Source of the DNA: a virus
IMG/VR virus record: IMGVR_UViG_3300021420_000065
Span: 1 to 44,344 of that record
Strand: one strand, 5' to 3'
Length of the DNA stretch: 44,344 nucleotides
The stretch's first letter is position 1, and each line of letters opens with the position of its first letter. The position numbers and the translations under genes were made by a program. The notes beneath the pieces are model-generated. The model had not been told where the DNA came from. It saw nothing but the letters and a program-made list of their open reading frames with translations, and ran no database searches. Positions 1-44,344 of this stretch are shown here, piece by piece.

Positions 1-155
1 GAGGTTCCCAGGATCGTCATGTTGCCGCCAGCTACCGTGAAGGGCAGTTGGTGGAGTGTTTGACTTCCGCCCACGGACGTAACGCGGGTGAACGTAGACG
101 TTCCGGTTGCTATGTCCTCGTACCCGATCTGACCCTTAGTCACTAATCCGGCCAC
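1..155 (-). CDS. Fibre-like structural protein, N-terminal part (continues at 44344)
   Basis: This is the first 51 codons of a gene that runs off the left edge. It starts with GTG at 155, preceded by AGGAG about 8 bases upstream. The sequence begins MAGLVTKGQIGYEDIATGTS and is rich in Thr, Ser and Gly, as in phage fibre or decoration proteins. The last two bases at the left edge complete a codon with the first minus-strand base at 44344, and the frame then continues without a stop to 43837, giving a predicted 220-residue protein. The join is an inference from frame continuity and composition. The gene lies directly downstream of the histidine-phosphatase gene in transcription order. Its exact role is unknown. 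Confidence 0.6.
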   Translation of the reverse strand, partial: MAGLVTKGQIGYEDIATGTSTFTRVTSVGGSQTLHQLPFTVAGGNMTILGT

Positions 156-164
156 TATAGTCTC

Positions 165-944
165 CTAGTGCAAAATCGTTGGAGCTGGCAAAACCTTGTT
201 TTGGAAGTTGTCGCAGCAATCGTCTGAGTCGATCAGCCAATAGCCTTCTTTGCTGCGCTTCTTTTCATACAGTAAGCCGAGTTCATCATCGGCGGTCACT
301 ATCGGATGATGGCATTCGCTGTCATGCTCCCACTTGCAATTTCCGCATTCGCGTGGCGGGATATTGTCTTTGCCCGTTACAAATCCAGCGGTGTGCGTAC
401 CGTCAAAGGGCTGCATATCCTCTGCGGTGTTCTGCACCAATGGCTTATAGATTGGGCGTGCTCCATTGGAATCGATAACGACGATCCCACCCTCCCAAAC
501 GACGCTTGCTCGGGCGTAATCCATCTCCTGCCTAACGTAACCGTATTGCTTGCAGACCCACGCGCTAACCGAGCGGTGAGTGGCAATCACCGGGATATTC
601 TTGGTCTTTTGGCGGATGGCCAGAATTGCAGCGAACGCCCGTTGTAACCGCTTCTCGAATTGCGGCCCGCTTTCGTCGTCTCCGAGGTTGCGCAGATCGG
701 TCATGGAGCGAACCGTTTCCAGCCCCAGGATGCCAGAGCATATTTCGAGCGCCTGTTCTGCCCTTTTAAGGTCAGATGAGACTCCCCACTTGGGTTGCTG
801 TCCTGCTGGACGTTGGTCCTTGATGTAATTCGCCGCATCGCGTATCTGCGCGATCCCGAAAGCATTCATGGGGATTTGCGTTTGGCCTTCGTGCTTGGGG
901 CTTTTGTCTGTGACACCGTGTCTAAGAACGTAAGCCAGAACCAT
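165..944 (-). CDS. Histidine phosphatase (phosphoglycerate-mutase-like) family protein
   Basis: 259 residues. The N-terminus VLAYVLRHGVTD holds the RHG motif whose His is the phospho-acceptor in the histidine phosphatase superfamily. SSDLKRAEQAL near residue 57 matches the usual SxLxRAxQTA element, and THRSVSAW near residue 122 supplies the second catalytic His. The last ~60 residues are a Cys/His-rich extension (CGNCKW...CHHP...DDCCDNF) that is not part of the core fold and could bind a metal. The ATG shares an A with the upstream TGA (TGATG). The substrate cannot be read from sequence. Its place between adaptor and fibre genes is unusual for a metabolic enzyme. Confidence 0.75.
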   Translation of the reverse strand: MVLAYVLRHGVTDKSPKHEGQTQIPMNAFGIAQIRDAANYIKDQRPAGQQPKWGVSSDLKRAEQALEICSGILGLETVRSMTDLRNLGDDESGPQFEKRLQRAFAAILAIRQKTKNIPVIATHRSVSAWVCKQYGYVRQEMDYARASVVWEGGIVVIDSNGARPIYKPLVQNTAEDMQPFDGTHTAGFVTGKDNIPPRECGNCKWEHDSECHHPIVTADDELGLLYEKKRSKEGYWLIDSDDCCDNFQNKVLPAPTILH

Positions 945-1654
945 CAGTAATAGCGGCGACTGTTCCTGTAGGCTCGAATGGACGGGTTGGCCATCGAACG
1001 GTCAAAGCTCCTGCCCGGAATCATGGAAGTGGGCCGCGTCTGATCCTGATGGCGGGTCAGCTCCAATACGGGCACCAGCTTTTGCTTATAGCTTTGCAGC
1101 ACCTTGGCCGCTTTTTTCATGTCGCTCTTGAGCAACGCGAGATACACGGCGTAGTATTTCAGGGCCAACTGAGCGACTAATGGAAGCGAAGTTGTGTCGG
1201 TATCGTTTACCAGTGTCGCCGGAAGTGGTACATGGTGGAGCGTGACATTGGTATTGGCCGAAGGGGGAGGCCAGAGCAGGAACTGATCGTAAGAAAATGG
1301 CACAAAGCCTTGCGACTGATTGGTGCTGTCTTTCTCCCACTGATACATCCCGCCGTATTGCTTATCGAGCGATAGCAGGAACGAAGGAAATAGTCTCAAG
1401 CTGCCCCATATCGCTGGACCGTAAATCCACAAAGGGGTCAGCATGTCGGCTGGCATACGGTAAAGCGAGAGATTCTGAAGCACTGGCACCGACTCATCTG
1501 TTTGCAGGATGCGCGTATCGAGCACGATCCTTAGAATGGCGTGATTGATGTATGCATTCAGTTCCGCTGTAGTCCACAGGCCATCATTCTGCAATTCGTT
1601 CAGGTATCGCTTAACGCTGTCCCGGAAGTTCTTGAGGGTATAGTTGACAATCAT
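944..1654 (-). CDS. Putative head-tail adaptor/connector protein (paralogue of the next upstream gene)
   Basis: 236 residues. The N-terminal pattern (short helix, then W-T-x-A-E-L-N-A-Y-I-N at about residues 27-37) matches that of the 314-residue protein encoded just upstream (W-T-V-A-E-I-N-D-Y-I-N), so the two are paralogues. Both have a central beta-rich part and a C-terminal helical part beginning PLVAQLALKYYAVYLAL / PIQCHFGLVFYALMKCF. This arrangement is typical of phage head-completion or adaptor proteins that sit under the portal, and the gene lies downstream of portal and capsid. The ATG overlaps the upstream TGA (ATGA). The adaptor role is inferred from position and fold pattern. Confidence 0.55.
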   Translation of the reverse strand: MIVNYTLKNFRDSVKRYLNELQNDGLWTTAELNAYINHAILRIVLDTRILQTDESVPVLQNLSLYRMPADMLTPLWIYGPAIWGSLRLFPSFLLSLDKQYGGMYQWEKDSTNQSQGFVPFSYDQFLLWPPPSANTNVTLHHVPLPATLVNDTDTTSLPLVAQLALKYYAVYLALLKSDMKKAAKVLQSYKQKLVPVLELTRHQDQTRPTSMIPGRSFDRSMANPSIRAYRNSRRYY

Positions 1655-2595
1655 GATCCGTAAGAGGGTTTCAAATCTAGCTGCATTGGATATCCGATAC
1701 TGTTCATGCGCTGGGCAAACAGGCTTCCCTCTTCAAATGGCTCCAAAGACTTAACCCGCGTGGCCCACCAACGCGCCTTATTCTCTAAGATCGATTCCAT
1801 CCATTCTCCATACGCCTGAAACCAACCCTGCGCAGCCTCTAGGTCCTGAAACTCACCTTCGCGTAGAAAGCACTTCATCAGGGCGTAGAACACAAGGCCG
1901 AAATGACATTGGATCGGCAATTGGGGGGTATCGGTGTCAAGCACGAGGGGATCGGGTATGCGTACAAAGGCCATGCCGATATTCAGCTTGTCGCTGGTAA
2001 AAATGGCTATTTCGCCCACTTCGGGTCCGGGGAATGGGTTGTAAGATCGATCCGGCCGGAATCCCATAATCGTTTCCGTGCTATCCGTTACTTGGATAAC
2101 AATTCCGGTTTCCTGATTGAAGGCGATTGCCGTACCATCGTCTAGGGTGAGCGCCGCAACCGCGCCGGTTTCCTGATTGAAGGTATAGACGGTGCCATTC
2201 TGAGAGGGGGTAGGATAAGGAGAGAGCGTTGCCTGCTGACCGAATTGGGGGAAGTAAAACCGGAAGGGATTGTTGTTTGGAGCCGCCCGCCAGCTTGGGT
2301 CATCACGATCTAATTCGTATTCGTTGGTCTGGGGCAGAAAGACCCGATCCCAAGTGAGGCGGATAAACTGCTGCGCCGTAGCGCGGGCCGTATAGGTTGA
2401 GACAGAGGCCGTGCAAACGATGGTGTCGAAATCCTGGAACCAGCTTGTAACTTGCTGTGTGTAGAATATGCCCTCGTTGATGTAGTCGTTGATTTCCGCT
2501 ACGGTCCAGGACAGCGAATTGGCATCGGTCGATGTGTTCAAAAGGTAGAGTTCGACCTGAGAGCGGAGCGTTCCGAGGTTAAGCGATTCAGACAT
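1651..2595 (-). CDS. Putative head-tail adaptor protein, larger paralogue
   Basis: 314 residues, same N-terminal helix signature (LSWTVAEINDYINEGIFYTQQ) and C-terminal helical part as the following gene. It contains an insertion with an internal repeat around residues 138-170, in which FNQETGAV and FNQETGIV recur about 20 residues apart. At DNA level the same 19-base stretch recurs near 2104 and 2163. Such repeats are compatible with a beta-hairpin extension. The gene overlaps the methyltransferase-glycosyltransferase gene upstream by 8 bases. It is probably structural. The exact ring or tail component it forms is unknown. Confidence 0.55.
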   Translation of the reverse strand: MSESLNLGTLRSQVELYLLNTSTDANSLSWTVAEINDYINEGIFYTQQVTSWFQDFDTIVCTASVSTYTARATAQQFIRLTWDRVFLPQTNEYELDRDDPSWRAAPNNNPFRFYFPQFGQQATLSPYPTPSQNGTVYTFNQETGAVAALTLDDGTAIAFNQETGIVIQVTDSTETIMGFRPDRSYNPFPGPEVGEIAIFTSDKLNIGMAFVRIPDPLVLDTDTPQLPIQCHFGLVFYALMKCFLREGEFQDLEAAQGWFQAYGEWMESILENKARWWATRVKSLEPFEEGSLFAQRMNSIGYPMQLDLKPSYGS

Positions 2596-4459
2596 GCACT
2601 GTATCTATCGGTGTTTCGCGTAACACTGACGAATGCGGCATCGTTTTATCGTGCGCCAAGCTAACCTCTGGCCGTGGGTGCCGATGCTGCCCAGAGCGCC
2701 ACAAACGATAAACCTCATCTATCCTGGCAAGCACTCGCTTGGCAGGTATCATGGTGCATAGCGGCGCAGGCGGTCCCAGCCCGGTCGCATCCTTCAATTC
2801 ATCAGGAATCTTATAGGGGCAGGTCCAGACCGTTCCTACCCCGCTCGGGCCACTGGCATTCTCAAACGAATGAGTCGATCCCTTGCAGGTTGGGCACTCG
2901 GAATTGACCGAATGGATGTAGTGCAGGACGTGGCAGGGGTGGCAAAAGACTTCTTTAGGATCGGGCGCTATACAGAAATCATTCAACCAGTACTTGCATA
3001 AGTTTTCGTGGCTGGAGTGAGAGAGCATTGTAATTTTCGGAGTCGGGAAACACCCAGCGGCGTTCAAGATCCCTGTCTCTGGTCCAATGACTAGGTCCAC
3101 ATATTTGGTCATCACTAACGAAGTACGCAACTTCCACTTTCCCGCTCTCGGTAAGTATCGGTTCGATTCGGAGCGTTCTATAAGGGCGCATTCTTGATCT
3201 CCAACACTGATAAGTAGCACGTCAGGGTTCTTGATTACAAGTTCTTGGGCGACCTGCTGAAAGTAAGGATACCGCTTGTGGTAACTCGAACCAGATAGTA
3301 CCCACATGACAATAAAACGGCCCGGATATTTGTCCCTAAAGCCTTGGGCCATGCATTCTTCTTGGTCGCTGAAGAAGAGTTCGCCATTCATCCCCCTATC
3401 TGGATAACCCGCTTTGGCAAGGTGATTGTCGTAGTAATTGGTCTCCCCAACTTGCTGCTGCACGGTGCGAATGGCGTTGTAGAACTTATTTTGCTCATTC
3501 AATTCGGGATGCTTTTGCCCGATCTGCTCCATCATGTGCATCAAGCGAGAGTCGGGCACGAGAAGAGTCTCTTCCGCCGCTCCTGTGAGATTGATGAACT
3601 TGTCGTATTTGGTGGCGAGTTCGTTCCAGTAATCGAATAGCGGCCCTGACACTACCCCCTTATTAGGTACATAATCCCTGATCTGTGGGGCTATCTCATC
3701 CACGTATGGGCAATGCTTCAAAACCTCTTTCGCTAATTCCGATCCATTCAGCGTGACGTGGTAGCCTTCCTCTTTGAGCTTTTTGAGGACAGGGACGGAC
3801 TGAATGAAATCTCCAATCGCGCCGTACCGTACGACAAGGGCACGCTTCTGGTTATTACGTGATAGACCTCGATGCGGTGAAGCTGCCGAAGCAAGCTTGC
3901 GATAGACCTGGAGGAAGCTGTATTCGTCTTTATCGCCCCTGATTTCATCGGCCAATACCTCCGCAGCCCCGATCTTGGCTATGGCATCTCTAATCTCTTG
4001 GGGATGGAAGTCGCATTGGTGGTAGATGTTTGCGCCCTCTTCACCCTTGTTAGGGTAGAAGTTCTCCCAATCCTCGCGGCCCATTTCCTTCGCCACCTTG
4101 CGCGTCAGTGGCAGATAGAGAATTAAATTCCCTCCGAGCTTAACGAGCCTCCACCACTCCATGAGAACCGCTTCTGTGTAATGCATATCCTCAAGGGTGT
4201 GCGAGGAATAGACGTAATCGAAGGACTCATCCGTTAGCATGGTGAGGTTCGATACGTCCGCAATCAGATCGGCCTCTTTGCAGGCCATCGAGGAAAAGCC
4301 ACCATCCACTCCCAGGCAGCTTGTTTCGCGGGTCTTTTCGACTTTAAGCTTCCAGCATCCGCAGCCTAGATCTACGCCGTGGCCGTAGACGAAGGGCGCT
4401 ATTCTGTCGTGTACTTTCTGTGTTTCGTTGCCCTCTATGGCGTCAATCTTCCAGGTCAA
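2588..4459 (-). CDS. SAM-methyltransferase fused to a GT9 (heptosyltransferase-like) glycosyltransferase
   Basis: 623 residues with two domains. Residues ~20-190 look like a class I methyltransferase: VDLGCGCWK (29-37) is the SAM-binding loop, and WWRLVKLGGNLILYLPL (102-118) fits the strand after motif II. Residues ~205-510 look like glycosyltransferase family 9: RALVVRYGAIGDFIQSVPVL (206-225) is the acceptor-side N-terminal motif, and DLVIGPETGILNAAG (455-469) is the nucleotide-sugar binding signature. A Cys-rich segment (CHPC, CPTCKG) around 506-526 may bind zinc. The TTG start is chosen because GGAGG lies 7 bases upstream and there is no in-frame ATG nearby. Acceptor and donor cannot be told from sequence. 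Placement among virion genes suggests modification of a surface or virion glycan. Confidence 0.8.
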   Translation of the reverse strand: MTWKIDAIEGNETQKVHDRIAPFVYGHGVDLGCGCWKLKVEKTRETSCLGVDGGFSSMACKEADLIADVSNLTMLTDESFDYVYSSHTLEDMHYTEAVLMEWWRLVKLGGNLILYLPLTRKVAKEMGREDWENFYPNKGEEGANIYHQCDFHPQEIRDAIAKIGAAEVLADEIRGDKDEYSFLQVYRKLASAASPHRGLSRNNQKRALVVRYGAIGDFIQSVPVLKKLKEEGYHVTLNGSELAKEVLKHCPYVDEIAPQIRDYVPNKGVVSGPLFDYWNELATKYDKFINLTGAAEETLLVPDSRLMHMMEQIGQKHPELNEQNKFYNAIRTVQQQVGETNYYDNHLAKAGYPDRGMNGELFFSDQEECMAQGFRDKYPGRFIVMWVLSGSSYHKRYPYFQQVAQELVIKNPDVLLISVGDQECALIERSESNRYLPRAGKWKLRTSLVMTKYVDLVIGPETGILNAAGCFPTPKITMLSHSSHENLCKYWLNDFCIAPDPKEVFCHPCHVLHYIHSVNSECPTCKGSTHSFENASGPSGVGTVWTCPYKIPDELKDATGLGPPAPLCTMIPAKRVLARIDEVYRLWRSGQHRHPRPEVSLAHDKTMPHSSVLRETPIDTVHV

Positions 4460-4476
4460 CCATTAACCTCCGCAAT

Positions 4477-6483
4477 TTAATCCACCACCCAATTTGTACC
4501 ATTGCAATAAGCCCCGACATGATTCGCTCCGCCGCCTACTATGGTCGATCCGAATGTATTTACCGTGGAGTTGTTCACGTTGGCTCTTTGCCCTTCGAGG
4601 CTGGCACCGCAGGCGGGAAGGGATGCAAATGCTTGCGGCGTCAGAGCGACAAATCCAAGAGAGCCTAAGCTGGCCTTAGATGCCGTATCTGGAACCGTCC
4701 CGCTTGCATTGGAATTTGGTGTAGCCCCGCTCTCGAAGAGGGATAGCCACGAACCATTTCCAGTCGCGCCGATTTGATGTACCTCTGTGAACCCTTCCAG
4801 GCCCACGCAATAGATGTTGGAATATAAGCAGTACTTCCAACCCAAATTGGAAGCCGCCGCGTTCGCTGCGGGAGTAGCGGAGGAAATTGACGTACTGCTG
4901 TTAAATGGATAAAGCTCGACCGACTCCCCTCCGGGGTTGTTATAGATTTGGAGATTGGTAGGGCTGGACGTGTTGTTGAAAATTCCACCAGTTTTGTTGC
5001 CTCGCACGTCATTCCCGATAACGTTTATTCCCGTGAATCCGGTCTGCTGTCCTGAAACAGCGAGACACACACCGTAAGCTTGGGTAGGCGACCCCTGGTC
5101 GTCATAGGCTCGATTGTTGGCAATCAATCCCTCGGAAAGAGTCGCGGTCCCACCGGAGGCCAAGAAAAGTTCTATGCCGCAATGTGTCCCACTACTGGCT
5201 GTGCTCGCATTCTTAACGATGTTGTTGGTGATCGTAAAGCCATGCGATTGGCTGGCACTGCCTACGTCGATTAGCAGCCCGACTCCACTGGACTTATCAC
5301 AGAGGTTCCCGGCCATGATTATGTCGCTACCACCAAGCTCAACGCATCCTCCAGTAATGGGACCGGAGGCATTGCCAGTGATGCGATTCCCAATCACGGT
5401 GACTCGCTGCGCTGGCGGAAGATCGGTAATTCCCAGAGAGGTGCCGCTTCCCACGGCGATGTAATTGTTGCTCACTAGGACATCGTTCCACTGCGCCATG
5501 TCAATTATGTTCGCTGCGGAGGTTGGGCAGTTAAAGGTATTATCCGAAATCAGTATCCCGGCACCGCCAAGAGTGCCGCTGCCCAGGGCAACACCGTAGC
5601 CCCCGCAGCCATTTACAGTATTTCCTACGACCGATACCTGCCCAGCAGCAGCGGCATTTGAGAAGATCGCAAAGTTATAGCCGGAATTGGAGGAGCGATT
5701 CCCTTCGATGCGGACCCGGATGGGGGAATTGATCGTTATATCTCCGCACAAAGCGGCCACACATCCGACTCTCTGGGCGTTGTTCTCAAAATCGTTGTCG
5801 GCAATCAGCGAATCGGAAAGAGATGTGTCGATACCGATGCCGTCGTTCCACGAATTGATGGGGCGCATTCTTTGTACGATTAACTTACTCACAACTCCAC
5901 CCTTGATCGTGTCAGAGCCTCCTGTTTGGTTCGCGCGGTTTACATCAATGGTGAAATCTGTAAATGTCACGTTGCCCATCGTGCCGTGAGCGCCGCCAGA
6001 TGCGAGCTGAAACATTGGGTTATTCGCACTCCCGCCGTTGGCCCGCTGAATGGTCGAGACAAACTCACCGGAACCCTGAATCCAACTGCCGTCATAAGCC
6101 AAGAGCGCTGAACTCTCGACTGAAATAGCGCAGGTCTGCGGGGGTAAAATGATGTGCGCCCCCTGACCACCCTTATCCATCGCTGCTTGAATACCAGCAG
6201 CCGTACACGGATACGTCAACCCATCCACGAAGATGATGGAGTTAAGGGAGGATGGATTCGCAGAAAATATCCATGTGCCGTGCTGCCCGCTGTTATCCGG
6301 CTGGCAATCGTAGTGATTGCCGGTAGCCGTATCTACGTAGTATTGGTAGACCGTACAGTTTTGCAATGGTCCAGTTCCAGGAGCACCCACACCCGTAAGC
6401 AATTGTGGCGTGTAAGAATTGCCTTGGGCGAATCCCAGAACCGGCAAAAGCAGCAGGCTAATTAACGCGAATACGTTTTTCAT
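4477..6483 (-). CDS. Secreted right-handed parallel beta-helix protein (tail-spike or pectate-lyase-like)
   Basis: About 668 residues from the ATG at 6483. I chose this start because MKNVFALISLLLLPVLGFAQ is a clean signal peptide. An upstream in-frame ATG at 6531 would bury it. After an N-terminal segment with paired Cys, the protein carries many short repeats rich in N, G and V such as VVGNTVNGCGGYG and ITNNIVKNAS (PbH1-type coils) between about residues 140 and 530, ending in a Gly/Ser/Thr-rich region. This fold is used by phage depolymerase spikes and by bacterial polysaccharide lyases. No catalytic residues can be assigned. A signal peptide is unusual for a virion protein, so this may be a secreted enzyme made during infection or a gene taken from the host. 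Confidence 0.75.
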   Translation of the reverse strand: MKNVFALISLLLLPVLGFAQGNSYTPQLLTGVGAPGTGPLQNCTVYQYYVDTATGNHYDCQPDNSGQHGTWIFSANPSSLNSIIFVDGLTYPCTAAGIQAAMDKGGQGAHIILPPQTCAISVESSALLAYDGSWIQGSGEFVSTIQRANGGSANNPMFQLASGGAHGTMGNVTFTDFTIDVNRANQTGGSDTIKGGVVSKLIVQRMRPINSWNDGIGIDTSLSDSLIADNDFENNAQRVGCVAALCGDITINSPIRVRIEGNRSSNSGYNFAIFSNAAAAGQVSVVGNTVNGCGGYGVALGSGTLGGAGILISDNTFNCPTSAANIIDMAQWNDVLVSNNYIAVGSGTSLGITDLPPAQRVTVIGNRITGNASGPITGGCVELGGSDIIMAGNLCDKSSGVGLLIDVGSASQSHGFTITNNIVKNASTASSGTHCGIELFLASGGTATLSEGLIANNRAYDDQGSPTQAYGVCLAVSGQQTGFTGINVIGNDVRGNKTGGIFNNTSSPTNLQIYNNPGGESVELYPFNSSTSISSATPAANAAASNLGWKYCLYSNIYCVGLEGFTEVHQIGATGNGSWLSLFESGATPNSNASGTVPDTASKASLGSLGFVALTPQAFASLPACGASLEGQRANVNNSTVNTFGSTIVGGGANHVGAYCNGTNWVVD

Positions 6484-6967
6484 TCTCGATGGCTCTCGAT
6501 GCATCCACAAGCAAAAGCCTTCCCGCTTCATAACGCAGGTGAACCAGTGGCAGGTTATCCGTAGGCGCTGCGGGCCAATGGGATGATTTCACCCGTAGCA
6601 TCAGCACCGTAAAGCGATGGCTGACCTCGATCCCGTCAAGCTCGGAATCGAGAGGCAACAACCCATCGGCCAGATCCACCAAAATGTCGAAGAATAGTTC
6701 CGGCTTCATGGCGAAGCAGTGTTCCCACGGAGCGGTCAGGGACGTGAAGTAGAATTGAATCTGGCTATCTATGCCTTCGTCCTTGAACCCAATGCCCTGA
6801 AACTCAGCATCGGCTGGGATCGGCAAGTTGGGCTGCGTGTCACGGAAAAGCGCAAGCATCTGTTCGGGCCGAATCACGAACCCGCGCGAATACTTCGCTC
6901 CTCTTAGAACGGAGGAGCGGCCAGAATGTGTAGCGTTGAACTTCTTGAGTTCGCCGTTAGCTGGCAT
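6458..6967 (-). CDS. Conserved-looking hypothetical protein
   Basis: 169 residues, not recognised. There is no signal peptide or membrane segment. The middle reads as mixed alpha/beta with FAMKPELFFDILVDLADGLL followed by a strand-rich end. The gene lies between the TylF-like methyltransferase (11-base overlap at its 5' end) and the beta-helix gene, whose signal peptide begins inside its last codons. Position suggests a function tied to its neighbours. Confidence 0.5.
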   Translation of the reverse strand: MPANGELKKFNATHSGRSSVLRGAKYSRGFVIRPEQMLALFRDTQPNLPIPADAEFQGIGFKDEGIDSQIQFYFTSLTAPWEHCFAMKPELFFDILVDLADGLLPLDSELDGIEVSHRFTVLMLRVKSSHWPAAPTDNLPLVHLRYEAGRLLLVDASRAIENEKRIRVN

Positions 6968-7460
6968 TTACCCACCGATAGTCTTGCGAGAGAACGTTGT
7001 CCCGCCCAAACACTTCATTCACCGCCTTTGTCGCCCCCGGACATTCAGAAAAGCCGTAATCATCGAAACGAATAATTCCCCCCGCAACCATGCGAGGCTT
7101 GAAAAACTCACAGGCTGCTTTAGTCGGGAGATAGTGGTCGAGATCGATATGAACAAACCGGAATGGGCGATCAACGATCAGGGTGTCTGGTATAAATCCG
7201 GGGATGATTACGGCTCTCGGAATAAGCGCGCATACTTCTTCAATCGAAGTATCGGCATAACGGCCCCTGGGATGCCGGACAGGATCATCGAACTTTCCCG
7301 GTTCGCCATGCCCCTGGAAGGAATCGAAAAGCCAAAGCGTTTCATTGCGATCCATTCCTGCGGCTATTTTCTGGGCCATATAGCCCTTCCAGACTCCGCA
7401 CTCTGCGTAATCGCCAAACGGAAGTGCGCGGACAGCCTCAAGCATTTCATCTATGTTCAT
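6957..7460 (-). CDS. TylF/macrocin O-methyltransferase-like protein
   Basis: 167 residues. ECGVWKG near residue 20 is the SAM-binding loop of the TylF family, LWLFDSFQGHGEPG (42-55) matches the second conserved element, and RFVHIDLDHYLPTKAACEF (100-118) matches the metal/active-site strand with its D-x-D. RFDDYGFSECPGATKAVNEV near residue 131 is also typical of this family. It is shorter than most family members (~240-260 residues), lacking an N-terminal extension. Enzymes of this family methylate sugar hydroxyls. It sits directly downstream of the capsid and head-protein genes, close to the GT9 fusion, which suggests glycan modification. Confidence 0.75.
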   Translation of the reverse strand: MNIDEMLEAVRALPFGDYAECGVWKGYMAQKIAAGMDRNETLWLFDSFQGHGEPGKFDDPVRHPRGRYADTSIEEVCALIPRAVIIPGFIPDTLIVDRPFRFVHIDLDHYLPTKAACEFFKPRMVAGGIIRFDDYGFSECPGATKAVNEVFGRDNVLSQDYRWVNAS

Positions 7461-7468
7461 GGGATTGA

Positions 7469-7492
7469 GGGCGGCTGCCGCAACAACCGCCC
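7469..7492 (-). other. GC-rich hairpin between head-protein and methyltransferase genes
   Basis: GGGCGG and CCGCCC form a 6-bp perfect stem around a 12-base loop in the 42-base gap after the small head-protein gene. No U-run follows, so it is not a standard intrinsic terminator. It could reduce expression of the downstream genes relative to capsid genes or stabilise the capsid transcript's 3' end. This is an inference. Confidence 0.35.
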
Positions 7493-7502
7493 CATTGGAG
7501 TT

Positions 7503-7928
7503 TCAGACAAATTGCGGTGCCACGACGGGAATCAGCGTCGTTGCTCCCAACGTCTGTGTAGCCGAAGCCGTACCGACTGCCACCAGGCCAACGGTAAAGG
7601 ACGAACCGGCAGCCAGGGCAATGGACGGAACGAAGGTGGCAAACGCGCTTGACCCGGACGACTGAGCAAGGGTGCTGGTGGGCGCTACGCTAACCTGCCC
7701 GGTGCTGGTGGTGGTTCCCACAATTACATAGGGACGCACGCCAGCCGGAAAGCTGGACGGGGTAGCGGTGACAACGCCCGTGATACTGCAAAGGAAGGTG
7801 GCTTCCGCAACGGGGAAAATGCCGGTGACGGCGGTTCCGGGAGCAATGGCCCCGGAAGCGGTCATCACCACATTTTGCGCGGCAAGGGTGGCGGTACCGA
7901 CGTAGACGCGAGTATCGTTATATGACAT
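7503..7928 (-). CDS. Small head protein, probable capsid decoration protein
   Basis: 141 residues starting MSYNDTRVYVGTATLAAQNV. The frame stays open upstream into the capsid gene, but the ATG at 7928 has AGGAGA about 11 bases upstream and gives the sensible N-terminus. The protein is almost entirely small residues (A, T, V, S, G) with a beta-strand pattern and no membrane segment. A gene of this size and composition directly downstream of the major capsid gene is commonly a head-decoration protein. The role rests on context. Confidence 0.6.
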   Translation of the reverse strand: MSYNDTRVYVGTATLAAQNVVMTASGAIAPGTAVTGIFPVAEATFLCSITGVVTATPSSFPAGVRPYVIVGTTTSTGQVSVAPTSTLAQSSGSSAFATFVPSIALAAGSSFTVGLVAVGTASATQTLGATTLIPVVAPQFV

Positions 7929-7944
7929 GGTTCGTCGGTCTCCT

Positions 7945-8901
7945 TTATTTGCTCGTGATGTGAGCGATTCGTTCGCTCCCATCGGTTTGTTGGTTCCAAA
8001 TCTTCTGGAAGCCAAGTAGGGCGTACCACGCGATACCCTGTGACCGGCCATAATCGGTCGGCACTTTCTCGCGCAGTTCCTCGGGGATGGCAACGCCTTC
8101 CATCACGGCGTCGAAGCCGACAGCTACGGCCTCGCCTGCTGTTGTGGTGGTGCCGGGAGCGTTGGACAGTACGTTGGTCTCTTCCACGAATCGGCCCATG
8201 TAGTACCGGCCAGCCTCACCGCGATACAGGTACTCCGAAAGCGTCTCGGAATACTTGGTCACGTCCACGAAGCCGCCCGTCTGGGTGTCGGAGAAAAAGC
8301 CAGACAACGCACCGACAGAGCAAATCACAACGTAGGACTGCCCGTCGTAGAAGGGAATGTTCTTTTTGCGCATGTCATCGCAAATCGCACGCCAGTTGGT
8401 GCCGTTGAGGTTCGAGCTGGCCGTGGTCGATGCGGTGCCATTCGTTGAGCTGTTGACCGAGTTCGACAAAGAGCAAACGTAGGTCAAGTCGCTAGATTGG
8501 AACTGCGCTCCAGCAACGGAGTCGAGCGTAATCGCCATATCGTTCATCAGCGTTTGCACAACCGAGTTATCGACATCCAACTCGGAAAGGGCTACTAGCT
8601 GATTGGTGAACGGAATGGCGTTCGCGTACTCGTTGATGGTGAGGGTTCCCTGGTTGATGGTGAAATTGCTTTCAGGGATGGTGGCGGTTTCAGAGAGGCC
8701 CGAAGTGTTGCCAGCGGTAACGATTGGCTGAAGCTTGTCGAAGTAGACTTTGTTACCTCGACGCGCTCCCTTGGCTCCCTTGATCTGCACGAATTGGCGA
8801 AACCGTTTGAGCGGCTGCGCCTTGATACGAAGTTGGAGGCTTAATTCGTTGTTGGTGAAAAAGCCGCCCAAACTATTCGTACCGAATAGCTGTGAAGGCA
8901 T
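7945..8901 (-). CDS. Major capsid protein (N4-gp56/HK97-like)
   Basis: 318 residues. The N-terminal half (RGNKVYFDKLQPI, then NTSGLSETATIPESNF and INEYANAIPFTNQ) and the C-terminal part (GEAGRYYMGRFVEETNVLSN, then GFDAVMEGVAIPEELR and YGRSQGIAWYALLGFQK) match the pattern of N4-gp56-type major capsid proteins with an HK97 fold. GAGGAG lies 7 bases before the ATG, one of the strongest ribosome sites in the window, as expected for an abundant protein. It is flanked by a scaffold-like gene upstream and a small head protein downstream, the usual order. Confidence 0.85.
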   Translation of the reverse strand: MPSQLFGTNSLGGFFTNNELSLQLRIKAQPLKRFRQFVQIKGAKGARRGNKVYFDKLQPIVTAGNTSGLSETATIPESNFTINQGTLTINEYANAIPFTNQLVALSELDVDNSVVQTLMNDMAITLDSVAGAQFQSSDLTYVCSLSNSVNSSTNGTASTTASSNLNGTNWRAICDDMRKKNIPFYDGQSYVVICSVGALSGFFSDTQTGGFVDVTKYSETLSEYLYRGEAGRYYMGRFVEETNVLSNAPGTTTTAGEAVAVGFDAVMEGVAIPEELREKVPTDYGRSQGIAWYALLGFQKIWNQQTDGSERIAHITSK

Positions 8902-8936
8902 AAAGACTCCTCTACCGCTGAATTAAACAACCGCCC

Positions 8937-9941
8937 TTAGCGTCTAAGGCCGCGTTGGGAGCGTTTGCTCTGATCCTGCAGCCACGCAACGTGAGAATCC
9001 GTAACCTCACCTTGCGTTTGAGGAGCCCTCGGAGAGGGTTGTTCCGTGGCTAGGGGGGGAGCGGTATTGCTGAGAAGCGGTATAACCCGCGTCTCTTGCG
9101 TGAGTGCTTCCTTTGCACCTTCTGATCGGATTTTCCCGGTAAATGATCGGAAATTGTCCGTGGCCTTATTGAGCAAGGCGGCGGGGTCCCGGGCAAGTAC
9201 GGGGTCCGACTGTGCAAGCAAGGTAGCTTCAAAAGCCACACGCACTTCATGTTCAGAAATGTCGGGGTTATTCTTGCGCCAGTCGCCCGCAATCTGTTGG
9301 GCGGCCAGTGCCGTCGTAACCCGTTGCACTACGTTCTTTTCGATGTACTCCTTTGGGTTAGATACAAAGTCGTTGAGAATGCGGTTATTCTCAGCCTGCT
9401 CTGCCGCTATCTGCTCGGGTGTCTTGACTACGGGCGCTGGCGGAGTAGCCAGTGCAGCACGTTCGCGTTCGGCCTTCTCTTGCCCTTGCCGCGTGATTAG
9501 CTTCTGGGCTTCTATGTAACCTTGTTCAAGATCGTCTACGGATTTGAATTTACCAGCATAAACCTTTGGAGGCTCAGGAGGCCCTTGTTCGGGCGCAGCT
9601 TGAGGCGGTATGGCTTCCGGCTTAACTTCAGGGCTTGGCTCATTGTTCGGCGCATCGCTAGGTCGAGATGTTTGTTCAGCATCGAGATTGCGGAATCCGA
9701 GATCATTTCCCGGCCTAAGCGCTTCTGACGACGTGTCACGTATCCTCCCATCTGGCCCTTCGTCGGCCATACGGCGCTGTTTAATCGGAATGGGTTGATT
9801 GACTACTTCTACTTTGACCGGAACCGGGACCGGCGATGGCGGAATTGGCGGCCCTCCCACATCTCCCACGGGGGCTTCGCGTGGATCAAGTGGTTTTCCA
9901 ATATCGCCACCATACAATTCAGTTGTTAATGTCCTATCCAT
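8937..9941 (-). CDS. Putative scaffolding protein
   Basis: About 334 residues from the ATG at 9941 (a TTG one codon earlier is possible). The ATG overlaps the upstream stop as TGATG. The first ~130 residues are rich in Pro, Glu and charged residues and look disordered. AGKFKSVDDLEQGYIEAQKLI (starting near residue 131) followed by a long charged helical stretch (KAERERAALA, KTPEQIAAEQAENNRILNDF) is typical of scaffold proteins that carry a GKFKS-x-EELxxAY motif. The basic C-terminus KRSQRGLRR fits a capsid-binding tail. It lies immediately before the capsid gene. Confidence 0.7.
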   Translation of the reverse strand: MDRTLTTELYGGDIGKPLDPREAPVGDVGGPPIPPSPVPVPVKVEVVNQPIPIKQRRMADEGPDGRIRDTSSEALRPGNDLGFRNLDAEQTSRPSDAPNNEPSPEVKPEAIPPQAAPEQGPPEPPKVYAGKFKSVDDLEQGYIEAQKLITRQGQEKAERERAALATPPAPVVKTPEQIAAEQAENNRILNDFVSNPKEYIEKNVVQRVTTALAAQQIAGDWRKNNPDISEHEVRVAFEATLLAQSDPVLARDPAALLNKATDNFRSFTGKIRSEGAKEALTQETRVIPLLSNTAPPLATEQPSPRAPQTQGEVTDSHVAWLQDQSKRSQRGLRR

Positions 9942-10378
9942 CAATTCCTCACTATCGCGTTTTTCACGAAGGTAGTCGTATCCCGCCCGATGGCTGCTTC
10001 CCTTCCCGCCAAAACGCCAGAGGCTATATCCGCATTGCGCTCAGTGGTAAGCAGGAAGTCTTTCAGGAAACGTAAAGCTCTCAGGTAGAGCCGCAATTCA
10101 GGCACTACCTTTTCATCGCAAATCTCAAGCTGCTGCTGCGCCCAAAGTATTTCCCGATCTGCCTGGGTAACGATGAGTTGATAGCCCATCGAGTCCTTGA
10201 TTTCGTCAATGGCCCTGCCGCGCTCAATCCAGCCCTTAAGTTCATCGTTGGGACGGCTAAACCATTTCGACTTGATCCCGCCCCGGAGCCTGTCGATAGT
10301 GGAACTGGCTGCTTCGACAAACTCCTTCAGCTTCTTGCGGGAGTCTAGTTGTTCCTGTGTGGGGCTAGAAGCCACCAC
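9941..10378 (-). CDS. Hypothetical helical protein upstream of the scaffold
   Basis: About 145 residues, mostly alpha-helical (QEQLDSRKKLKEFVEAASST; VTQADREILWAQQQLEICDE). GTG codons at 10384, 10378 and 10375 can all start it. I prefer 10378 or 10375 because GGGAAGG then sits at a workable distance, while it is too close to 10384. The gene is not recognised. Its place between portal and scaffold genes suggests a head-assembly or packaging accessory role. Confidence 0.5.
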   Translation of the reverse strand: MVASSPTQEQLDSRKKLKEFVEAASSTIDRLRGGIKSKWFSRPNDELKGWIERGRAIDEIKDSMGYQLIVTQADREILWAQQQLEICDEKVVPELRLYLRALRFLKDFLLTTERNADIASGVLAGREAAIGRDTTTFVKNAIVRN

Positions 10379-10448
10379 GCCCACCTTCCCACACGCCGAA
10401 CATGAATATGCCGATCAATAAGCCGAGATAATGGGCGGCCCTTCTCAT
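10365..10448 (-). CDS. 27-residue putative membrane microprotein
   Basis: The ATG at 10448 overlaps the TGA of the upstream gene (ATGA), and the frame ends with TAG inside the start of the next gene. The peptide is a basic N-terminus (MRRAAHY) followed by a hydrophobic stretch LGLLIGIFMFGVW of single-helix length. Support is only the overlap pattern and hydrophobicity. It may be a translational-coupling leader instead of a functional peptide. Confidence 0.35.
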   Translation of the reverse strand: MRRAAHYLGLLIGIFMFGVWEGGRGGF

Positions 10449-11116
10449 TTCACCCTCTTCAACCGTGGATTAGCCTTCTTGGCAGACGCCGAAGCGTGGC
10501 GCGTGGAATTGGCGAGAATGGCTCCAGCCGCTTCCTGCGATACGCCTTCCTTGGCTGCGATCTGACCCTGCACGGACTTGAAGCCGGGATGGCCGTCGTT
10601 GTGCAACACGCCGTCCCTATTCTCTCCGTACAGGTCTTTGCGTCTCGCGTCACGGCTGAGAATGTTGGTTGTGGAATCGCTATCGATCATCAGGGGATCG
10701 GCAGACAGATTCGCGGGAGATTCGAGGAAGCCCTCATCCTGTGCGGCGCGTGGCATGGGAGCGGTGCGCGGCTGAAAGGTGGCGTAGCCTTGAAACGGTA
10801 CGTCCCTACTAGCTGAACGCATCGCCGCCATTGCGCCGTGAAGGGTGGGGTCTTTGTCCTCGGTACGGTAACGCGCTACCGTGTCTACGGTCTGCGGTCC
10901 CGGCTCCATCCTGTCGGTGCCTTCCGGCGAACCAATGCGGCCCGGAGGAATCACTTCCCGGTATCCCTTATAGGGGGATTGCGTGGTGCCGTCTTTTACA
11001 TCGCCGCGAGGCATGTCATTGACTTGTGGACGTGGAGAGCGAACTACACTCACTTCCAGTCCAAAGTCTCGGCTGACGGATTCTGTAATGTGTGCTGCGA
11101 CTCGTTCTCGGGCCAT
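10445..11116 (-). CDS. Hypothetical virion-region protein
   Basis: 223 residues, not recognised. Polar, low in hydrophobic residues, rich in Arg, Pro and Asp, probably extended or disordered. The C-terminus ends with a strongly basic stretch (SASAKKANPRLKRVK), suggesting nucleic-acid or capsid contact. AAAAGGAGGG lies 8 bases before the ATG. It sits between portal and scaffold. Confidence 0.5.
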   Translation of the reverse strand: MARERVAAHITESVSRDFGLEVSVVRSPRPQVNDMPRGDVKDGTTQSPYKGYREVIPPGRIGSPEGTDRMEPGPQTVDTVARYRTEDKDPTLHGAMAAMRSASRDVPFQGYATFQPRTAPMPRAAQDEGFLESPANLSADPLMIDSDSTTNILSRDARRKDLYGENRDGVLHNDGHPGFKSVQGQIAAKEGVSQEAAGAILANSTRHASASAKKANPRLKRVK

Positions 11117-11131
11117 AAGCCCTCCTTTTAC

Positions 11132-11404
11132 TTACCCGCGCACTTCGCCGCGAGGCTGCGTCAGATCGGTGTAGGCGACGAACGAGGGCTTCTTCCCCGG
11201 ATCGGCAGTGGCTTGCTGATACGCAACCGATCCGTGCAAGTCCTGGGGCCTGGTTTCATCCGCTTCAAATCCCTTCGTAACTACTCGCCCACCCTGCCGT
11301 GCATCCTCAGTCGATTCATTCGGCAATTCATTTACTGCGGGCACCACCGAATGCTCGTTGGGAGTTTTTCCACCACCGCTAACGGGCTTAACATCGTTTT
11401 GCAT
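11132..11404 (-). CDS. Small hypothetical protein
   Basis: 90 residues, polar, rich in Gly, Pro, Glu and Thr, with no hydrophobic core evident, so probably disordered. GAAAGGAA lies upstream of the ATG at 11404. It resembles small accessory proteins between portal and scaffold genes. Not recognised. Confidence 0.45.
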   Translation of the reverse strand: MQNDVKPVSGGGKTPNEHSVVPAVNELPNESTEDARQGGRVVTKGFEADETRPQDLHGSVAYQQATADPGKKPSFVAYTDLTQPRGEVRG

Positions 11405-11429
11405 TTTGTTTGTTCCTTTCGATTTGAAG

Positions 11430-11660
11430 TTAACGAAGATAAGAACCCAAGTTGCTAGGAATATCGTAATAACCTATCTCGAAAATCCGCTGCCAATATC
11501 GACCGCGCTCAATCTCCACCAGTTCGTTGGGGAAGCTGAGCCATTTTTGGCTGCGTATCACCTGCCATACGCGGTGTCCAATCCATAGCTGGAATGACCA
11601 AGAACCACAGCGAAAACTACAAATCCTTTTTTCAATTACCCAAAATCGGTGAATCGTCAC
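11430..11660 (-). CDS. Small Trp/Arg-rich hypothetical protein coupled to the portal gene
   Basis: 76 residues, unusually rich in Trp, Arg and Ile (FRCGSWSFQLWIGHRVWQVI). The ATG overlaps the portal TGA (ATGA), which supports real translation. No family recognised. It is small, basic and aromatic, so it could bind DNA, membrane or the portal ring. Confidence 0.45.
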   Translation of the reverse strand: MTIHRFWVIEKRICSFRCGSWSFQLWIGHRVWQVIRSQKWLSFPNELVEIERGRYWQRIFEIGYYDIPSNLGSYLR

Positions 11661-13690
11661 GCTGCCGTACCGGGAGCTGAAGGCGGTTGCCCTAACGACA
11701 TGGCTGCATCCAGCAATTTCTGTAAAGTCGTTTGATTGTCGGCTTCACGCGAAGCGGCAATCTGCCCATGCGCCTGAGCTTGCGCCGCGTAGAATGGATT
11801 CTGCTGCATAACCTGGGCTTGTCTTTGCTGCTCCTGCATCTCTTCCGCATCCGGTGAAACCAGTTCTGCGGGCTCAGGGAAATGGTACGAATCGAAGATA
11901 CGTCTCAGGAAAGCCGACAGATTCATCCCTACACCCGTCAAAGCCTGCGGGCCAAGTTGGGCTAAGGTTTCGAGTAGGTCTTTGTACTTCGAAAGGTTCT
12001 GCTGCCGCTCGATGGCTCGACTTAGGCCGTGGGCCTTGAAGTTGTAGCGTCCCCAAGTAAGCTGAATCCGTTGCTGAATGGGGAGCTGATCGAGCACGCC
12101 GCCGATTTCAGGTCCAAGCAATTCGCTCCAAGTAGGCTTAGAGGTTGAGTCGATGAACTGAAAAGCGCGGCTCCATATTTTCTCTGCCACGAATGACAGG
12201 CAGCCATCCTCGATGTTCTGGGCGATGTCGGAAAGGATCAGTGAGCTTTGGAGTTGGGTTTGCTGTATTTCCGTCGCGGTAGTCTCACCCTTTACGTCGA
12301 GGAGACCTTGTGCCTGGTCGGTAATGAACGTACCGCGTTGATACTCCTTCTCCATAGCATTCTGAAAATTGAAAGAGGAGTTTGAGAGTTGAGGAAAAGC
12401 GACGCCCGTAACCGCCTGTGGAGAAGCTCCAGCTCGCTTGTAGAATACCTTTCCGGGTTGGACTCCGGTTTGCATGTCGCCTTCAGGGTTTTCAAGGGCA
12501 CTTGCCTCCACTTCCAGCATCGGTACAACGCTAAATTTCAGGTGATCCTCTTGCATCTGGGCCAGCCGATCGATGCCGTCCTTGATGCTCATGTTCATTT
12601 CGAGCAAACCCTGACCTGGGAACCTGCCCGCTACGGCAAGAGGCGAGCAAATCACGTAAGGGGGAAGGCCATCCCAATACGGGTTATCTTCCATTTTCAG
12701 GATGGTTGTTCGATTGGCAATCAGGATGCGTTGATTCGCCGCTACGACCTTTTGGGTATGCGGGTCGATGAGATCACCCCAAAACTCCCAGAGCAGGGCT
12801 TGTTTGCGGTAATGCTCTGCGGGGATCTGACGCTTATCGTAACGGGCGAAGTCTCGTGTATAGACCTGATCCGCAAAGTACATTTGGTCTGTGATGCGGT
12901 CCACATGCTCAAGTTCCGACGTGTTTTCGAGGCCCCTCTGCGACTTGAGTTCATCCACATCAACCAGGGTCTCTTCGATGATAAAATCAAAGCGATTATT
13001 GTCCCGAGTGCGAGGCCCGAACCAAAGATGGAAAGGGTCAATCGATTGAACATTTAGCTGACCCTCCTTACGTCTTTTCTGAATCAGCACTGGGCCTGTA
13101 TCGTCCCCACCTACACTCAGGTCCAATTTATTCTGATAGGCCCAACCAATCTTGAGCACCATCAATCCGCAGACTCCGCCAAATTCCAATGCATCCCGGA
13201 ACTGCGAGCGGAAGTGGCTGTTATCGGCAAGCCGCAAAACTGCCTTCTCGACCAGGGGGGCGATCTGCTTCATGTTGACAGTGGGGTTCACTTCTCCCGG
13301 CTCAACCGTCACCCACTGCTCGGACTGCATCAAAAGCCGCATGATATTCGCGGCGAAGTTCTTTACGGCGCTGTGAGCCTTGGCATAGGTGATTCGAGAT
13401 TGCCAGGGAGCCTTATCGTCAAAGTCCTGCTTATTGCGGTACTGGCCGTAGCAGTCGAGCCAAGTGTTACGGATGATGTATTCCCGCATGAACGCTTCGT
13501 TGCGGTAGCGTTCGATCTGGGAAACGACTTCGGCATCCGAGAGGTTGCCGACGCGCTTGGCGGCTTGCTTGGTATCGTCGGAATGCGTAGTGCCCTGATC
13601 GGAGTCTCGCTCTGCTGGGCCGGTATCGGGAGAAACTGCCGTAGGGGGTCCAGAAGGCATCCCGAAGCTGCTTACGAAGTTAGTCGCCAT
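11657..13690 (-). CDS. Portal protein
   Basis: 677 residues. The pattern is that of large podovirus-type portals: a helical N-terminal region (SQIERYRNEAFMREYIIRNT...ARWR-like QSRITYAKAHSAVKNFAANI), a wing region with WLDCYGQYRN and PFHLWFGPRTRD, a tryptophan-rich stretch (LLWEFWGDLIDPHTQKVV), a long stem helix around KGETTATEIQQTQLQSSLI, and a Gln-rich C-terminal barrel region (EEMQEQQRQAQVMQQNPFYA). The DNA passes through its dodecameric ring. It overlaps the cupin gene upstream by 11 bases. Order terminase-portal-scaffold-capsid supports the call. Confidence 0.8.
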   Translation of the reverse strand: MATNFVSSFGMPSGPPTAVSPDTGPAERDSDQGTTHSDDTKQAAKRVGNLSDAEVVSQIERYRNEAFMREYIIRNTWLDCYGQYRNKQDFDDKAPWQSRITYAKAHSAVKNFAANIMRLLMQSEQWVTVEPGEVNPTVNMKQIAPLVEKAVLRLADNSHFRSQFRDALEFGGVCGLMVLKIGWAYQNKLDLSVGGDDTGPVLIQKRRKEGQLNVQSIDPFHLWFGPRTRDNNRFDFIIEETLVDVDELKSQRGLENTSELEHVDRITDQMYFADQVYTRDFARYDKRQIPAEHYRKQALLWEFWGDLIDPHTQKVVAANQRILIANRTTILKMEDNPYWDGLPPYVICSPLAVAGRFPGQGLLEMNMSIKDGIDRLAQMQEDHLKFSVVPMLEVEASALENPEGDMQTGVQPGKVFYKRAGASPQAVTGVAFPQLSNSSFNFQNAMEKEYQRGTFITDQAQGLLDVKGETTATEIQQTQLQSSLILSDIAQNIEDGCLSFVAEKIWSRAFQFIDSTSKPTWSELLGPEIGGVLDQLPIQQRIQLTWGRYNFKAHGLSRAIERQQNLSKYKDLLETLAQLGPQALTGVGMNLSAFLRRIFDSYHFPEPAELVSPDAEEMQEQQRQAQVMQQNPFYAAQAQAHGQIAASREADNQTTLQKLLDAAMSLGQPPSAPGTAA

Positions 13691-14165
13691 CTGTGCTAAT
13701 GGCTATTTCGCGCATTCGGCCCTTATAAGCTTCGTTTCCCCTCGAGGGCTCGAGTCTCTCCACGTCCTCATCATCGTGGTGCGTTGATACTTCCAAAACG
13801 ATTGCCAAACCCCAGGTGGAATTATCGGGATTGGTGAAGCGGTGCCATGTGCCAGCGGGGATTCTCTGCGAGTCGGTCGCCTTCATCTCGCGCGAGTTTC
13901 CTTCCATCTCCAGAGCTATCTGCCCAGCGAGAACGACAAAGGTTTCATCTTTGACTAGATGGCGATGGAGGCTGCAACTCGAGCCGGGATGGACAACCAG
14001 AAACTTGGAGCAGTACAACTCGTTGTTGACCATCCAGATTTCGCGGCCCCACACCTTTTCCCTGTTGGTGATTCCCCTTATTCCCAAACACGGTATGTAA
14101 TCGGTGTAGTGGCTCAATTCTGAGCCACTCGATTCGGTTGCGGAGGATTCGGAAATTGCCGCCAT
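13680..14165 (-). CDS. Cupin-domain protein (sugar-isomerase-like)
   Basis: 161 residues. The metal site is visible: SLHRH at about residues 67-71 with DETF following supplies His/His/Glu, and IPAGTWHRF near residue 103 supplies the third His. LEVSTHHDDEDVERLE is typical of cupins attached to or acting with sugar-phosphate and sialate-type enzymes. It resembles D-lyxose/mannose-6-phosphate isomerase-like cupins, but the substrate is unknown. The ATG at 14165 gives a 52-base overlap with terminase. A TTG at 14117 overlapping the terminase TGA would also retain the domain. A cupin between terminase and portal is unusual. Confidence 0.7.
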   Translation of the reverse strand: MAAISESSATESSGSELSHYTDYIPCLGIRGITNREKVWGREIWMVNNELYCSKFLVVHPGSSCSLHRHLVKDETFVVLAGQIALEMEGNSREMKATDSQRIPAGTWHRFTNPDNSTWGLAIVLEVSTHHDDEDVERLEPSRGNEAYKGRMREIAISTDGD

Positions 14166-15679
14166 TCTGTCGTGCGCGTTCGCGGCATCTGGCCCGGATT
14201 GGCATAGCCCTTTACCGGCTTATTATTCACTGCCGTGGTGCGGTACTGCGGTGCGGGAGGTTGTTCCCTGACCCTGATGGCTTGCCACACTGAAGAGTTC
14301 GCAAAATAACGAAGCGGGTCGTAGGCATGATCTGGGATGCCCGCCGCTCGTTCTTCGGTAAATTCTTTCTCGCCCGTTAGTGGGTTGCGCGTCTCGGCGT
14401 GGCGCTGGAGCTGTATTTGGTCAATCAGGTTCTCGCAGCGCGAAGAGATAAACAGCCGTGGCGAGCCAACGGTTTTCGTAACCGGATTGCGCAGGGCCGG
14501 ATTGATGTGCATGAGTTCTTGCAGGTTGGCAATGGAGGCGGTTTCGTTGTTATCGGCCTTGATGAGGTACAAACCGCATTCGCGGTATTCCTGAGCCGTC
14601 GAGGTTACTTGGGTCCTGCGGTCCCGAGTAGATTCAAAAAAAACGCTCGGGTCGGCGTAAACTCCCCTGACTGAGTAACGGTTGTCCCGCATAAGTTTGA
14701 GGATTGCTGAAGCGTGTTCGCGTATCGTGATCGTGCGTCCAGGGGTAGATCGCTTGTAATATTCATGGGTAATGAAGTGGTAGTTATCGGAGGTGGAAGC
14801 AGATAAGAGAAGGCAGGTGGGAGCTGATAATCCGTAGTCGAACCAACCCCAACAACTCTTGATATCCATTGCTTCAAATGGGTCAAAACGGTCTGCATCA
14901 TAGACGTGTATCTCCCTGCGGAAGTCGGGATGGATGGCTCCTTCAAATATATCCCTAGATCCGTACACCCATCTGCGCTTCCAGGCTTCCGGCTTGCGCA
15001 TGAGCATGTCGTAATAGCCGGGGGCGTACTTGTCGAGCATGGGCTTGTTGATGGCGCTAGAGCCAAAGCAGTAAAAGCGGTCCGGGTGGCCCTCCCAGGT
15101 AAGGCCACCGTCCGCGTAGTGCTTTACGTCGTTGTTGCCAAAGACTTCGGGATGGAAGCGGAAGTACACCCAGTCGTGTCCGTTGACGTTGCACTCGCCC
15201 CAAAGATAGGGCGGGCAAGGCTGCTTCCATTCAGGCCTCGACCATCTTCCGATGCGGGAGTCCATGTATTCCCACATCTCGGGTTGAATCTCTTCCGCCT
15301 GGGATACGAAAGCGCCGTTGATTTCAAGCGAGCGCAGGTCCCCCTCGCTCATGTCGTCCAGGTGCATCCACAGGATTTCGGCACCATTGGCCAGCGTCAT
15401 GCTTTCTTTAACATCGCGCCTGATCCAGTGCGGCGGGCAGAGTTTGTCGAAGGTTTTGCGGGTCGTGTTAACCAGGCTTTTGTAGGTCTGCCGAGCTACG
15501 GCCCAACGGGAGCCTGGGAACTCTTTCGCCAGAATGAGCAGCCTTTGAATGCCGGAAGTGGTTTTGCCGTTCCCCACCCCGCCATCGAACATCGATTCGC
15601 GTTTGGTGTTCCAGATGTAGGAATCGGCTATGGGGGAGGATGGCTCGAAAACAATTTGTGCGGAGTGGGCTTTAGTCAC
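14114..15679 (-). CDS. terL: Terminase large subunit (packaging ATPase-nuclease)
   Basis: 521 residues. FDGGVGNGKTT near residue 31 is the Walker A loop, and LEINGAFVSQAEEI near residue 117 is Walker B with the catalytic Glu. The C-terminal nuclease part has GWFDYGLSAPTCLLL near residue 273 and VYADPSVFFE near residue 344, with conserved acidic residues of the RNase H-like fold, and HAYDPLRYF near the end. It starts with GTG, overlapping the stop of the zinc microprotein upstream (GTGA). It drives ATP-dependent packaging through the portal. Confidence 0.9.
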   Translation of the reverse strand: MTKAHSAQIVFEPSSPIADSYIWNTKRESMFDGGVGNGKTTSGIQRLLILAKEFPGSRWAVARQTYKSLVNTTRKTFDKLCPPHWIRRDVKESMTLANGAEILWMHLDDMSEGDLRSLEINGAFVSQAEEIQPEMWEYMDSRIGRWSRPEWKQPCPPYLWGECNVNGHDWVYFRFHPEVFGNNDVKHYADGGLTWEGHPDRFYCFGSSAINKPMLDKYAPGYYDMLMRKPEAWKRRWVYGSRDIFEGAIHPDFRREIHVYDADRFDPFEAMDIKSCWGWFDYGLSAPTCLLLSASTSDNYHFITHEYYKRSTPGRTITIREHASAILKLMRDNRYSVRGVYADPSVFFESTRDRRTQVTSTAQEYRECGLYLIKADNNETASIANLQELMHINPALRNPVTKTVGSPRLFISSRCENLIDQIQLQRHAETRNPLTGEKEFTEERAAGIPDHAYDPLRYFANSSVWQAIRVREQPPAPQYRTTAVNNKPVKGYANPGQMPRTRTTEWRQFPNPPQPNRVAQN

Positions 15680-15852
15680 CGTATGCGTTCAGGAACCTTC
15701 CCGCTATTAACACATGCTTGGCACACACCCACATTCCAGTCGCTATCGAAAATTACGGTCCCCATTTTCCCGCAGTGCTGGCAGTTCTTGGTTTTCAGCC
15801 GTTCGTCCACTTGCTCTTGAGTGAGGTTTTTCCAACTTACAGCGGCGGTCAC
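15676..15852 (-). CDS. 58-residue zinc-ribbon microprotein A
   Basis: GTG start overlapping the upstream TGA (GTGA), and stop overlapping the terminase start (GTGA). A helical N-terminus (MTAAVSWKNLTQEQVDERLK) is followed by CQHCGKMG, then after ~15 residues GVCQACVNSGK. Two CxxC knuckles form a plausible zinc ribbon. It is clearly homologous to the 37-residue protein just upstream, sharing CQHCG, GVCQ-x-CVN and a GKxPE end. It is translationally coupled to terL, so a packaging-related or DNA-binding role is possible. No family assigned. Confidence 0.6.
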   Translation of the reverse strand: MTAAVSWKNLTQEQVDERLKTKNCQHCGKMGTVIFDSDWNVGVCQACVNSGKVPERIR

Positions 15853-15962
15853 TCGGGCTTTTTGCCCTTATTCACACATGGCTGGCATACGCCACGATTA
15901 AGTAGGCCGTCGTACCACCACACACCCACGGCACCGCAATGCTGGCACTTCTTCTTGTCCAT
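15849..15962 (-). CDS. 37-residue zinc-ribbon microprotein B (paralogue of A)
   Basis: MDKKKCQHCGAVGVWWYDGL then NRGVCQPCVNKGKKPE. It has the same two CxxC knuckles and the same spacing as microprotein A but lacks the helical N-terminus. AAGG lies 6 bases before the ATG. Its TGA overlaps the GTG of A. Tandem duplication is the simplest origin. Confidence 0.55.
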   Translation of the reverse strand: MDKKKCQHCGAVGVWWYDGLLNRGVCQPCVNKGKKPE

Positions 15963-15973
15963 GAACCCTTGGC

Positions 15974-16246
15974 CTACAAAGGCGCGGATGGCATCTCCAC
16001 GGGAATTGGCGTCTCCGGTGCCTGGTCGAGTTGCTCAATCAGGTTCATTAGATCCTGCTTGGATAGCTTCTCAACCCCTTGCGGCGAGAAAACCAGCGGA
16101 ACCGTGAAAGGCAGAGGCAAATGGACCTTGGAGAGATAATTCAGCGTATCGAAGTCCTTACACACGATCACGTCGCCTTGCTGCAAATTGAGCTTACTGA
16201 TGGAATTCAGGAAGCCGGCCTTCGACATGGGGTACTTGTGGCTCAT
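15974..16246 (-). CDS. Hypothetical protein upstream of the zinc microproteins
   Basis: 90 residues from the ATG at 16246, which overlaps the upstream TGA (ATGA). An earlier in-frame ATG at 16270 is less likely. KAGFLNSISKLNLQQGDVIV and PQGVEKLSKQDLMNLIEQLD suggest helices around a short beta core, with a Pro-rich C-terminus. Not recognised. Confidence 0.5.
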   Translation of the reverse strand: MSHKYPMSKAGFLNSISKLNLQQGDVIVCKDFDTLNYLSKVHLPLPFTVPLVFSPQGVEKLSKQDLMNLIEQLDQAPETPIPVEMPSAPL

Positions 16247-16599
16247 TCGATCTTTGCCGTCCCCTGACATTGCCAGCAGTGGAAGCCCCTCGCAACGCCG
16301 TGGGTACAGATGGGAACTTTCTTTTCTCGCTGAATATTTCCGGGCGGCCCGGTATACCGTTCACAATCGGAAGGTGAGGCCACACGGACGGCATCGTAAC
16401 CAGCTGCCGAGGTGGCCGGGTTCGTCAATAGGCGTTCTTTGCACCAATCTGCTACCGGCACCCTCCCGGCCTGAAGCACCAGCCATTTGTAATCGGCTTC
16501 ATCCAGGTAGATCGCGAGGCATTTACGCTTTTGGTATTTTTTAGGACGGCCCATACCGGACATATTTACCATATTTACTGCCGATAATTCAATGGGCAT
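16243..16599 (-). CDS. Putative DNA-binding protein with C-terminal metal-binding motif
   Basis: 118 residues from the first ATG. The start could be an internal ATG at 16563 or 16554. MGRPKKYQKRK (from residue 16) followed by LAIYLDEADYKWLVLQAGR resembles a basic arm plus ribbon-helix-helix-like segment. The C-terminus CTHGVARGFHCWQCQG has Cys/His spaced for zinc. It is probably a small transcription or packaging-site regulator, though this is inference. It lies between the two terminase genes. Confidence 0.5.
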   Translation of the reverse strand: MPIELSAVNMVNMSGMGRPKKYQKRKCLAIYLDEADYKWLVLQAGRVPVADWCKERLLTNPATSAAGYDAVRVASPSDCERYTGPPGNIQREKKVPICTHGVARGFHCWQCQGTAKIE

Positions 16600-16729
16600 G
16601 TGGGTACAGGGCCAAAGAAAGTGCGTGCGTGGCAGTAACGAGAACCCGGTTAAATGTCTGGAGTCCCCTCCGAGGGTATATCCCGGTTCTTCCTGCCAGA
16701 TAATCGCTGCGCTGGTTGATAAGTTCCAT
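16589..16729 (-). CDS. Possible 46-residue ORF in the gap after the small terminase
   Basis: An ATG at 16729 opens a frame that ends 11 bases inside the next gene. The product (MELINQRSDYLAGRTGIYPR...) has no recognisable feature and no good ribosome site. It is listed because the flanking genome leaves no other gap of this size without a gene. Confidence 0.22.
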   Translation of the reverse strand: MELINQRSDYLAGRTGIYPRRGLQTFNRVLVTATHALSLALYPHAH

Positions 16730-16756
16730 TATGTTACGATACTAGAACCAGCCAAA

Positions 16757-17353
16757 TCATTCATTCTTAATGCTTTGAAGAGACTCAGCACAAACTGGTA
16801 ACTGTTCTAGTACCTTCGTTTCGCCTGTTTCGTTGGCAGATTCGTAATTGGTTTCGGTCGAATTGTCTGCTTCGATTGACATACTCACAGCGATATTTCC
16901 ACTCCTAAGTCGTTTAATTCTGTCATTTGATGCACCGACAATCACCATTACTGGACCGTTGCCGAAGGGATTGGTTGGAGCTGCCTTATCGTCTCCGAAG
17001 CTCCTATGCAGCCTCAGCATTGACTCTCTTGCCTTGAATCGAGTGGAGTTATCTGCCACTTCCAATGACTCGCGTATTTCTTGTGGTTTCCCCAACCCAC
17101 TCTCTTCATACGAGACGTTGATTGATTCTGTTTTGGTAGCATCCGTAAGCTCGACCATCTTCATCACAGCCTTATCCAATCCGTAATCGGCCCGCTTTAA
17201 GGCTGTAAGTAGCTGTGGCTCCAATCTCTTAAGGGCCAGAAACACGCCATTCTTGGTCATGCCCTCTTGAGCTGCTATCTCTGGCAATGTCTCGCCTGCC
17301 ACTTTGCGCTTAATGAGTCGCCGATCTCTGGCCTTATTGCTTACGGATGGCAC
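16757..17353 (-). CDS. terS: Putative terminase small subunit
   Basis: 198 residues, GTG start. An N-terminal helix-turn-helix is visible at about residues 11-45 (LIKRKVAGETLPEIAAQEGM, TKNGVFLALKRLEPQLL), followed by helices and an acidic, probably flexible C-terminus. Small terminase subunits usually have such an N-terminal HTH that recognises the packaging start. It lies one short step upstream of terL. The call is by HTH plus position. Confidence 0.6.
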   Translation of the reverse strand: MPSVSNKARDRRLIKRKVAGETLPEIAAQEGMTKNGVFLALKRLEPQLLTALKRADYGLDKAVMKMVELTDATKTESINVSYEESGLGKPQEIRESLEVADNSTRFKARESMLRLHRSFGDDKAAPTNPFGNGPVMVIVGASNDRIKRLRSGNIAVSMSIEADNSTETNYESANETGETKVLEQLPVCAESLQSIKNE

Positions 17354-17354
17354 T

Positions 17355-17555
17355 TCATTCCCCTACCCTGCAATGCGCTATCCCCTCGCTGTCCTGCTCA
17401 CAGCAAATGGTTTGCAAGCTTCCATTCATCCTGATTACGCCGCAATCCAACACAGGCTCAGAGCGAGGATTGTACTTGATTTCTGATCCGCAGCCGGCCA
17501 GCATTATGACCAGCGCCGTGTAAAGAACTCGCCTCTTTGACAAGCCCGCTGCCAT
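17355..17555 (-). CDS. Small lipoprotein
   Basis: 66 residues. MAAGLSKRRVLYTALVIMLAGC is a basic N-terminus, hydrophobic core and lipobox (LAGC), so it should be lipidated at Cys 22. The mature part is ~45 residues with more Cys (LDCGV, ICCEQ, HCRV). Phage-encoded lipoproteins act as outer-membrane spanins or as superinfection blockers. The lysis genes lie elsewhere (33 kb), so exclusion or another moron function is at least as likely. It overlaps the upstream gene by 52 bases. Confidence 0.6.
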   Translation of the reverse strand: MAAGLSKRRVLYTALVIMLAGCGSEIKYNPRSEPVLDCGVIRMNGSLQTICCEQDSEGIAHCRVGE

Positions 17556-18052
17556 GCTCTATTTCGTACTCTTGCGTGTCGCATTGAACTGCCTTTGTCC
17601 TTACCGATTTGCGAATCGGACTGGCGGCGCGTTGCGACCTCACTCGTTTTAACTGCGGCTCGGTGAGCCCCCGCTACATCACTGATGGAATCCCGAGATT
17701 CGGGTTCAGATGGCATCACCACCGTTTCTACTAACTCCAAAGCCGTTGCGCCTAGCAGTTCCGCTTTCAGCGCCGTCAGTACGTTTAATGCCTCAAGCTT
17801 TAGCTGCACGCCTAATCTCGTAATGGCCCATAAATGTTTATGCGGCGCAAATGGCCGGTTCTGGCGTACTCGCAAGATCTCTTGAAACGCGTCCATGCCG
17901 CTGTTGGGCTTTCCCTTGTTGCCCCAATAAGCCTCCAAGCCCACAAGAATCTCTGTATTAGCTGCACGATTCCGTCGAGCAATCGCAGTGATCCTCGCGG
18001 CAGTAAGTCTTGCATTTGGAATTGGCTGCCTGCTTAGGATGGTCTGCGTCAC
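17504..18052 (-). CDS. Hypothetical protein with uncertain start
   Basis: Up to 182 residues. The first ~31 residues overlap, out of frame, the Cys-rich secreted protein upstream. A GTG at about 17944, just after that stop, would give a ~146-residue protein starting GLEAYWGNKGKPNSG. FAPHKHLWAITRLGVQLKLE followed by ALNVLTALKAELLGATALEL is a convincing helical region. The C-terminus is strongly Arg-rich (RHARVRNRAWQRACQRG). Not recognised. Confidence 0.45.
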   Translation of the reverse strand: MTQTILSRQPIPNARLTAARITAIARRNRAANTEILVGLEAYWGNKGKPNSGMDAFQEILRVRQNRPFAPHKHLWAITRLGVQLKLEALNVLTALKAELLGATALELVETVVMPSEPESRDSISDVAGAHRAAVKTSEVATRRQSDSQIGKDKGSSMRHARVRNRAWQRACQRGEFFTRRWS

Positions 18053-18215
18053 ACATATCCGTGGCCTTGTTGCAATCGCAATGGTGGAAGCGCGAGCCTG
18101 AATCCTTAGCTCCGCTGTTATCGCAGTACATCGACTCTTGCGGTGTGGCCGCTACCTGAAACGTGGCCGCAAATAGGACGATTGCCAGAGCCGAGAGGGC
18201 GAAGGTGTATCTCAT
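17958..18215 (-). CDS. Secreted Cys-rich small protein
   Basis: 85 residues. MRYTFALSALAIVLFAATFQ is a signal peptide, cleaved near AATPQ. The mature ~60 residues hold nine Cys in CDC, CKTYC and CDC patterns, which would form disulfides after export or bind metal. The ATG overlaps the upstream TGA (ATGA). Function unknown. It could be a periplasmic inhibitor or host-derived moron. Confidence 0.55.
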   Translation of the reverse strand: MRYTFALSALAIVLFAATFQVAATPQESMYCDNSGAKDSGSRFHHCDCNKATDMCDADHPKQAANSKCKTYCREDHCDCSTESCS

Positions 18216-18370
18216 TGCTTGGCTATAAGCGCTTGGGCCTGGGCTATAAAGGCTTCCGGCGTCAGTGGCGCTTTCTTGAAGTGGTGGATCAGCGCCGCTA
18301 TTCCCTTCTGCACTCCAGGCGCAAGGAATTGGAAAGCCTCGATAGCTGCTTGGACTTCAGCCGGACTCAC
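18212..18370 (-). CDS. 52-residue helical microprotein
   Basis: GTG at 18370 overlaps the stop of the membrane protein upstream (GTGA), and its TGA overlaps the next ATG (ATGA). The product MSPAEVQAAIEAFQFLAPGV...LTPEAFIAQAQALIAKQ is two amphipathic helices with no membrane segment. Tight overlaps at both ends argue it is translated. Role unknown. Confidence 0.5.
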   Translation of the reverse strand: MSPAEVQAAIEAFQFLAPGVQKGIAALIHHFKKAPLTPEAFIAQAQALIAKQ

Positions 18371-19053
18371 TGAAGCTGATATCCTTCGGCCACAAGCTGC
18401 GCCGATAGCATGTGTAGTTCAGCCGCAGTTGCCAGCGTGGGAGCAATAGCTGGTGCTGGCTGCGAGGTCCCACCAAACTGAGTAAGTGCCGCATTTACAG
18501 CCAAGGTTACAGCCGTCGCCACAATCTGAATCTTGGTTTGAGCTGAAGGGCTCAGGATGCGCAACTGCGCAAGCTCCGCTGAATTGGTTAGCCCCGATCC
18601 GAAAGAGGTAATACATCCTGCAATCTTGGCCTTATTCCCGCCAGTCGTGCCGATACAGGTATTGAGCTGTCCATCGAGTGTCTGACCGAGCGTTACCCAG
18701 TGATTCACGATAGCCGCATCTGCCGGCGACAAGGCAGGCTCATCGGCCTGAGCTACATTCAGAATTCCCGCAAAGACCTGGCTGAACTTCTGCGCTGATT
18801 GCGTCGCCGAGCACCCCATAACAGATAAACCAAGAAACGAGACCGCCAAGAACGCACCCATGATCTTGCCAGCCGTAGCAGGCACGCTCAGCTTGCCATT
18901 GGCCCAATGCAGGATAGATCCCCACACCGCAAGACCAACCATTGCGTAGAGCGGATTATGGGCAAAGAAAGCCTGAACGCTCGGATCGAGGAAAGCCACA
19001 GCGACTACAGCTAAGTGCAGAACGTAACCTTTCGAGTTCCAAAGAAAGCTCAT
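18367..19053 (-). CDS. Membrane protein of unknown function
   Basis: 228 residues. Two or three hydrophobic segments occupy the first ~80 residues (VLHLAVVAVAFL, YAMVGLAVWGSILHW, MGAFLAVSFLGLSVMG). A Cys right after the third segment (VMGCSA) resembles a lipobox but lies too far from the N-terminus for a normal lipoprotein. The rest is a long Ala/Thr/Gln-rich soluble part. AAAGGAG lies 6 bases before the ATG. Holin-like topology is possible, but a better lysis cassette exists at 33 kb. Confidence 0.5.
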   Translation of the reverse strand: MSFLWNSKGYVLHLAVVAVAFLDPSVQAFFAHNPLYAMVGLAVWGSILHWANGKLSVPATAGKIMGAFLAVSFLGLSVMGCSATQSAQKFSQVFAGILNVAQADEPALSPADAAIVNHWVTLGQTLDGQLNTCIGTTGGNKAKIAGCITSFGSGLTNSAELAQLRILSPSAQTKIQIVATAVTLAVNAALTQFGGTSQPAPAIAPTLATAAELHMLSAQLVAEGYQLQ

Positions 19054-19226
19054 ATTGCTCCTTTATCTGTGTCTAAAAGTCGAAATCCATCTTTCAATCT
19101 TTGGCCGAACTTTCTGGGTGTGTGGCCGCGATAGTTCTCCGATTGGCTTATTGCCTTTTCTTCTTGTGCCTCTGAGTCGTACCAATCTGGATGCCGTAGA
19201 TATTTTTCCTCTGCGTGCTTATTCAC
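19050..19226 (-). CDS. 58-residue charged microprotein
   Basis: GTG at 19226 overlaps the upstream stop (GTGA), and its TGA overlaps the ATG of the membrane protein. MNKHAEEKYLRHPDWYDSEA then a Lys/Arg/Glu-rich remainder with no hydrophobic segment. The two-sided overlap supports it. Function unknown. Confidence 0.5.
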   Translation of the reverse strand: MNKHAEEKYLRHPDWYDSEAQEEKAISQSENYRGHTPRKFGQRLKDGFRLLDTDKGAI

Positions 19227-19420
19227 GATAGTTGCATCACCATGTAGTTTGTCGGCCCTATTGCGTTGCCATCGGCGTCAACCATAAATGGTGCGGGCGA
19301 ACTCTTGGGACGCCATTCCATGCGCTGATTGCGGCTATTGTCCAGTCGGGCGAGCCGGAGGGCCTTGGCTTGTTCTTTCAACTTTTTGCGGGCCTGCTTA
19401 GCGGGATTTTGGGAAAGCAA
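19223..19420 (-). CDS. Small basic hypothetical protein
   Basis: 65 residues with an apparent TTG start at 19420 (an internal ATG at residue 34 is the alternative). The N-terminal half is a Lys/Arg/Ala helix (PAKQARKKLKEQAKALRLAR). It lies directly downstream of the structured stretch at 19464-19542, so it may be affected by that structure. It is coupled to the next gene by GTGA. Confidence 0.4.
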   Translation of the reverse strand: MLSQNPAKQARKKLKEQAKALRLARLDNSRNQRMEWRPKSSPAPFMVDADGNAIGPTNYMVMQLS

Positions 19421-19463
19421 TATCTATCGTCAGCGTCTCAACGCAGAATCCGCTGCGCGTCGG

Positions 19464-19542
19464 CTAGATTCAGAAGGGGCGGGGAGGCGATCCGCCCCTT
19501 ACTCAGTGGCACGGGAAGGAGTGGCCCTTGTTTTGAATCTAG
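19464..19542 (-). ncRNA. Possible three-way-junction RNA structure
   Basis: CTAGATTCA (19534-19542 read on minus) pairs perfectly with TGAATCTAG (19464-19472) to close a 79-base segment. Inside are two hairpins: AAGGGGCGG/CCGCCCCTT, a perfect 9-bp stem with a 9-base loop (19474-19500), and GG(C)CAC/GTGCC with one bulge (19508-19526). It sits in a gene-free gap between a zinc-ribbon gene and a small basic gene. No U-run follows, so a plain intrinsic terminator is unlikely. It could be a cis-regulatory or processed RNA. Based on hand pairing only. Confidence 0.4.
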
Positions 19543-19552
19543 TTGAGTGTAG

Positions 19553-19765
19553 CTATAAGGGAGATGCTGTAGGATGGTCAAGCGAATACCGTATGCGATG
19601 TTGACCTTTTTCTATTCTTAGCTGGTAGGCATCCACTGTCTCTCGTGTGGGGAACTCCTTGGAACAGGCATGGCACCCATAGCGCCTGAGAATGACCCAT
19701 TGACACTTTCTCTTACCGCCAGCAATGGCAGCGGTATCTTCGCTACCGCAGTACGGGCAGCGCAT
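19553..19765 (-). CDS. Zinc-ribbon protein
   Basis: 70 residues. CPYCGSEDT at the N-terminus and YGCHACSKEFPTRETV 28 residues later form a four-Cys ribbon with a KRKCQWV strand between. Such proteins often bind nucleic acid or regulate transcription. Directly downstream of the coiled-coil gene and directly upstream of the structured RNA segment. Confidence 0.55.
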   Translation of the reverse strand: MRCPYCGSEDTAAIAGGKRKCQWVILRRYGCHACSKEFPTRETVDAYQLRIEKGQHRIRYSLDHPTASPL

Positions 19766-19769
19766 GGGC

Positions 19770-20405
19770 TTAAGGATGCTCCTTGGCTTCGGCCTTCTGC
19801 TTCTCCGCTTCGTCGGCCCACTCGTTGAAAATGCTCACATAGCTGAGGAGGTAGGGGTCCACTTGCCCTGATCCAGTTCGGCACAATTCGCTAGCGCATC
19901 TTCGGTACGCATTCGCTTCCGCGCTGGCGATCTGGGCCTCCAAGTCTGCGATGATTTGGGTGTCTGCTTCGTGAGTGTTCCGATAGCACTCCATTGTGGT
20001 TTCCTGAATACCGATCTGCTCGCGCAAGGCGGCGTTGTCGGCTTCGAGGTCCTGATACTGGTCCTGCCATTCTTTGAGTAACCCCTGTAATTCACGGATC
20101 CGTTGTTGCAGCGCCGCATCATGCTCTGTGAGCGCCTGCGGGTCGGCGAGGGAGAGGATGTGCTGCTGCCAGCTTGGAAGCCATGCGATTCCCCGCTCTA
20201 ATGTAATGCCACATGAACACTCAGCGTGTATTAACTGATCGTCCACATCGCGGTCAAATATTGGCCAGTGCTCAGCCGCCTCCCGCGCGAACAGCGCGAG
20301 TGCGGCCCGGTGCTCGGAGGCGGTGTAAGTGCACGGAAGTGGTTTCATCATCTCTCGCGCAACATGGTCTAACGGTCCTTGCATATCGTCTCCAAGTGGA
20401 CTCAT
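19770..20405 (-). CDS. Coiled-coil hypothetical protein
   Basis: 211 residues. HAECSCGITLERGIAWLPSW near residue 60 contains a CxC with a following His and reads like a small folded domain. Residues ~92-165 are a long coiled coil (LQQRIRELQGLLKEWQDQYQ; ADTQIIADLEAQIASAEAN). The C-terminus is highly charged. The ATG overlaps the upstream stop. Function unknown. Confidence 0.5.
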   Translation of the reverse strand: MSPLGDDMQGPLDHVAREMMKPLPCTYTASEHRAALALFAREAAEHWPIFDRDVDDQLIHAECSCGITLERGIAWLPSWQQHILSLADPQALTEHDAALQQRIRELQGLLKEWQDQYQDLEADNAALREQIGIQETTMECYRNTHEADTQIIADLEAQIASAEANAYRRCASELCRTGSGQVDPYLLSYVSIFNEWADEAEKQKAEAKEHP

Positions 20406-20692
20406 TTCTCCTCCCTCGTTTGACCCTTGAGCTGGCCCCCTGATTTATCCCGAGAACCGAGGGACGGGGGTAAACAGGAGGCGATGGCCCGCCATAGACG
20501 TTCCCAATACGTGCCAATGGCAACATTGGATAAGTCACCAAATTCAGCCTTATATGTCGCGGTTGACGCAGCCAGTAACTCCCTTGCCGCTTCCAGGTCC
20601 TTGCGGGCTTGCTCCCTGAACAGGGGAAGATTGGGCACGTCATGAATTTCACGAATCAATCGCGCCAGCGCCGGAAATGCGGGTTCGGTCAC
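20402..20692 (-). CDS. Duplicated-module protein, copy 2
   Basis: 96 residues, GTG start. It shares an N-terminus TEPAFPALAR, a middle QARKDLEAARELLAAST and a C-terminus LGSRDKSGGQLKGQTRE with the 140-residue protein at 20849-21271. At DNA level the C-terminal 55 bases are identical in both. The part between the shared blocks differs completely. GTGA overlap with the zinc microprotein upstream. No known family. Confidence 0.5.
   Translation of the reverse strand: MTEPAFPALARLIREIHDVPNLPLFREQARKDLEAARELLAASTATYKAEFGDLSNVAIGTYWERLWRAIASCLPPSLGSRDKSGGQLKGQTREEK
20410..20464. repeat. 55-bp direct repeat, copy 1
   Basis: Identical over 55 bases to 20872-20926. It encodes the C-terminal LGSRDKSGGQLKGQTRE of two paralogous small proteins, in the same frame in both. 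Confidence 0.9.
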
Positions 20693-20862
20693 GGCTTTGC
20701 CCCTCGCTTTCTAAGCCTGATAATTTCTTTCTTCATTCGCATGGCTGACACAGACTCAAAGCACACACGATTATCCCAAGAACTACTCCCGCAGACCTTA
20801 CAACTTGGGTCTCTGGACGATCCATCGGTCTGATAAACGTGCATTTGTTCACGTTTGCTCAT
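20689..20862 (-). CDS. 57-residue zinc microprotein, duplicated-module copy 2
   Basis: ATG at 20862 lies within the end of the upstream gene, and its TGA overlaps the GTG of the next gene. MSKREQMHVYQTDGSSRDPS is followed by CKVCG, a lone Cys and a Lys/Arg-rich helix ending RKRGAKP. The end-start junction (KP stop, then TEPAFPALAR) is the same as in the module copy upstream. Confidence 0.5.
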   Translation of the reverse strand: MSKREQMHVYQTDGSSRDPSCKVCGSSSWDNRVCFESVSAMRMKKEIIRLRKRGAKP

Positions 20863-21271
20863 TTCCATACGCCTCCCTCGTTTGACCCTTGAGCTGGCCC
20901 CCTGATTTATCCCGAGAACCGAGGGAGCCTTTGTTCAGTGCATCTAGTAGATCGTTTCGGCAGTCTTGCAATACCGCAGCGGCGTGTGGAGCACCGCACT
21001 TCTTAAATTTAGCGGCGCGTTTTGCCCACTTTTCATCGAGCGCACCAATGCGATTTAGCGTGGCCTTTAGATTGCCTCGAAGTGTGCTCGCGGCCAGCAA
21101 CTCCCTTGCATGGTCCAGGTCCTTGCGGGCTTGCTTGACCCAACAGGAATCTTCGTGATTCGGGTACGGGCGTCCTCCGCAATAGCAGCAATCTCCACCG
21201 TTCTCAGGATGACGATGCGTGTTAAGGCTATCGAGTGCTCGCGCCAGCGCCGGAAACGCGGGTTCGGTCAC
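20849..21271 (-). CDS. Duplicated-module protein, copy 1
   Basis: 140 residues from GTG 21271. The paralogue at 20692 begins with the same GTG-ACC-GAA, so I prefer this to the in-frame GTG at 21286. It shares three blocks with copy 2 and adds a CCYCGGRPYPNHEDSC segment (candidate zinc site) and a basic helix (DEKWAKRAAKFKKCG). Function unknown. Confidence 0.5.
   Translation of the reverse strand: MTEPAFPALARALDSLNTHRHPENGGDCCYCGGRPYPNHEDSCWVKQARKDLDHARELLAASTLRGNLKATLNRIGALDEKWAKRAAKFKKCGAPHAAAVLQDCRNDLLDALNKGSLGSRDKSGGQLKGQTREAYGNEQT
20872..20926. repeat. 55-bp direct repeat, copy 2
   Basis: Perfect match to 20410-20464. The matching N-terminal blocks near 20661-20697 and 21240-21276 differ at a single base over 37, so the duplication involved the whole gene. 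Confidence 0.9.
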
Positions 21272-21444
21272 GGCTTCACCGCGCACGGAGCTAGGTTATC
21301 TTCGCGCTGCACAACAAGGCCGTGAATGTGGTTATAGCACCAGCCGCAGACCAGCATTCCGCAATGTGGGCAGCAGATACGGCGCTTACCTTTGGGCATC
21401 TCTTCATGGCAATCCATACAGTGAATCGGCGGTCGTTCGCTCAC
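21268..21444 (-). CDS. 58-residue zinc microprotein, duplicated-module copy 1
   Basis: GTG at 21444 directly follows the upstream TAA. Cys/His-rich: CMDCHEEMPKGKRRICCPHC then CGWCYNHIHG, i.e. CxxC, CCxxC, CxxC and HxH, enough ligands for two zinc ions in a RING/LIM-like cross-brace. Its TGA overlaps the GTG of the next gene. Confidence 0.55.
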   Translation of the reverse strand: MSERPPIHCMDCHEEMPKGKRRICCPHCGMLVCGWCYNHIHGLVVQREDNLAPCAVKP

Positions 21445-21669
21445 TTACTCCTCCTTGCTCGCGGATGGGGAGCGCGGCCCGAATTCGCGCTTAGTGAGTG
21501 GGCGCAACTTTTCTACATTCCAGCAGCAAAAGCCGTCAACTTGCCTGTCGAGCACAACGCCACCCTCAACGTCCGACATGAATCTCACGATTACCGCGTA
21601 TGGCAAGCCACGCACGCGAACTCTTATAGGCTGGCCCACTCTAAACTTTCGCTTGCGAGCTTTCGCCAT
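21445..21669 (-). CDS. Small basic beta-rich hypothetical protein
   Basis: 74 residues. KFRVGQPIRVRVRGLPYAVI and GGVVLDRQVDGFCCW suggest a small SH3-like beta-barrel of the kind found in nucleic-acid or ribosome-associated proteins. The ATG directly follows the upstream TGA. Not recognised further. Confidence 0.45.
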   Translation of the reverse strand: MAKARKRKFRVGQPIRVRVRGLPYAVIVRFMSDVEGGVVLDRQVDGFCCWNVEKLRPLTKREFGPRSPSASKEE

Positions 21670-22167
21670 TCACTTACCCTCCGGGGAGCGCTGGTCCTGA
21701 CTGCGGGCGCGGATGGCTGACGCCTGACAGGTTTGCGTTCCGTCGTAATGCTTCCACAGCCCATCGATAAGTTGCGGGGCATCATGAGTCAGGCGGCAGA
21801 TTGGACATTGCAATTTGCAGCACGCTTCCCTCTCCGCCTGCACCGCTCGCTCGATGGCTGTGGTTGCGTCGGCGGGAGTCAGCCGAAGAATTGCTTCTCG
21901 ATACGTATAGGTCAGCGGTCCATCCGGGACGATATCCGCCGCTGCCGCATACGCCCCACCAACCGCTCGCTCGATAATGGGGAGCAGGGCTGGCTTGAAT
22001 ACGGCGGCGATAGATTCCGCAGCCTTGACTATATCCATAGTCGCCACTTCTTCTTCCTCTTCTTCATCGTAGAGGGTGAGCATCCATTGACAGACAGCGT
22101 GAGCGGCCCTCTCCGCTAGCTTGTCGATCTCGCGGCCTAGTTCTTCCCTTCGCTCAGGGTCGGTCAT
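21670..22167 (-). CDS. Hypothetical protein with acidic tract and zinc-like motif
   Basis: 165 residues. An N-terminal helix is followed by a run of six Glu (YDEEEEEEVAT), another helical part, then CCKLQCPICRLTHDA near residue 115, a CxxxCxxC candidate zinc site. The C-terminus is polar. The ATG overlaps the RusA stop. Function unknown. Confidence 0.45.
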   Translation of the reverse strand: MTDPERREELGREIDKLAERAAHAVCQWMLTLYDEEEEEEVATMDIVKAAESIAAVFKPALLPIIERAVGGAYAAAADIVPDGPLTYTYREAILRLTPADATTAIERAVQAEREACCKLQCPICRLTHDAPQLIDGLWKHYDGTQTCQASAIRARSQDQRSPEGK

Positions 22168-22598
22168 GGCTCAATCCCCTCGGCCAGTGTGGTTACTCTC
22201 ACCCATGTCTTTGCGTTGCTATCGAAGAACTTGCTAACCCACAGTTGGGATACCTGTGAATCGTTCGCATATACGGTTCCCGCCATCGCATCAAGCAGGG
22301 CTCTGGCCAGCTTGTCGAGGTCCGGCTTAGTTACTTTATGCGTCTCCTTTTTCCTGCTTTTAGGACGGCAGAAATAGAAATTGGCCTCAACTCGCACCGG
22401 CCCCTCAATGCAACCTGATTGGAAGGCATCCATCATCGCGGTGTGAGCGTTAGAGGCTACTTCCTGACGCCACGGCTTCAACTCCTTATTCGTGGAAGTC
22501 AGGGTAGGCCGCTTCCAACCTTTAGGCACAAAGGCGCGGATTGAACCCTGCGATTGCGGGATGCCAAGAACATCGAAACAGATAACCGTAGGTGTCAC
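22164..22598 (-). CDS. rusA: RusA-like Holliday-junction resolvase
   Basis: 144 residues from GTG 22598, which overlaps the upstream stop (GTGA). A longer frame to 22655 is unlikely. KVTKPDLDKLARALLDAMAG near residue 90 carries the paired Asp residues of RusA, and YANDSQVSQL adds the third. FYFCRPKSRKK upstream is the typical beta strand plus basic loop. RusA dimers cut four-way DNA junctions. Here it would clear recombination or replication intermediates before packaging, together with the ERF protein. Confidence 0.85.
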   Translation of the reverse strand: MTPTVICFDVLGIPQSQGSIRAFVPKGWKRPTLTSTNKELKPWRQEVASNAHTAMMDAFQSGCIEGPVRVEANFYFCRPKSRKKETHKVTKPDLDKLARALLDAMAGTVYANDSQVSQLWVSKFFDSNAKTWVRVTTLAEGIEP

Positions 22599-22894
22599 GC
22601 GCTTCCCTTCTGCTCGCCCACTCCAACTGTTGGACCGGCTGCCGACTTTTCGCACACGTCCTTGATGAAGCGAATAGCCATCGCCGCCACGTGCATGGCC
22701 TCTTTACGCATCTGTACTACCCTGTGATCATCTGGCTGCCACGCCCGTACCTCATCCCAGAGTTCGTCCAACTCCTCGAAGATAACCGCCCAACCTTCGT
22801 GCGCTGTATTGAATGGTGCGTGCTTGGTTATGGCTTTGTGTAGTGCGTCGTCTAACTCTTCTGCTAGGCGATTACCGATTGTTGGCAGGATCAT
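22595..22894 (-). CDS. MazG-like all-alpha NTP pyrophosphohydrolase-family protein
   Basis: 99 residues from the ATG at 22894, chosen because AAGGAGG is 6 bases upstream. HEGWAVIFEELDELWDEVRA (residues ~33-52) has the EExxE metal-binding helix, and RKEAMHVAAMAIRFIKDV (63-80) is the second helix, where the usual Asp is His. Family members hydrolyse nucleoside triphosphates, so it may act on nucleotide pools. The altered ligand makes activity uncertain. Confidence 0.65.
   Translation of the reverse strand: MILPTIGNRLAEELDDALHKAITKHAPFNTAHEGWAVIFEELDELWDEVRAWQPDDHRVVQMRKEAMHVAAMAIRFIKDVCEKSAAGPTVGVGEQKGSA
22622..22634. promoter_or_regulatory. Palindrome TCCAACTGTTGGA, copy 1
   Basis: A 13-base palindrome (6+1+6) at the 3' end of the MazG-like gene. 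The same 13 bases form the core of a longer 17-base palindrome at 29288-29304. Two identical palindromes in 44 kb could be operators for one phage regulator. Confidence 0.35.
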
Positions 22895-22904
22895 CACTGC
22901 CTCC

Positions 22905-23372
22905 TTAGCCGTTATGGACAACACTTTGGTCAGACATCACAGACGGGGCTGGCTGGGAGCGTTGCGACTCTTCTTCTGGCTCGACGGAGCGGACCCAGGT
23001 AATCAGCATGTCCATGGTCCATAGCCGTGGAGAGTTTCCTTTAACATGCTCATCGAAGATATGCGTGATGACATCGCCGTAATCTTCAATGAGTGTGTGA
23101 GTGATGCTGGCGACACAGCCGCAAGGCATGATAAGGGCCACGAACTTTCGATTTATCCACGGCCATACCTGTGCGACGACTTCATAGTTTTCTTCAGCCT
23201 TCAAATCGACGCCGAGAATCTTGCAGGGCGGAAGATATAGCCGCAGCCCGACTGCCAGACCTGCCATGCCCATGGCGCAACCGTAAAGACCATCTGGAGA
23301 GATCAGGTGTCCGGCCATCGGACGGAGTAGCAGCCTTCCTAGTTCCATCGCTTCGCTAAATCGCATGTTCAA
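22905..23372 (-). CDS. Hypothetical protein
   Basis: 155 residues. A hydrophobic N-terminal half with a possible amphipathic or short membrane segment (YGCAMGMAGLAVGLRLYL), then VAQVWPWINRKFVALI with PCGC, and an acidic C-terminus. GGAGC precedes the ATG. Not recognised. It sits in the DNA-metabolism block. Confidence 0.5.
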   Translation of the reverse strand: MNMRFSEAMELGRLLLRPMAGHLISPDGLYGCAMGMAGLAVGLRLYLPPCKILGVDLKAEENYEVVAQVWPWINRKFVALIMPCGCVASITHTLIEDYGDVITHIFDEHVKGNSPRLWTMDMLITWVRSVEPEEESQRSQPAPSVMSDQSVVHNG

Positions 23373-23551
23373 CGCTCCTTTCGATCAATCGCAACATCTG
23401 AAACTGCGAGCCGGACTTCGCATGAGCCCGCCAGTCTGCGGCTGGCTGTGTCGATGCAGGAATCCAGAGCGACCCGGCGATCCATGTCCAATCCCCGCTC
23501 GAAGGGTGTGAAGATTTCCCACAGCAGCTCGTAAATCTCAGAATGGTTCAT
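23369..23551 (-). CDS. Small hypothetical protein
   Basis: 60 residues, helical N-terminus (SEIYELLWEIFTPFERGLDM) and charged C-terminus. ATGA overlap with the upstream gene and overlap with the next start. Nothing recognisable. Confidence 0.45.
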   Translation of the reverse strand: MNHSEIYELLWEIFTPFERGLDMDRRVALDSCIDTASRRLAGSCEVRLAVSDVAIDRKER

Positions 23552-24051
23552 TTCGCACGCCCCTTCAGGTCTCTACGGTTGTGTCGCTGCTCAAGTGCCG
23601 TAGCCCAGCGGCAATTGCCAGGTTCGTAGTTGCCATCTGAGTTAATCCTGTCCAGACTCTTACCTTCTGGCCTTTGGCCCATGTCAGCGAGGAAGTTTCT
23701 GAAATCGCGCCAACGCTCGCAGACGGTGATTCCTAAACCGCCATAGCGGGAGTAGTGAACAAAGTTGGGGTTAAAGCAACGACGCATCATTGCCATCCAC
23801 GACCTGTACTCACGCGACTGCTTGCCGTCTCTAAGGTGTCCGTGTATGAAGGTCGTGGGAGCCTTTGATTCCCTTAGCAAGCAACCGCAGCTTTTCACTG
23901 CTCCACTGCGCAGGTCGTAACCCCGTATCGACTTCTCGTTACCGCAATCGCATTTACAGAGCCACACGGCCTGCCCGCCATTATCCTGACCGTCTCGTCG
24001 TACGACTGTAAGTCTTCCGAAATGCTGACCATGCATCTGCTTAACTTGCAT
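23548..24051 (-). CDS. HNH-like / homing-endonuclease-type DNA-binding protein
   Basis: 167 residues. FGRLTVVRRDG, CKCDCGNEKSIRGYDLRSGA and SCGCLL form the N-terminal zinc-binding part seen in phage AP2/HNH-type proteins. EYRSWMAMMRRCFNPNFVHY, YGGLGITVCERW and MGQRPEGKSLDRINSDGNY then NCRWAT are the typical C-terminal half. Such proteins are often mobile or DNA-nicking enzymes. It directly follows a second HNH gene. The start at 24051 overlaps the upstream gene by 11 bases. An ATG at 24036 is possible. Confidence 0.7.
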   Translation of the reverse strand: MQVKQMHGQHFGRLTVVRRDGQDNGGQAVWLCKCDCGNEKSIRGYDLRSGAVKSCGCLLRESKAPTTFIHGHLRDGKQSREYRSWMAMMRRCFNPNFVHYSRYGGLGITVCERWRDFRNFLADMGQRPEGKSLDRINSDGNYEPGNCRWATALEQRHNRRDLKGRAK

Positions 24052-24388
24052 TCGCTACCCTTACCCATTTCAGTCTTACTTGCGAGTGCAACCTCGCGTG
24101 GCAAAAGCGGCAAAGTGTAACTAGATTGCTCGCGGAATCATCCCCACGCTTACCTCTTGGGATTACGTGGTGCAAATGGGCTGTACTCCAACTCACTGGC
24201 CGATTGCACCTTTCGCCTTCTACTTCGCCCGTGCAGTGGTAGCCGTCGCGCCCAAAGACTTGCCGGCGCAACTGCTCAATGTCGTACCCGAACAGGAATC
24301 GTTTGCCATCCGTGCGCACATAGCTGCGCGGGTCCGTGAAGCCAGCCGCTTCGGTTGCTGCAAGGTCCTTGTGGCCTCCGCCGCGCAT
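24041..24388 (-). CDS. HNH endonuclease
   Basis: 115 residues from ATG 24388 (TGATG with the upstream stop). A frame to 24421 starts with TTG and is less likely. DIEQLRRQVFGRDGYHC, then LHHVIPRGKRGDDSASNLVT and LCRFCHARLHSQ give the HNH core with the HH, N and H residues and the CxxC zinc pair. It cuts or nicks DNA. Phage HNH proteins support packaging or act as mobile elements. Its position far from terminase argues for the second. Confidence 0.8.
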   Translation of the reverse strand: MRGGGHKDLAATEAAGFTDPRSYVRTDGKRFLFGYDIEQLRRQVFGRDGYHCTGEVEGERCNRPVSWSTAHLHHVIPRGKRGDDSASNLVTLCRFCHARLHSQVRLKWVRVANAS

Positions 24389-24618
24389 CAGTCGGTGTCC
24401 ACTTGGCAAAGCGTTACCCAAGGTTCTCGTGGATAATCCTTAACGATGAAAGTAGGGCAACCACAGATAGCCTGAGATTTTTGGTAGGGGCTGATCATTA
24501 TCAGGGTTCCAGTAAGTTTTATTGCGAGCTCCAGCTTCGCCGATGGGTGATTACGCGCCCGCTCACACCACCTGTCGGGATGCGTAAGACGTGCTGGCTG
24601 CCACTGCAACTCGCTCAC
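24388..24618 (-). CDS. Small hypothetical protein
   Basis: 76 residues from GTG 24618, which overlaps the upstream TGA (GTGA). The frame stays open to an ATG at 24660. SELQWQPARLTHPDRWCERA and ICGCPTFIVKDYPREPW show two Cys pairs but no known motif. Sits between two nucleic-acid-related genes. Confidence 0.45.
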   Translation of the reverse strand: MSELQWQPARLTHPDRWCERARNHPSAKLELAIKLTGTLIMISPYQKSQAICGCPTFIVKDYPREPWVTLCQVDTD

Positions 24619-24896
24619 AGCTCCCCTTCGTTCTGGCATGGCGTTTCCAGCCTCAAGCACGCCATCTCCAGTCCAATCTCAGAGCCGAATTTCTTCTTCA
24701 GGTGCGTGATTACGTTGATTGCCCGATTAGCCAAAGACTCAGGCCACACCTGAAAGCTCAGTCGCTTGCCACGCTCCTTGCGCACTTGGCGCTCCCGATG
24801 CGGGGACCAGATCAGTATGCCCTCGCGCAATTGCTCGGCTGAGAAGGATTTGACCAACTCGATGGCCTCTTCACGTGAATGGATGGAGACGGCCAT
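24615..24896 (-). CDS. Small hypothetical protein
   Basis: 93 residues. A helical N-terminus (REEAIELVKSFSAEQLREGI), then a basic stretch (HRERQVRKERGKRL) and a second helix (ANRAINVITHLKKKFGSEIG). No family recognised. Its start lies next to the stop of the basic zinc protein. Confidence 0.5.
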   Translation of the reverse strand: MAVSIHSREEAIELVKSFSAEQLREGILIWSPHRERQVRKERGKRLSFQVWPESLANRAINVITHLKKKFGSEIGLEMACLRLETPCQNEGEL

Positions 24897-25262
24897 CTAG
24901 CAGTTCCCACACCAAAGTACTTTGACCTTTTGCCACTTGCCGTTCACTAGCGCCAAACGCTCGATGGTTTTCATCCTTCGGCCCTTGCGATAAGTTCGGC
25001 AGCTAAAACAGCGCCGCTTGTTGTGCCACCGTTCGCGGAAGTACAGCAGGTGCTTCTCTCTGTTTTGGGCAATCCAGTTCCGCTTGTAGCGCGCAAACCG
25101 TTGCCTTCCAGTTGTCTTGCGATAGAGCCTAATCCTCTCGCGGTCGCGTTCTGCAAACTCTGGATCACGCCTTTTCTTTTCCCTTACCCAAGCCGCCTTG
25201 TATGCTCGTGTTTGTGGTTTCCCAAACCCCAACTCTTGTAGCGAGCCCCAGGGAGCTCTCAT
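24897..25262 (-). CDS. Very basic zinc-finger protein, nuclease- or DNA-binding-like
   Basis: 121 residues from ATG 25262 (ATGA with the upstream stop). Arg/Lys/Tyr-rich: YKAAWVREKKRRDPEFAERD, RIRLYRKTTGRQRFARYKRN. Then RCFSCRTYRKGRR and a final WCGNC give two CxxC pairs. This resembles phage proteins related to recombination endonuclease VII or HNH-linked zinc proteins, but no catalytic set is certain. Confidence 0.5.
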   Translation of the reverse strand: MRAPWGSLQELGFGKPQTRAYKAAWVREKKRRDPEFAERDRERIRLYRKTTGRQRFARYKRNWIAQNREKHLLYFRERWHNKRRCFSCRTYRKGRRMKTIERLALVNGKWQKVKVLWCGNC

Positions 25263-25717
25263 TTCCGAAGCCACTCTTCCAACTTGGCCCGCGCTTCCCC
25301 TTGCACACATTCACACAAGACCGCCTTGCGGAAGCTGCCATAGTTCGCGTCTTTCTGTTGAGTGATGCGCCAGCCGGTTCCACTGCAATCCAGGCATTTG
25401 CGCGTATCGGAGTTAGTGCTTAGCGCTGCCACCGTGGGCGCTTTTCTTCTGACCTCGCCGGCGCACGGCGGGTAATCGCCAGTAATGTCCTCAATCGAGG
25501 CATCCACCGCAGCCTCAATCTGCGCCAGCGTCAAACTGCGCAATCCGGTCGCATAGGCCAGCAACTCATCAACACTTGGCTTTCTCCCCCATGCGCCGAA
25601 TAGCTTCTGCACGAGTAGCGTCAGCCTCTCGTTGTCCTCTGGGGATCGCGGCACCGTTACCTCCGTTTCCGTTTTCTTGCGGCTCCCAAAATCCTTTCCA
25701 GCCGTAGGTAATTGCAT
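25259..25717 (-). CDS. Putative replication accessory protein (helicase-loader-like N-terminus plus zinc motif)
   Basis: 152 residues, overlapping the replication protein upstream by 149 bases in another frame. The overlap is probably real because NERLTLLVQKLFGAWGRKPS, LRSLTLAQIEAAVDASIEDI and YPPCAGEVRR look like a domain found in phage replication accessory proteins. A DnaJ-type zinc stretch follows: CLDCSGTGWRI then VLCECVQGEARAKL. GTG codons at residues 20 and 22 could also start it. It probably works with the O-like protein. Confidence 0.5.
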   Translation of the reverse strand: MQLPTAGKDFGSRKKTETEVTVPRSPEDNERLTLLVQKLFGAWGRKPSVDELLAYATGLRSLTLAQIEAAVDASIEDITGDYPPCAGEVRRKAPTVAALSTNSDTRKCLDCSGTGWRITQQKDANYGSFRKAVLCECVQGEARAKLEEWLRK

Positions 25718-26354
25718 TTATGAGAATGATTTGCGGGTCGTAGCCCTTTAGCCTGAAGTCATCCAATTTGCTGATTAAACGCTTCAGGGCCAATGGCGTG
25801 TTGGGCGCTCTCAGTTTCGGGCGCACCTTTTTGGTGTATTCCTCCCAAGCTTCGAGAGGCATCCAGTCAGGAATTACAACCTCACTGGTATTTTCTAAAT
25901 CTTTACTTCTTAAAGAATTAGGAGTTAATACAAATACGCTTTCTGGTGTTACAGTAACGGGCTGCGTAACGTTACGATGGTTGTTCCGATATCGTTGCTG
26001 ACGTTCACAATTTGCAATGCGGCTCTGTTCAGCTAAGCGAACAGGATCGGCCCATTCACTTGCGAATCGCACCATCTCGGGGTCAAAGATGCATTCATGC
26101 TTGTCGGTGTGAATGATTCCAGCTTCGGATAGCTCAGCCAGTCCAAGCTCATAAGTAGAGAGATCGAGTCCGCATCCACGTGCGGCAAGCTCACTCCGTA
26201 GCGGAGAGCCGTCTTGGGAACAGAGGTAGCCGTACCTTCCTGATTCACACATAAGCATCTTCATCCGTAACCATTGGTTCTGTACTTCTGGCCGACACAA
26301 CGCCACTTTTCCCCACTTACCCGGAAAGATTGGAACGAAGTCTGGGCGTGTCAC
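25569..26354 (-). CDS. Phage replication protein (O/DnaT-like)
   Basis: 261 residues, GTG start overlapping the upstream stop. The N-terminal ~100 residues (MKMLMCESGRYGYLCSQDGS, STYELGLAELSEAGIIHTDK) look like a winged-helix domain. A linker with Thr/Val repeats follows, then IPDWMPLEAWEEYTKKVRPK, ALKRLISKLDDFRLKGYDPQ and ILINAITYGWKGFWEP, which match the C-terminal part of O/DnaT-type proteins. These recruit the host helicase to the phage origin. No phage helicase or polymerase is visible, so the host replisome would be used. Confidence 0.65.
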   Translation of the reverse strand: MTRPDFVPIFPGKWGKVALCRPEVQNQWLRMKMLMCESGRYGYLCSQDGSPLRSELAARGCGLDLSTYELGLAELSEAGIIHTDKHECIFDPEMVRFASEWADPVRLAEQSRIANCERQQRYRNNHRNVTQPVTVTPESVFVLTPNSLRSKDLENTSEVVIPDWMPLEAWEEYTKKVRPKLRAPNTPLALKRLISKLDDFRLKGYDPQIILINAITYGWKGFWEPQENGNGGNGAAIPRGQREADATRAEAIRRMGEKAKC

Positions 26355-26617
26355 CCTTGGGCTATCTCCCCTACCTCGGCCATTACTTCACTTCTCAATC
26401 GTTTGTTACGCGAAACACCATCACTTCTCGCGGCATCGTGACTTGCCGTTCGCCCACATAAGGGGCACCGCTTACCGATGATCCTTGACCGCTTGCCTTG
26501 CATCTTCTCTTTAAGATCGGCCCTTTTGCAGTCAGCTGAGTAGAACCGGCGCTTATAGTCAATAGCTCCATTGGGCTTGACTAAGCTCCTTCCGCAGCCG
26601 CAGCTACATACCCTCAT
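26351..26617 (-). CDS. Zinc-finger protein
   Basis: 88 residues from ATG 26617, which overlaps the RNA-ligase stop (TGATG). CSCGCGRSLVKPNG, then KRRFYSADCKRADLKEKMQG, and CPLCGRTASH give Cys/His ligands for two zinc sites. FYSADCKRA resembles the short CRISPR-unrelated zinc motif common in phage HNH-adjacent proteins. It overlaps the replication gene by GTGA. Confidence 0.5.
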   Translation of the reverse strand: MRVCSCGCGRSLVKPNGAIDYKRRFYSADCKRADLKEKMQGKRSRIIGKRCPLCGRTASHDAARSDGVSRNKRLRSEVMAEVGEIAQG

Positions 26618-27237
26618 CAAAAGTCCTTCGTCTTAAGTTTCACGATCAGGCGAGCACCTTTCTTGTCGAAGAGCGGCTCCGCAGTTCGGCCTACTAGTCC
26701 TTCCGCTTTTGCCTTGCCTCCATTCAAGCGAGAGGAGAATCCAGCGCGCACCACATCCGTAGCCTCTTCTAAGGTCATTTCGCCGATGTAGGGAACTACG
26801 TCGAGATGTAATTTGGCTGCGATGTCACAGGTGTTTTCCCAATTCATCCACCATTTGCCGTCTACGAGCACATCAAAGACGATGAATCTCTTCGTGGGCG
26901 AATAATCTCCACCCTTCTGGATTCCGGCTCCATACCCCTCACCGTAAATGACTGCGCTTACCCCAGGGAAAATCGTTCGGACATTTTCTACGGGGATGTT
27001 CTCGTATAGATAGCGGACTAGATCGGCATGAATCTGGGCATTGTCACTCTTGCCGCCAAATGTCAGCTTGCCAGCGGAGTGGTCCCAAATGCATCGAATG
27101 TTGGTTCCGTCGATCTTCTCGGTCCAATGCCACGTCTTAATGAGGGTGTAAGTGCGATTCTTAAATATTCCCGGTTTGACCTTGAATGTTTCTAGGTCGC
27201 GCTCATACAACGTTTCAATCTTGTGATATTCGCTCAT
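26617..27237 (-). CDS. RNA ligase (Rnl2-like nucleotidyltransferase)
   Basis: 206 residues. WTEKIDGTNIRCIW near residue 38 is motif I with the nucleotidyl-Lys (KxDG). LTFGGKSDNAQ is motif Ia-like, AVIYGEGYGAGIQKG is motif III/IIIa, FIVFDVLVDG follows, AEGLVGRTAEP is motif IV (EGxV), and LIVKLKTKDF is motif V. It lacks the C-terminal domain of T4 Rnl2 (334 residues), like other short phage RNA ligases. It could repair tRNA or mRNA cut by host defences, which fits a phage that also encodes a tRNA. Confidence 0.85.
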   Translation of the reverse strand: MSEYHKIETLYERDLETFKVKPGIFKNRTYTLIKTWHWTEKIDGTNIRCIWDHSAGKLTFGGKSDNAQIHADLVRYLYENIPVENVRTIFPGVSAVIYGEGYGAGIQKGGDYSPTKRFIVFDVLVDGKWWMNWENTCDIAAKLHLDVVPYIGEMTLEEATDVVRAGFSSRLNGGKAKAEGLVGRTAEPLFDKKGARLIVKLKTKDF

Positions 27238-27250
27238 CCCTAATACCCCC

Positions 27251-27421
27251 TCACTGGCGTCGCAACCTTTCGAGCATGACGATTTCGCACTGCGCTATCG
27301 CTTCGGCCTCATTCAGCTTAACGTGTGGCGGTGCTACGCCGTTCCCGTCGCAATGGGGACAGCGCCCGTGCTTGGTCAGCTCCACGTGAATGCGGCAATT
27401 GAGACAGAACCAGTCCTTCAT
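27251..27421 (-). CDS. 56-residue zinc-ribbon microprotein
   Basis: ATG at 27421 overlaps the upstream TGA (ATGA). MKDWFCLNCRIHVELTKHG then CPHCDGNG gives two CxxC knuckles, followed by a helix (LNEAEAIAQCEIVMLERL). It reads like a rubredoxin-type ribbon with a helical tail. Function unknown. Confidence 0.55.
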   Translation of the reverse strand: MKDWFCLNCRIHVELTKHGRCPHCDGNGVAPPHVKLNEAEAIAQCEIVMLERLRRQ

Positions 27422-27654
27422 TTAGTCGCCCCACACTTCCCGGCACGGCACTCCTTCGACCAGTCCAAGCCACCATCACGCACGAATTGCACAGTCTTTA
27501 TCTCGACAACATGTCCTGGCCGCTTCAAAATGACCGCCATTTCGTGCGCGGTTTTGGCATACATCGGCTCGGCAACGGCGGCCCAGTAGTAATGCCCGCA
27601 TGGCCCCTTAGCCACAAAGCAGGCCGCTTCGCCTGACTTGTCTGATTCGCCCAT
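27418..27654 (-). CDS. Small hypothetical protein
   Basis: 78 residues. AACFVAKGPCGHYYWAAVAE followed by HEMAVILKRPGHVVEIKTVQ suggests a small alpha/beta fold with conserved-looking Cys and His. The ATG lies adjacent to the ERF stop. Not recognised. Confidence 0.5.
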   Translation of the reverse strand: MGESDKSGEAACFVAKGPCGHYYWAAVAEPMYAKTAHEMAVILKRPGHVVEIKTVQFVRDGGLDWSKECRAGKCGATK

Positions 27655-28982
27655 TACCGTAAGCCCTGCTGAAGGTCGGGCACGTTGTCGCTGAACGTGG
27701 TTTCCCCGATCTTGCGTATTCCGGTCACATTGATGAATGGGCTTTGCGTCTTTGGATTAATGCTGCCCTGCTGCACGATCAGGTCTGCTGGTTTACCGCT
27801 TCCGTCTGTCAGGTAGGGCCACAGGTGCTTATTGGGGCAGCTACATTCGATTTCGCCCCAAGTGAGCCAGAGGGCTTTCGGGCTGGCACGCAGAATAGTG
27901 ATCGTGGGAAAATGTTGGGGCTGCACGTCCGTAGAAATTGCAGCCCCTTCGGTCCGCCGCGACGAATCCTGAGCGTGACGGCGTAGGCTCTCCGTCTGCC
28001 TCAAGTCCTGCGATTTTGGAGTGCCTGTCTGTGTCCTAATCGCAGCTCCATCGTCTATGGCCCTTTCGACTAGGGCGGGACCCGAAACAGTCTGTTTGGC
28101 ATCCATCCCCGCGCTTACCACGATATCCGCGAGTATGTCGGCCTTGATCTTGAGCACGTACCAATACATTTCCGCTTCGTCGTAGTAGATGAACTCGGAT
28201 TTGAAGTGTGGATCGGTCTTTTCGAGCGTGGCTAACAGTTGCGCCATCCCCGTTCCACTTAGCCTCTGCCAGTCATGAGTGCGGGTTTTCCATTCACGGG
28301 AAATGGTTTCCGAATGGAATTGCACTATTTTGAGGGCTGCCCCTTTCCCCTCCAGGCTAGGAACAGCCCCCTCCGCTGCGGTTGCGGAACTCTTGGCCCC
28401 CATCTCGAATGCTTCTCGCGTTGAAGATACAAATTCCTTGGGATTAACGCGGCTACCAGCCTCGGCAATCTTGCGCTGCGCTACGGCCTGTGCGGCTTCT
28501 TTGCCATTCTGGAAGGCTTCTTTCCTTTCCTCCGGGCCGTCCTTCTCGGGATCATCGCCAGTCGGGATCAGGAACGCCTTCATTAGCAGGTACTTCTCGC
28601 TGCCAGTCATGGCCTTGTAGATGCCCTTGTCGCCCGAATCCTCTCCGCATCCCGGCACATCGCATTCAAATCGTTCGCCCGTTTCTCCGTCTACGAAGGT
28701 CCAGCGGATCATCACGTCGGTAAGGGCTGTCTGACGATCTCCATTCCTGCTGCTTACGGTGATGGGTTTGCGCTCTTGCTGGAGCACGCACGGGAACACA
28801 AAGACATTTCGCTTGTAGAGCTCGCCACGCAAGGCGGCTACCAGATCGGCTTCCGTGGCATAAGCGTAGTTGTGGAAGGCATTGCGACCGCTTTTCTCGA
28901 TCCACCCGATAGCTGCGCCAGCCGCGCAGAGCTTGGCTACCAAACCACGGGAAACGGGTTCTGCATGTTCAGGACCGCTCAT
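27654..28982 (-). CDS. erf: ERF-family single-strand annealing protein
   Basis: 442 residues from ATG 28982, because the ERF core begins soon after and the upstream extension overlaps a well supported gene. SGRNAFHNYAYATEADLVAA near residue 28, the DVMIRWTFVD strand region, and GDKGIYKAMTGSEKYLLMKA followed by LIPTGDDPEKDGPE near residues 110-150 are classic ERF motifs. The rest (~280 residues) is an extension with CSCPNKHLWPYL and a putative beta domain that looks independent of the annealing core. ERF anneals homologous single strands and here may circularise or recombine the genome. Confidence 0.8.
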   Translation of the reverse strand: MSGPEHAEPVSRGLVAKLCAAGAAIGWIEKSGRNAFHNYAYATEADLVAALRGELYKRNVFVFPCVLQQERKPITVSSRNGDRQTALTDVMIRWTFVDGETGERFECDVPGCGEDSGDKGIYKAMTGSEKYLLMKAFLIPTGDDPEKDGPEERKEAFQNGKEAAQAVAQRKIAEAGSRVNPKEFVSSTREAFEMGAKSSATAAEGAVPSLEGKGAALKIVQFHSETISREWKTRTHDWQRLSGTGMAQLLATLEKTDPHFKSEFIYYDEAEMYWYVLKIKADILADIVVSAGMDAKQTVSGPALVERAIDDGAAIRTQTGTPKSQDLRQTESLRRHAQDSSRRTEGAAISTDVQPQHFPTITILRASPKALWLTWGEIECSCPNKHLWPYLTDGSGKPADLIVQQGSINPKTQSPFINVTGIRKIGETTFSDNVPDLQQGLR

Positions 28983-29271
28983 CGTCGCCTCCGTGCTGTT
29001 GCTCCCACTCCTGGGCCTGCGTGTGTATGTCGCAGCCCTCGTCCTCCTCCAGTCCGTCAAATAGGCTGTCAATGGCTTCTTGCTCAGTGGCACCCGTCCC
29101 TTGCGGTGAGGACGACGTGTAGCGCCCTCTTTCGTAGTCGTAATCGGCATCGTAGGTATTCGCGTCGATGGCGCTCCAATCGAAGGCCCGAGTCGGAATC
29201 GGCGGATAGACGTACGCGGTCGATAAGACGATTTCTTCGCGTGTCGCTAGAAGGCTTACTCTGCGCTCCAT
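28969..29271 (-). CDS. Conserved phage hypothetical protein
   Basis: 100 residues from ATG 29271, chosen because AAAGGTGG lies 8 bases upstream. TAYVYPPIPTRAFDWSAIDA and GTGATEQEAIDSLFD are a pattern I know from many small phage proteins of unknown role. The C-terminus is acidic and His/Gln-rich (EDEGCDIHTQAQEWEQ). A related fragment lies just upstream. Confidence 0.6.
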   Translation of the reverse strand: MERRVSLLATREEIVLSTAYVYPPIPTRAFDWSAIDANTYDADYDYERGRYTSSSPQGTGATEQEAIDSLFDGLEEDEGCDIHTQAQEWEQQHGGDDERS

Positions 29272-29287
29272 CGCTGCCACCTTTCTC

Positions 29288-29304
29288 AGTCCAACTGTTG
29301 GACT
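29288..29304. promoter_or_regulatory. 17-base palindrome, copy 2 of TCCAACTGTTGGA
   Basis: AGTCCAAC-T-GTTGGACT is a perfect 8+1+8 palindrome in the gap upstream of the 100-residue protein. Its core is identical to 22622-22634. It could be an operator or a short RNA hairpin upstream of the ERF operon segment. Confidence 0.4.
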
Positions 29305-29371
29305 AATCTCGCTCTTGGGCCTGTATGTGTTCGTCGCAGCCGGCGCCTTCATCCTCAGCGAGATATTCCAC
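29303..29371 (-). pseudogene. Truncated paralogue fragment of the 100-residue protein
   Basis: The reading frame ending at 29303 encodes EYLAEDEGAGCDEHIQAQER, similar to the C-terminus EEDEGCDIHTQAQEWE of the gene just downstream, and the DNA is visibly alike. No good start exists between it and the tRNA. Probably a leftover of a partial duplication. Confidence 0.4.
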
Positions 29372-29466
29372 GCTCTTGTCGGCGGCGTCGCATACCCGCG
29401 TGTTCCTTAGAGAGCCGTTGTTGTTGGTAGCGGCTGCGGATGTGGGTGAAACCGCTCGCTGAAGGT

Positions 29467-29542
29467 TGGGGCTGGCGGCGGGATTCGAACCCGCTTCCTG
29501 TGGGTTAGAACTCCACTGCTCATCCAGTTGAGCTACGCCAGC
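29467..29542 (-). tRNA. tRNA-Arg(TCT)
   Basis: Cloverleaf drawn by hand: acceptor GCTGGCG/CGCCAGC (7 bp), D-arm GCTC/GAGC, anticodon loop GTTCTAA with TCT at positions 34-36, T-arm GCGGG-TTCGAAT-CCCGC. The anticodon stem has one A-C mismatch next to the loop. After the discriminator C the bases CCA are encoded. It decodes AGA. Phage tRNAs supply rare codons or replace host tRNAs cut during defence. Confidence 0.9.
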
Positions 29543-29601
29543 AAGATCGAAGATTCGTAGTTCGCTATCGCTGAATAAGTCTGCCGCTGTGAGGTTGCGC
29601 A

Positions 29602-29973
29602 TCAGCGTCCCTCCGCCCTTACCAGCTTGAGAGCGGCTTCGGCCTGTTTCGTGCCAAGGTATTGCCATCGAATATCCCCGGCTTGCCGCAATTCTTCACG
29701 AGCGAGTTCAGCGCGAAGCATCAGTTCGGAGAGCGCTTCTACCAGCGCGTCATGCGCGTTTACGGCTCGCACAATCAGTTCGGCATTAGCGGCGTCCACG
29801 CCTGTTTGACGGACACCGTAGGTCGATACCTCGCATATCGGAAAGCTTCGCCCTGGGCTATAGATGTATCTGCCCTCGCGTCTCCACGGTTGCTTCAAGG
29901 GCTTAGTTGGCGTAACGTGGGGCACTGCCAACTTCTGATCTTGGCTATCCTGTTTGAGAGAAGTGTTTTCCAT
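29602..29973 (-). CDS. Conserved phage hypothetical protein
   Basis: 123 residues from ATG 29973 (TGATG with the upstream stop). ANAELIVRAVNAHDALVEAL is a helix common in small phage proteins of unknown function. A second helix (LMLRAELAREELRQAG) and a polar N-terminus complete it. Directly upstream of the tRNA gene. Confidence 0.55.
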   Translation of the reverse strand: MENTSLKQDSQDQKLAVPHVTPTKPLKQPWRREGRYIYSPGRSFPICEVSTYGVRQTGVDAANAELIVRAVNAHDALVEALSELMLRAELAREELRQAGDIRWQYLGTKQAEAALKLVRAEGR

Positions 29974-30107
29974 CACAATATCCCCTTCAGGTAAGTGAGG
30001 CCCCTCGCTACTGCAAAGATCAGCCCCAGATCGAATAAAAGCGTTCCAACCAAAACCAGGGTGAGCGTCCAGTTAAAGCGTTTGACCTCTAGCTCGACGG
30101 GGATCAT
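29973..30107 (-). CDS. 44-residue single-pass membrane microprotein
   Basis: ATG at 30107 overlaps the pentapeptide-protein stop (ATGA), and its TGA overlaps the next ATG. Short soluble start (MIPVELEVKRFNW), then a ~25-residue hydrophobic stretch from LTLVLVG through LIFAVA, then a basic end. The overlaps support translation. It may be an exclusion or membrane-signalling peptide. Confidence 0.5.
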   Translation of the reverse strand: MIPVELEVKRFNWTLTLVLVGTLLFDLGLIFAVARGLTYLKGIL

Positions 30108-30838
30108 GCCGACACCGCCTTTTCTTCCTTCTTTGGCAGGTATTTGCTGAGGTCCAATTCCTCAACTACTTTCAGCTTCTTAACGCGAATCTTCCCGTCC
30201 GTAGCTATCGGTATGGCGGCAATGTCCTTTGCTTGAAACTCCACGACGAAAATGCGGTAGCCTTGTTCAAGGTGTAGGAGGCACCAATCGAGAGTTGCGA
30301 CGTTCAGCCCCGCCGCACACTGCTCTTGCTCGTTGCAATTGGCCTCCGGGCATTCGTAGCCTTCGCCCACTTCGTAAGTAATCCCGCCATTGAAAGGCCC
30401 TATGCCTTTTGCATTAACGAGCTTGAAAAGCCGGATTGGGCCAGTTTGAAATTCCAGCATTTTCAAGGGGGTCGCTTGGTAGGCCGTGAATCCTAACGCA
30501 GAGCGGAGGTCCGCATAGCTGAGGTCCGCAGAGCTGAGGTCCGCATAGCGGAGGTCCGCATAGCTGAGGTCCGCATAGCGGAGGTCCGCATAGCTGAGGT
30601 TCGCAGAGCGGAGGTTCGCAGAGCGGAGGTTCGCAGAGCGGAGGTTCGCAGAGCGGAGGTTCGCAGAGCGGAGGTTCGCAGAGCTGAGGTCCGCAGAGCT
30701 GAGGTCCGCAGAGCTGAGGTCCGCATAGCGGAGGTCCGCCTTTGCTTTGATGGCGGCCTCGATAGCCAGCCTCCATGTATCCGTTTCGCTACTGAAAAGT
30801 AATTCGCCGCCCCAGCGGTTTTTAATCTCGAACTTCAT
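30104..30838 (-). CDS. Pentapeptide-repeat protein
   Basis: 244 residues from ATG 30838 (MKFEIKNRWGGELLF). The frame extends 7 codons further to 30859. Residues 34-113 are 16 perfect A(D/N)LxX units (ADLRY, ADLSS, ANLRS, ANLSY), which build a right-handed square beta-helix. The ~130-residue C-terminal part starting LGFTAYQATPLKMLEF is a separate domain with a CPEANCNEQEQC segment and a long basic/acidic tail. Pentapeptide helices mimic DNA in gyrase-protecting proteins. Phage versions have unknown targets. It is near the early promoter region, so it is probably an early host-takeover protein. Confidence 0.75.
   Translation of the reverse strand: MKFEIKNRWGGELLFSSETDTWRLAIEAAIKAKADLRYADLSSADLSSADLSSANLRSANLRSANLRSANLRSANLRSANLSYADLRYADLSYADLRYADLSSADLSYADLRSALGFTAYQATPLKMLEFQTGPIRLFKLVNAKGIGPFNGGITYEVGEGYECPEANCNEQEQCAAGLNVATLDWCLLHLEQGYRIFVVEFQAKDIAAIPIATDGKIRVKKLKVVEELDLSKYLPKKEEKAVSA
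30500..30739. repeat. 15-bp tandem repeat array, 16 units
   Basis: Sixteen consecutive 15-base units encode the pentapeptide repeats. Units are identical apart from three sites (A/N choice, R/S choice, S/Y choice), and five consecutive units are exactly the same. All three minus-strand frames are open across the array. Such uniform repeats imply recent expansion or ongoing homogenisation. Confidence 0.95.
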
Positions 30839-31122
30839 GCGCTTTCCCTCCGTGTGCAAAGTTTTTGCTTCCCTTCGCCGGTTTCGCCCAATGTGGAATC
30901 AACGACTTTCAGCGGCCCGATGGGTGAACAATGTTTCTGTTTACTTGACGTGCCCACACGCCCGAGAATCCCCGCTGCCGTGAGTAACCGATGCTCCATA
31001 ACGATTACCCTCAACGCTTCCGACCGCTTGAGGTTGGGCCAGTGCGAGAAACACATATCATCTATGTGCTCGACTTCAGGAATGTCGAAGCGCCCCGGTA
31101 TAAGCTGCTTGGTTTCGCCCAT
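30835..31122 (-). CDS. Hypothetical protein
   Basis: 95 residues. EVEHIDDMCFSHWPNLKRSE and LRVIVMEHRLLTAAGILGRV look like helices. The C-terminal half is polar and basic. GAGG lies 5 bases before the ATG. Not recognised. It lies downstream of the HTH gene and the antisense plus-strand gene. Confidence 0.5.
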   Translation of the reverse strand: MGETKQLIPGRFDIPEVEHIDDMCFSHWPNLKRSEALRVIVMEHRLLTAAGILGRVGTSSKQKHCSPIGPLKVVDSTLGETGEGKQKLCTRRESA

Positions 31123-31215
31123 CTCAGCCTCGTTGTCCCTTAGAGGACAGGTACAGCCATGCCCCTGTTTATCAATGCGTACATCACATGAATACGGTAT
31201 GACTTGGAGGTTACA

Positions 31216-31515
31216 ATGACGGTGCCATTGGACTTCTTGCAGACCGCTTCGCGCACTTCGCTAGAAGGGTTCGAACTAAACCGGCTGGCCCATGCCACGG
31301 TACTGCGCAAGCAAATCGTGGCCCTGCTGGAGCAATGGATAGAGGACCGCGAAGCGGCGGGACTGGCTAGGCTGTTGATCGAGAATGAAGCTCTACGCAG
31401 CATTAGCCTTGACCCTCTTCAGGAAGCTTTCGATTTTGCGGACGGTGGTGTCGGCGGCCCGCCCGCACAAACAGACGCGCCGAAGCGTGTTCCAATAAAC
31501 CAAGCCGCCGATTGA
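31216..31515 (+). CDS. Plus-strand helical hypothetical protein
   Basis: 99 residues from ATG 31216, with a strong GGAGG 6 bases upstream. An in-frame GTG/ATG earlier is less likely. DFLQTASRTSLEGFELNRLA, TVLRKQIVALLEQWIEDREA and GLARLLIENEALRS are amphipathic helices in a style seen in other small phage proteins. The last ~40 residues lie antisense to the HTH gene (31393-31515). One of only two plus-strand genes. Function unknown. Confidence 0.6.
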   Translation: MTVPLDFLQTASRTSLEGFELNRLAHATVLRKQIVALLEQWIEDREAAGLARLLIENEALRSISLDPLQEAFDFADGGVGGPPAQTDAPKRVPINQAAD

Positions 31516-31626
31516 GTTTTGGACTTTATCTGCTAGGGACTGCCAGGAGAGGCCACTATTGAGGCGATATTCAGCCAGTTCGCCGAGTATGGCTCGTTTG
31601 TCTTTCGGGCTGTAAGGAAATGGCAC
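31393..31626 (-). CDS. Small HTH-type putative regulator
   Basis: 77 residues, GTG start at 31626 with GGGAG 9 bases upstream. KDKRAILGELAEYRLNSGLS, WQSLADKVQNSIGG and VYWNTLRRVCLCGRAAD give a helix-turn-helix-like arrangement, with TVRKIESFLKRVKA as a closing helix. It sits first in the leftward transcript after the promoter region, so it may control it. The start codon lies in the stem of a hairpin, suggesting translational control. Confidence 0.55.
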   Translation of the reverse strand: MPFPYSPKDKRAILGELAEYRLNSGLSWQSLADKVQNSIGGLVYWNTLRRVCLCGRAADTTVRKIESFLKRVKANAA

Positions 31627-31645
31627 CGGACACGGCTCCCGGTGC
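31623..31645 (-). promoter_or_regulatory. Hairpin covering the start codon of the HTH gene
   Basis: GCACCGG/CCGGTGC is a perfect 7-bp stem with a 9-base loop. The GTG start (31624-31626) is in the 3' arm and part of the GGGAG ribosome site is in the 5' arm and loop. In the folded RNA the start would be blocked. Confidence 0.45.
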
Positions 31646-31679
31646 TTGGGTTTACGATGTAGTTATGTTACTACTTCGT

Positions 31680-31707
31680 AATATACACTATCAGACCCAA
31701 GCAACAA
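31680..31707 (-). promoter_or_regulatory. Sigma70-like promoter (downstream of two)
   Basis: Read leftwards: TTGTTG (-35, at 31702-31707), 16-base spacer, TATATT (-10, at 31680-31685). It lies ~55 bases before the HTH start. Score by eye only. Confidence 0.4.
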
Positions 31708-31712
31708 AGCGG

Positions 31713-31741
31713 AGATTACGCCTATCCCTATATCCTGTCAA
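31713..31741 (-). promoter_or_regulatory. Sigma70-like promoter (upstream of two)
   Basis: A perfect TTGACA (-35, at 31736-31741), 17-base spacer and TAATCT (weak -10, at 31713-31718), pointing towards the HTH and early genes. It lies in the most AT-rich gap of the window and is the best promoter candidate I see. Confidence 0.5.
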
Positions 31742-31779
31742 GCTATTTCTAGATAGTTTGTTTAGGGTTTAGAATGTAG

Positions 31780-31812
31780 GGCTTACTAGGTGTAAGCCTG
31801 TATTTCCACAGG
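31780..31812. promoter_or_regulatory. Two adjacent inverted repeats in the regulatory gap
   Basis: GGCTTAC-TAGGT-GTAAGCC (31780-31798, 7-bp arms) is followed by CCTGT-ATTTCC-ACAGG (31797-31812, 5-bp arms). They lie between the phosphoesterase stop and the leftward promoters. They could be operators or hairpins ending the late transcript. No long U-run follows. Confidence 0.4.
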
Positions 31813-31826
31813 TATTATGTTACGTT

Positions 31827-32729
31827 TCATCGGAGGGTCAGTTCCCACTTACCATTAGGTTCGAGGATCGCTCTGGCCATAAGCGTATCTGACGGGTTCA
31901 TGCCCGCCACTTCGGCATAGCCTCCAAAGAAGTCTAGAAACGACGTGCCCACCGCTCCCATGATCTTTTCGAGCCTGATCTTTCCGCTCTTATCGCGCAC
32001 CGTGCGCCATCCGGGTAACACAATACCTTGATGGTAATGGCCGCAGAGGTAGAGTTGGCTATCGCCGCGCTGCATCATGCGGTCGAGGTTCTGGGCTACG
32101 GCTCCTTTGGTTCTTGCTCCGCCGACGCCGTGCCAGGTGTGGATTTTGAAGGGTTTATGTTCTCCAAAGTGAACATCAATTAACTGTTGTCCGGCGCTGT
32201 AAGGCACACGTAGGAGTGTCGCAATAAGGGTTCCAATATCTCCGAAGGCAGGCATAGCCCTGCGTTCGTGATTTCCTCCAACGTAACCCATAATACGATG
32301 TCTCGCCGGGGCAAAGATTTCTGCGAATCGGTAGGCTTGTGATTGAGGGCCGAATAAGTTATCCCAAGGAGTTCCGGGACTGAAGATCGTTGCGGCATCG
32401 ATGTTATCCCCCGTCATGATTATAAACCTATTTGGCGCTTTCAGTATCCAGTCTCGGTATTCAATGATGCGAGGCACCTTGCAGAGCGTGGAACCGAACT
32501 GGAGGTCTGTAAGCTGAATGAGTTCAAGTGTTCCCCATTTGCGTACATCCTTTTCTTCGATTCGCACCGTTACGTACTTCGATTGCTCGTTGAAGTGCAT
32601 CCCGGTTTGAATCTTGACGCAATCGGGGGAAGAGAGGGCTTCGAGGGAGCGGAGGTAATCGAAGGTGCGGGGAGTTAGATCGCTTTTGCCCGAATAGCTA
32701 GCGATTGTCTGCTGGAGCGTTTCAGCCAC
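31827..32729 (-). CDS. Calcineurin-like metallophosphoesterase
   Basis: 300 residues. Motifs in order: LIQLTDLQFGS near residue 70 (D-x-Q instead of D-x-H), TGDNID near 106, GGNHERR near 150, KIHTWHGVGG near 195, and LCGHYHQG near 228 (GHxH). These give the two-metal site of the family apart from the first His. The substrate may be DNA ends or nucleotides. The C-terminus has no recognisable capping domain. It is the last gene of the rightmost transcript before the regulatory gap. Confidence 0.75.
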   Translation of the reverse strand: MAETLQQTIASYSGKSDLTPRTFDYLRSLEALSSPDCVKIQTGMHFNEQSKYVTVRIEEKDVRKWGTLELIQLTDLQFGSTLCKVPRIIEYRDWILKAPNRFIIMTGDNIDAATIFSPGTPWDNLFGPQSQAYRFAEIFAPARHRIMGYVGGNHERRAMPAFGDIGTLIATLLRVPYSAGQQLIDVHFGEHKPFKIHTWHGVGGARTKGAVAQNLDRMMQRGDSQLYLCGHYHQGIVLPGWRTVRDKSGKIRLEKIMGAVGTSFLDFFGGYAEVAGMNPSDTLMARAILEPNGKWELTLR

Positions 32730-32950
32730 TTGTAGTGTTCTCTTGTGGTGGATTTGGAGCGGTAACGCTTCACGACTATTTGTCCCTTAGAGGAGTTTTC
32801 GTAGCGACTGCGGGTAGCTTTGCCTTGCGCTGTACGCTGGTATCGCGCCTGAGTTGCACGTTTACGGCGGAGTCCCGCGTCAGCAATTGCCCTTTTAGAT
32901 AGACGCACAGGTCTAGCGCCTCTTCGTAAGCGTTGAGCAGCCAGTCGCAA
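32675..32950 (-). CDS. Very basic repeat-like protein
   Basis: Up to 91 residues, Arg/Lys-rich with a recurring pattern (ARYQRTAQGKATRSRYENSS, KGQIVVKRYRSK) like DNA-binding proteins of phages that have repeating RY-x-T-x-x-GK units. It overlaps the upstream gene by 175 bases in another frame. A GTG at about 32773 would give only 32 residues. I prefer the longer form because of the repeat pattern, but the start is uncertain. Confidence 0.4.
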   Translation of the reverse strand: MRLAAQRLRRGARPVRLSKRAIADAGLRRKRATQARYQRTAQGKATRSRYENSSKGQIVVKRYRSKSTTREHYKWLKRSSRQSLAIRAKAI

Positions 32951-33042
32951 TCGTCATCCGGCATGAGCTCTTTCTTGTATTGAGCCCACCCGATTGCGTT
33001 GCGTTTATCGAAATCCTTCTTGACTTCATCGAAGATATTCAT
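32776..33042 (-). CDS. Small conserved phage hypothetical protein
   Basis: 88 residues from ATG 33042 (a longer frame to 33123 overlaps the holin-like gene). NAIGWAQYKKELMPDDDCDW and LLNAYEEALDLCVYLKGQLL match a small family of helical phage proteins in which an AYEEALDLxVYL helix is conserved. The C-terminus is basic. Function not established. Confidence 0.55.
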   Translation of the reverse strand: MNIFDEVKKDFDKRNAIGWAQYKKELMPDDDCDWLLNAYEEALDLCVYLKGQLLTRDSAVNVQLRRDTSVQRKAKLPAVATKTPLRDK

Positions 33043-33269
33043 TTGTGCACGTGTACATGCCAGCCCAATGCCCCGGCTAGAGCGATGATTCCGCCCCACA
33101 TCCATTTTAAGGCGGATATCCATCCCGTACTTTTATCGCGCCACGATTCCAGCCCATCTACCCTAAGCCTTAGGCCGGGGAACGCTTCGGTGCCAATAAC
33201 TTCATCGTGGATTTTATCTACTTTCTCGCTCATGCGAAGGAGAAGATCGTGATCGTCTGGGTCGTTCAC
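33039..33269 (-). CDS. Holin-like membrane protein (XhlA-type layout)
   Basis: 76 residues, GTG start overlapping the endolysin stop (GTGA). An N-terminal coiled-coil part (LLLRMSEKVDKIHDEVIG, LRVDGLESWRDKS) is followed by one membrane helix (WMWGGIIALAGALGWHV) and a short end. This is the layout of XhlA-type holins. It lies next to the endolysin, which supports a lysis role. Confidence 0.55.
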   Translation of the reverse strand: MNDPDDHDLLLRMSEKVDKIHDEVIGTEAFPGLRLRVDGLESWRDKSTGWISALKWMWGGIIALAGALGWHVHVHK

Positions 33270-33739
33270 TGACAGTCTCTCCGTAACCAGCCCATCAGGA
33301 ACTCAGGCTGATTGAGGTCGATATGGTGCTTTGCTAAACGGGCTCGCAGTTCTGGCAATAATTCCTCGTTCGGAACATGCCCTGCCGCTGAAGCCGTAAA
33401 GCTTCCGAGCTTGCCATCAGCAACGATTGGCCCTGCTAGGCAATGGTTCAAAGCCTCTTGCAGTATGCGGATAGCCGTTTCCGGCCCGATATTCACGGCA
33501 GCGTCGAAGAGTTTGGTGGCGACTACCTGCGAGGCAAGTTGCGCGAAGCCGTATTTGTCCCAGAAGTCTGTCTCGTAGATGGCCTTGGCTTGTGCAGCAG
33601 TAATGTTTGGGATGTCCAGATCAGGATAGGATTTCTTAGAGATGCCATATTTCGTCTCGCCGCCAGGGTCGGCGGGATTGTTTACGTATCCGCCCTCATT
33701 GACCAAAACCACTAACACGGCTTGGTTAAAATCACTCAC
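33266..33739 (-). CDS. Endolysin (GH108-type muramidase)
   Basis: 157 residues, GTG start. LVNEGGYVNNPADPGGETKY and GISKKSYPDLDI hold the catalytic Glu in the family's EGGY motif, followed by AIYETDFWDKYGF. QVVATKLFDAAVNIGPETAI and RILQEALNHC near residue 80 form the C-terminal peptidoglycan-binding region. It cleaves the glycan strands of peptidoglycan. No signal peptide, so holin-dependent release is expected. Confidence 0.85.
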   Translation of the reverse strand: MSDFNQAVLVVLVNEGGYVNNPADPGGETKYGISKKSYPDLDIPNITAAQAKAIYETDFWDKYGFAQLASQVVATKLFDAAVNIGPETAIRILQEALNHCLAGPIVADGKLGSFTASAAGHVPNEELLPELRARLAKHHIDLNQPEFLMGWLRRDCQ

Positions 33740-35242
33740 TTAGCCGCATCTCCCCACGCCCAGCAGCGCCATTGAGGGCGCGCAAGTTGATGTTGACGGC
33801 GCCTTGAACGCGAATAGGTCAGACCGCCAGCCCTGTACCGGCCCTGATTGCGTCCAGGTCACCGTAAATGCGGAAGCACTCGCATAGACGTTGTGGCCCT
33901 TGCCGTTGTTTTCATCTAATTCGTTTATGCTGGCCTCTTGCGGCGAGTAAGCCGTGTCAGATAAGCCCGTGGCCGCCCCATTGATCTGCGGCGTGTTCAC
34001 ACCGACATCGAAAATCATAATTCCGTTGCTGGTACTCGGCGTGGCGATAACAGTGTTGAAATTCCCCGTGGAGCTTTGCGTCCCCGTGGCGTCGCAGTAG
34101 CCGGTTGTGCAAGTTGTTCCGCTGCCAGCGCTGATGGAGGTGTCGAGTGTGCCCGTCTGCGAGAAGGCATAGATCAGGCAATCGCCTTCACTGAATGAGC
34201 CGGACGCGAGCGTGATGGTGAGAACGTCTTGCAGACCAAAAGTCGGGGTAGCGTTCGATGTGTACCATGCCATCTTCAGCCCGGAGCCAGCGTTATCGGC
34301 CTCCTGTCCGATCTTCGTCCAGGTGTTGCCGCTGCCCGTGCCGCTCTGCGAGATAGCCGAGATGAACCCATTGCCAGCGCTCGAATTGATGCACTCGAGA
34401 ACCGCCATCGAACCGTTGACAGGGATGGGCAGCTTGAATCCGCTCGCCGCCGTCGCTACGTTGTAGTGCTCGATGCTCGTGATGTAAAAGCCTGTGTCTA
34501 CGCCGCCAGCCGTGCCTGACGTGTAGGAGGCGGCAAGGGCGCCCCAGGCCACGCTTGCGGCGAGAGTGAAGTTTGCGTTTACCGCCGTCGTGGAACTGGC
34601 GACACAGGTTTCCACGGCCTCAGCAACCAGGTTCGCCGTGATATAGCCCTGATCGTTTTGCTGAAAGCCCCAAGGGCAGTTCGCGGCGCTACCAATTGTC
34701 CAGGCTTCTGGTGTGGTGCCCGATTCGTTTCCGGCGATCGCGACGATTAAATCGCCAGTTGCGGGAGTCAGGCTGCCCGCCGTTACCGCTGTACCTGAGC
34801 CGTTATTTCCCGCTGAACAGCCATGCTTTGCGGTGACGTTATTGACTTCACTGGATGCCCATTGCACGAATCCGGCATTCGCTCCGGTAAATGTAAAAGT
34901 GAGAACGCGCGCCCCAGCCGTCGCCGCGATGTGCCCGATTTTGTAGGTCTGATTGGAGTCGGAGAATGTGCAATCGACGGTCCAAGTGTCGCTCTTATCG
35001 TCGGTGAGCGTAGCCGTGACCGAAGCATTCACGGAGTATTGAATTGCTGCAATGATCCAATTACCCGAAACCGTGGGCATCGGCAGCGGGCAAATGTAAG
35101 TCGCGTAGGTAGTCGATCCGCCCGAAGGGCAGCCCCTATGCGTTACCTGCGTTGGGGTCGCCGCGTGCGCGGACGTGGCAAGGAAGAACAGCACCGCCAG
35201 CAATCCCGGCTTCAAGGCCCAGCGATAGGCTTTACTTAGCAT
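33740..35242 (-). CDS. Secreted beta-rich protein of unknown function
   Basis: 500 residues from ATG 35242 (MLSKAYRWALKPGLLAVLFF...AHAA), chosen for the clean signal peptide. The upstream frame adds 13 basic residues. The mature protein is Ser/Thr/Gly/Ala-rich with two related halves: SGNWIIAAIQYSVNASVTAT, FVQWASSEVNNV and TGDLIVAIAGNESGTTPEA in the first, KLPIPVNGSMAVLECINSSA, GSGNTWTKIGQEADNAGSGL and NGIMIFDVGV in the second. These look like beta-sandwich domains. It could be a surface adhesin or tail-associated protein. The gene ends next to the endolysin. Confidence 0.6.
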   Translation of the reverse strand: MLSKAYRWALKPGLLAVLFFLATSAHAATPTQVTHRGCPSGGSTTYATYICPLPMPTVSGNWIIAAIQYSVNASVTATLTDDKSDTWTVDCTFSDSNQTYKIGHIAATAGARVLTFTFTGANAGFVQWASSEVNNVTAKHGCSAGNNGSGTAVTAGSLTPATGDLIVAIAGNESGTTPEAWTIGSAANCPWGFQQNDQGYITANLVAEAVETCVASSTTAVNANFTLAASVAWGALAASYTSGTAGGVDTGFYITSIEHYNVATAASGFKLPIPVNGSMAVLECINSSAGNGFISAISQSGTGSGNTWTKIGQEADNAGSGLKMAWYTSNATPTFGLQDVLTITLASGSFSEGDCLIYAFSQTGTLDTSISAGSGTTCTTGYCDATGTQSSTGNFNTVIATPSTSNGIMIFDVGVNTPQINGAATGLSDTAYSPQEASINELDENNGKGHNVYASASAFTVTWTQSGPVQGWRSDLFAFKAPSTSTCAPSMALLGVGRCG

Positions 35243-35387
35243 GTTTCTTTTTGGCGCACGCTTCGGATTTTTCCCTGGCATTCATTTCCTCGACTCGCCT
35301 GATCGCAGAAGCGATGACTACCCCACTGCGTTGTAAGTCCGCAGCCGTCTGTTGCAATTGACGGCGAAGTTTCCAGTTTCCGCTCAC
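35232..35387 (-). CDS. 51-residue basic coiled-coil microprotein
   Basis: GTG at 35387 overlaps the upstream stop (GTGA), and its end overlaps the signal peptide start of the next gene by 11 bases. MSGNWKLRRQLQQTAADLQR and RRVEEMNAREKSEACAKKKH form one charged helix. No family recognised. Confidence 0.45.
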   Translation of the reverse strand: MSGNWKLRRQLQQTAADLQRSGVVIASAIRRVEEMNAREKSEACAKKKHAK

Positions 35388-35983
35388 TTGTTGAGTACAA
35401 ATTCCCCGAAGTAGTCGAGCGTGACACTGGCGCAGCCGGTTACCTGCCAAGCCGTATTCGAGCTGGCTGCAGGCATGGGAGTTGGAGGATTCCAGTGTGA
35501 GCCAGCGCCTTGCTGGTTAGCGACGTTGATCTTGTAGGTGTTCGTTCCATCAGTTAGAGACACTGTGCAGGCTGTCGCGGATTCCGAAGTGATGAACAGG
35601 TCTACTAGATCGGCAAAAACACCCGAGCCTTGCGCTGCCAAAAGACTCGTCTGCGTGGCGTTGGTGGTCTGCACTCCGCCCGTCGTCTTGATGAGGTCCC
35701 GCATAGCGTTATTCAGGACGACTTGCCGCCCAAACTTATCCGCCATCGGCTGGACCGTATCCGTAGCCGTAACTGCGGTAGGTAGGGCCGTGGCGGCATA
35801 CATCGCGGGTTGAACGCCGTTCGCCGCTGGAGTTGATCCAAGTACGGCATCAACAATACCTCCCGCATTCCCCACAATTCGCGCCGTCCAATTACCCGAT
35901 TGCGCTACAGGTTGTTGGGCGTAGAGGAAGAGGCAGGCTACAAAGAGAAAGAAAATCGCATTGGCTATGGCTAGTTTTTTCAT
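35384..35983 (-). CDS. Secreted beta-rich structural-like protein
   Basis: 199 residues. MKKLAIANAIFFLFVACLFL then AQQPVAQ is a signal peptide. The mature part, Ala/Thr/Gly-rich (NAGGIVDAVLGSTPAANGVQ, DKFGRQVVLNNAMRDLIKTT), ends in a beta-sandwich-like region (SVTLDYFGEFVLNK) that resembles the C-terminus of the next protein upstream (VSVDLDYA). Probably a virion surface or secreted protein. Confidence 0.55.
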   Translation of the reverse strand: MKKLAIANAIFFLFVACLFLYAQQPVAQSGNWTARIVGNAGGIVDAVLGSTPAANGVQPAMYAATALPTAVTATDTVQPMADKFGRQVVLNNAMRDLIKTTGGVQTTNATQTSLLAAQGSGVFADLVDLFITSESATACTVSLTDGTNTYKINVANQQGAGSHWNPPTPMPAASSNTAWQVTGCASVTLDYFGEFVLNK

Positions 35984-36618
35984 GCGTAGTCCAGATCTAC
36001 CGAAACAGTTGCCGCCGTGACTCCGGTACTATTGTTGTCCGCGATTCCGGTCACGATGGTGAATCCTATCCCCGTACCGAATTTGAAGCCTGTAGTACTG
36101 CTAAAGTGAACAGGAACACCCGCTTGCACTTCTATGGTTCTCACTATCGTCCCACTTCCCGCCGTTGGGGCCGATGCGGAGTTATAAAGCTTCACGTAAA
36201 TCGGAGCTCCACTCGTATTCGAAATCGACCATCCGTAAACCGTGCCTGCGCTAGCCTTCACGTTGTTGGCATCTCCACTGCCAGCCGCGATTAAATGGAA
36301 GGTGCTTGCGCCGCCAGTAGCAGCCGCCCCAAAGCTTGCAGATACAGGGAGAGGATTAGCCGCACTGACGCCGACTAAATTCCCGCCAGAGTTAAAGCCT
36401 ACATAATCCGCAGATGTGGGGACTCCGGCGCCCGTAGCGCCAGCGGCGGCGTTTGATCCGCTTCCTCCGCCAGCAATCACGTTGGTTAAGAAATTGCCAG
36501 AGGCATCGCACTGGGGAGCTATCGTGTCTTGATCGTTTAGGACGGGGGTTACTGCGTTGTATTCCAGTAGCGTTATTAACGGTGGAGCGCTGTTAGCCTT
36601 ACGTTTAGAGACTGCCAT
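35980..36618 (-). CDS. Beta-rich hypothetical structural protein
   Basis: 212 residues. No signal peptide. A short N-terminal region, then a Gly/Ser/Ala linker (GGGSGSNAAAGATGAG), then a beta-sandwich-like part (YGWSISNTSGAPIYVKLYNS, TGFKFGTGIGFTIVTGIADN). Similar proteins are common among phage tail and head-fibre genes. ATGA overlap with its neighbour. Confidence 0.5.
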   Translation of the reverse strand: MAVSKRKANSAPPLITLLEYNAVTPVLNDQDTIAPQCDASGNFLTNVIAGGGSGSNAAAGATGAGVPTSADYVGFNSGGNLVGVSAANPLPVSASFGAAATGGASTFHLIAAGSGDANNVKASAGTVYGWSISNTSGAPIYVKLYNSASAPTAGSGTIVRTIEVQAGVPVHFSSTTGFKFGTGIGFTIVTGIADNNSTGVTAATVSVDLDYA

Positions 36619-36844
36619 GCGTCCTCGCTATACAGTGCTTGCACTTGCCTGGATCTGGTTCACCTTCATAAATGGGGTAGCTTCTCTCGCAATGGCATTT
36701 GCCGGAACCGATGTGTTTGCGCGGTGCCATGGCCGTCGCTTGGATTGGAATGGGTTGCACTTTGCGAGTTCCCAACCACACAAGAAGCAATGTCGCTGCC
36801 GAGCAAATGAGACAGGCAAGTGCAATAACGATTAACCAAATCAT
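36605..36844 (-). CDS. Membrane-anchored small protein with a zinc-like motif
   Basis: 79 residues. An N-terminal membrane helix (MIWLIVIALACLICSAATLL) is followed by a soluble tail with CHCERSYPIYEGEPDPGKCK and HCIA, i.e. CxC and CxxC, a possible zinc site. The ATG overlaps the upstream stop. Function unknown. Confidence 0.45.
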   Translation of the reverse strand: MIWLIVIALACLICSAATLLLVWLGTRKVQPIPIQATAMAPRKHIGSGKCHCERSYPIYEGEPDPGKCKHCIARTHGSL

Positions 36845-38253
36845 CGGCTGATCCCCGCTCCGGGATGGAAAGGTAGTCCGGGAGTATTAGGTGTTGCTGT
36901 CTGTGCTGCGAGCGCCTTGATTAATGGGAGAATGTGCGAAGCGTTCGAAGTTGCCGTTTCTCCAAGCGAGTTAAACAGACGCGCCGCTGCCATTTGTCCG
37001 GGCGTGCTAGTTGCCACCTCGGGGATGGCTAATCCGGCAATAGCACCGGCGGCGGCTCCGGGAACCCCACCCTTTTCATAACCCAGTGTTCCGCCGAATC
37101 CAGCTGATGCCAGCGCCCCGGTGTGTGCTGCCATGCGGTGCGCCATGCGCTCGGCAATCGTCGCTCCTCCCGAGATTCGAGTCGCTTGCTGTTTAGCCGG
37201 GATAAGGCTGGAGATAATTTGGTTCTTTTCCGCATTCCCCGGAATGAGCCGATCCAATTCCCCGTCGATGGCACCGTACAAACGTTCCCTCACCGCCTGA
37301 ACGTCGCTCAGCTTTTGCCACTCCATTCCCCACGTCCCCATCTCCTTGCCTATGCCGCGCTTCATCTCCAGCAATTCATCTGGTGTATAACTGGCCTGCG
37401 GTCCTCCGCCCAAATCCAATAGATCGTGCAATCCATTCAACTTTGCAGCTACGGTTCGCGCATTTCTCGGAAGTTTGGAAATTGCATCATTTAGGGCTTG
37501 CTGTGCCGGTTGGGCGCTGCCAGTAACGCCAGATTGTGTAGCGGCGTGCGTTGCGGCTTCCATGTCCTGCGTAATTGAACCTATGGCTTGCCGTATTTCT
37601 GGTGCAAGCGTGGACGCCTTAATTCCCGTGGTATTTTCTAAGACCGCCTCACCAATCGTGCGTCCGCGACCTCGCATTCTGTCTGTTATTTTCAGGGCAG
37701 ATTCGGCAATCTTGGGAGCCAGGGAACTTGCTGCCGCCGATGCTCCTTCCGCTACGGGCTGAGCCACGGCACCAGATTCCGCAGCCCCTTGGACTTCCTG
37801 CGGAGATGCGCCTGCCGCGAATGCCCCACCCCCTACGCCAGCCGCAGATAAAGCAGAACGGCCAGCCAAATGAAGGAGCTTCGATGCCATAGTCGCGCCG
37901 CCTGGAGTTTTGAGTAATCCAGCGGTTGCCATTGCGCCCAATGTCTCAGCAATTGGCTTCAGGTTGGCTGATTCGTATTCTCCCTTTATCCGTTGTTGCT
38001 CATCAGTGAGGCGGTTATATTGCACGCCGAAAGCGCCGGTTTCGTGCATCCGCACATCCGGCAAAGGTGCTTGAGGCCGTGCGCCAGCCTTGATTGCGTC
38101 TAATGTCTTATCGACGGGCACGATTCCACGGGAACCGTCAGGAGCAAGCATCCATGCTCCGACCTTGCCGCCAGCCTTTACCGCATCCGCTACTTTTGCG
38201 TCTGGAATCTCACCAGAACTGCCGTCTGGTGCGATCATTGGAGTGGTGCCCAT
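36841..38253 (-). CDS. Putative internal virion / DNA-ejection protein
   Basis: 470 residues. The N-terminus has two tandem copies of an APDG motif: MIAPDGSSGEIPDAKVADAV and MLAPDGSRGIVPVDKTLDAI, about 33 residues apart, as in large phage proteins thought to enter the host with DNA. The rest is Ala/Gly-rich with long helices (EAATHAATQS, LLDLGGGPQASYTPDELLEM, RGIGKEMGTWGMEWQKLSDV) and hydrophobic patches (FGGTLGYEKGGVPGAAAGAI) that could insert in a membrane. Role inferred from composition and position among ejection-type genes. Confidence 0.55.
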   Translation of the reverse strand: MGTTPMIAPDGSSGEIPDAKVADAVKAGGKVGAWMLAPDGSRGIVPVDKTLDAIKAGARPQAPLPDVRMHETGAFGVQYNRLTDEQQRIKGEYESANLKPIAETLGAMATAGLLKTPGGATMASKLLHLAGRSALSAAGVGGGAFAAGASPQEVQGAAESGAVAQPVAEGASAAASSLAPKIAESALKITDRMRGRGRTIGEAVLENTTGIKASTLAPEIRQAIGSITQDMEAATHAATQSGVTGSAQPAQQALNDAISKLPRNARTVAAKLNGLHDLLDLGGGPQASYTPDELLEMKRGIGKEMGTWGMEWQKLSDVQAVRERLYGAIDGELDRLIPGNAEKNQIISSLIPAKQQATRISGGATIAERMAHRMAAHTGALASAGFGGTLGYEKGGVPGAAAGAIAGLAIPEVATSTPGQMAAARLFNSLGETATSNASHILPLIKALAAQTATPNTPGLPFHPGAGISR

Positions 38254-39666
38254 TTAGTGCTTCACACCGCCGAATTGCTTGAAGAAATCGCCACCGCCCT
38301 GATTGGTTGCGGGTTGTGCTGGAGCTGGCGATTGGCTGCCCTGATTCTCGTATTGCTGTCTCTGCTGGTATTCGTAGACCGTGGTTAGTTTGTCCTCGTT
38401 GGCATATCGAGTCGCAACGTCGTTGATGGATTCGAGGCCACCCTTGAACTCATCCGCATTCATTCCCGGCTTAATGAGGTTTCCCATCTTTTGCATGATC
38501 TCGGCCGAGAATCTACCCGTGTGCATCTTGGTGGCCGCCGATTGAAGGAAACTCAAATCGTCCAGCAGCTTCGATGAGTCCGCAGCATTAAGCCCGAGCT
38601 TCTGTAAGCCTTCCTTGCTGCGGCCAGCCAATGGGCCAATCAGGTTCGGATTCTTGGCTACTTCATCCTTCAAATCTTGGGAGATGGCGAGAACCTGTCT
38701 TGCGGTATCTGCCGTCTGCCGTTCATTCATCGTTGGCTTATAAAGTCCAATCATGCTTTGAGGGATCACTTCCCCCGTGCCAGGATTCACAAGGGCGCTT
38801 GGAGGCGCATTGCCGAGGTTGAGCGTTTCTCCCGTAACTGGATTTTGGCCGATCCGGTACATCGCTTCCACGTCTGCGCCGTGAGTCTGTGCCGTAGCGC
38901 GAGCCTGCTTTTCCACTTCAGCCAAATGATCTGCATACATGGCGTCGTGCTGTTTGGTAAACTGATCGAGGGCAGCCTTATTCCCCGGCGTGGGATCGCG
39001 CTGATAAGCCAGTGACGCGCTTCCCAGATACGACGTAGCCTCATCTAGCGTTTTGGGGGTTGGTAGTGGCGCCTGTATGCGGTAGGCTTCCGATCCATCG
39101 GGCCGCGTCCCCACAACGGAATAGCCGGTATTGCTTTTGCCGTCCGGTATCGTTTCGGTCTTGATGGCCCTAGTGTTGTCACCATGCTGCTTCAGAATAT
39201 CGTTGTACGTCGAAACAACGCCGTCCATTGCCGTAGCCGGGTCTTGGTAAGCCCGTAGCATGGCTTGGCGTCCTGCAACGCCGAGCGCCTGTTTCTCCGT
39301 GCCAGAAAGAGACGGGTCTTGAATTAAGTTATTGACCGTATCGGAGATTAATCCTCCGGTTGGAGCGGGCGCTGTTCCCGGAGGTGCATCGAGGGACGTT
39401 CCGGTAAGCGTTTGGAACATCTCCTTGCGAGACTTTAGGTTGAACTCTGCCGTGTCGGTCTGCGCCCTATCAAGGGCCGTAGCAGCTTGCTTTTGCGCTA
39501 TGTCGCTCGGGATTAACGCGCCCTGCTGATTGACCTGCTGTTGCTGGATGTTGGTCTGTTGCTGCGAGCGGTGCTGCTCATTGGCAAGCTGAATTGCAGA
39601 GAGTATCTGAGACGTGATCCCTTCTTGCGGATTGAAGGGAATGTTGATTCTTGTATCGACTGGCAT
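38254..39666 (-). CDS. Putative internal virion / DNA-ejection protein
   Basis: 470 residues. Helical and Gln-rich N-terminus (LANEQHRSQQQTNIQQQQVN), long central coiled-coil region and a C-terminal helical part (AATKMHTGRFSAEIMQKMGN). TGRFS-x-x-I followed by LIKPGMNADEFKGGLESIND is a pattern I associate with phage ejection proteins. TAATG overlap with the upstream gene. Role inferred. Confidence 0.55.
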   Translation of the reverse strand: MPVDTRINIPFNPQEGITSQILSAIQLANEQHRSQQQTNIQQQQVNQQGALIPSDIAQKQAATALDRAQTDTAEFNLKSRKEMFQTLTGTSLDAPPGTAPAPTGGLISDTVNNLIQDPSLSGTEKQALGVAGRQAMLRAYQDPATAMDGVVSTYNDILKQHGDNTRAIKTETIPDGKSNTGYSVVGTRPDGSEAYRIQAPLPTPKTLDEATSYLGSASLAYQRDPTPGNKAALDQFTKQHDAMYADHLAEVEKQARATAQTHGADVEAMYRIGQNPVTGETLNLGNAPPSALVNPGTGEVIPQSMIGLYKPTMNERQTADTARQVLAISQDLKDEVAKNPNLIGPLAGRSKEGLQKLGLNAADSSKLLDDLSFLQSAATKMHTGRFSAEIMQKMGNLIKPGMNADEFKGGLESINDVATRYANEDKLTTVYEYQQRQQYENQGSQSPAPAQPATNQGGGDFFKQFGGVKH

Positions 39667-40244
39667 TATTGGTTCCCCAAAAGATTCAACGGAGCCTGCC
39701 CTGTGGGATAACCGGAAGCCAAGTAGCCACCACCGCCGTTATTCTGCGAGTTCAGCATGTTCTGAATCGAGTACGCCGCAACGGGCGCGAGCCCATTAAG
39801 GAAGCCCGCTCCCGCGCTCTGTCCCGGCGTGGCGTTCACATTCAGCAATCCGAGAATGTCCTGAATGCTCAATTGCTTTTGCTGGATAGCCTGATTCTGA
39901 AGTCCCAGGTTGATGTTGTTCTGGTTGGCCTGCGATTGGTTCTGGTTCTGAATAAGTCCAGCTCCAAGTAGTCCGCTGCGCCCGAGGCCGCGAGATACAA
40001 GTGAATGAGTAACGGCGTTGTTGGCCCCCGTGAGCGATGCCGCATTCTGACCGTACAGTAGGGCCTGTTGGATGGGGTCGATTTGCGGCGTACCAGTAGC
40101 CGTAGGCATGAGGCTGGGGATCAGGCCATTGAGAGCATTGGTCTGTGTAGGGTTCAATGCTGGCGGTCTGGTATTGGCCGCTCCTGCTGCCCCCCCAAGC
40201 AATCCCGAAAACAAGCCGCCGAGAACCCCTAAGATGCCGCTCAT
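39666..40244 (-). CDS. Gly/Ala/Asn-rich virion protein, possible membrane-active ejection protein
   Basis: 192 residues. The N-terminus MSGILGVLGGLFSGLLGGAA is Gly-zipper-like and may insert into membranes, as small ejection proteins do. The rest is Asn/Gln-rich (QNQNQSQANQNNINLGLQNQ). Overlaps both neighbours by 4 bases or less. Confidence 0.55.
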   Translation of the reverse strand: MSGILGVLGGLFSGLLGGAAGAANTRPPALNPTQTNALNGLIPSLMPTATGTPQIDPIQQALLYGQNAASLTGANNAVTHSLVSRGLGRSGLLGAGLIQNQNQSQANQNNINLGLQNQAIQQKQLSIQDILGLLNVNATPGQSAGAGFLNGLAPVAAYSIQNMLNSQNNGGGGYLASGYPTGQAPLNLLGNQ

Positions 40245-40543
40245 AATCCCATCCCCGGCGTGGGCTGCTGTTGCTGCTGCCCTCCGCCCATCAATGACAT
40301 GATTAGGCCGAATAGCGGCCCGAATTGCGCCCCTTGTTGCGGACTTAATCCTCCGCTTGGAGACATCAGCGACAACGCTTGTGCGAAACCAGGCTGAGAC
40401 GCGGCGAGCGAATCGACGTTGGTAAGATTGCCTCCGGTATTTGCCAGTAAGCTTTGAAGAATGGGGCTCGATGCGGCGAGCGAATCGGGTGTCTGTGTTT
40501 GATTGAACTGCGGCAGAGCTGCAATCAGCGGTACGCTACTCAA
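40241..40543 (-). CDS. Small Gln/Ser-rich virion-region protein
   Basis: 100 residues with the motif DSLAAS twice (PDSLAASSPILQSLL, VDSLAASQPGFAQAL), encoded by a near-identical 15-base stretch, and a Gln-rich end (GGGQQQQQPTPGMGL). No membrane segment. Not recognised. Confidence 0.45.
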   Translation of the reverse strand: MSSVPLIAALPQFNQTQTPDSLAASSPILQSLLANTGGNLTNVDSLAASQPGFAQALSLMSPSGGLSPQQGAQFGPLFGLIMSLMGGGQQQQQPTPGMGL

Positions 40544-41091
40544 GGCAGATTAGGCCCACTCCTTACAGGTGCGACTTTGGGTTGCAATGGCGCAATCGGC
40601 GGAGCGGGCGGGGCCGATTCCCCGCTCCCGTAAGCAACCGTTGTAGCCGTAGCCGTTGGCGATGGATCACCGACAAGCGGTCCCTGGTAGGCGTAAATCT
40701 GGAAAGAGTTTGTTACCGCCACATTGCCCACCGGCACTTGGTACACGCATTGCCCACCATCGGAGATGTGGTAACGCCCCACAAGTTGCGTCATGGCCGT
40801 ATCGGAAGCCTGGGTGATCACGTAACCATCCACATTGACGATGCGCTTCCAGGTCAAATAGAAAAGCCCCTGCTTGCCAGTAACCGCGAACCCGCTCACC
40901 GGAGGCGGTGCCTGTGCCCCGGTCTGCTGTACTGTGTTCTGGCGGTTCTGAAGCGATTGCAAAGCTTGATTCAGGATCGTGGTTTGCTGGACTAGATGCT
41001 GATGCAAAGTCTTAATATCTTCGCCCGCAGAGGCGATAGTTCCCTTCACTGGCGGAGGAGCTGGCAATCTCGCTACGCTACCGCGCCTCAC
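40540..41091 (-). CDS. Tail/virion protein with coiled coil and fibronectin-III-like domain
   Basis: 183 residues, GTG start (GTGA overlap). Residues ~20-55 form a coiled coil (DIKTLHQHLVQQTTILNQAL, QSLQNRQNTVQQ). PPVSGFAVTGKQGLFYLTWK then VDGYVITQASDTAMTQLVGR match a fibronectin-III-like pattern. The C-terminus is Pro-rich. It is probably an accessory fibre or attachment protein joined to the large tail protein encoded just upstream. Confidence 0.55.
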   Translation of the reverse strand: MRRGSVARLPAPPPVKGTIASAGEDIKTLHQHLVQQTTILNQALQSLQNRQNTVQQTGAQAPPPVSGFAVTGKQGLFYLTWKRIVNVDGYVITQASDTAMTQLVGRYHISDGGQCVYQVPVGNVAVTNSFQIYAYQGPLVGDPSPTATATTVAYGSGESAPPAPPIAPLQPKVAPVRSGPNLP

Positions 41092-43436
41092 TGCCCGGTT
41101 CTCGCCTTCCCGGTTCTAATGTCGTAATACGCCTTGATGTGGACGATTTGAATCTGTGGCGATCCTGTTACGTTCACCGGATTGATACTGCCGTTGAACC
41201 GCACGGAAAAGTTCTGCATCTTTCGGGAGTTACCGCTTTGGACCTGACGCAAGACGCGCTGTAGTGCCGTAGTGGAAACTGGCGCAAGGGCTTCGCTGGC
41301 CGCTCCGTTGTCGTAATAAACATAAGGAGTAAGCGATTGCCCATCCGTATCGAGGAAAAACTCAAGAGCCCACAGCGCCTTGTTGCTTCCTCTTTGCAGG
41401 TCCATGTAGCCGGTTTGGAAGTCGAAATTCGCCGGAGTTCCCCCGCCATTCGCACCATTCCAGTCATCGAGCAATGAGACAAAGCCTTGATTGTCGCCCA
41501 TATAGACGAAGCCGTTTACGGGATCAATGGCAAGAGAGAGCGGCAAAGCGGTTCCGGTAGTGCGCTTGGTTATGTTGGCGTGCTTTACGTCGAAAATCAG
41601 AATGGCGTTGTTGGATGACTGGCCCGCTTCGGCATAGGCCCAAATATACTTTTCGCTGTTCCCTACCGCCTCAAAGCCGAGTGGCACCGTCGTACTCGCT
41701 ACTTCTGGCGGATGGAAGCCATTTACGCCGTAGAGTTCTTCATTTGTCCGATCATCCTGCTTGAACCACAAATCAAGCTTGGGGGTAAGCGGCTGGGAGG
41801 TATAGCCGTTGAAGGCCCATAGCCCGTAACGATTGGCGAAGATTACCTTATCCGGCAGGGCGACGATGGTGAATGGCTGATCGCTTCCCACTGCGGAGGG
41901 TGTCTGCGAAAGATCGAAGCTCGCTTCATCGGTGCCCGTGAGTCTCCAGATCGAATCCGTTTTGAAGATAATGAGCTCGCCAAAGATTGATACCGCACGC
42001 ACGCATGGCTTGGAATCGCCAACGTCAGTCTGGTTTACGACGGGATAGGCAAACCCATCGAGCGGCTTAGACCAGATGAGCTGATTGGTTCCCGGAATGA
42101 TCCAGAAAACACGGTCGTAGTGGTAAACCGGAAAGCGGACCTGCTGCGAGCCAAGGCGTGTATTGGGGTAGTCTCCCGGCACGTCGCCCGCAAGAATGAC
42201 GCCTTCGGTAAGGGCCGCGATGTCGGTTTGGTTGTCGCTGTAAGTGGTTGAACTGTTGTCTTGGAGCGTGCCCACTAAATAATGAGAAGTCAGAGCGTTG
42301 CCCTTGCGATAGATGTTTCTGGCTGTTGTTCTTGCATCTCCGGTCGGTATGGCTGTAAGCGTTCCTTGCTGGCTGGCGAGAGCTACGGACGCCGAATCGC
42401 CGCTGCCATCACTTTCCTCACCATTCGCGGCAACGAATGTGACCTTCCACGTGTAAGTGCCCGTTAAAATTCCGGTGGTTCCTCCACCGGCAAAAAATCC
42501 GCTACCCTGATAAACGGTGAGTTGCCCTTTATATATCTGAGGATCGATGGTCACGCCGCTAGTGAAGTATTGCGCCCGAACCTGAAACCCAAAATTACCG
42601 GCGTTTATGTCTCCCTGCGCCCACGTACTACCCCACAAATCGTTAGCATTGCCCAGGTTGACTGTGAAGGAGCCCGCCGAAGTGATGTTATAAGTCTTGG
42701 CGTTCCCTATCGGAATGCCCCCCTTCATTAGGGATACTATGAAGGTGACACCCTGATTTCCGATATGCTGCGCTTGGAATGTCAACCCGATTCCCGTAAC
42801 CGCCGCTGTGCTGATGCTGAAAGAATTGGTCGTCATTGTGGCGCGAAGTTGCTGAGACGATCCGGTCGCGGTGGTAATGGTGACATCAGCGAAAGTATTT
42901 GAGTTGGTGCTCGTGATATTGTTTGGATTGGCCCATGCCGCGCCGCCACCGCCATCGTTTGAGCCAGTTCCCACAGTAGTCGGGCCAGTTACGGTGGCCC
43001 CCGATGCTGATGGCGGTGCCCAATCGACTGTTAGAAGATTGGTTATGTCGGTCCAATAGCCGACGCTTCCAACGTCGAAATAAACGCGCCCCGGAGCTGA
43101 GGCGAAGCTCATTTTCTGCTGGCTAGCATTCTTCCCTGCCAACCCGCTGCCCTGCCCTCCGAGTGTGGGTCCAAAAAACACATCTTGCCCTACGCCTGAT
43201 ACGGCCCCTAGCGATGGATTCCAATATAGGGAATGTGCGTTGTTCGTGTTCGTTCCCGATACGGCTGCGTAAGCCGATGTGTTTTGGTGAGTGAAGGCAC
43301 CGGCAGATTGGATATTTCCGGTTTCATCCAGACGCACATTCTCAGCCAGTAAGCACTCTTTGGGATCGAGCTTATCGACGCCAGAAAGGGCGTTCATGCC
43401 GCCCGAGAAGTCCGAGAATATGTGCTCTTGGGCCAA
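41088..43436 (-). CDS. Large tail protein (hub/stabilisation-like)
   Basis: 782 residues, TTG start with GAAGG upstream. The N-terminus IFSDFSGGMNALSGVDKLDP followed by KECLLAENVRLDETGNIQS is the entry seen in podovirus tail hub or stabilisation proteins that run as beta-propellers. A central Gly/Ser/Thr-rich insertion (residues ~140-310) looks like a carbohydrate-binding or fibre-type sandwich. Then propeller-like blades follow (GVILAGDVPGDYPNTRLGSQ, FPVYHYDRVFWIIPGTNQLI, FGELIIFKTDSIWRLTGTDE). Probable short-tail component. Confidence 0.6.
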   Translation of the reverse strand: MAQEHIFSDFSGGMNALSGVDKLDPKECLLAENVRLDETGNIQSAGAFTHQNTSAYAAVSGTNTNNAHSLYWNPSLGAVSGVGQDVFFGPTLGGQGSGLAGKNASQQKMSFASAPGRVYFDVGSVGYWTDITNLLTVDWAPPSASGATVTGPTTVGTGSNDGGGGAAWANPNNITSTNSNTFADVTITTATGSSQQLRATMTTNSFSISTAAVTGIGLTFQAQHIGNQGVTFIVSLMKGGIPIGNAKTYNITSAGSFTVNLGNANDLWGSTWAQGDINAGNFGFQVRAQYFTSGVTIDPQIYKGQLTVYQGSGFFAGGGTTGILTGTYTWKVTFVAANGEESDGSGDSASVALASQQGTLTAIPTGDARTTARNIYRKGNALTSHYLVGTLQDNSSTTYSDNQTDIAALTEGVILAGDVPGDYPNTRLGSQQVRFPVYHYDRVFWIIPGTNQLIWSKPLDGFAYPVVNQTDVGDSKPCVRAVSIFGELIIFKTDSIWRLTGTDEASFDLSQTPSAVGSDQPFTIVALPDKVIFANRYGLWAFNGYTSQPLTPKLDLWFKQDDRTNEELYGVNGFHPPEVASTTVPLGFEAVGNSEKYIWAYAEAGQSSNNAILIFDVKHANITKRTTGTALPLSLAIDPVNGFVYMGDNQGFVSLLDDWNGANGGGTPANFDFQTGYMDLQRGSNKALWALEFFLDTDGQSLTPYVYYDNGAASEALAPVSTTALQRVLRQVQSGNSRKMQNFSVRFNGSINPVNVTGSPQIQIVHIKAYYDIRTGKARTGQ

Positions 43437-43496
43437 GGCTACCTTCGCCTTCCGTTCTCTTGCGCTATACCGTGATCGGTGTAAGCTAAATACACT

Positions 43497-43832
43497 ATGC
43501 GATACCTACCCGTACTACTTCTCCTGTGCGCCATTACCGCACGAGCCCAAGACGCCGATAGGGTTAACCGCCTAGTAGCCAAAATCCCTCAATTCAAGTC
43601 TTGGACAATATTGATTGCCAGCGAGTCTCAGTGGAATGAACTGAGAAAACAGGGCGCTGAAAATACAGCGGTAACTAACCTGAATACCAGCACCACGTAC
43701 ATACGCGCCTCGTTTCTTGCTTCCGCAGATGATAAACTGCTGCGCCACGTCCTTGAACACGAGGCGGCCCATATCGCAACCAGGTCCACTAACGAACAAA
43801 GGGCAGAAGCTTGGGCTTGGCAGCACGAATAA
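43497..43832 (+). CDS. Secreted small zincin-like metallopeptidase
   Basis: 111 residues. MRYLPVLLLLCAITARAQ is a signal peptide. The C-terminal half has LEHEAAHIATRSTNEQRAEA: HEAAH is the HExxH zinc motif, and the Glu 7-11 residues later is a plausible third ligand, as in ImmA/IrrE- and gluzincin-like proteins. At ~93 mature residues it is very small for a protease. It is one of two plus-strand genes, convergent with the fibre gene end, 4 bases apart. It could cut an envelope or host surface protein. Confidence 0.6.
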   Translation: MRYLPVLLLLCAITARAQDADRVNRLVAKIPQFKSWTILIASESQWNELRKQGAENTAVTNLNTSTTYIRASFLASADDKLLRHVLEHEAAHIATRSTNEQRAEAWAWQHE

Positions 43833-43836
43833 TGCT

Positions 43837-44344
43837 CTAGTTGCTCGGCATCAAAATAAACATCATCCCCGGAAATATCCCGTTGGAGTTGGTCATTTGC
43901 GCCGCATCGGACCCGCTAGCCGTTTCCCATCGCAGTTTGACGGTATGGGAATTACCATCGCCGTTGATTACTGCCTGCGTGAAAAAGCTGCCATTGCTGC
44001 TAGTTGATCCAGCCAATATGTTTACAGGTGCACCCACGGCTGCATTGGCTACGCTGTCGTAGATGGCTAAGACTACTCCCACTATCGCAGTGGCATTGGT
44101 CACGACGCCGTTCGCAAATACGACCAATTTCCAGCCGAGTGGGATCGTTACGGTAAGGGCGAGATTGGTTGCATCCACGTCTACCAGGGACGTATTTGAT
44201 GTCGAGTAAGCGCCCGCATTGCTGCCCGATTTGAAGGTGGTTGTCGGTATGCCGGTGCCGCTTGGCGTGCCGTTGATGACGGGGGATGTAAGCGTAGCAG
44301 TATTGAGTGTGGCTGTATTAATTGTGGCCGGCCCGAGCGTAGAG
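43837..44344 (-). CDS. Fibre-like structural protein, C-terminal part
   Basis: The frame is open to the right edge, giving 168 codons here plus a base that completes the last codon of 1-155. STLGPATINTATLNTATLTS is a short-repeat Thr/Asn/Leu stretch typical of phage fibres. TLTSPVING and PTTTFKSGSNA lead into a beta-sandwich-like end (VKLRWETASGSDAAQMTNSN). Joined to 1-155 it gives a 220-residue protein. Confidence 0.65.
   Translation of the reverse strand, partial: STLGPATINTATLNTATLTSPVINGTPSGTGIPTTTFKSGSNAGAYSTSNTSLVDVDATNLALTVTIPLGWKLVVFANGVVTNATAIVGVVLAIYDSVANAAVGAPVNILAGSTSSNGSFFTQAVINGDGNSHTVKLRWETASGSDAAQMTNSNGIFPGMMFILMPSN

Follow-up and report, generated by a model that had tools for sequence, protein, structure and literature searches.

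A methyltransferase–glycosyltransferase fusion beside the capsid gene in a lineage of uncultured soil phages

Genes between terminase and histidine phosphatase

The window, that is, the whole 44,344-nucleotide stretch of viral DNA analysed here, contains a block of terminase, portal, capsid and adaptor genes in which genes of glycan-modifying type are embedded (Table 1). The open reading frames named in a preliminary description of this DNA are all present, on the minus strand and at the positions that it gave. The phage resembles SU10-type podoviruses in its portal and adaptor families but differs from them in carrying a glycan slot between the major capsid protein (MCP) gene and the adaptor. 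This slot holds a gene for a methyltransferase-GT9 (MT-GT9) fusion protein, which starts with a TTG codon 7 nt downstream of a GGAGG ribosome-binding site, and whose stop codon is overlapped by the gene of adaptor A.

Table 1. Features of the window discussed in the text
Feature	Coordinates	Strand	Basis
Histidine phosphatase (RHG), Cys-rich C-terminal tail	165..944	-	PF00300, 44.6 bits
SU10-type adaptor B	944..1654	-	PF24175
SU10-type adaptor A	1651..2595	-	PF24175
MT-GT9 fusion protein, 623 aa	2588..4459	-	Family matches and AlphaFold model
GT9 glycosyltransferase domain, fusion residues 204-595	2675..3850	-	TIGR02193 and structural matches
Cys4 insert of GT9 domain, C506-x2-C509-x12-C522-x45-C568	2756..2944	-	Four Cys in 58/58 rows
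SAM methyltransferase domain, fusion residues 1-191	3887..4459	-	Methyltransf_11 and structural match
Fibre or beta-helix-like protein, Sec-signal-like N-terminus	4477..6531	-	L001/L002 comparison
Conserved 169 aa protein	6458..6967	-	Conserved in window clade
TylF-type methyltransferase	6957..7460	-	PF05711 and PF13578 above cut-off
Ser/Thr-rich ORF (27% S+T) directly behind MCP	7503..7928	-	Composition, position
Major capsid protein (MCP)	7945..8901	-	phrog_1357, E 1.2e-18
SU10-type portal	11657..13690	-	PF23899
Phosphomannose-isomerase-like cupin, between terminase and portal	13680..14165	-	PF07883, PF01050, others
Terminase large subunit	14114..15679	-	phrog_2

Family searches bore out the earlier naming of a histidine phosphatase and of a TylF-like methyltransferase. 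The phosphatase is conserved in L001 and L002 and occurs in the close clade of the window and in one other record. The TylF-type protein matches PF05711 with 35.0 bits (cut-off 23; model positions 93-241 of 264), genes like it lie near MT-GT9 in nine other loci, and by its family it is a putative sugar methyltransferase. The beta-helix assignment of the protein upstream of the fusion fared less well: no family match was obtained in profile searches, but the protein is modular in the manner of a fibre, its N-terminus being conserved and the rest variable in L001 and L002. The 169 aa protein, likewise without a family match, adjoins MT-GT9 in the window clade or is separated from it by the fibre gene only.

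Domains and conserved residues of the fusion protein

The AlphaFold (AF2) model of the fusion protein has a pLDDT of 85.5 and a pTM of 0.83. As modelled, the N-terminal domain is a class I SAM methyltransferase with a Rossmann fold and the motif I GVDLGCG; residues 46-114 match Methyltransf_11 with 32.4 bits (cut-off 21.2), and the best structural match of the domain is 3dli (Z 16.6). The C-terminal domain of the model is of the GT9 type, with a GT-B fold closest to that of WaaC/WaaF, so that the GT-B fold anticipated for this part of the protein is indeed found, in residues about 204-595. By family, residues 207-493 match TIGR02193 (E 3.7e-7); with the Pfam GT9 profile (PF01075) the window protein scores 18.7 bits, just below the cut-off of 22, and its relative in L025 scores 39.1 bits. 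The fold matches of the domain are WaaF (1psw, Z 23.4), the GT9 protein 3tov (Z 23.4), TibC (Z 20.6) and WaaC (2h1h, Z 20.4), the WaaF and WaaC matches spanning residues 204-589, and the WaaC/WaaF match equals or exceeds that of TibC.

Conservation was assessed in an alignment of 58 GT rows, the most divergent at about 33% identity. The GT9 catalytic residues R211, G216-D217, K395 and E461-T462 are invariant or nearly so (R211 in 56/56, D217 in 57/57, K395 in 58/58, and E or D at 461 in 58/58); the R..GD motif with its catalytic Asp, the donor-phosphate Lys and the (D/E)TG motif are thus all present. WaaF and WaaC (CAZy GT9), which give the best structural match, share with the phage protein the GT-B fold, the R..GD catalytic Asp, G-S..K and the (D/E)TG motif; they differ from it in that the phage protein has a fused SAM methyltransferase, an invariant Cys4 insert and a setting among morphogenesis genes. 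The Cys4 insert resembles the TibC iron finger in position and in its CxxC...C...C pattern, which makes it a candidate metal-binding site. The SAM motif DxG(C/A)G is retained in nearly all rows having the methyltransferase domain, but has been lost in two related lineages, L011/L085 and L065/L078, where methylation is therefore dispensable.

Distribution of the fusion and its place beside the capsid gene

The preliminary description regarded the fusion as the most unusual single element of this DNA. The fusion is genuine, two domains being recognised by family match and by structure, but it is no singular oddity: among 83 non-redundant loci, at least 58 have the fused form, which is widespread in uncultured phages and the norm in dozens of them; its carriers are a lineage of uncultured soil phages. 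Since the same fusion recurs in many independent contigs, an origin by assembly error is ruled out. A recent fusion private to the window phage is ruled out as well, distant relatives at 31-41% identity being also fused. The proposed search of phage databases for such fusions next to capsid genes succeeded among uncultured phages but not among annotated ones, where three queries found no MT-GT9 fusion, and the literature yielded nothing relevant on phage GT9 or phage heptose. The two-ORF split at L008/L009 was considered as a possible ancestral unfused state; because the frame breaks inside a GT9 motif, between RYG and AIGD, a later break is more likely. For a programmed frameshift at this site, the support is the conserved break itself and nothing further.

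Position was quantified in contigs anchored on the MCP gene. GT9 genes lie downstream of the MCP in 36/41 contigs, a fraction biased upwards because the MCP profile (A4) was drawn almost wholly from GT-bearing loci, and upstream in 0/43 (Fisher p 1e-18, a value that ignores relatedness among records, some of which, e.g. L166/L167 and L173/L177, duplicate each other). The proposal that a glycan-modifying set sits inside the morphogenesis block is supported by these counts and holds generally for this phage lineage. Other ORFs downstream of the MCP match Methyltransf_23 (16/126) and also GT2, GT4, CmcI, TylF and FkbM, whereas none of the 122 upstream ORFs matches a glycosyltransferase or methyltransferase family. 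MT-GT9 is, moreover, co-inherited with the capsid gene, with a Mantel rho of 0.56 over 83 loci and of 0.84 in the 34 loci where the MCP-portal pair gives 0.89. No glycosyltransferase occupies the slot in cultured phages of E. coli and Vibrio that share this capsid family; the capsid architecture therefore does not need one.

Donor pathway, acceptor and possible function

Transfer of ADP-heptose by the GT9 domain is putative, and genes for HldE, GmhA and GmhB occur in relatives. In one 63 kb record (G019), HldE-N (189 bits), GmhA (182), HldE-C (68) and GmhB (133) occur side by side in a stretch flanked by the phage genes for lysozyme and DNA polymerase A. Other records have subsets: HldE-N (295 bits) and GmhA in G016; HldE-C, a cupin and HldE-N in the terminase-portal interval of L024; and, immediately ahead of the terminase in G036, HldE-N, a cupin and a gene resembling HldE-C. 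A kinase query matched three viral contigs, so few because a single-protein query reaches close relatives only. The window itself gave no match to HldE kinase, GmhA or GmhB and so lacks a full ADP-heptose cassette; its phage must obtain the donor from the host. The epimerase HldD, which produces the L,D-heptose form found in the lipopolysaccharide (LPS) core, is absent in 30 records. An ADP-heptose-type donor is moderately supported.

The window cupin had been called sugar-isomerase-like. Cupin families do match, and the ligand-type residues H67, H69, E74 and H108 are invariant, but its homologues travel with HldE genes, HldE-C lying within about 6 kb in 31/36 annotated phage records, and a place in a heptose-nucleotide cassette fits the protein better than the role of a generic sugar isomerase. 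For the same reason the name 'cysteine dioxygenase', used in PHROGs and cyanophage records, looks wrong. The cyanophages P-TIM68, S-CAM1 and S-SM2 have similar ADP-heptose-type cassettes, with a cupin near HldE-C and kinase, isomerase and glycosyltransferase genes; they differ in being large phages in which no MT-GT9 fusion was seen.

The place of the fusion behind the coat-protein gene, together with donor genes in several relatives, points to the addition of methylated heptose-type sugars during assembly, either to the phage particles themselves or to the surface of the host. The explanation that I favour, tentatively and with a little less than even confidence, is that a bifunctional late enzyme heptosylates and O-methylates, likeliest on a virion protein of the same operon. 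The enzyme would be cytoplasmic, and its expression probably late, along with that of the capsid operon. Its GT9 domain would transfer a sugar of heptose type, taken from a donor of the ADP-heptose type, and O-methylation of the product or the acceptor would fall to the fused SAM methyltransferase, perhaps aided by the TylF protein. The acceptor would most likely be a capsid, decoration or fibre protein, as the protein heptosyltransferase TibC suggests by analogy, and the modification might serve receptor adhesion or the shielding or stability of the particle. The donor would be host-supplied in most of these phages and made by phage-encoded enzymes in some relatives. A narrower version, rather unlikely as a whole, is a protein-heptosylation system of the phages' own, in which a TibC-like Cys4 GT9-methyltransferase in the capsid operon coats assembling virions with methylated heptose, some members being fed by their own ADP-D,D-heptose pathway (GmhA, HldE halves, GmhB and cupin). 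I know of no description of heptosylation of a virion protein.

Alternatively, the enzyme may act late in infection on the surface of the host, altering its LPS core, O-antigen or capsule. Such a change would keep new virions from re-adsorbing to debris or infected cells, or exclude competing phages. GT9 is mainly an LPS-core family, WaaC/WaaF-type enzymes, the best structural matches, act on LPS, and surface polysaccharide loci typically contain genes like those nearby, of the GT2/GT4, aminotransferase and FkbM/CmcI methyltransferase types; in cyanophages, furthermore, similar heptose cassettes lie apart from any recognisable capsid operon. A surface-modifying moron would, however, be expected to wander, whereas this gene is bound to the capsid-adaptor interval in very divergent phages and is co-inherited with MCP and portal. 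Nor was HldD found, on which the L,D-heptose of the LPS core depends, though the host could supply it. I regard a host-surface role as possible but doubtful.

Less probable still is that these are sporadic, host-derived auxiliary genes without joint function, gathered as passengers where the late operon has a tolerant gap. The TylF, cupin and phosphatase genes do vary in presence between close relatives, but MT-GT9 is constant in the window clade with its catalytic residues kept, and the empty tally of the 122 upstream ORFs also speaks against such passengers. That the two enzymes hypermodify phage DNA is very improbable. To my knowledge neither the GT9 nor the TylF family acts on DNA, the gene sits among virion rather than replication genes, and no base-hydroxymethylating partner was found in the window, where thymidylate synthase is absent. 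A thymidylate-synthase-type gene is nonetheless present in 3/29 records, and virus-encoded glycosyltransferases that glycosylate DNA are cited in PMC12619734. Tet_JBP gave no match in the 29 records, in a search that was uninformative since the control gave none either.

With the virion as acceptor, the lineage would have a system dedicated to heptosylating the capsid; with the host surface as acceptor, it would have an LPS-type remodelling enzyme locked into a morphogenesis operon. In either case a whole uncultured lineage keeps a GT-methyltransferase fusion at a fixed place beside the capsid gene, some members with a complete or partial donor pathway. ADP-heptose is a known innate-immune signal, which widens the interest of the pathway.

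Virion glycosylation has been shown in few phage systems. In mycobacteriophage Che8 the major capsid protein carries covalently bound glycans, which are ascribed to phage-encoded glycosyltransferases (Freeman et al. 2023, as cited in PMC11256854). In the related phage Maravista the glycosyltransferases lie near the genome 3' end and not inside the head genes, and neither an MT-GT9 fusion nor a heptose pathway is mentioned in that account (PMC11256854).

On the protein side, a further comparison is with the bacterial autotransporter heptosyltransferases (BAHT). The BAHT enzymes TibC and Aah are dodecamers that glycosylate autotransporter passengers. The likeness consists in the fold, matched over chain residues 96-398, and in the CxxC...C...C pattern near the C-terminus; the phage protein has its methyltransferase in place of the N-terminal BAHT beta-barrel, and no autotransporter substrate was identified, the window proteins scanned giving no autotransporter family match. 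TibC, whose iron-finger cysteines are residues 339, 342, 358 and 370, has been crystallised with and binds ADP-D,D-heptose (PMC4358343). Within the window, a possible acceptor is the product of the Ser/Thr-rich ORF, a head-decoration candidate for which the model is all-beta, with low confidence (pLDDT 50.5).

The fusion protein and its relatives

The preliminary description had singled out a SAM methyltransferase fused to a GT9 glycosyltransferase in one phage protein, and this fusion is real. In profile searches, residues 46-114 of the protein matched a SAM methyltransferase and residues 207-493 a heptosyltransferase-type GT9. An AlphaFold2 model built from a 59-row alignment (mean pLDDT 85.5, pTM 0.83) was then compared with known structures: residues 1-191 resemble SAM methyltransferases (Z up to 16.6), and residues 204-595 resemble WaaF (1psw, Z 23.4), a Veillonella GT9 (3tov, Z 23.4), TibC (4rap, Z 20.6) and WaaC (2h1h, Z 20.4). 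The GT9 catalytic positions R211 (56/56), D217 (57/57) and K395 (58/58) are kept across the alignment, as are E461 (57/58, Asp in the remaining row) and T462 (56/58). Four cysteines of the GT9 domain are invariant (58/58 rows); in position and in their CxxC...C...C pattern they are similar to the iron finger of the protein heptosyltransferase TibC (Cys 339, 342, 358 and 370; PMC4358343). TibC, however, has an N-terminal beta-barrel where the fusion has its methyltransferase. Because the barrel is replaced and the metal site is putative, I do not class the fusion within the BAHT family, to which TibC belongs.

The fusion is old and occurs widely. A single IMG/VR profile scan yielded 130 contigs with relatives, 80 of which were kept; most relatives have both domains in a single ORF, and the fused form occurs in at least 58 of the 83 non-redundant loci having both a major capsid protein (MCP) and a GT9. 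Other members carry GT9 without the methyltransferase part, frequently as two genes at one locus. No methyltransferase-GT9 fusion turned up when 50,697 annotated phage records were searched with three tblastn queries. In two lineages (contigs L011/L085 and L065/L078) the SAM motif has decayed with the GT9 residues retained, and GT9 is therefore the constant part. Two contigs with 85-90% DNA identity, L008 (2061-3936) and L009 (2034-3906), have a common frame break within the GT9 motif RYG|AIGD; the methyltransferase frame closes and the glycosyltransferase frame opens in a ATGGTTGA start-stop overlap, a sequence arrangement that could reflect coupled translation or frameshifting.

Position beside the capsid gene

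The 44,344-base record encodes SU10-type portal and adaptor proteins, and its fusion gene lies in the interval between MCP and adaptors, hereafter the slot.

Structural-gene region of the window, in order of transcription
Feature	Position	Strand
Terminase	14114-15679	-
Cupin	13680-14165	-
SU10-type portal	11657-13690	-
Small and scaffold-like genes	between portal and MCP	-
MCP	7945-8901	-
Ser/Thr-rich ORF	7503-7928	-
TylF-type methyltransferase	6957-7460	-
169 aa unknown protein	6458-6967	-
Fibre-like protein	4477-6531	-
Methyltransferase-GT9 fusion	2588-4459	-
Two adaptors	between fusion and histidine phosphatase	-
Histidine phosphatase	165-944	-

In a reverse test anchored on the capsid protein (80 loci), the GT9 gene was downstream of MCP in 36 of the 41 loci having at least 4 kb there, an upper estimate because nearly all loci behind the MCP profile carry a GT and some records are duplicates, versus upstream in 0 of the 43 having 4 kb there (Fisher p 1e-18). 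Among 126 other ORFs up to 5 kb behind MCP (two from contig L149), 16 match Methyltransf_23 (p 1.9e-5) and further ones GT2, GT4, CmcI, TylF, FkbM, aminotransferase and radical-SAM families; none of 122 ORFs upstream of MCP matched a glycosyltransferase or methyltransferase family. MCP and GT9 distances are correlated over 83 loci (Mantel rho 0.56), and in a 34-locus subset rho is 0.84, versus 0.89 for MCP and portal; 0 of 500 shuffles were as high in either set. In the E. coli and Vibrio phages of this capsid family that are in culture, the slot is filled by small genes, none annotated as a glycosyltransferase.

A mobile O-methyltransferase-like gene (NHCHV..E..WLFHS...) occupies differing structural-gene gaps in close relatives (L017 2026-2667, L023 4600-5331, L024 4917-5519, L015 6538-7212). 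Several slot proteins have Sec-signal-like N-termini, for example MKNVFALISLLLLPVLGFAQ and MKKLLPMLLCLLVPAVSFGQ (window 4477-6531; contigs L001 6174-7970, L002 5459-7894, L008 3933-6059, L009 3903-5723). Such N-termini are atypical of tail fibres, and these fibre- or beta-helix-like proteins are perhaps exported enzymes instead.

Candidate donor genes

Relatives carry genes for ADP-heptose synthesis; most scores lie under the NCBI equivalog cut-offs, and the genes are therefore named by nearest family. The 63-kb record G019, which has the fusion, carries matches to the HldE kinase (189 bits) and adenylyltransferase (68) domains, GmhA (182) and GmhB (133, also exceeding the TIGR01656 cut-off), together on one strand and flanked by phage lysozyme and by thymidylate-synthase-type and DNA polymerase A genes. 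In G016 a kinase match (295 bits) accompanies GmhA and transketolase/E1-like genes; G036 has kinase, cupin and an adenylyltransferase-like gene directly before terminase, G039 a partial kinase near terminase, and L222, a contig whose MCP is of the same family, kinase and cupin. Between terminase and portal, L024 carries adenylyltransferase, cupin, kinase and O-methyltransferase genes; this contig ends inside MCP and so stops short of the slot. HldE kinase was present in 5/30 records versus 29/50,697 annotated phage records, an enrichment that is indicative only since the counting methods differ. HldD epimerase was found in 0/30 records (positive control 14/14), in which case the donor would stay in the D,D form, as bound to TibC in the solved structure (PMC4358343). 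The window has no HldE kinase, GmhA or GmhB match and would therefore depend on the host for donor.

Among annotated phage records, 36 contain a homologue of the window cupin, every one of them from a cyanophage or a marine phage. An adenylyltransferase homologue lies within ~6 kb in 31/36, not 31 independent events as these phages are mutually related, and in P-TIM68 the cupin homologue has adenylyltransferase on one side and phosphoheptose isomerase on the other. Soil and cyanophage sequences alike keep H67, H69, E74 and H108, residues of metal-ligand type, without exception. Given this co-location and these residues, the cupin probably acts in the heptose pathway, as an isomerase or epimerase, and its cysteine dioxygenase label (PHROGs, cyanophage annotation) is probably wrong.

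L221 (1340-5850) has HldE kinase-like and adenylyltransferase-like ORFs, then a 733 aa protein starting with a phosphomannose-isomerase-like cupin, and in the phage contig L211 (3218-5853) an E1-dehydrogenase/transketolase-like pair and a radical-SAM protein adjoin GmhA and HldE kinase.

The acceptor

In the best supported reading, the cytoplasmic GT9 domain would use an ADP-heptose-type donor; the fused methyltransferase would methylate the product, and the enzyme would be produced along with the capsid operon. The acceptor may be a virion protein, a reading that I favour with somewhat less than even confidence because of the fixed address, the co-inheritance with MCP and the Ser/Thr-rich small proteins beside MCP (27% Ser/Thr in the window and 20-25% in relatives; all-ORF mean 14%). 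A host-surface acceptor, to which I give about one chance in three, is a serious rival: WaaC and WaaF, both close structural matches, are LPS enzymes. Among known systems, capsid glycosylation has been reported for mycobacteriophage Che8, as cited in PMC11256854, and cyanophage annotation includes heptose cassettes. The literature covered, which takes in few subscription journals, yielded no account of a capsid operon that encodes a methyltransferase-GT9 fusion alongside genes of the donor pathway.

Elsewhere in the window, the histidine phosphatase has a Cys-rich C-terminal tail (CGNCK...CHH...DDCC), which L002 shares and L001 has in nearly the same form. A pentapeptide-repeat protein (30104-30859) has a C-terminus matching RIIB lysis-inhibitor families, and a tRNA-Arg (anticodon tct, 29467-29542) lies near an Erf-type recombinase gene (27654-29150).
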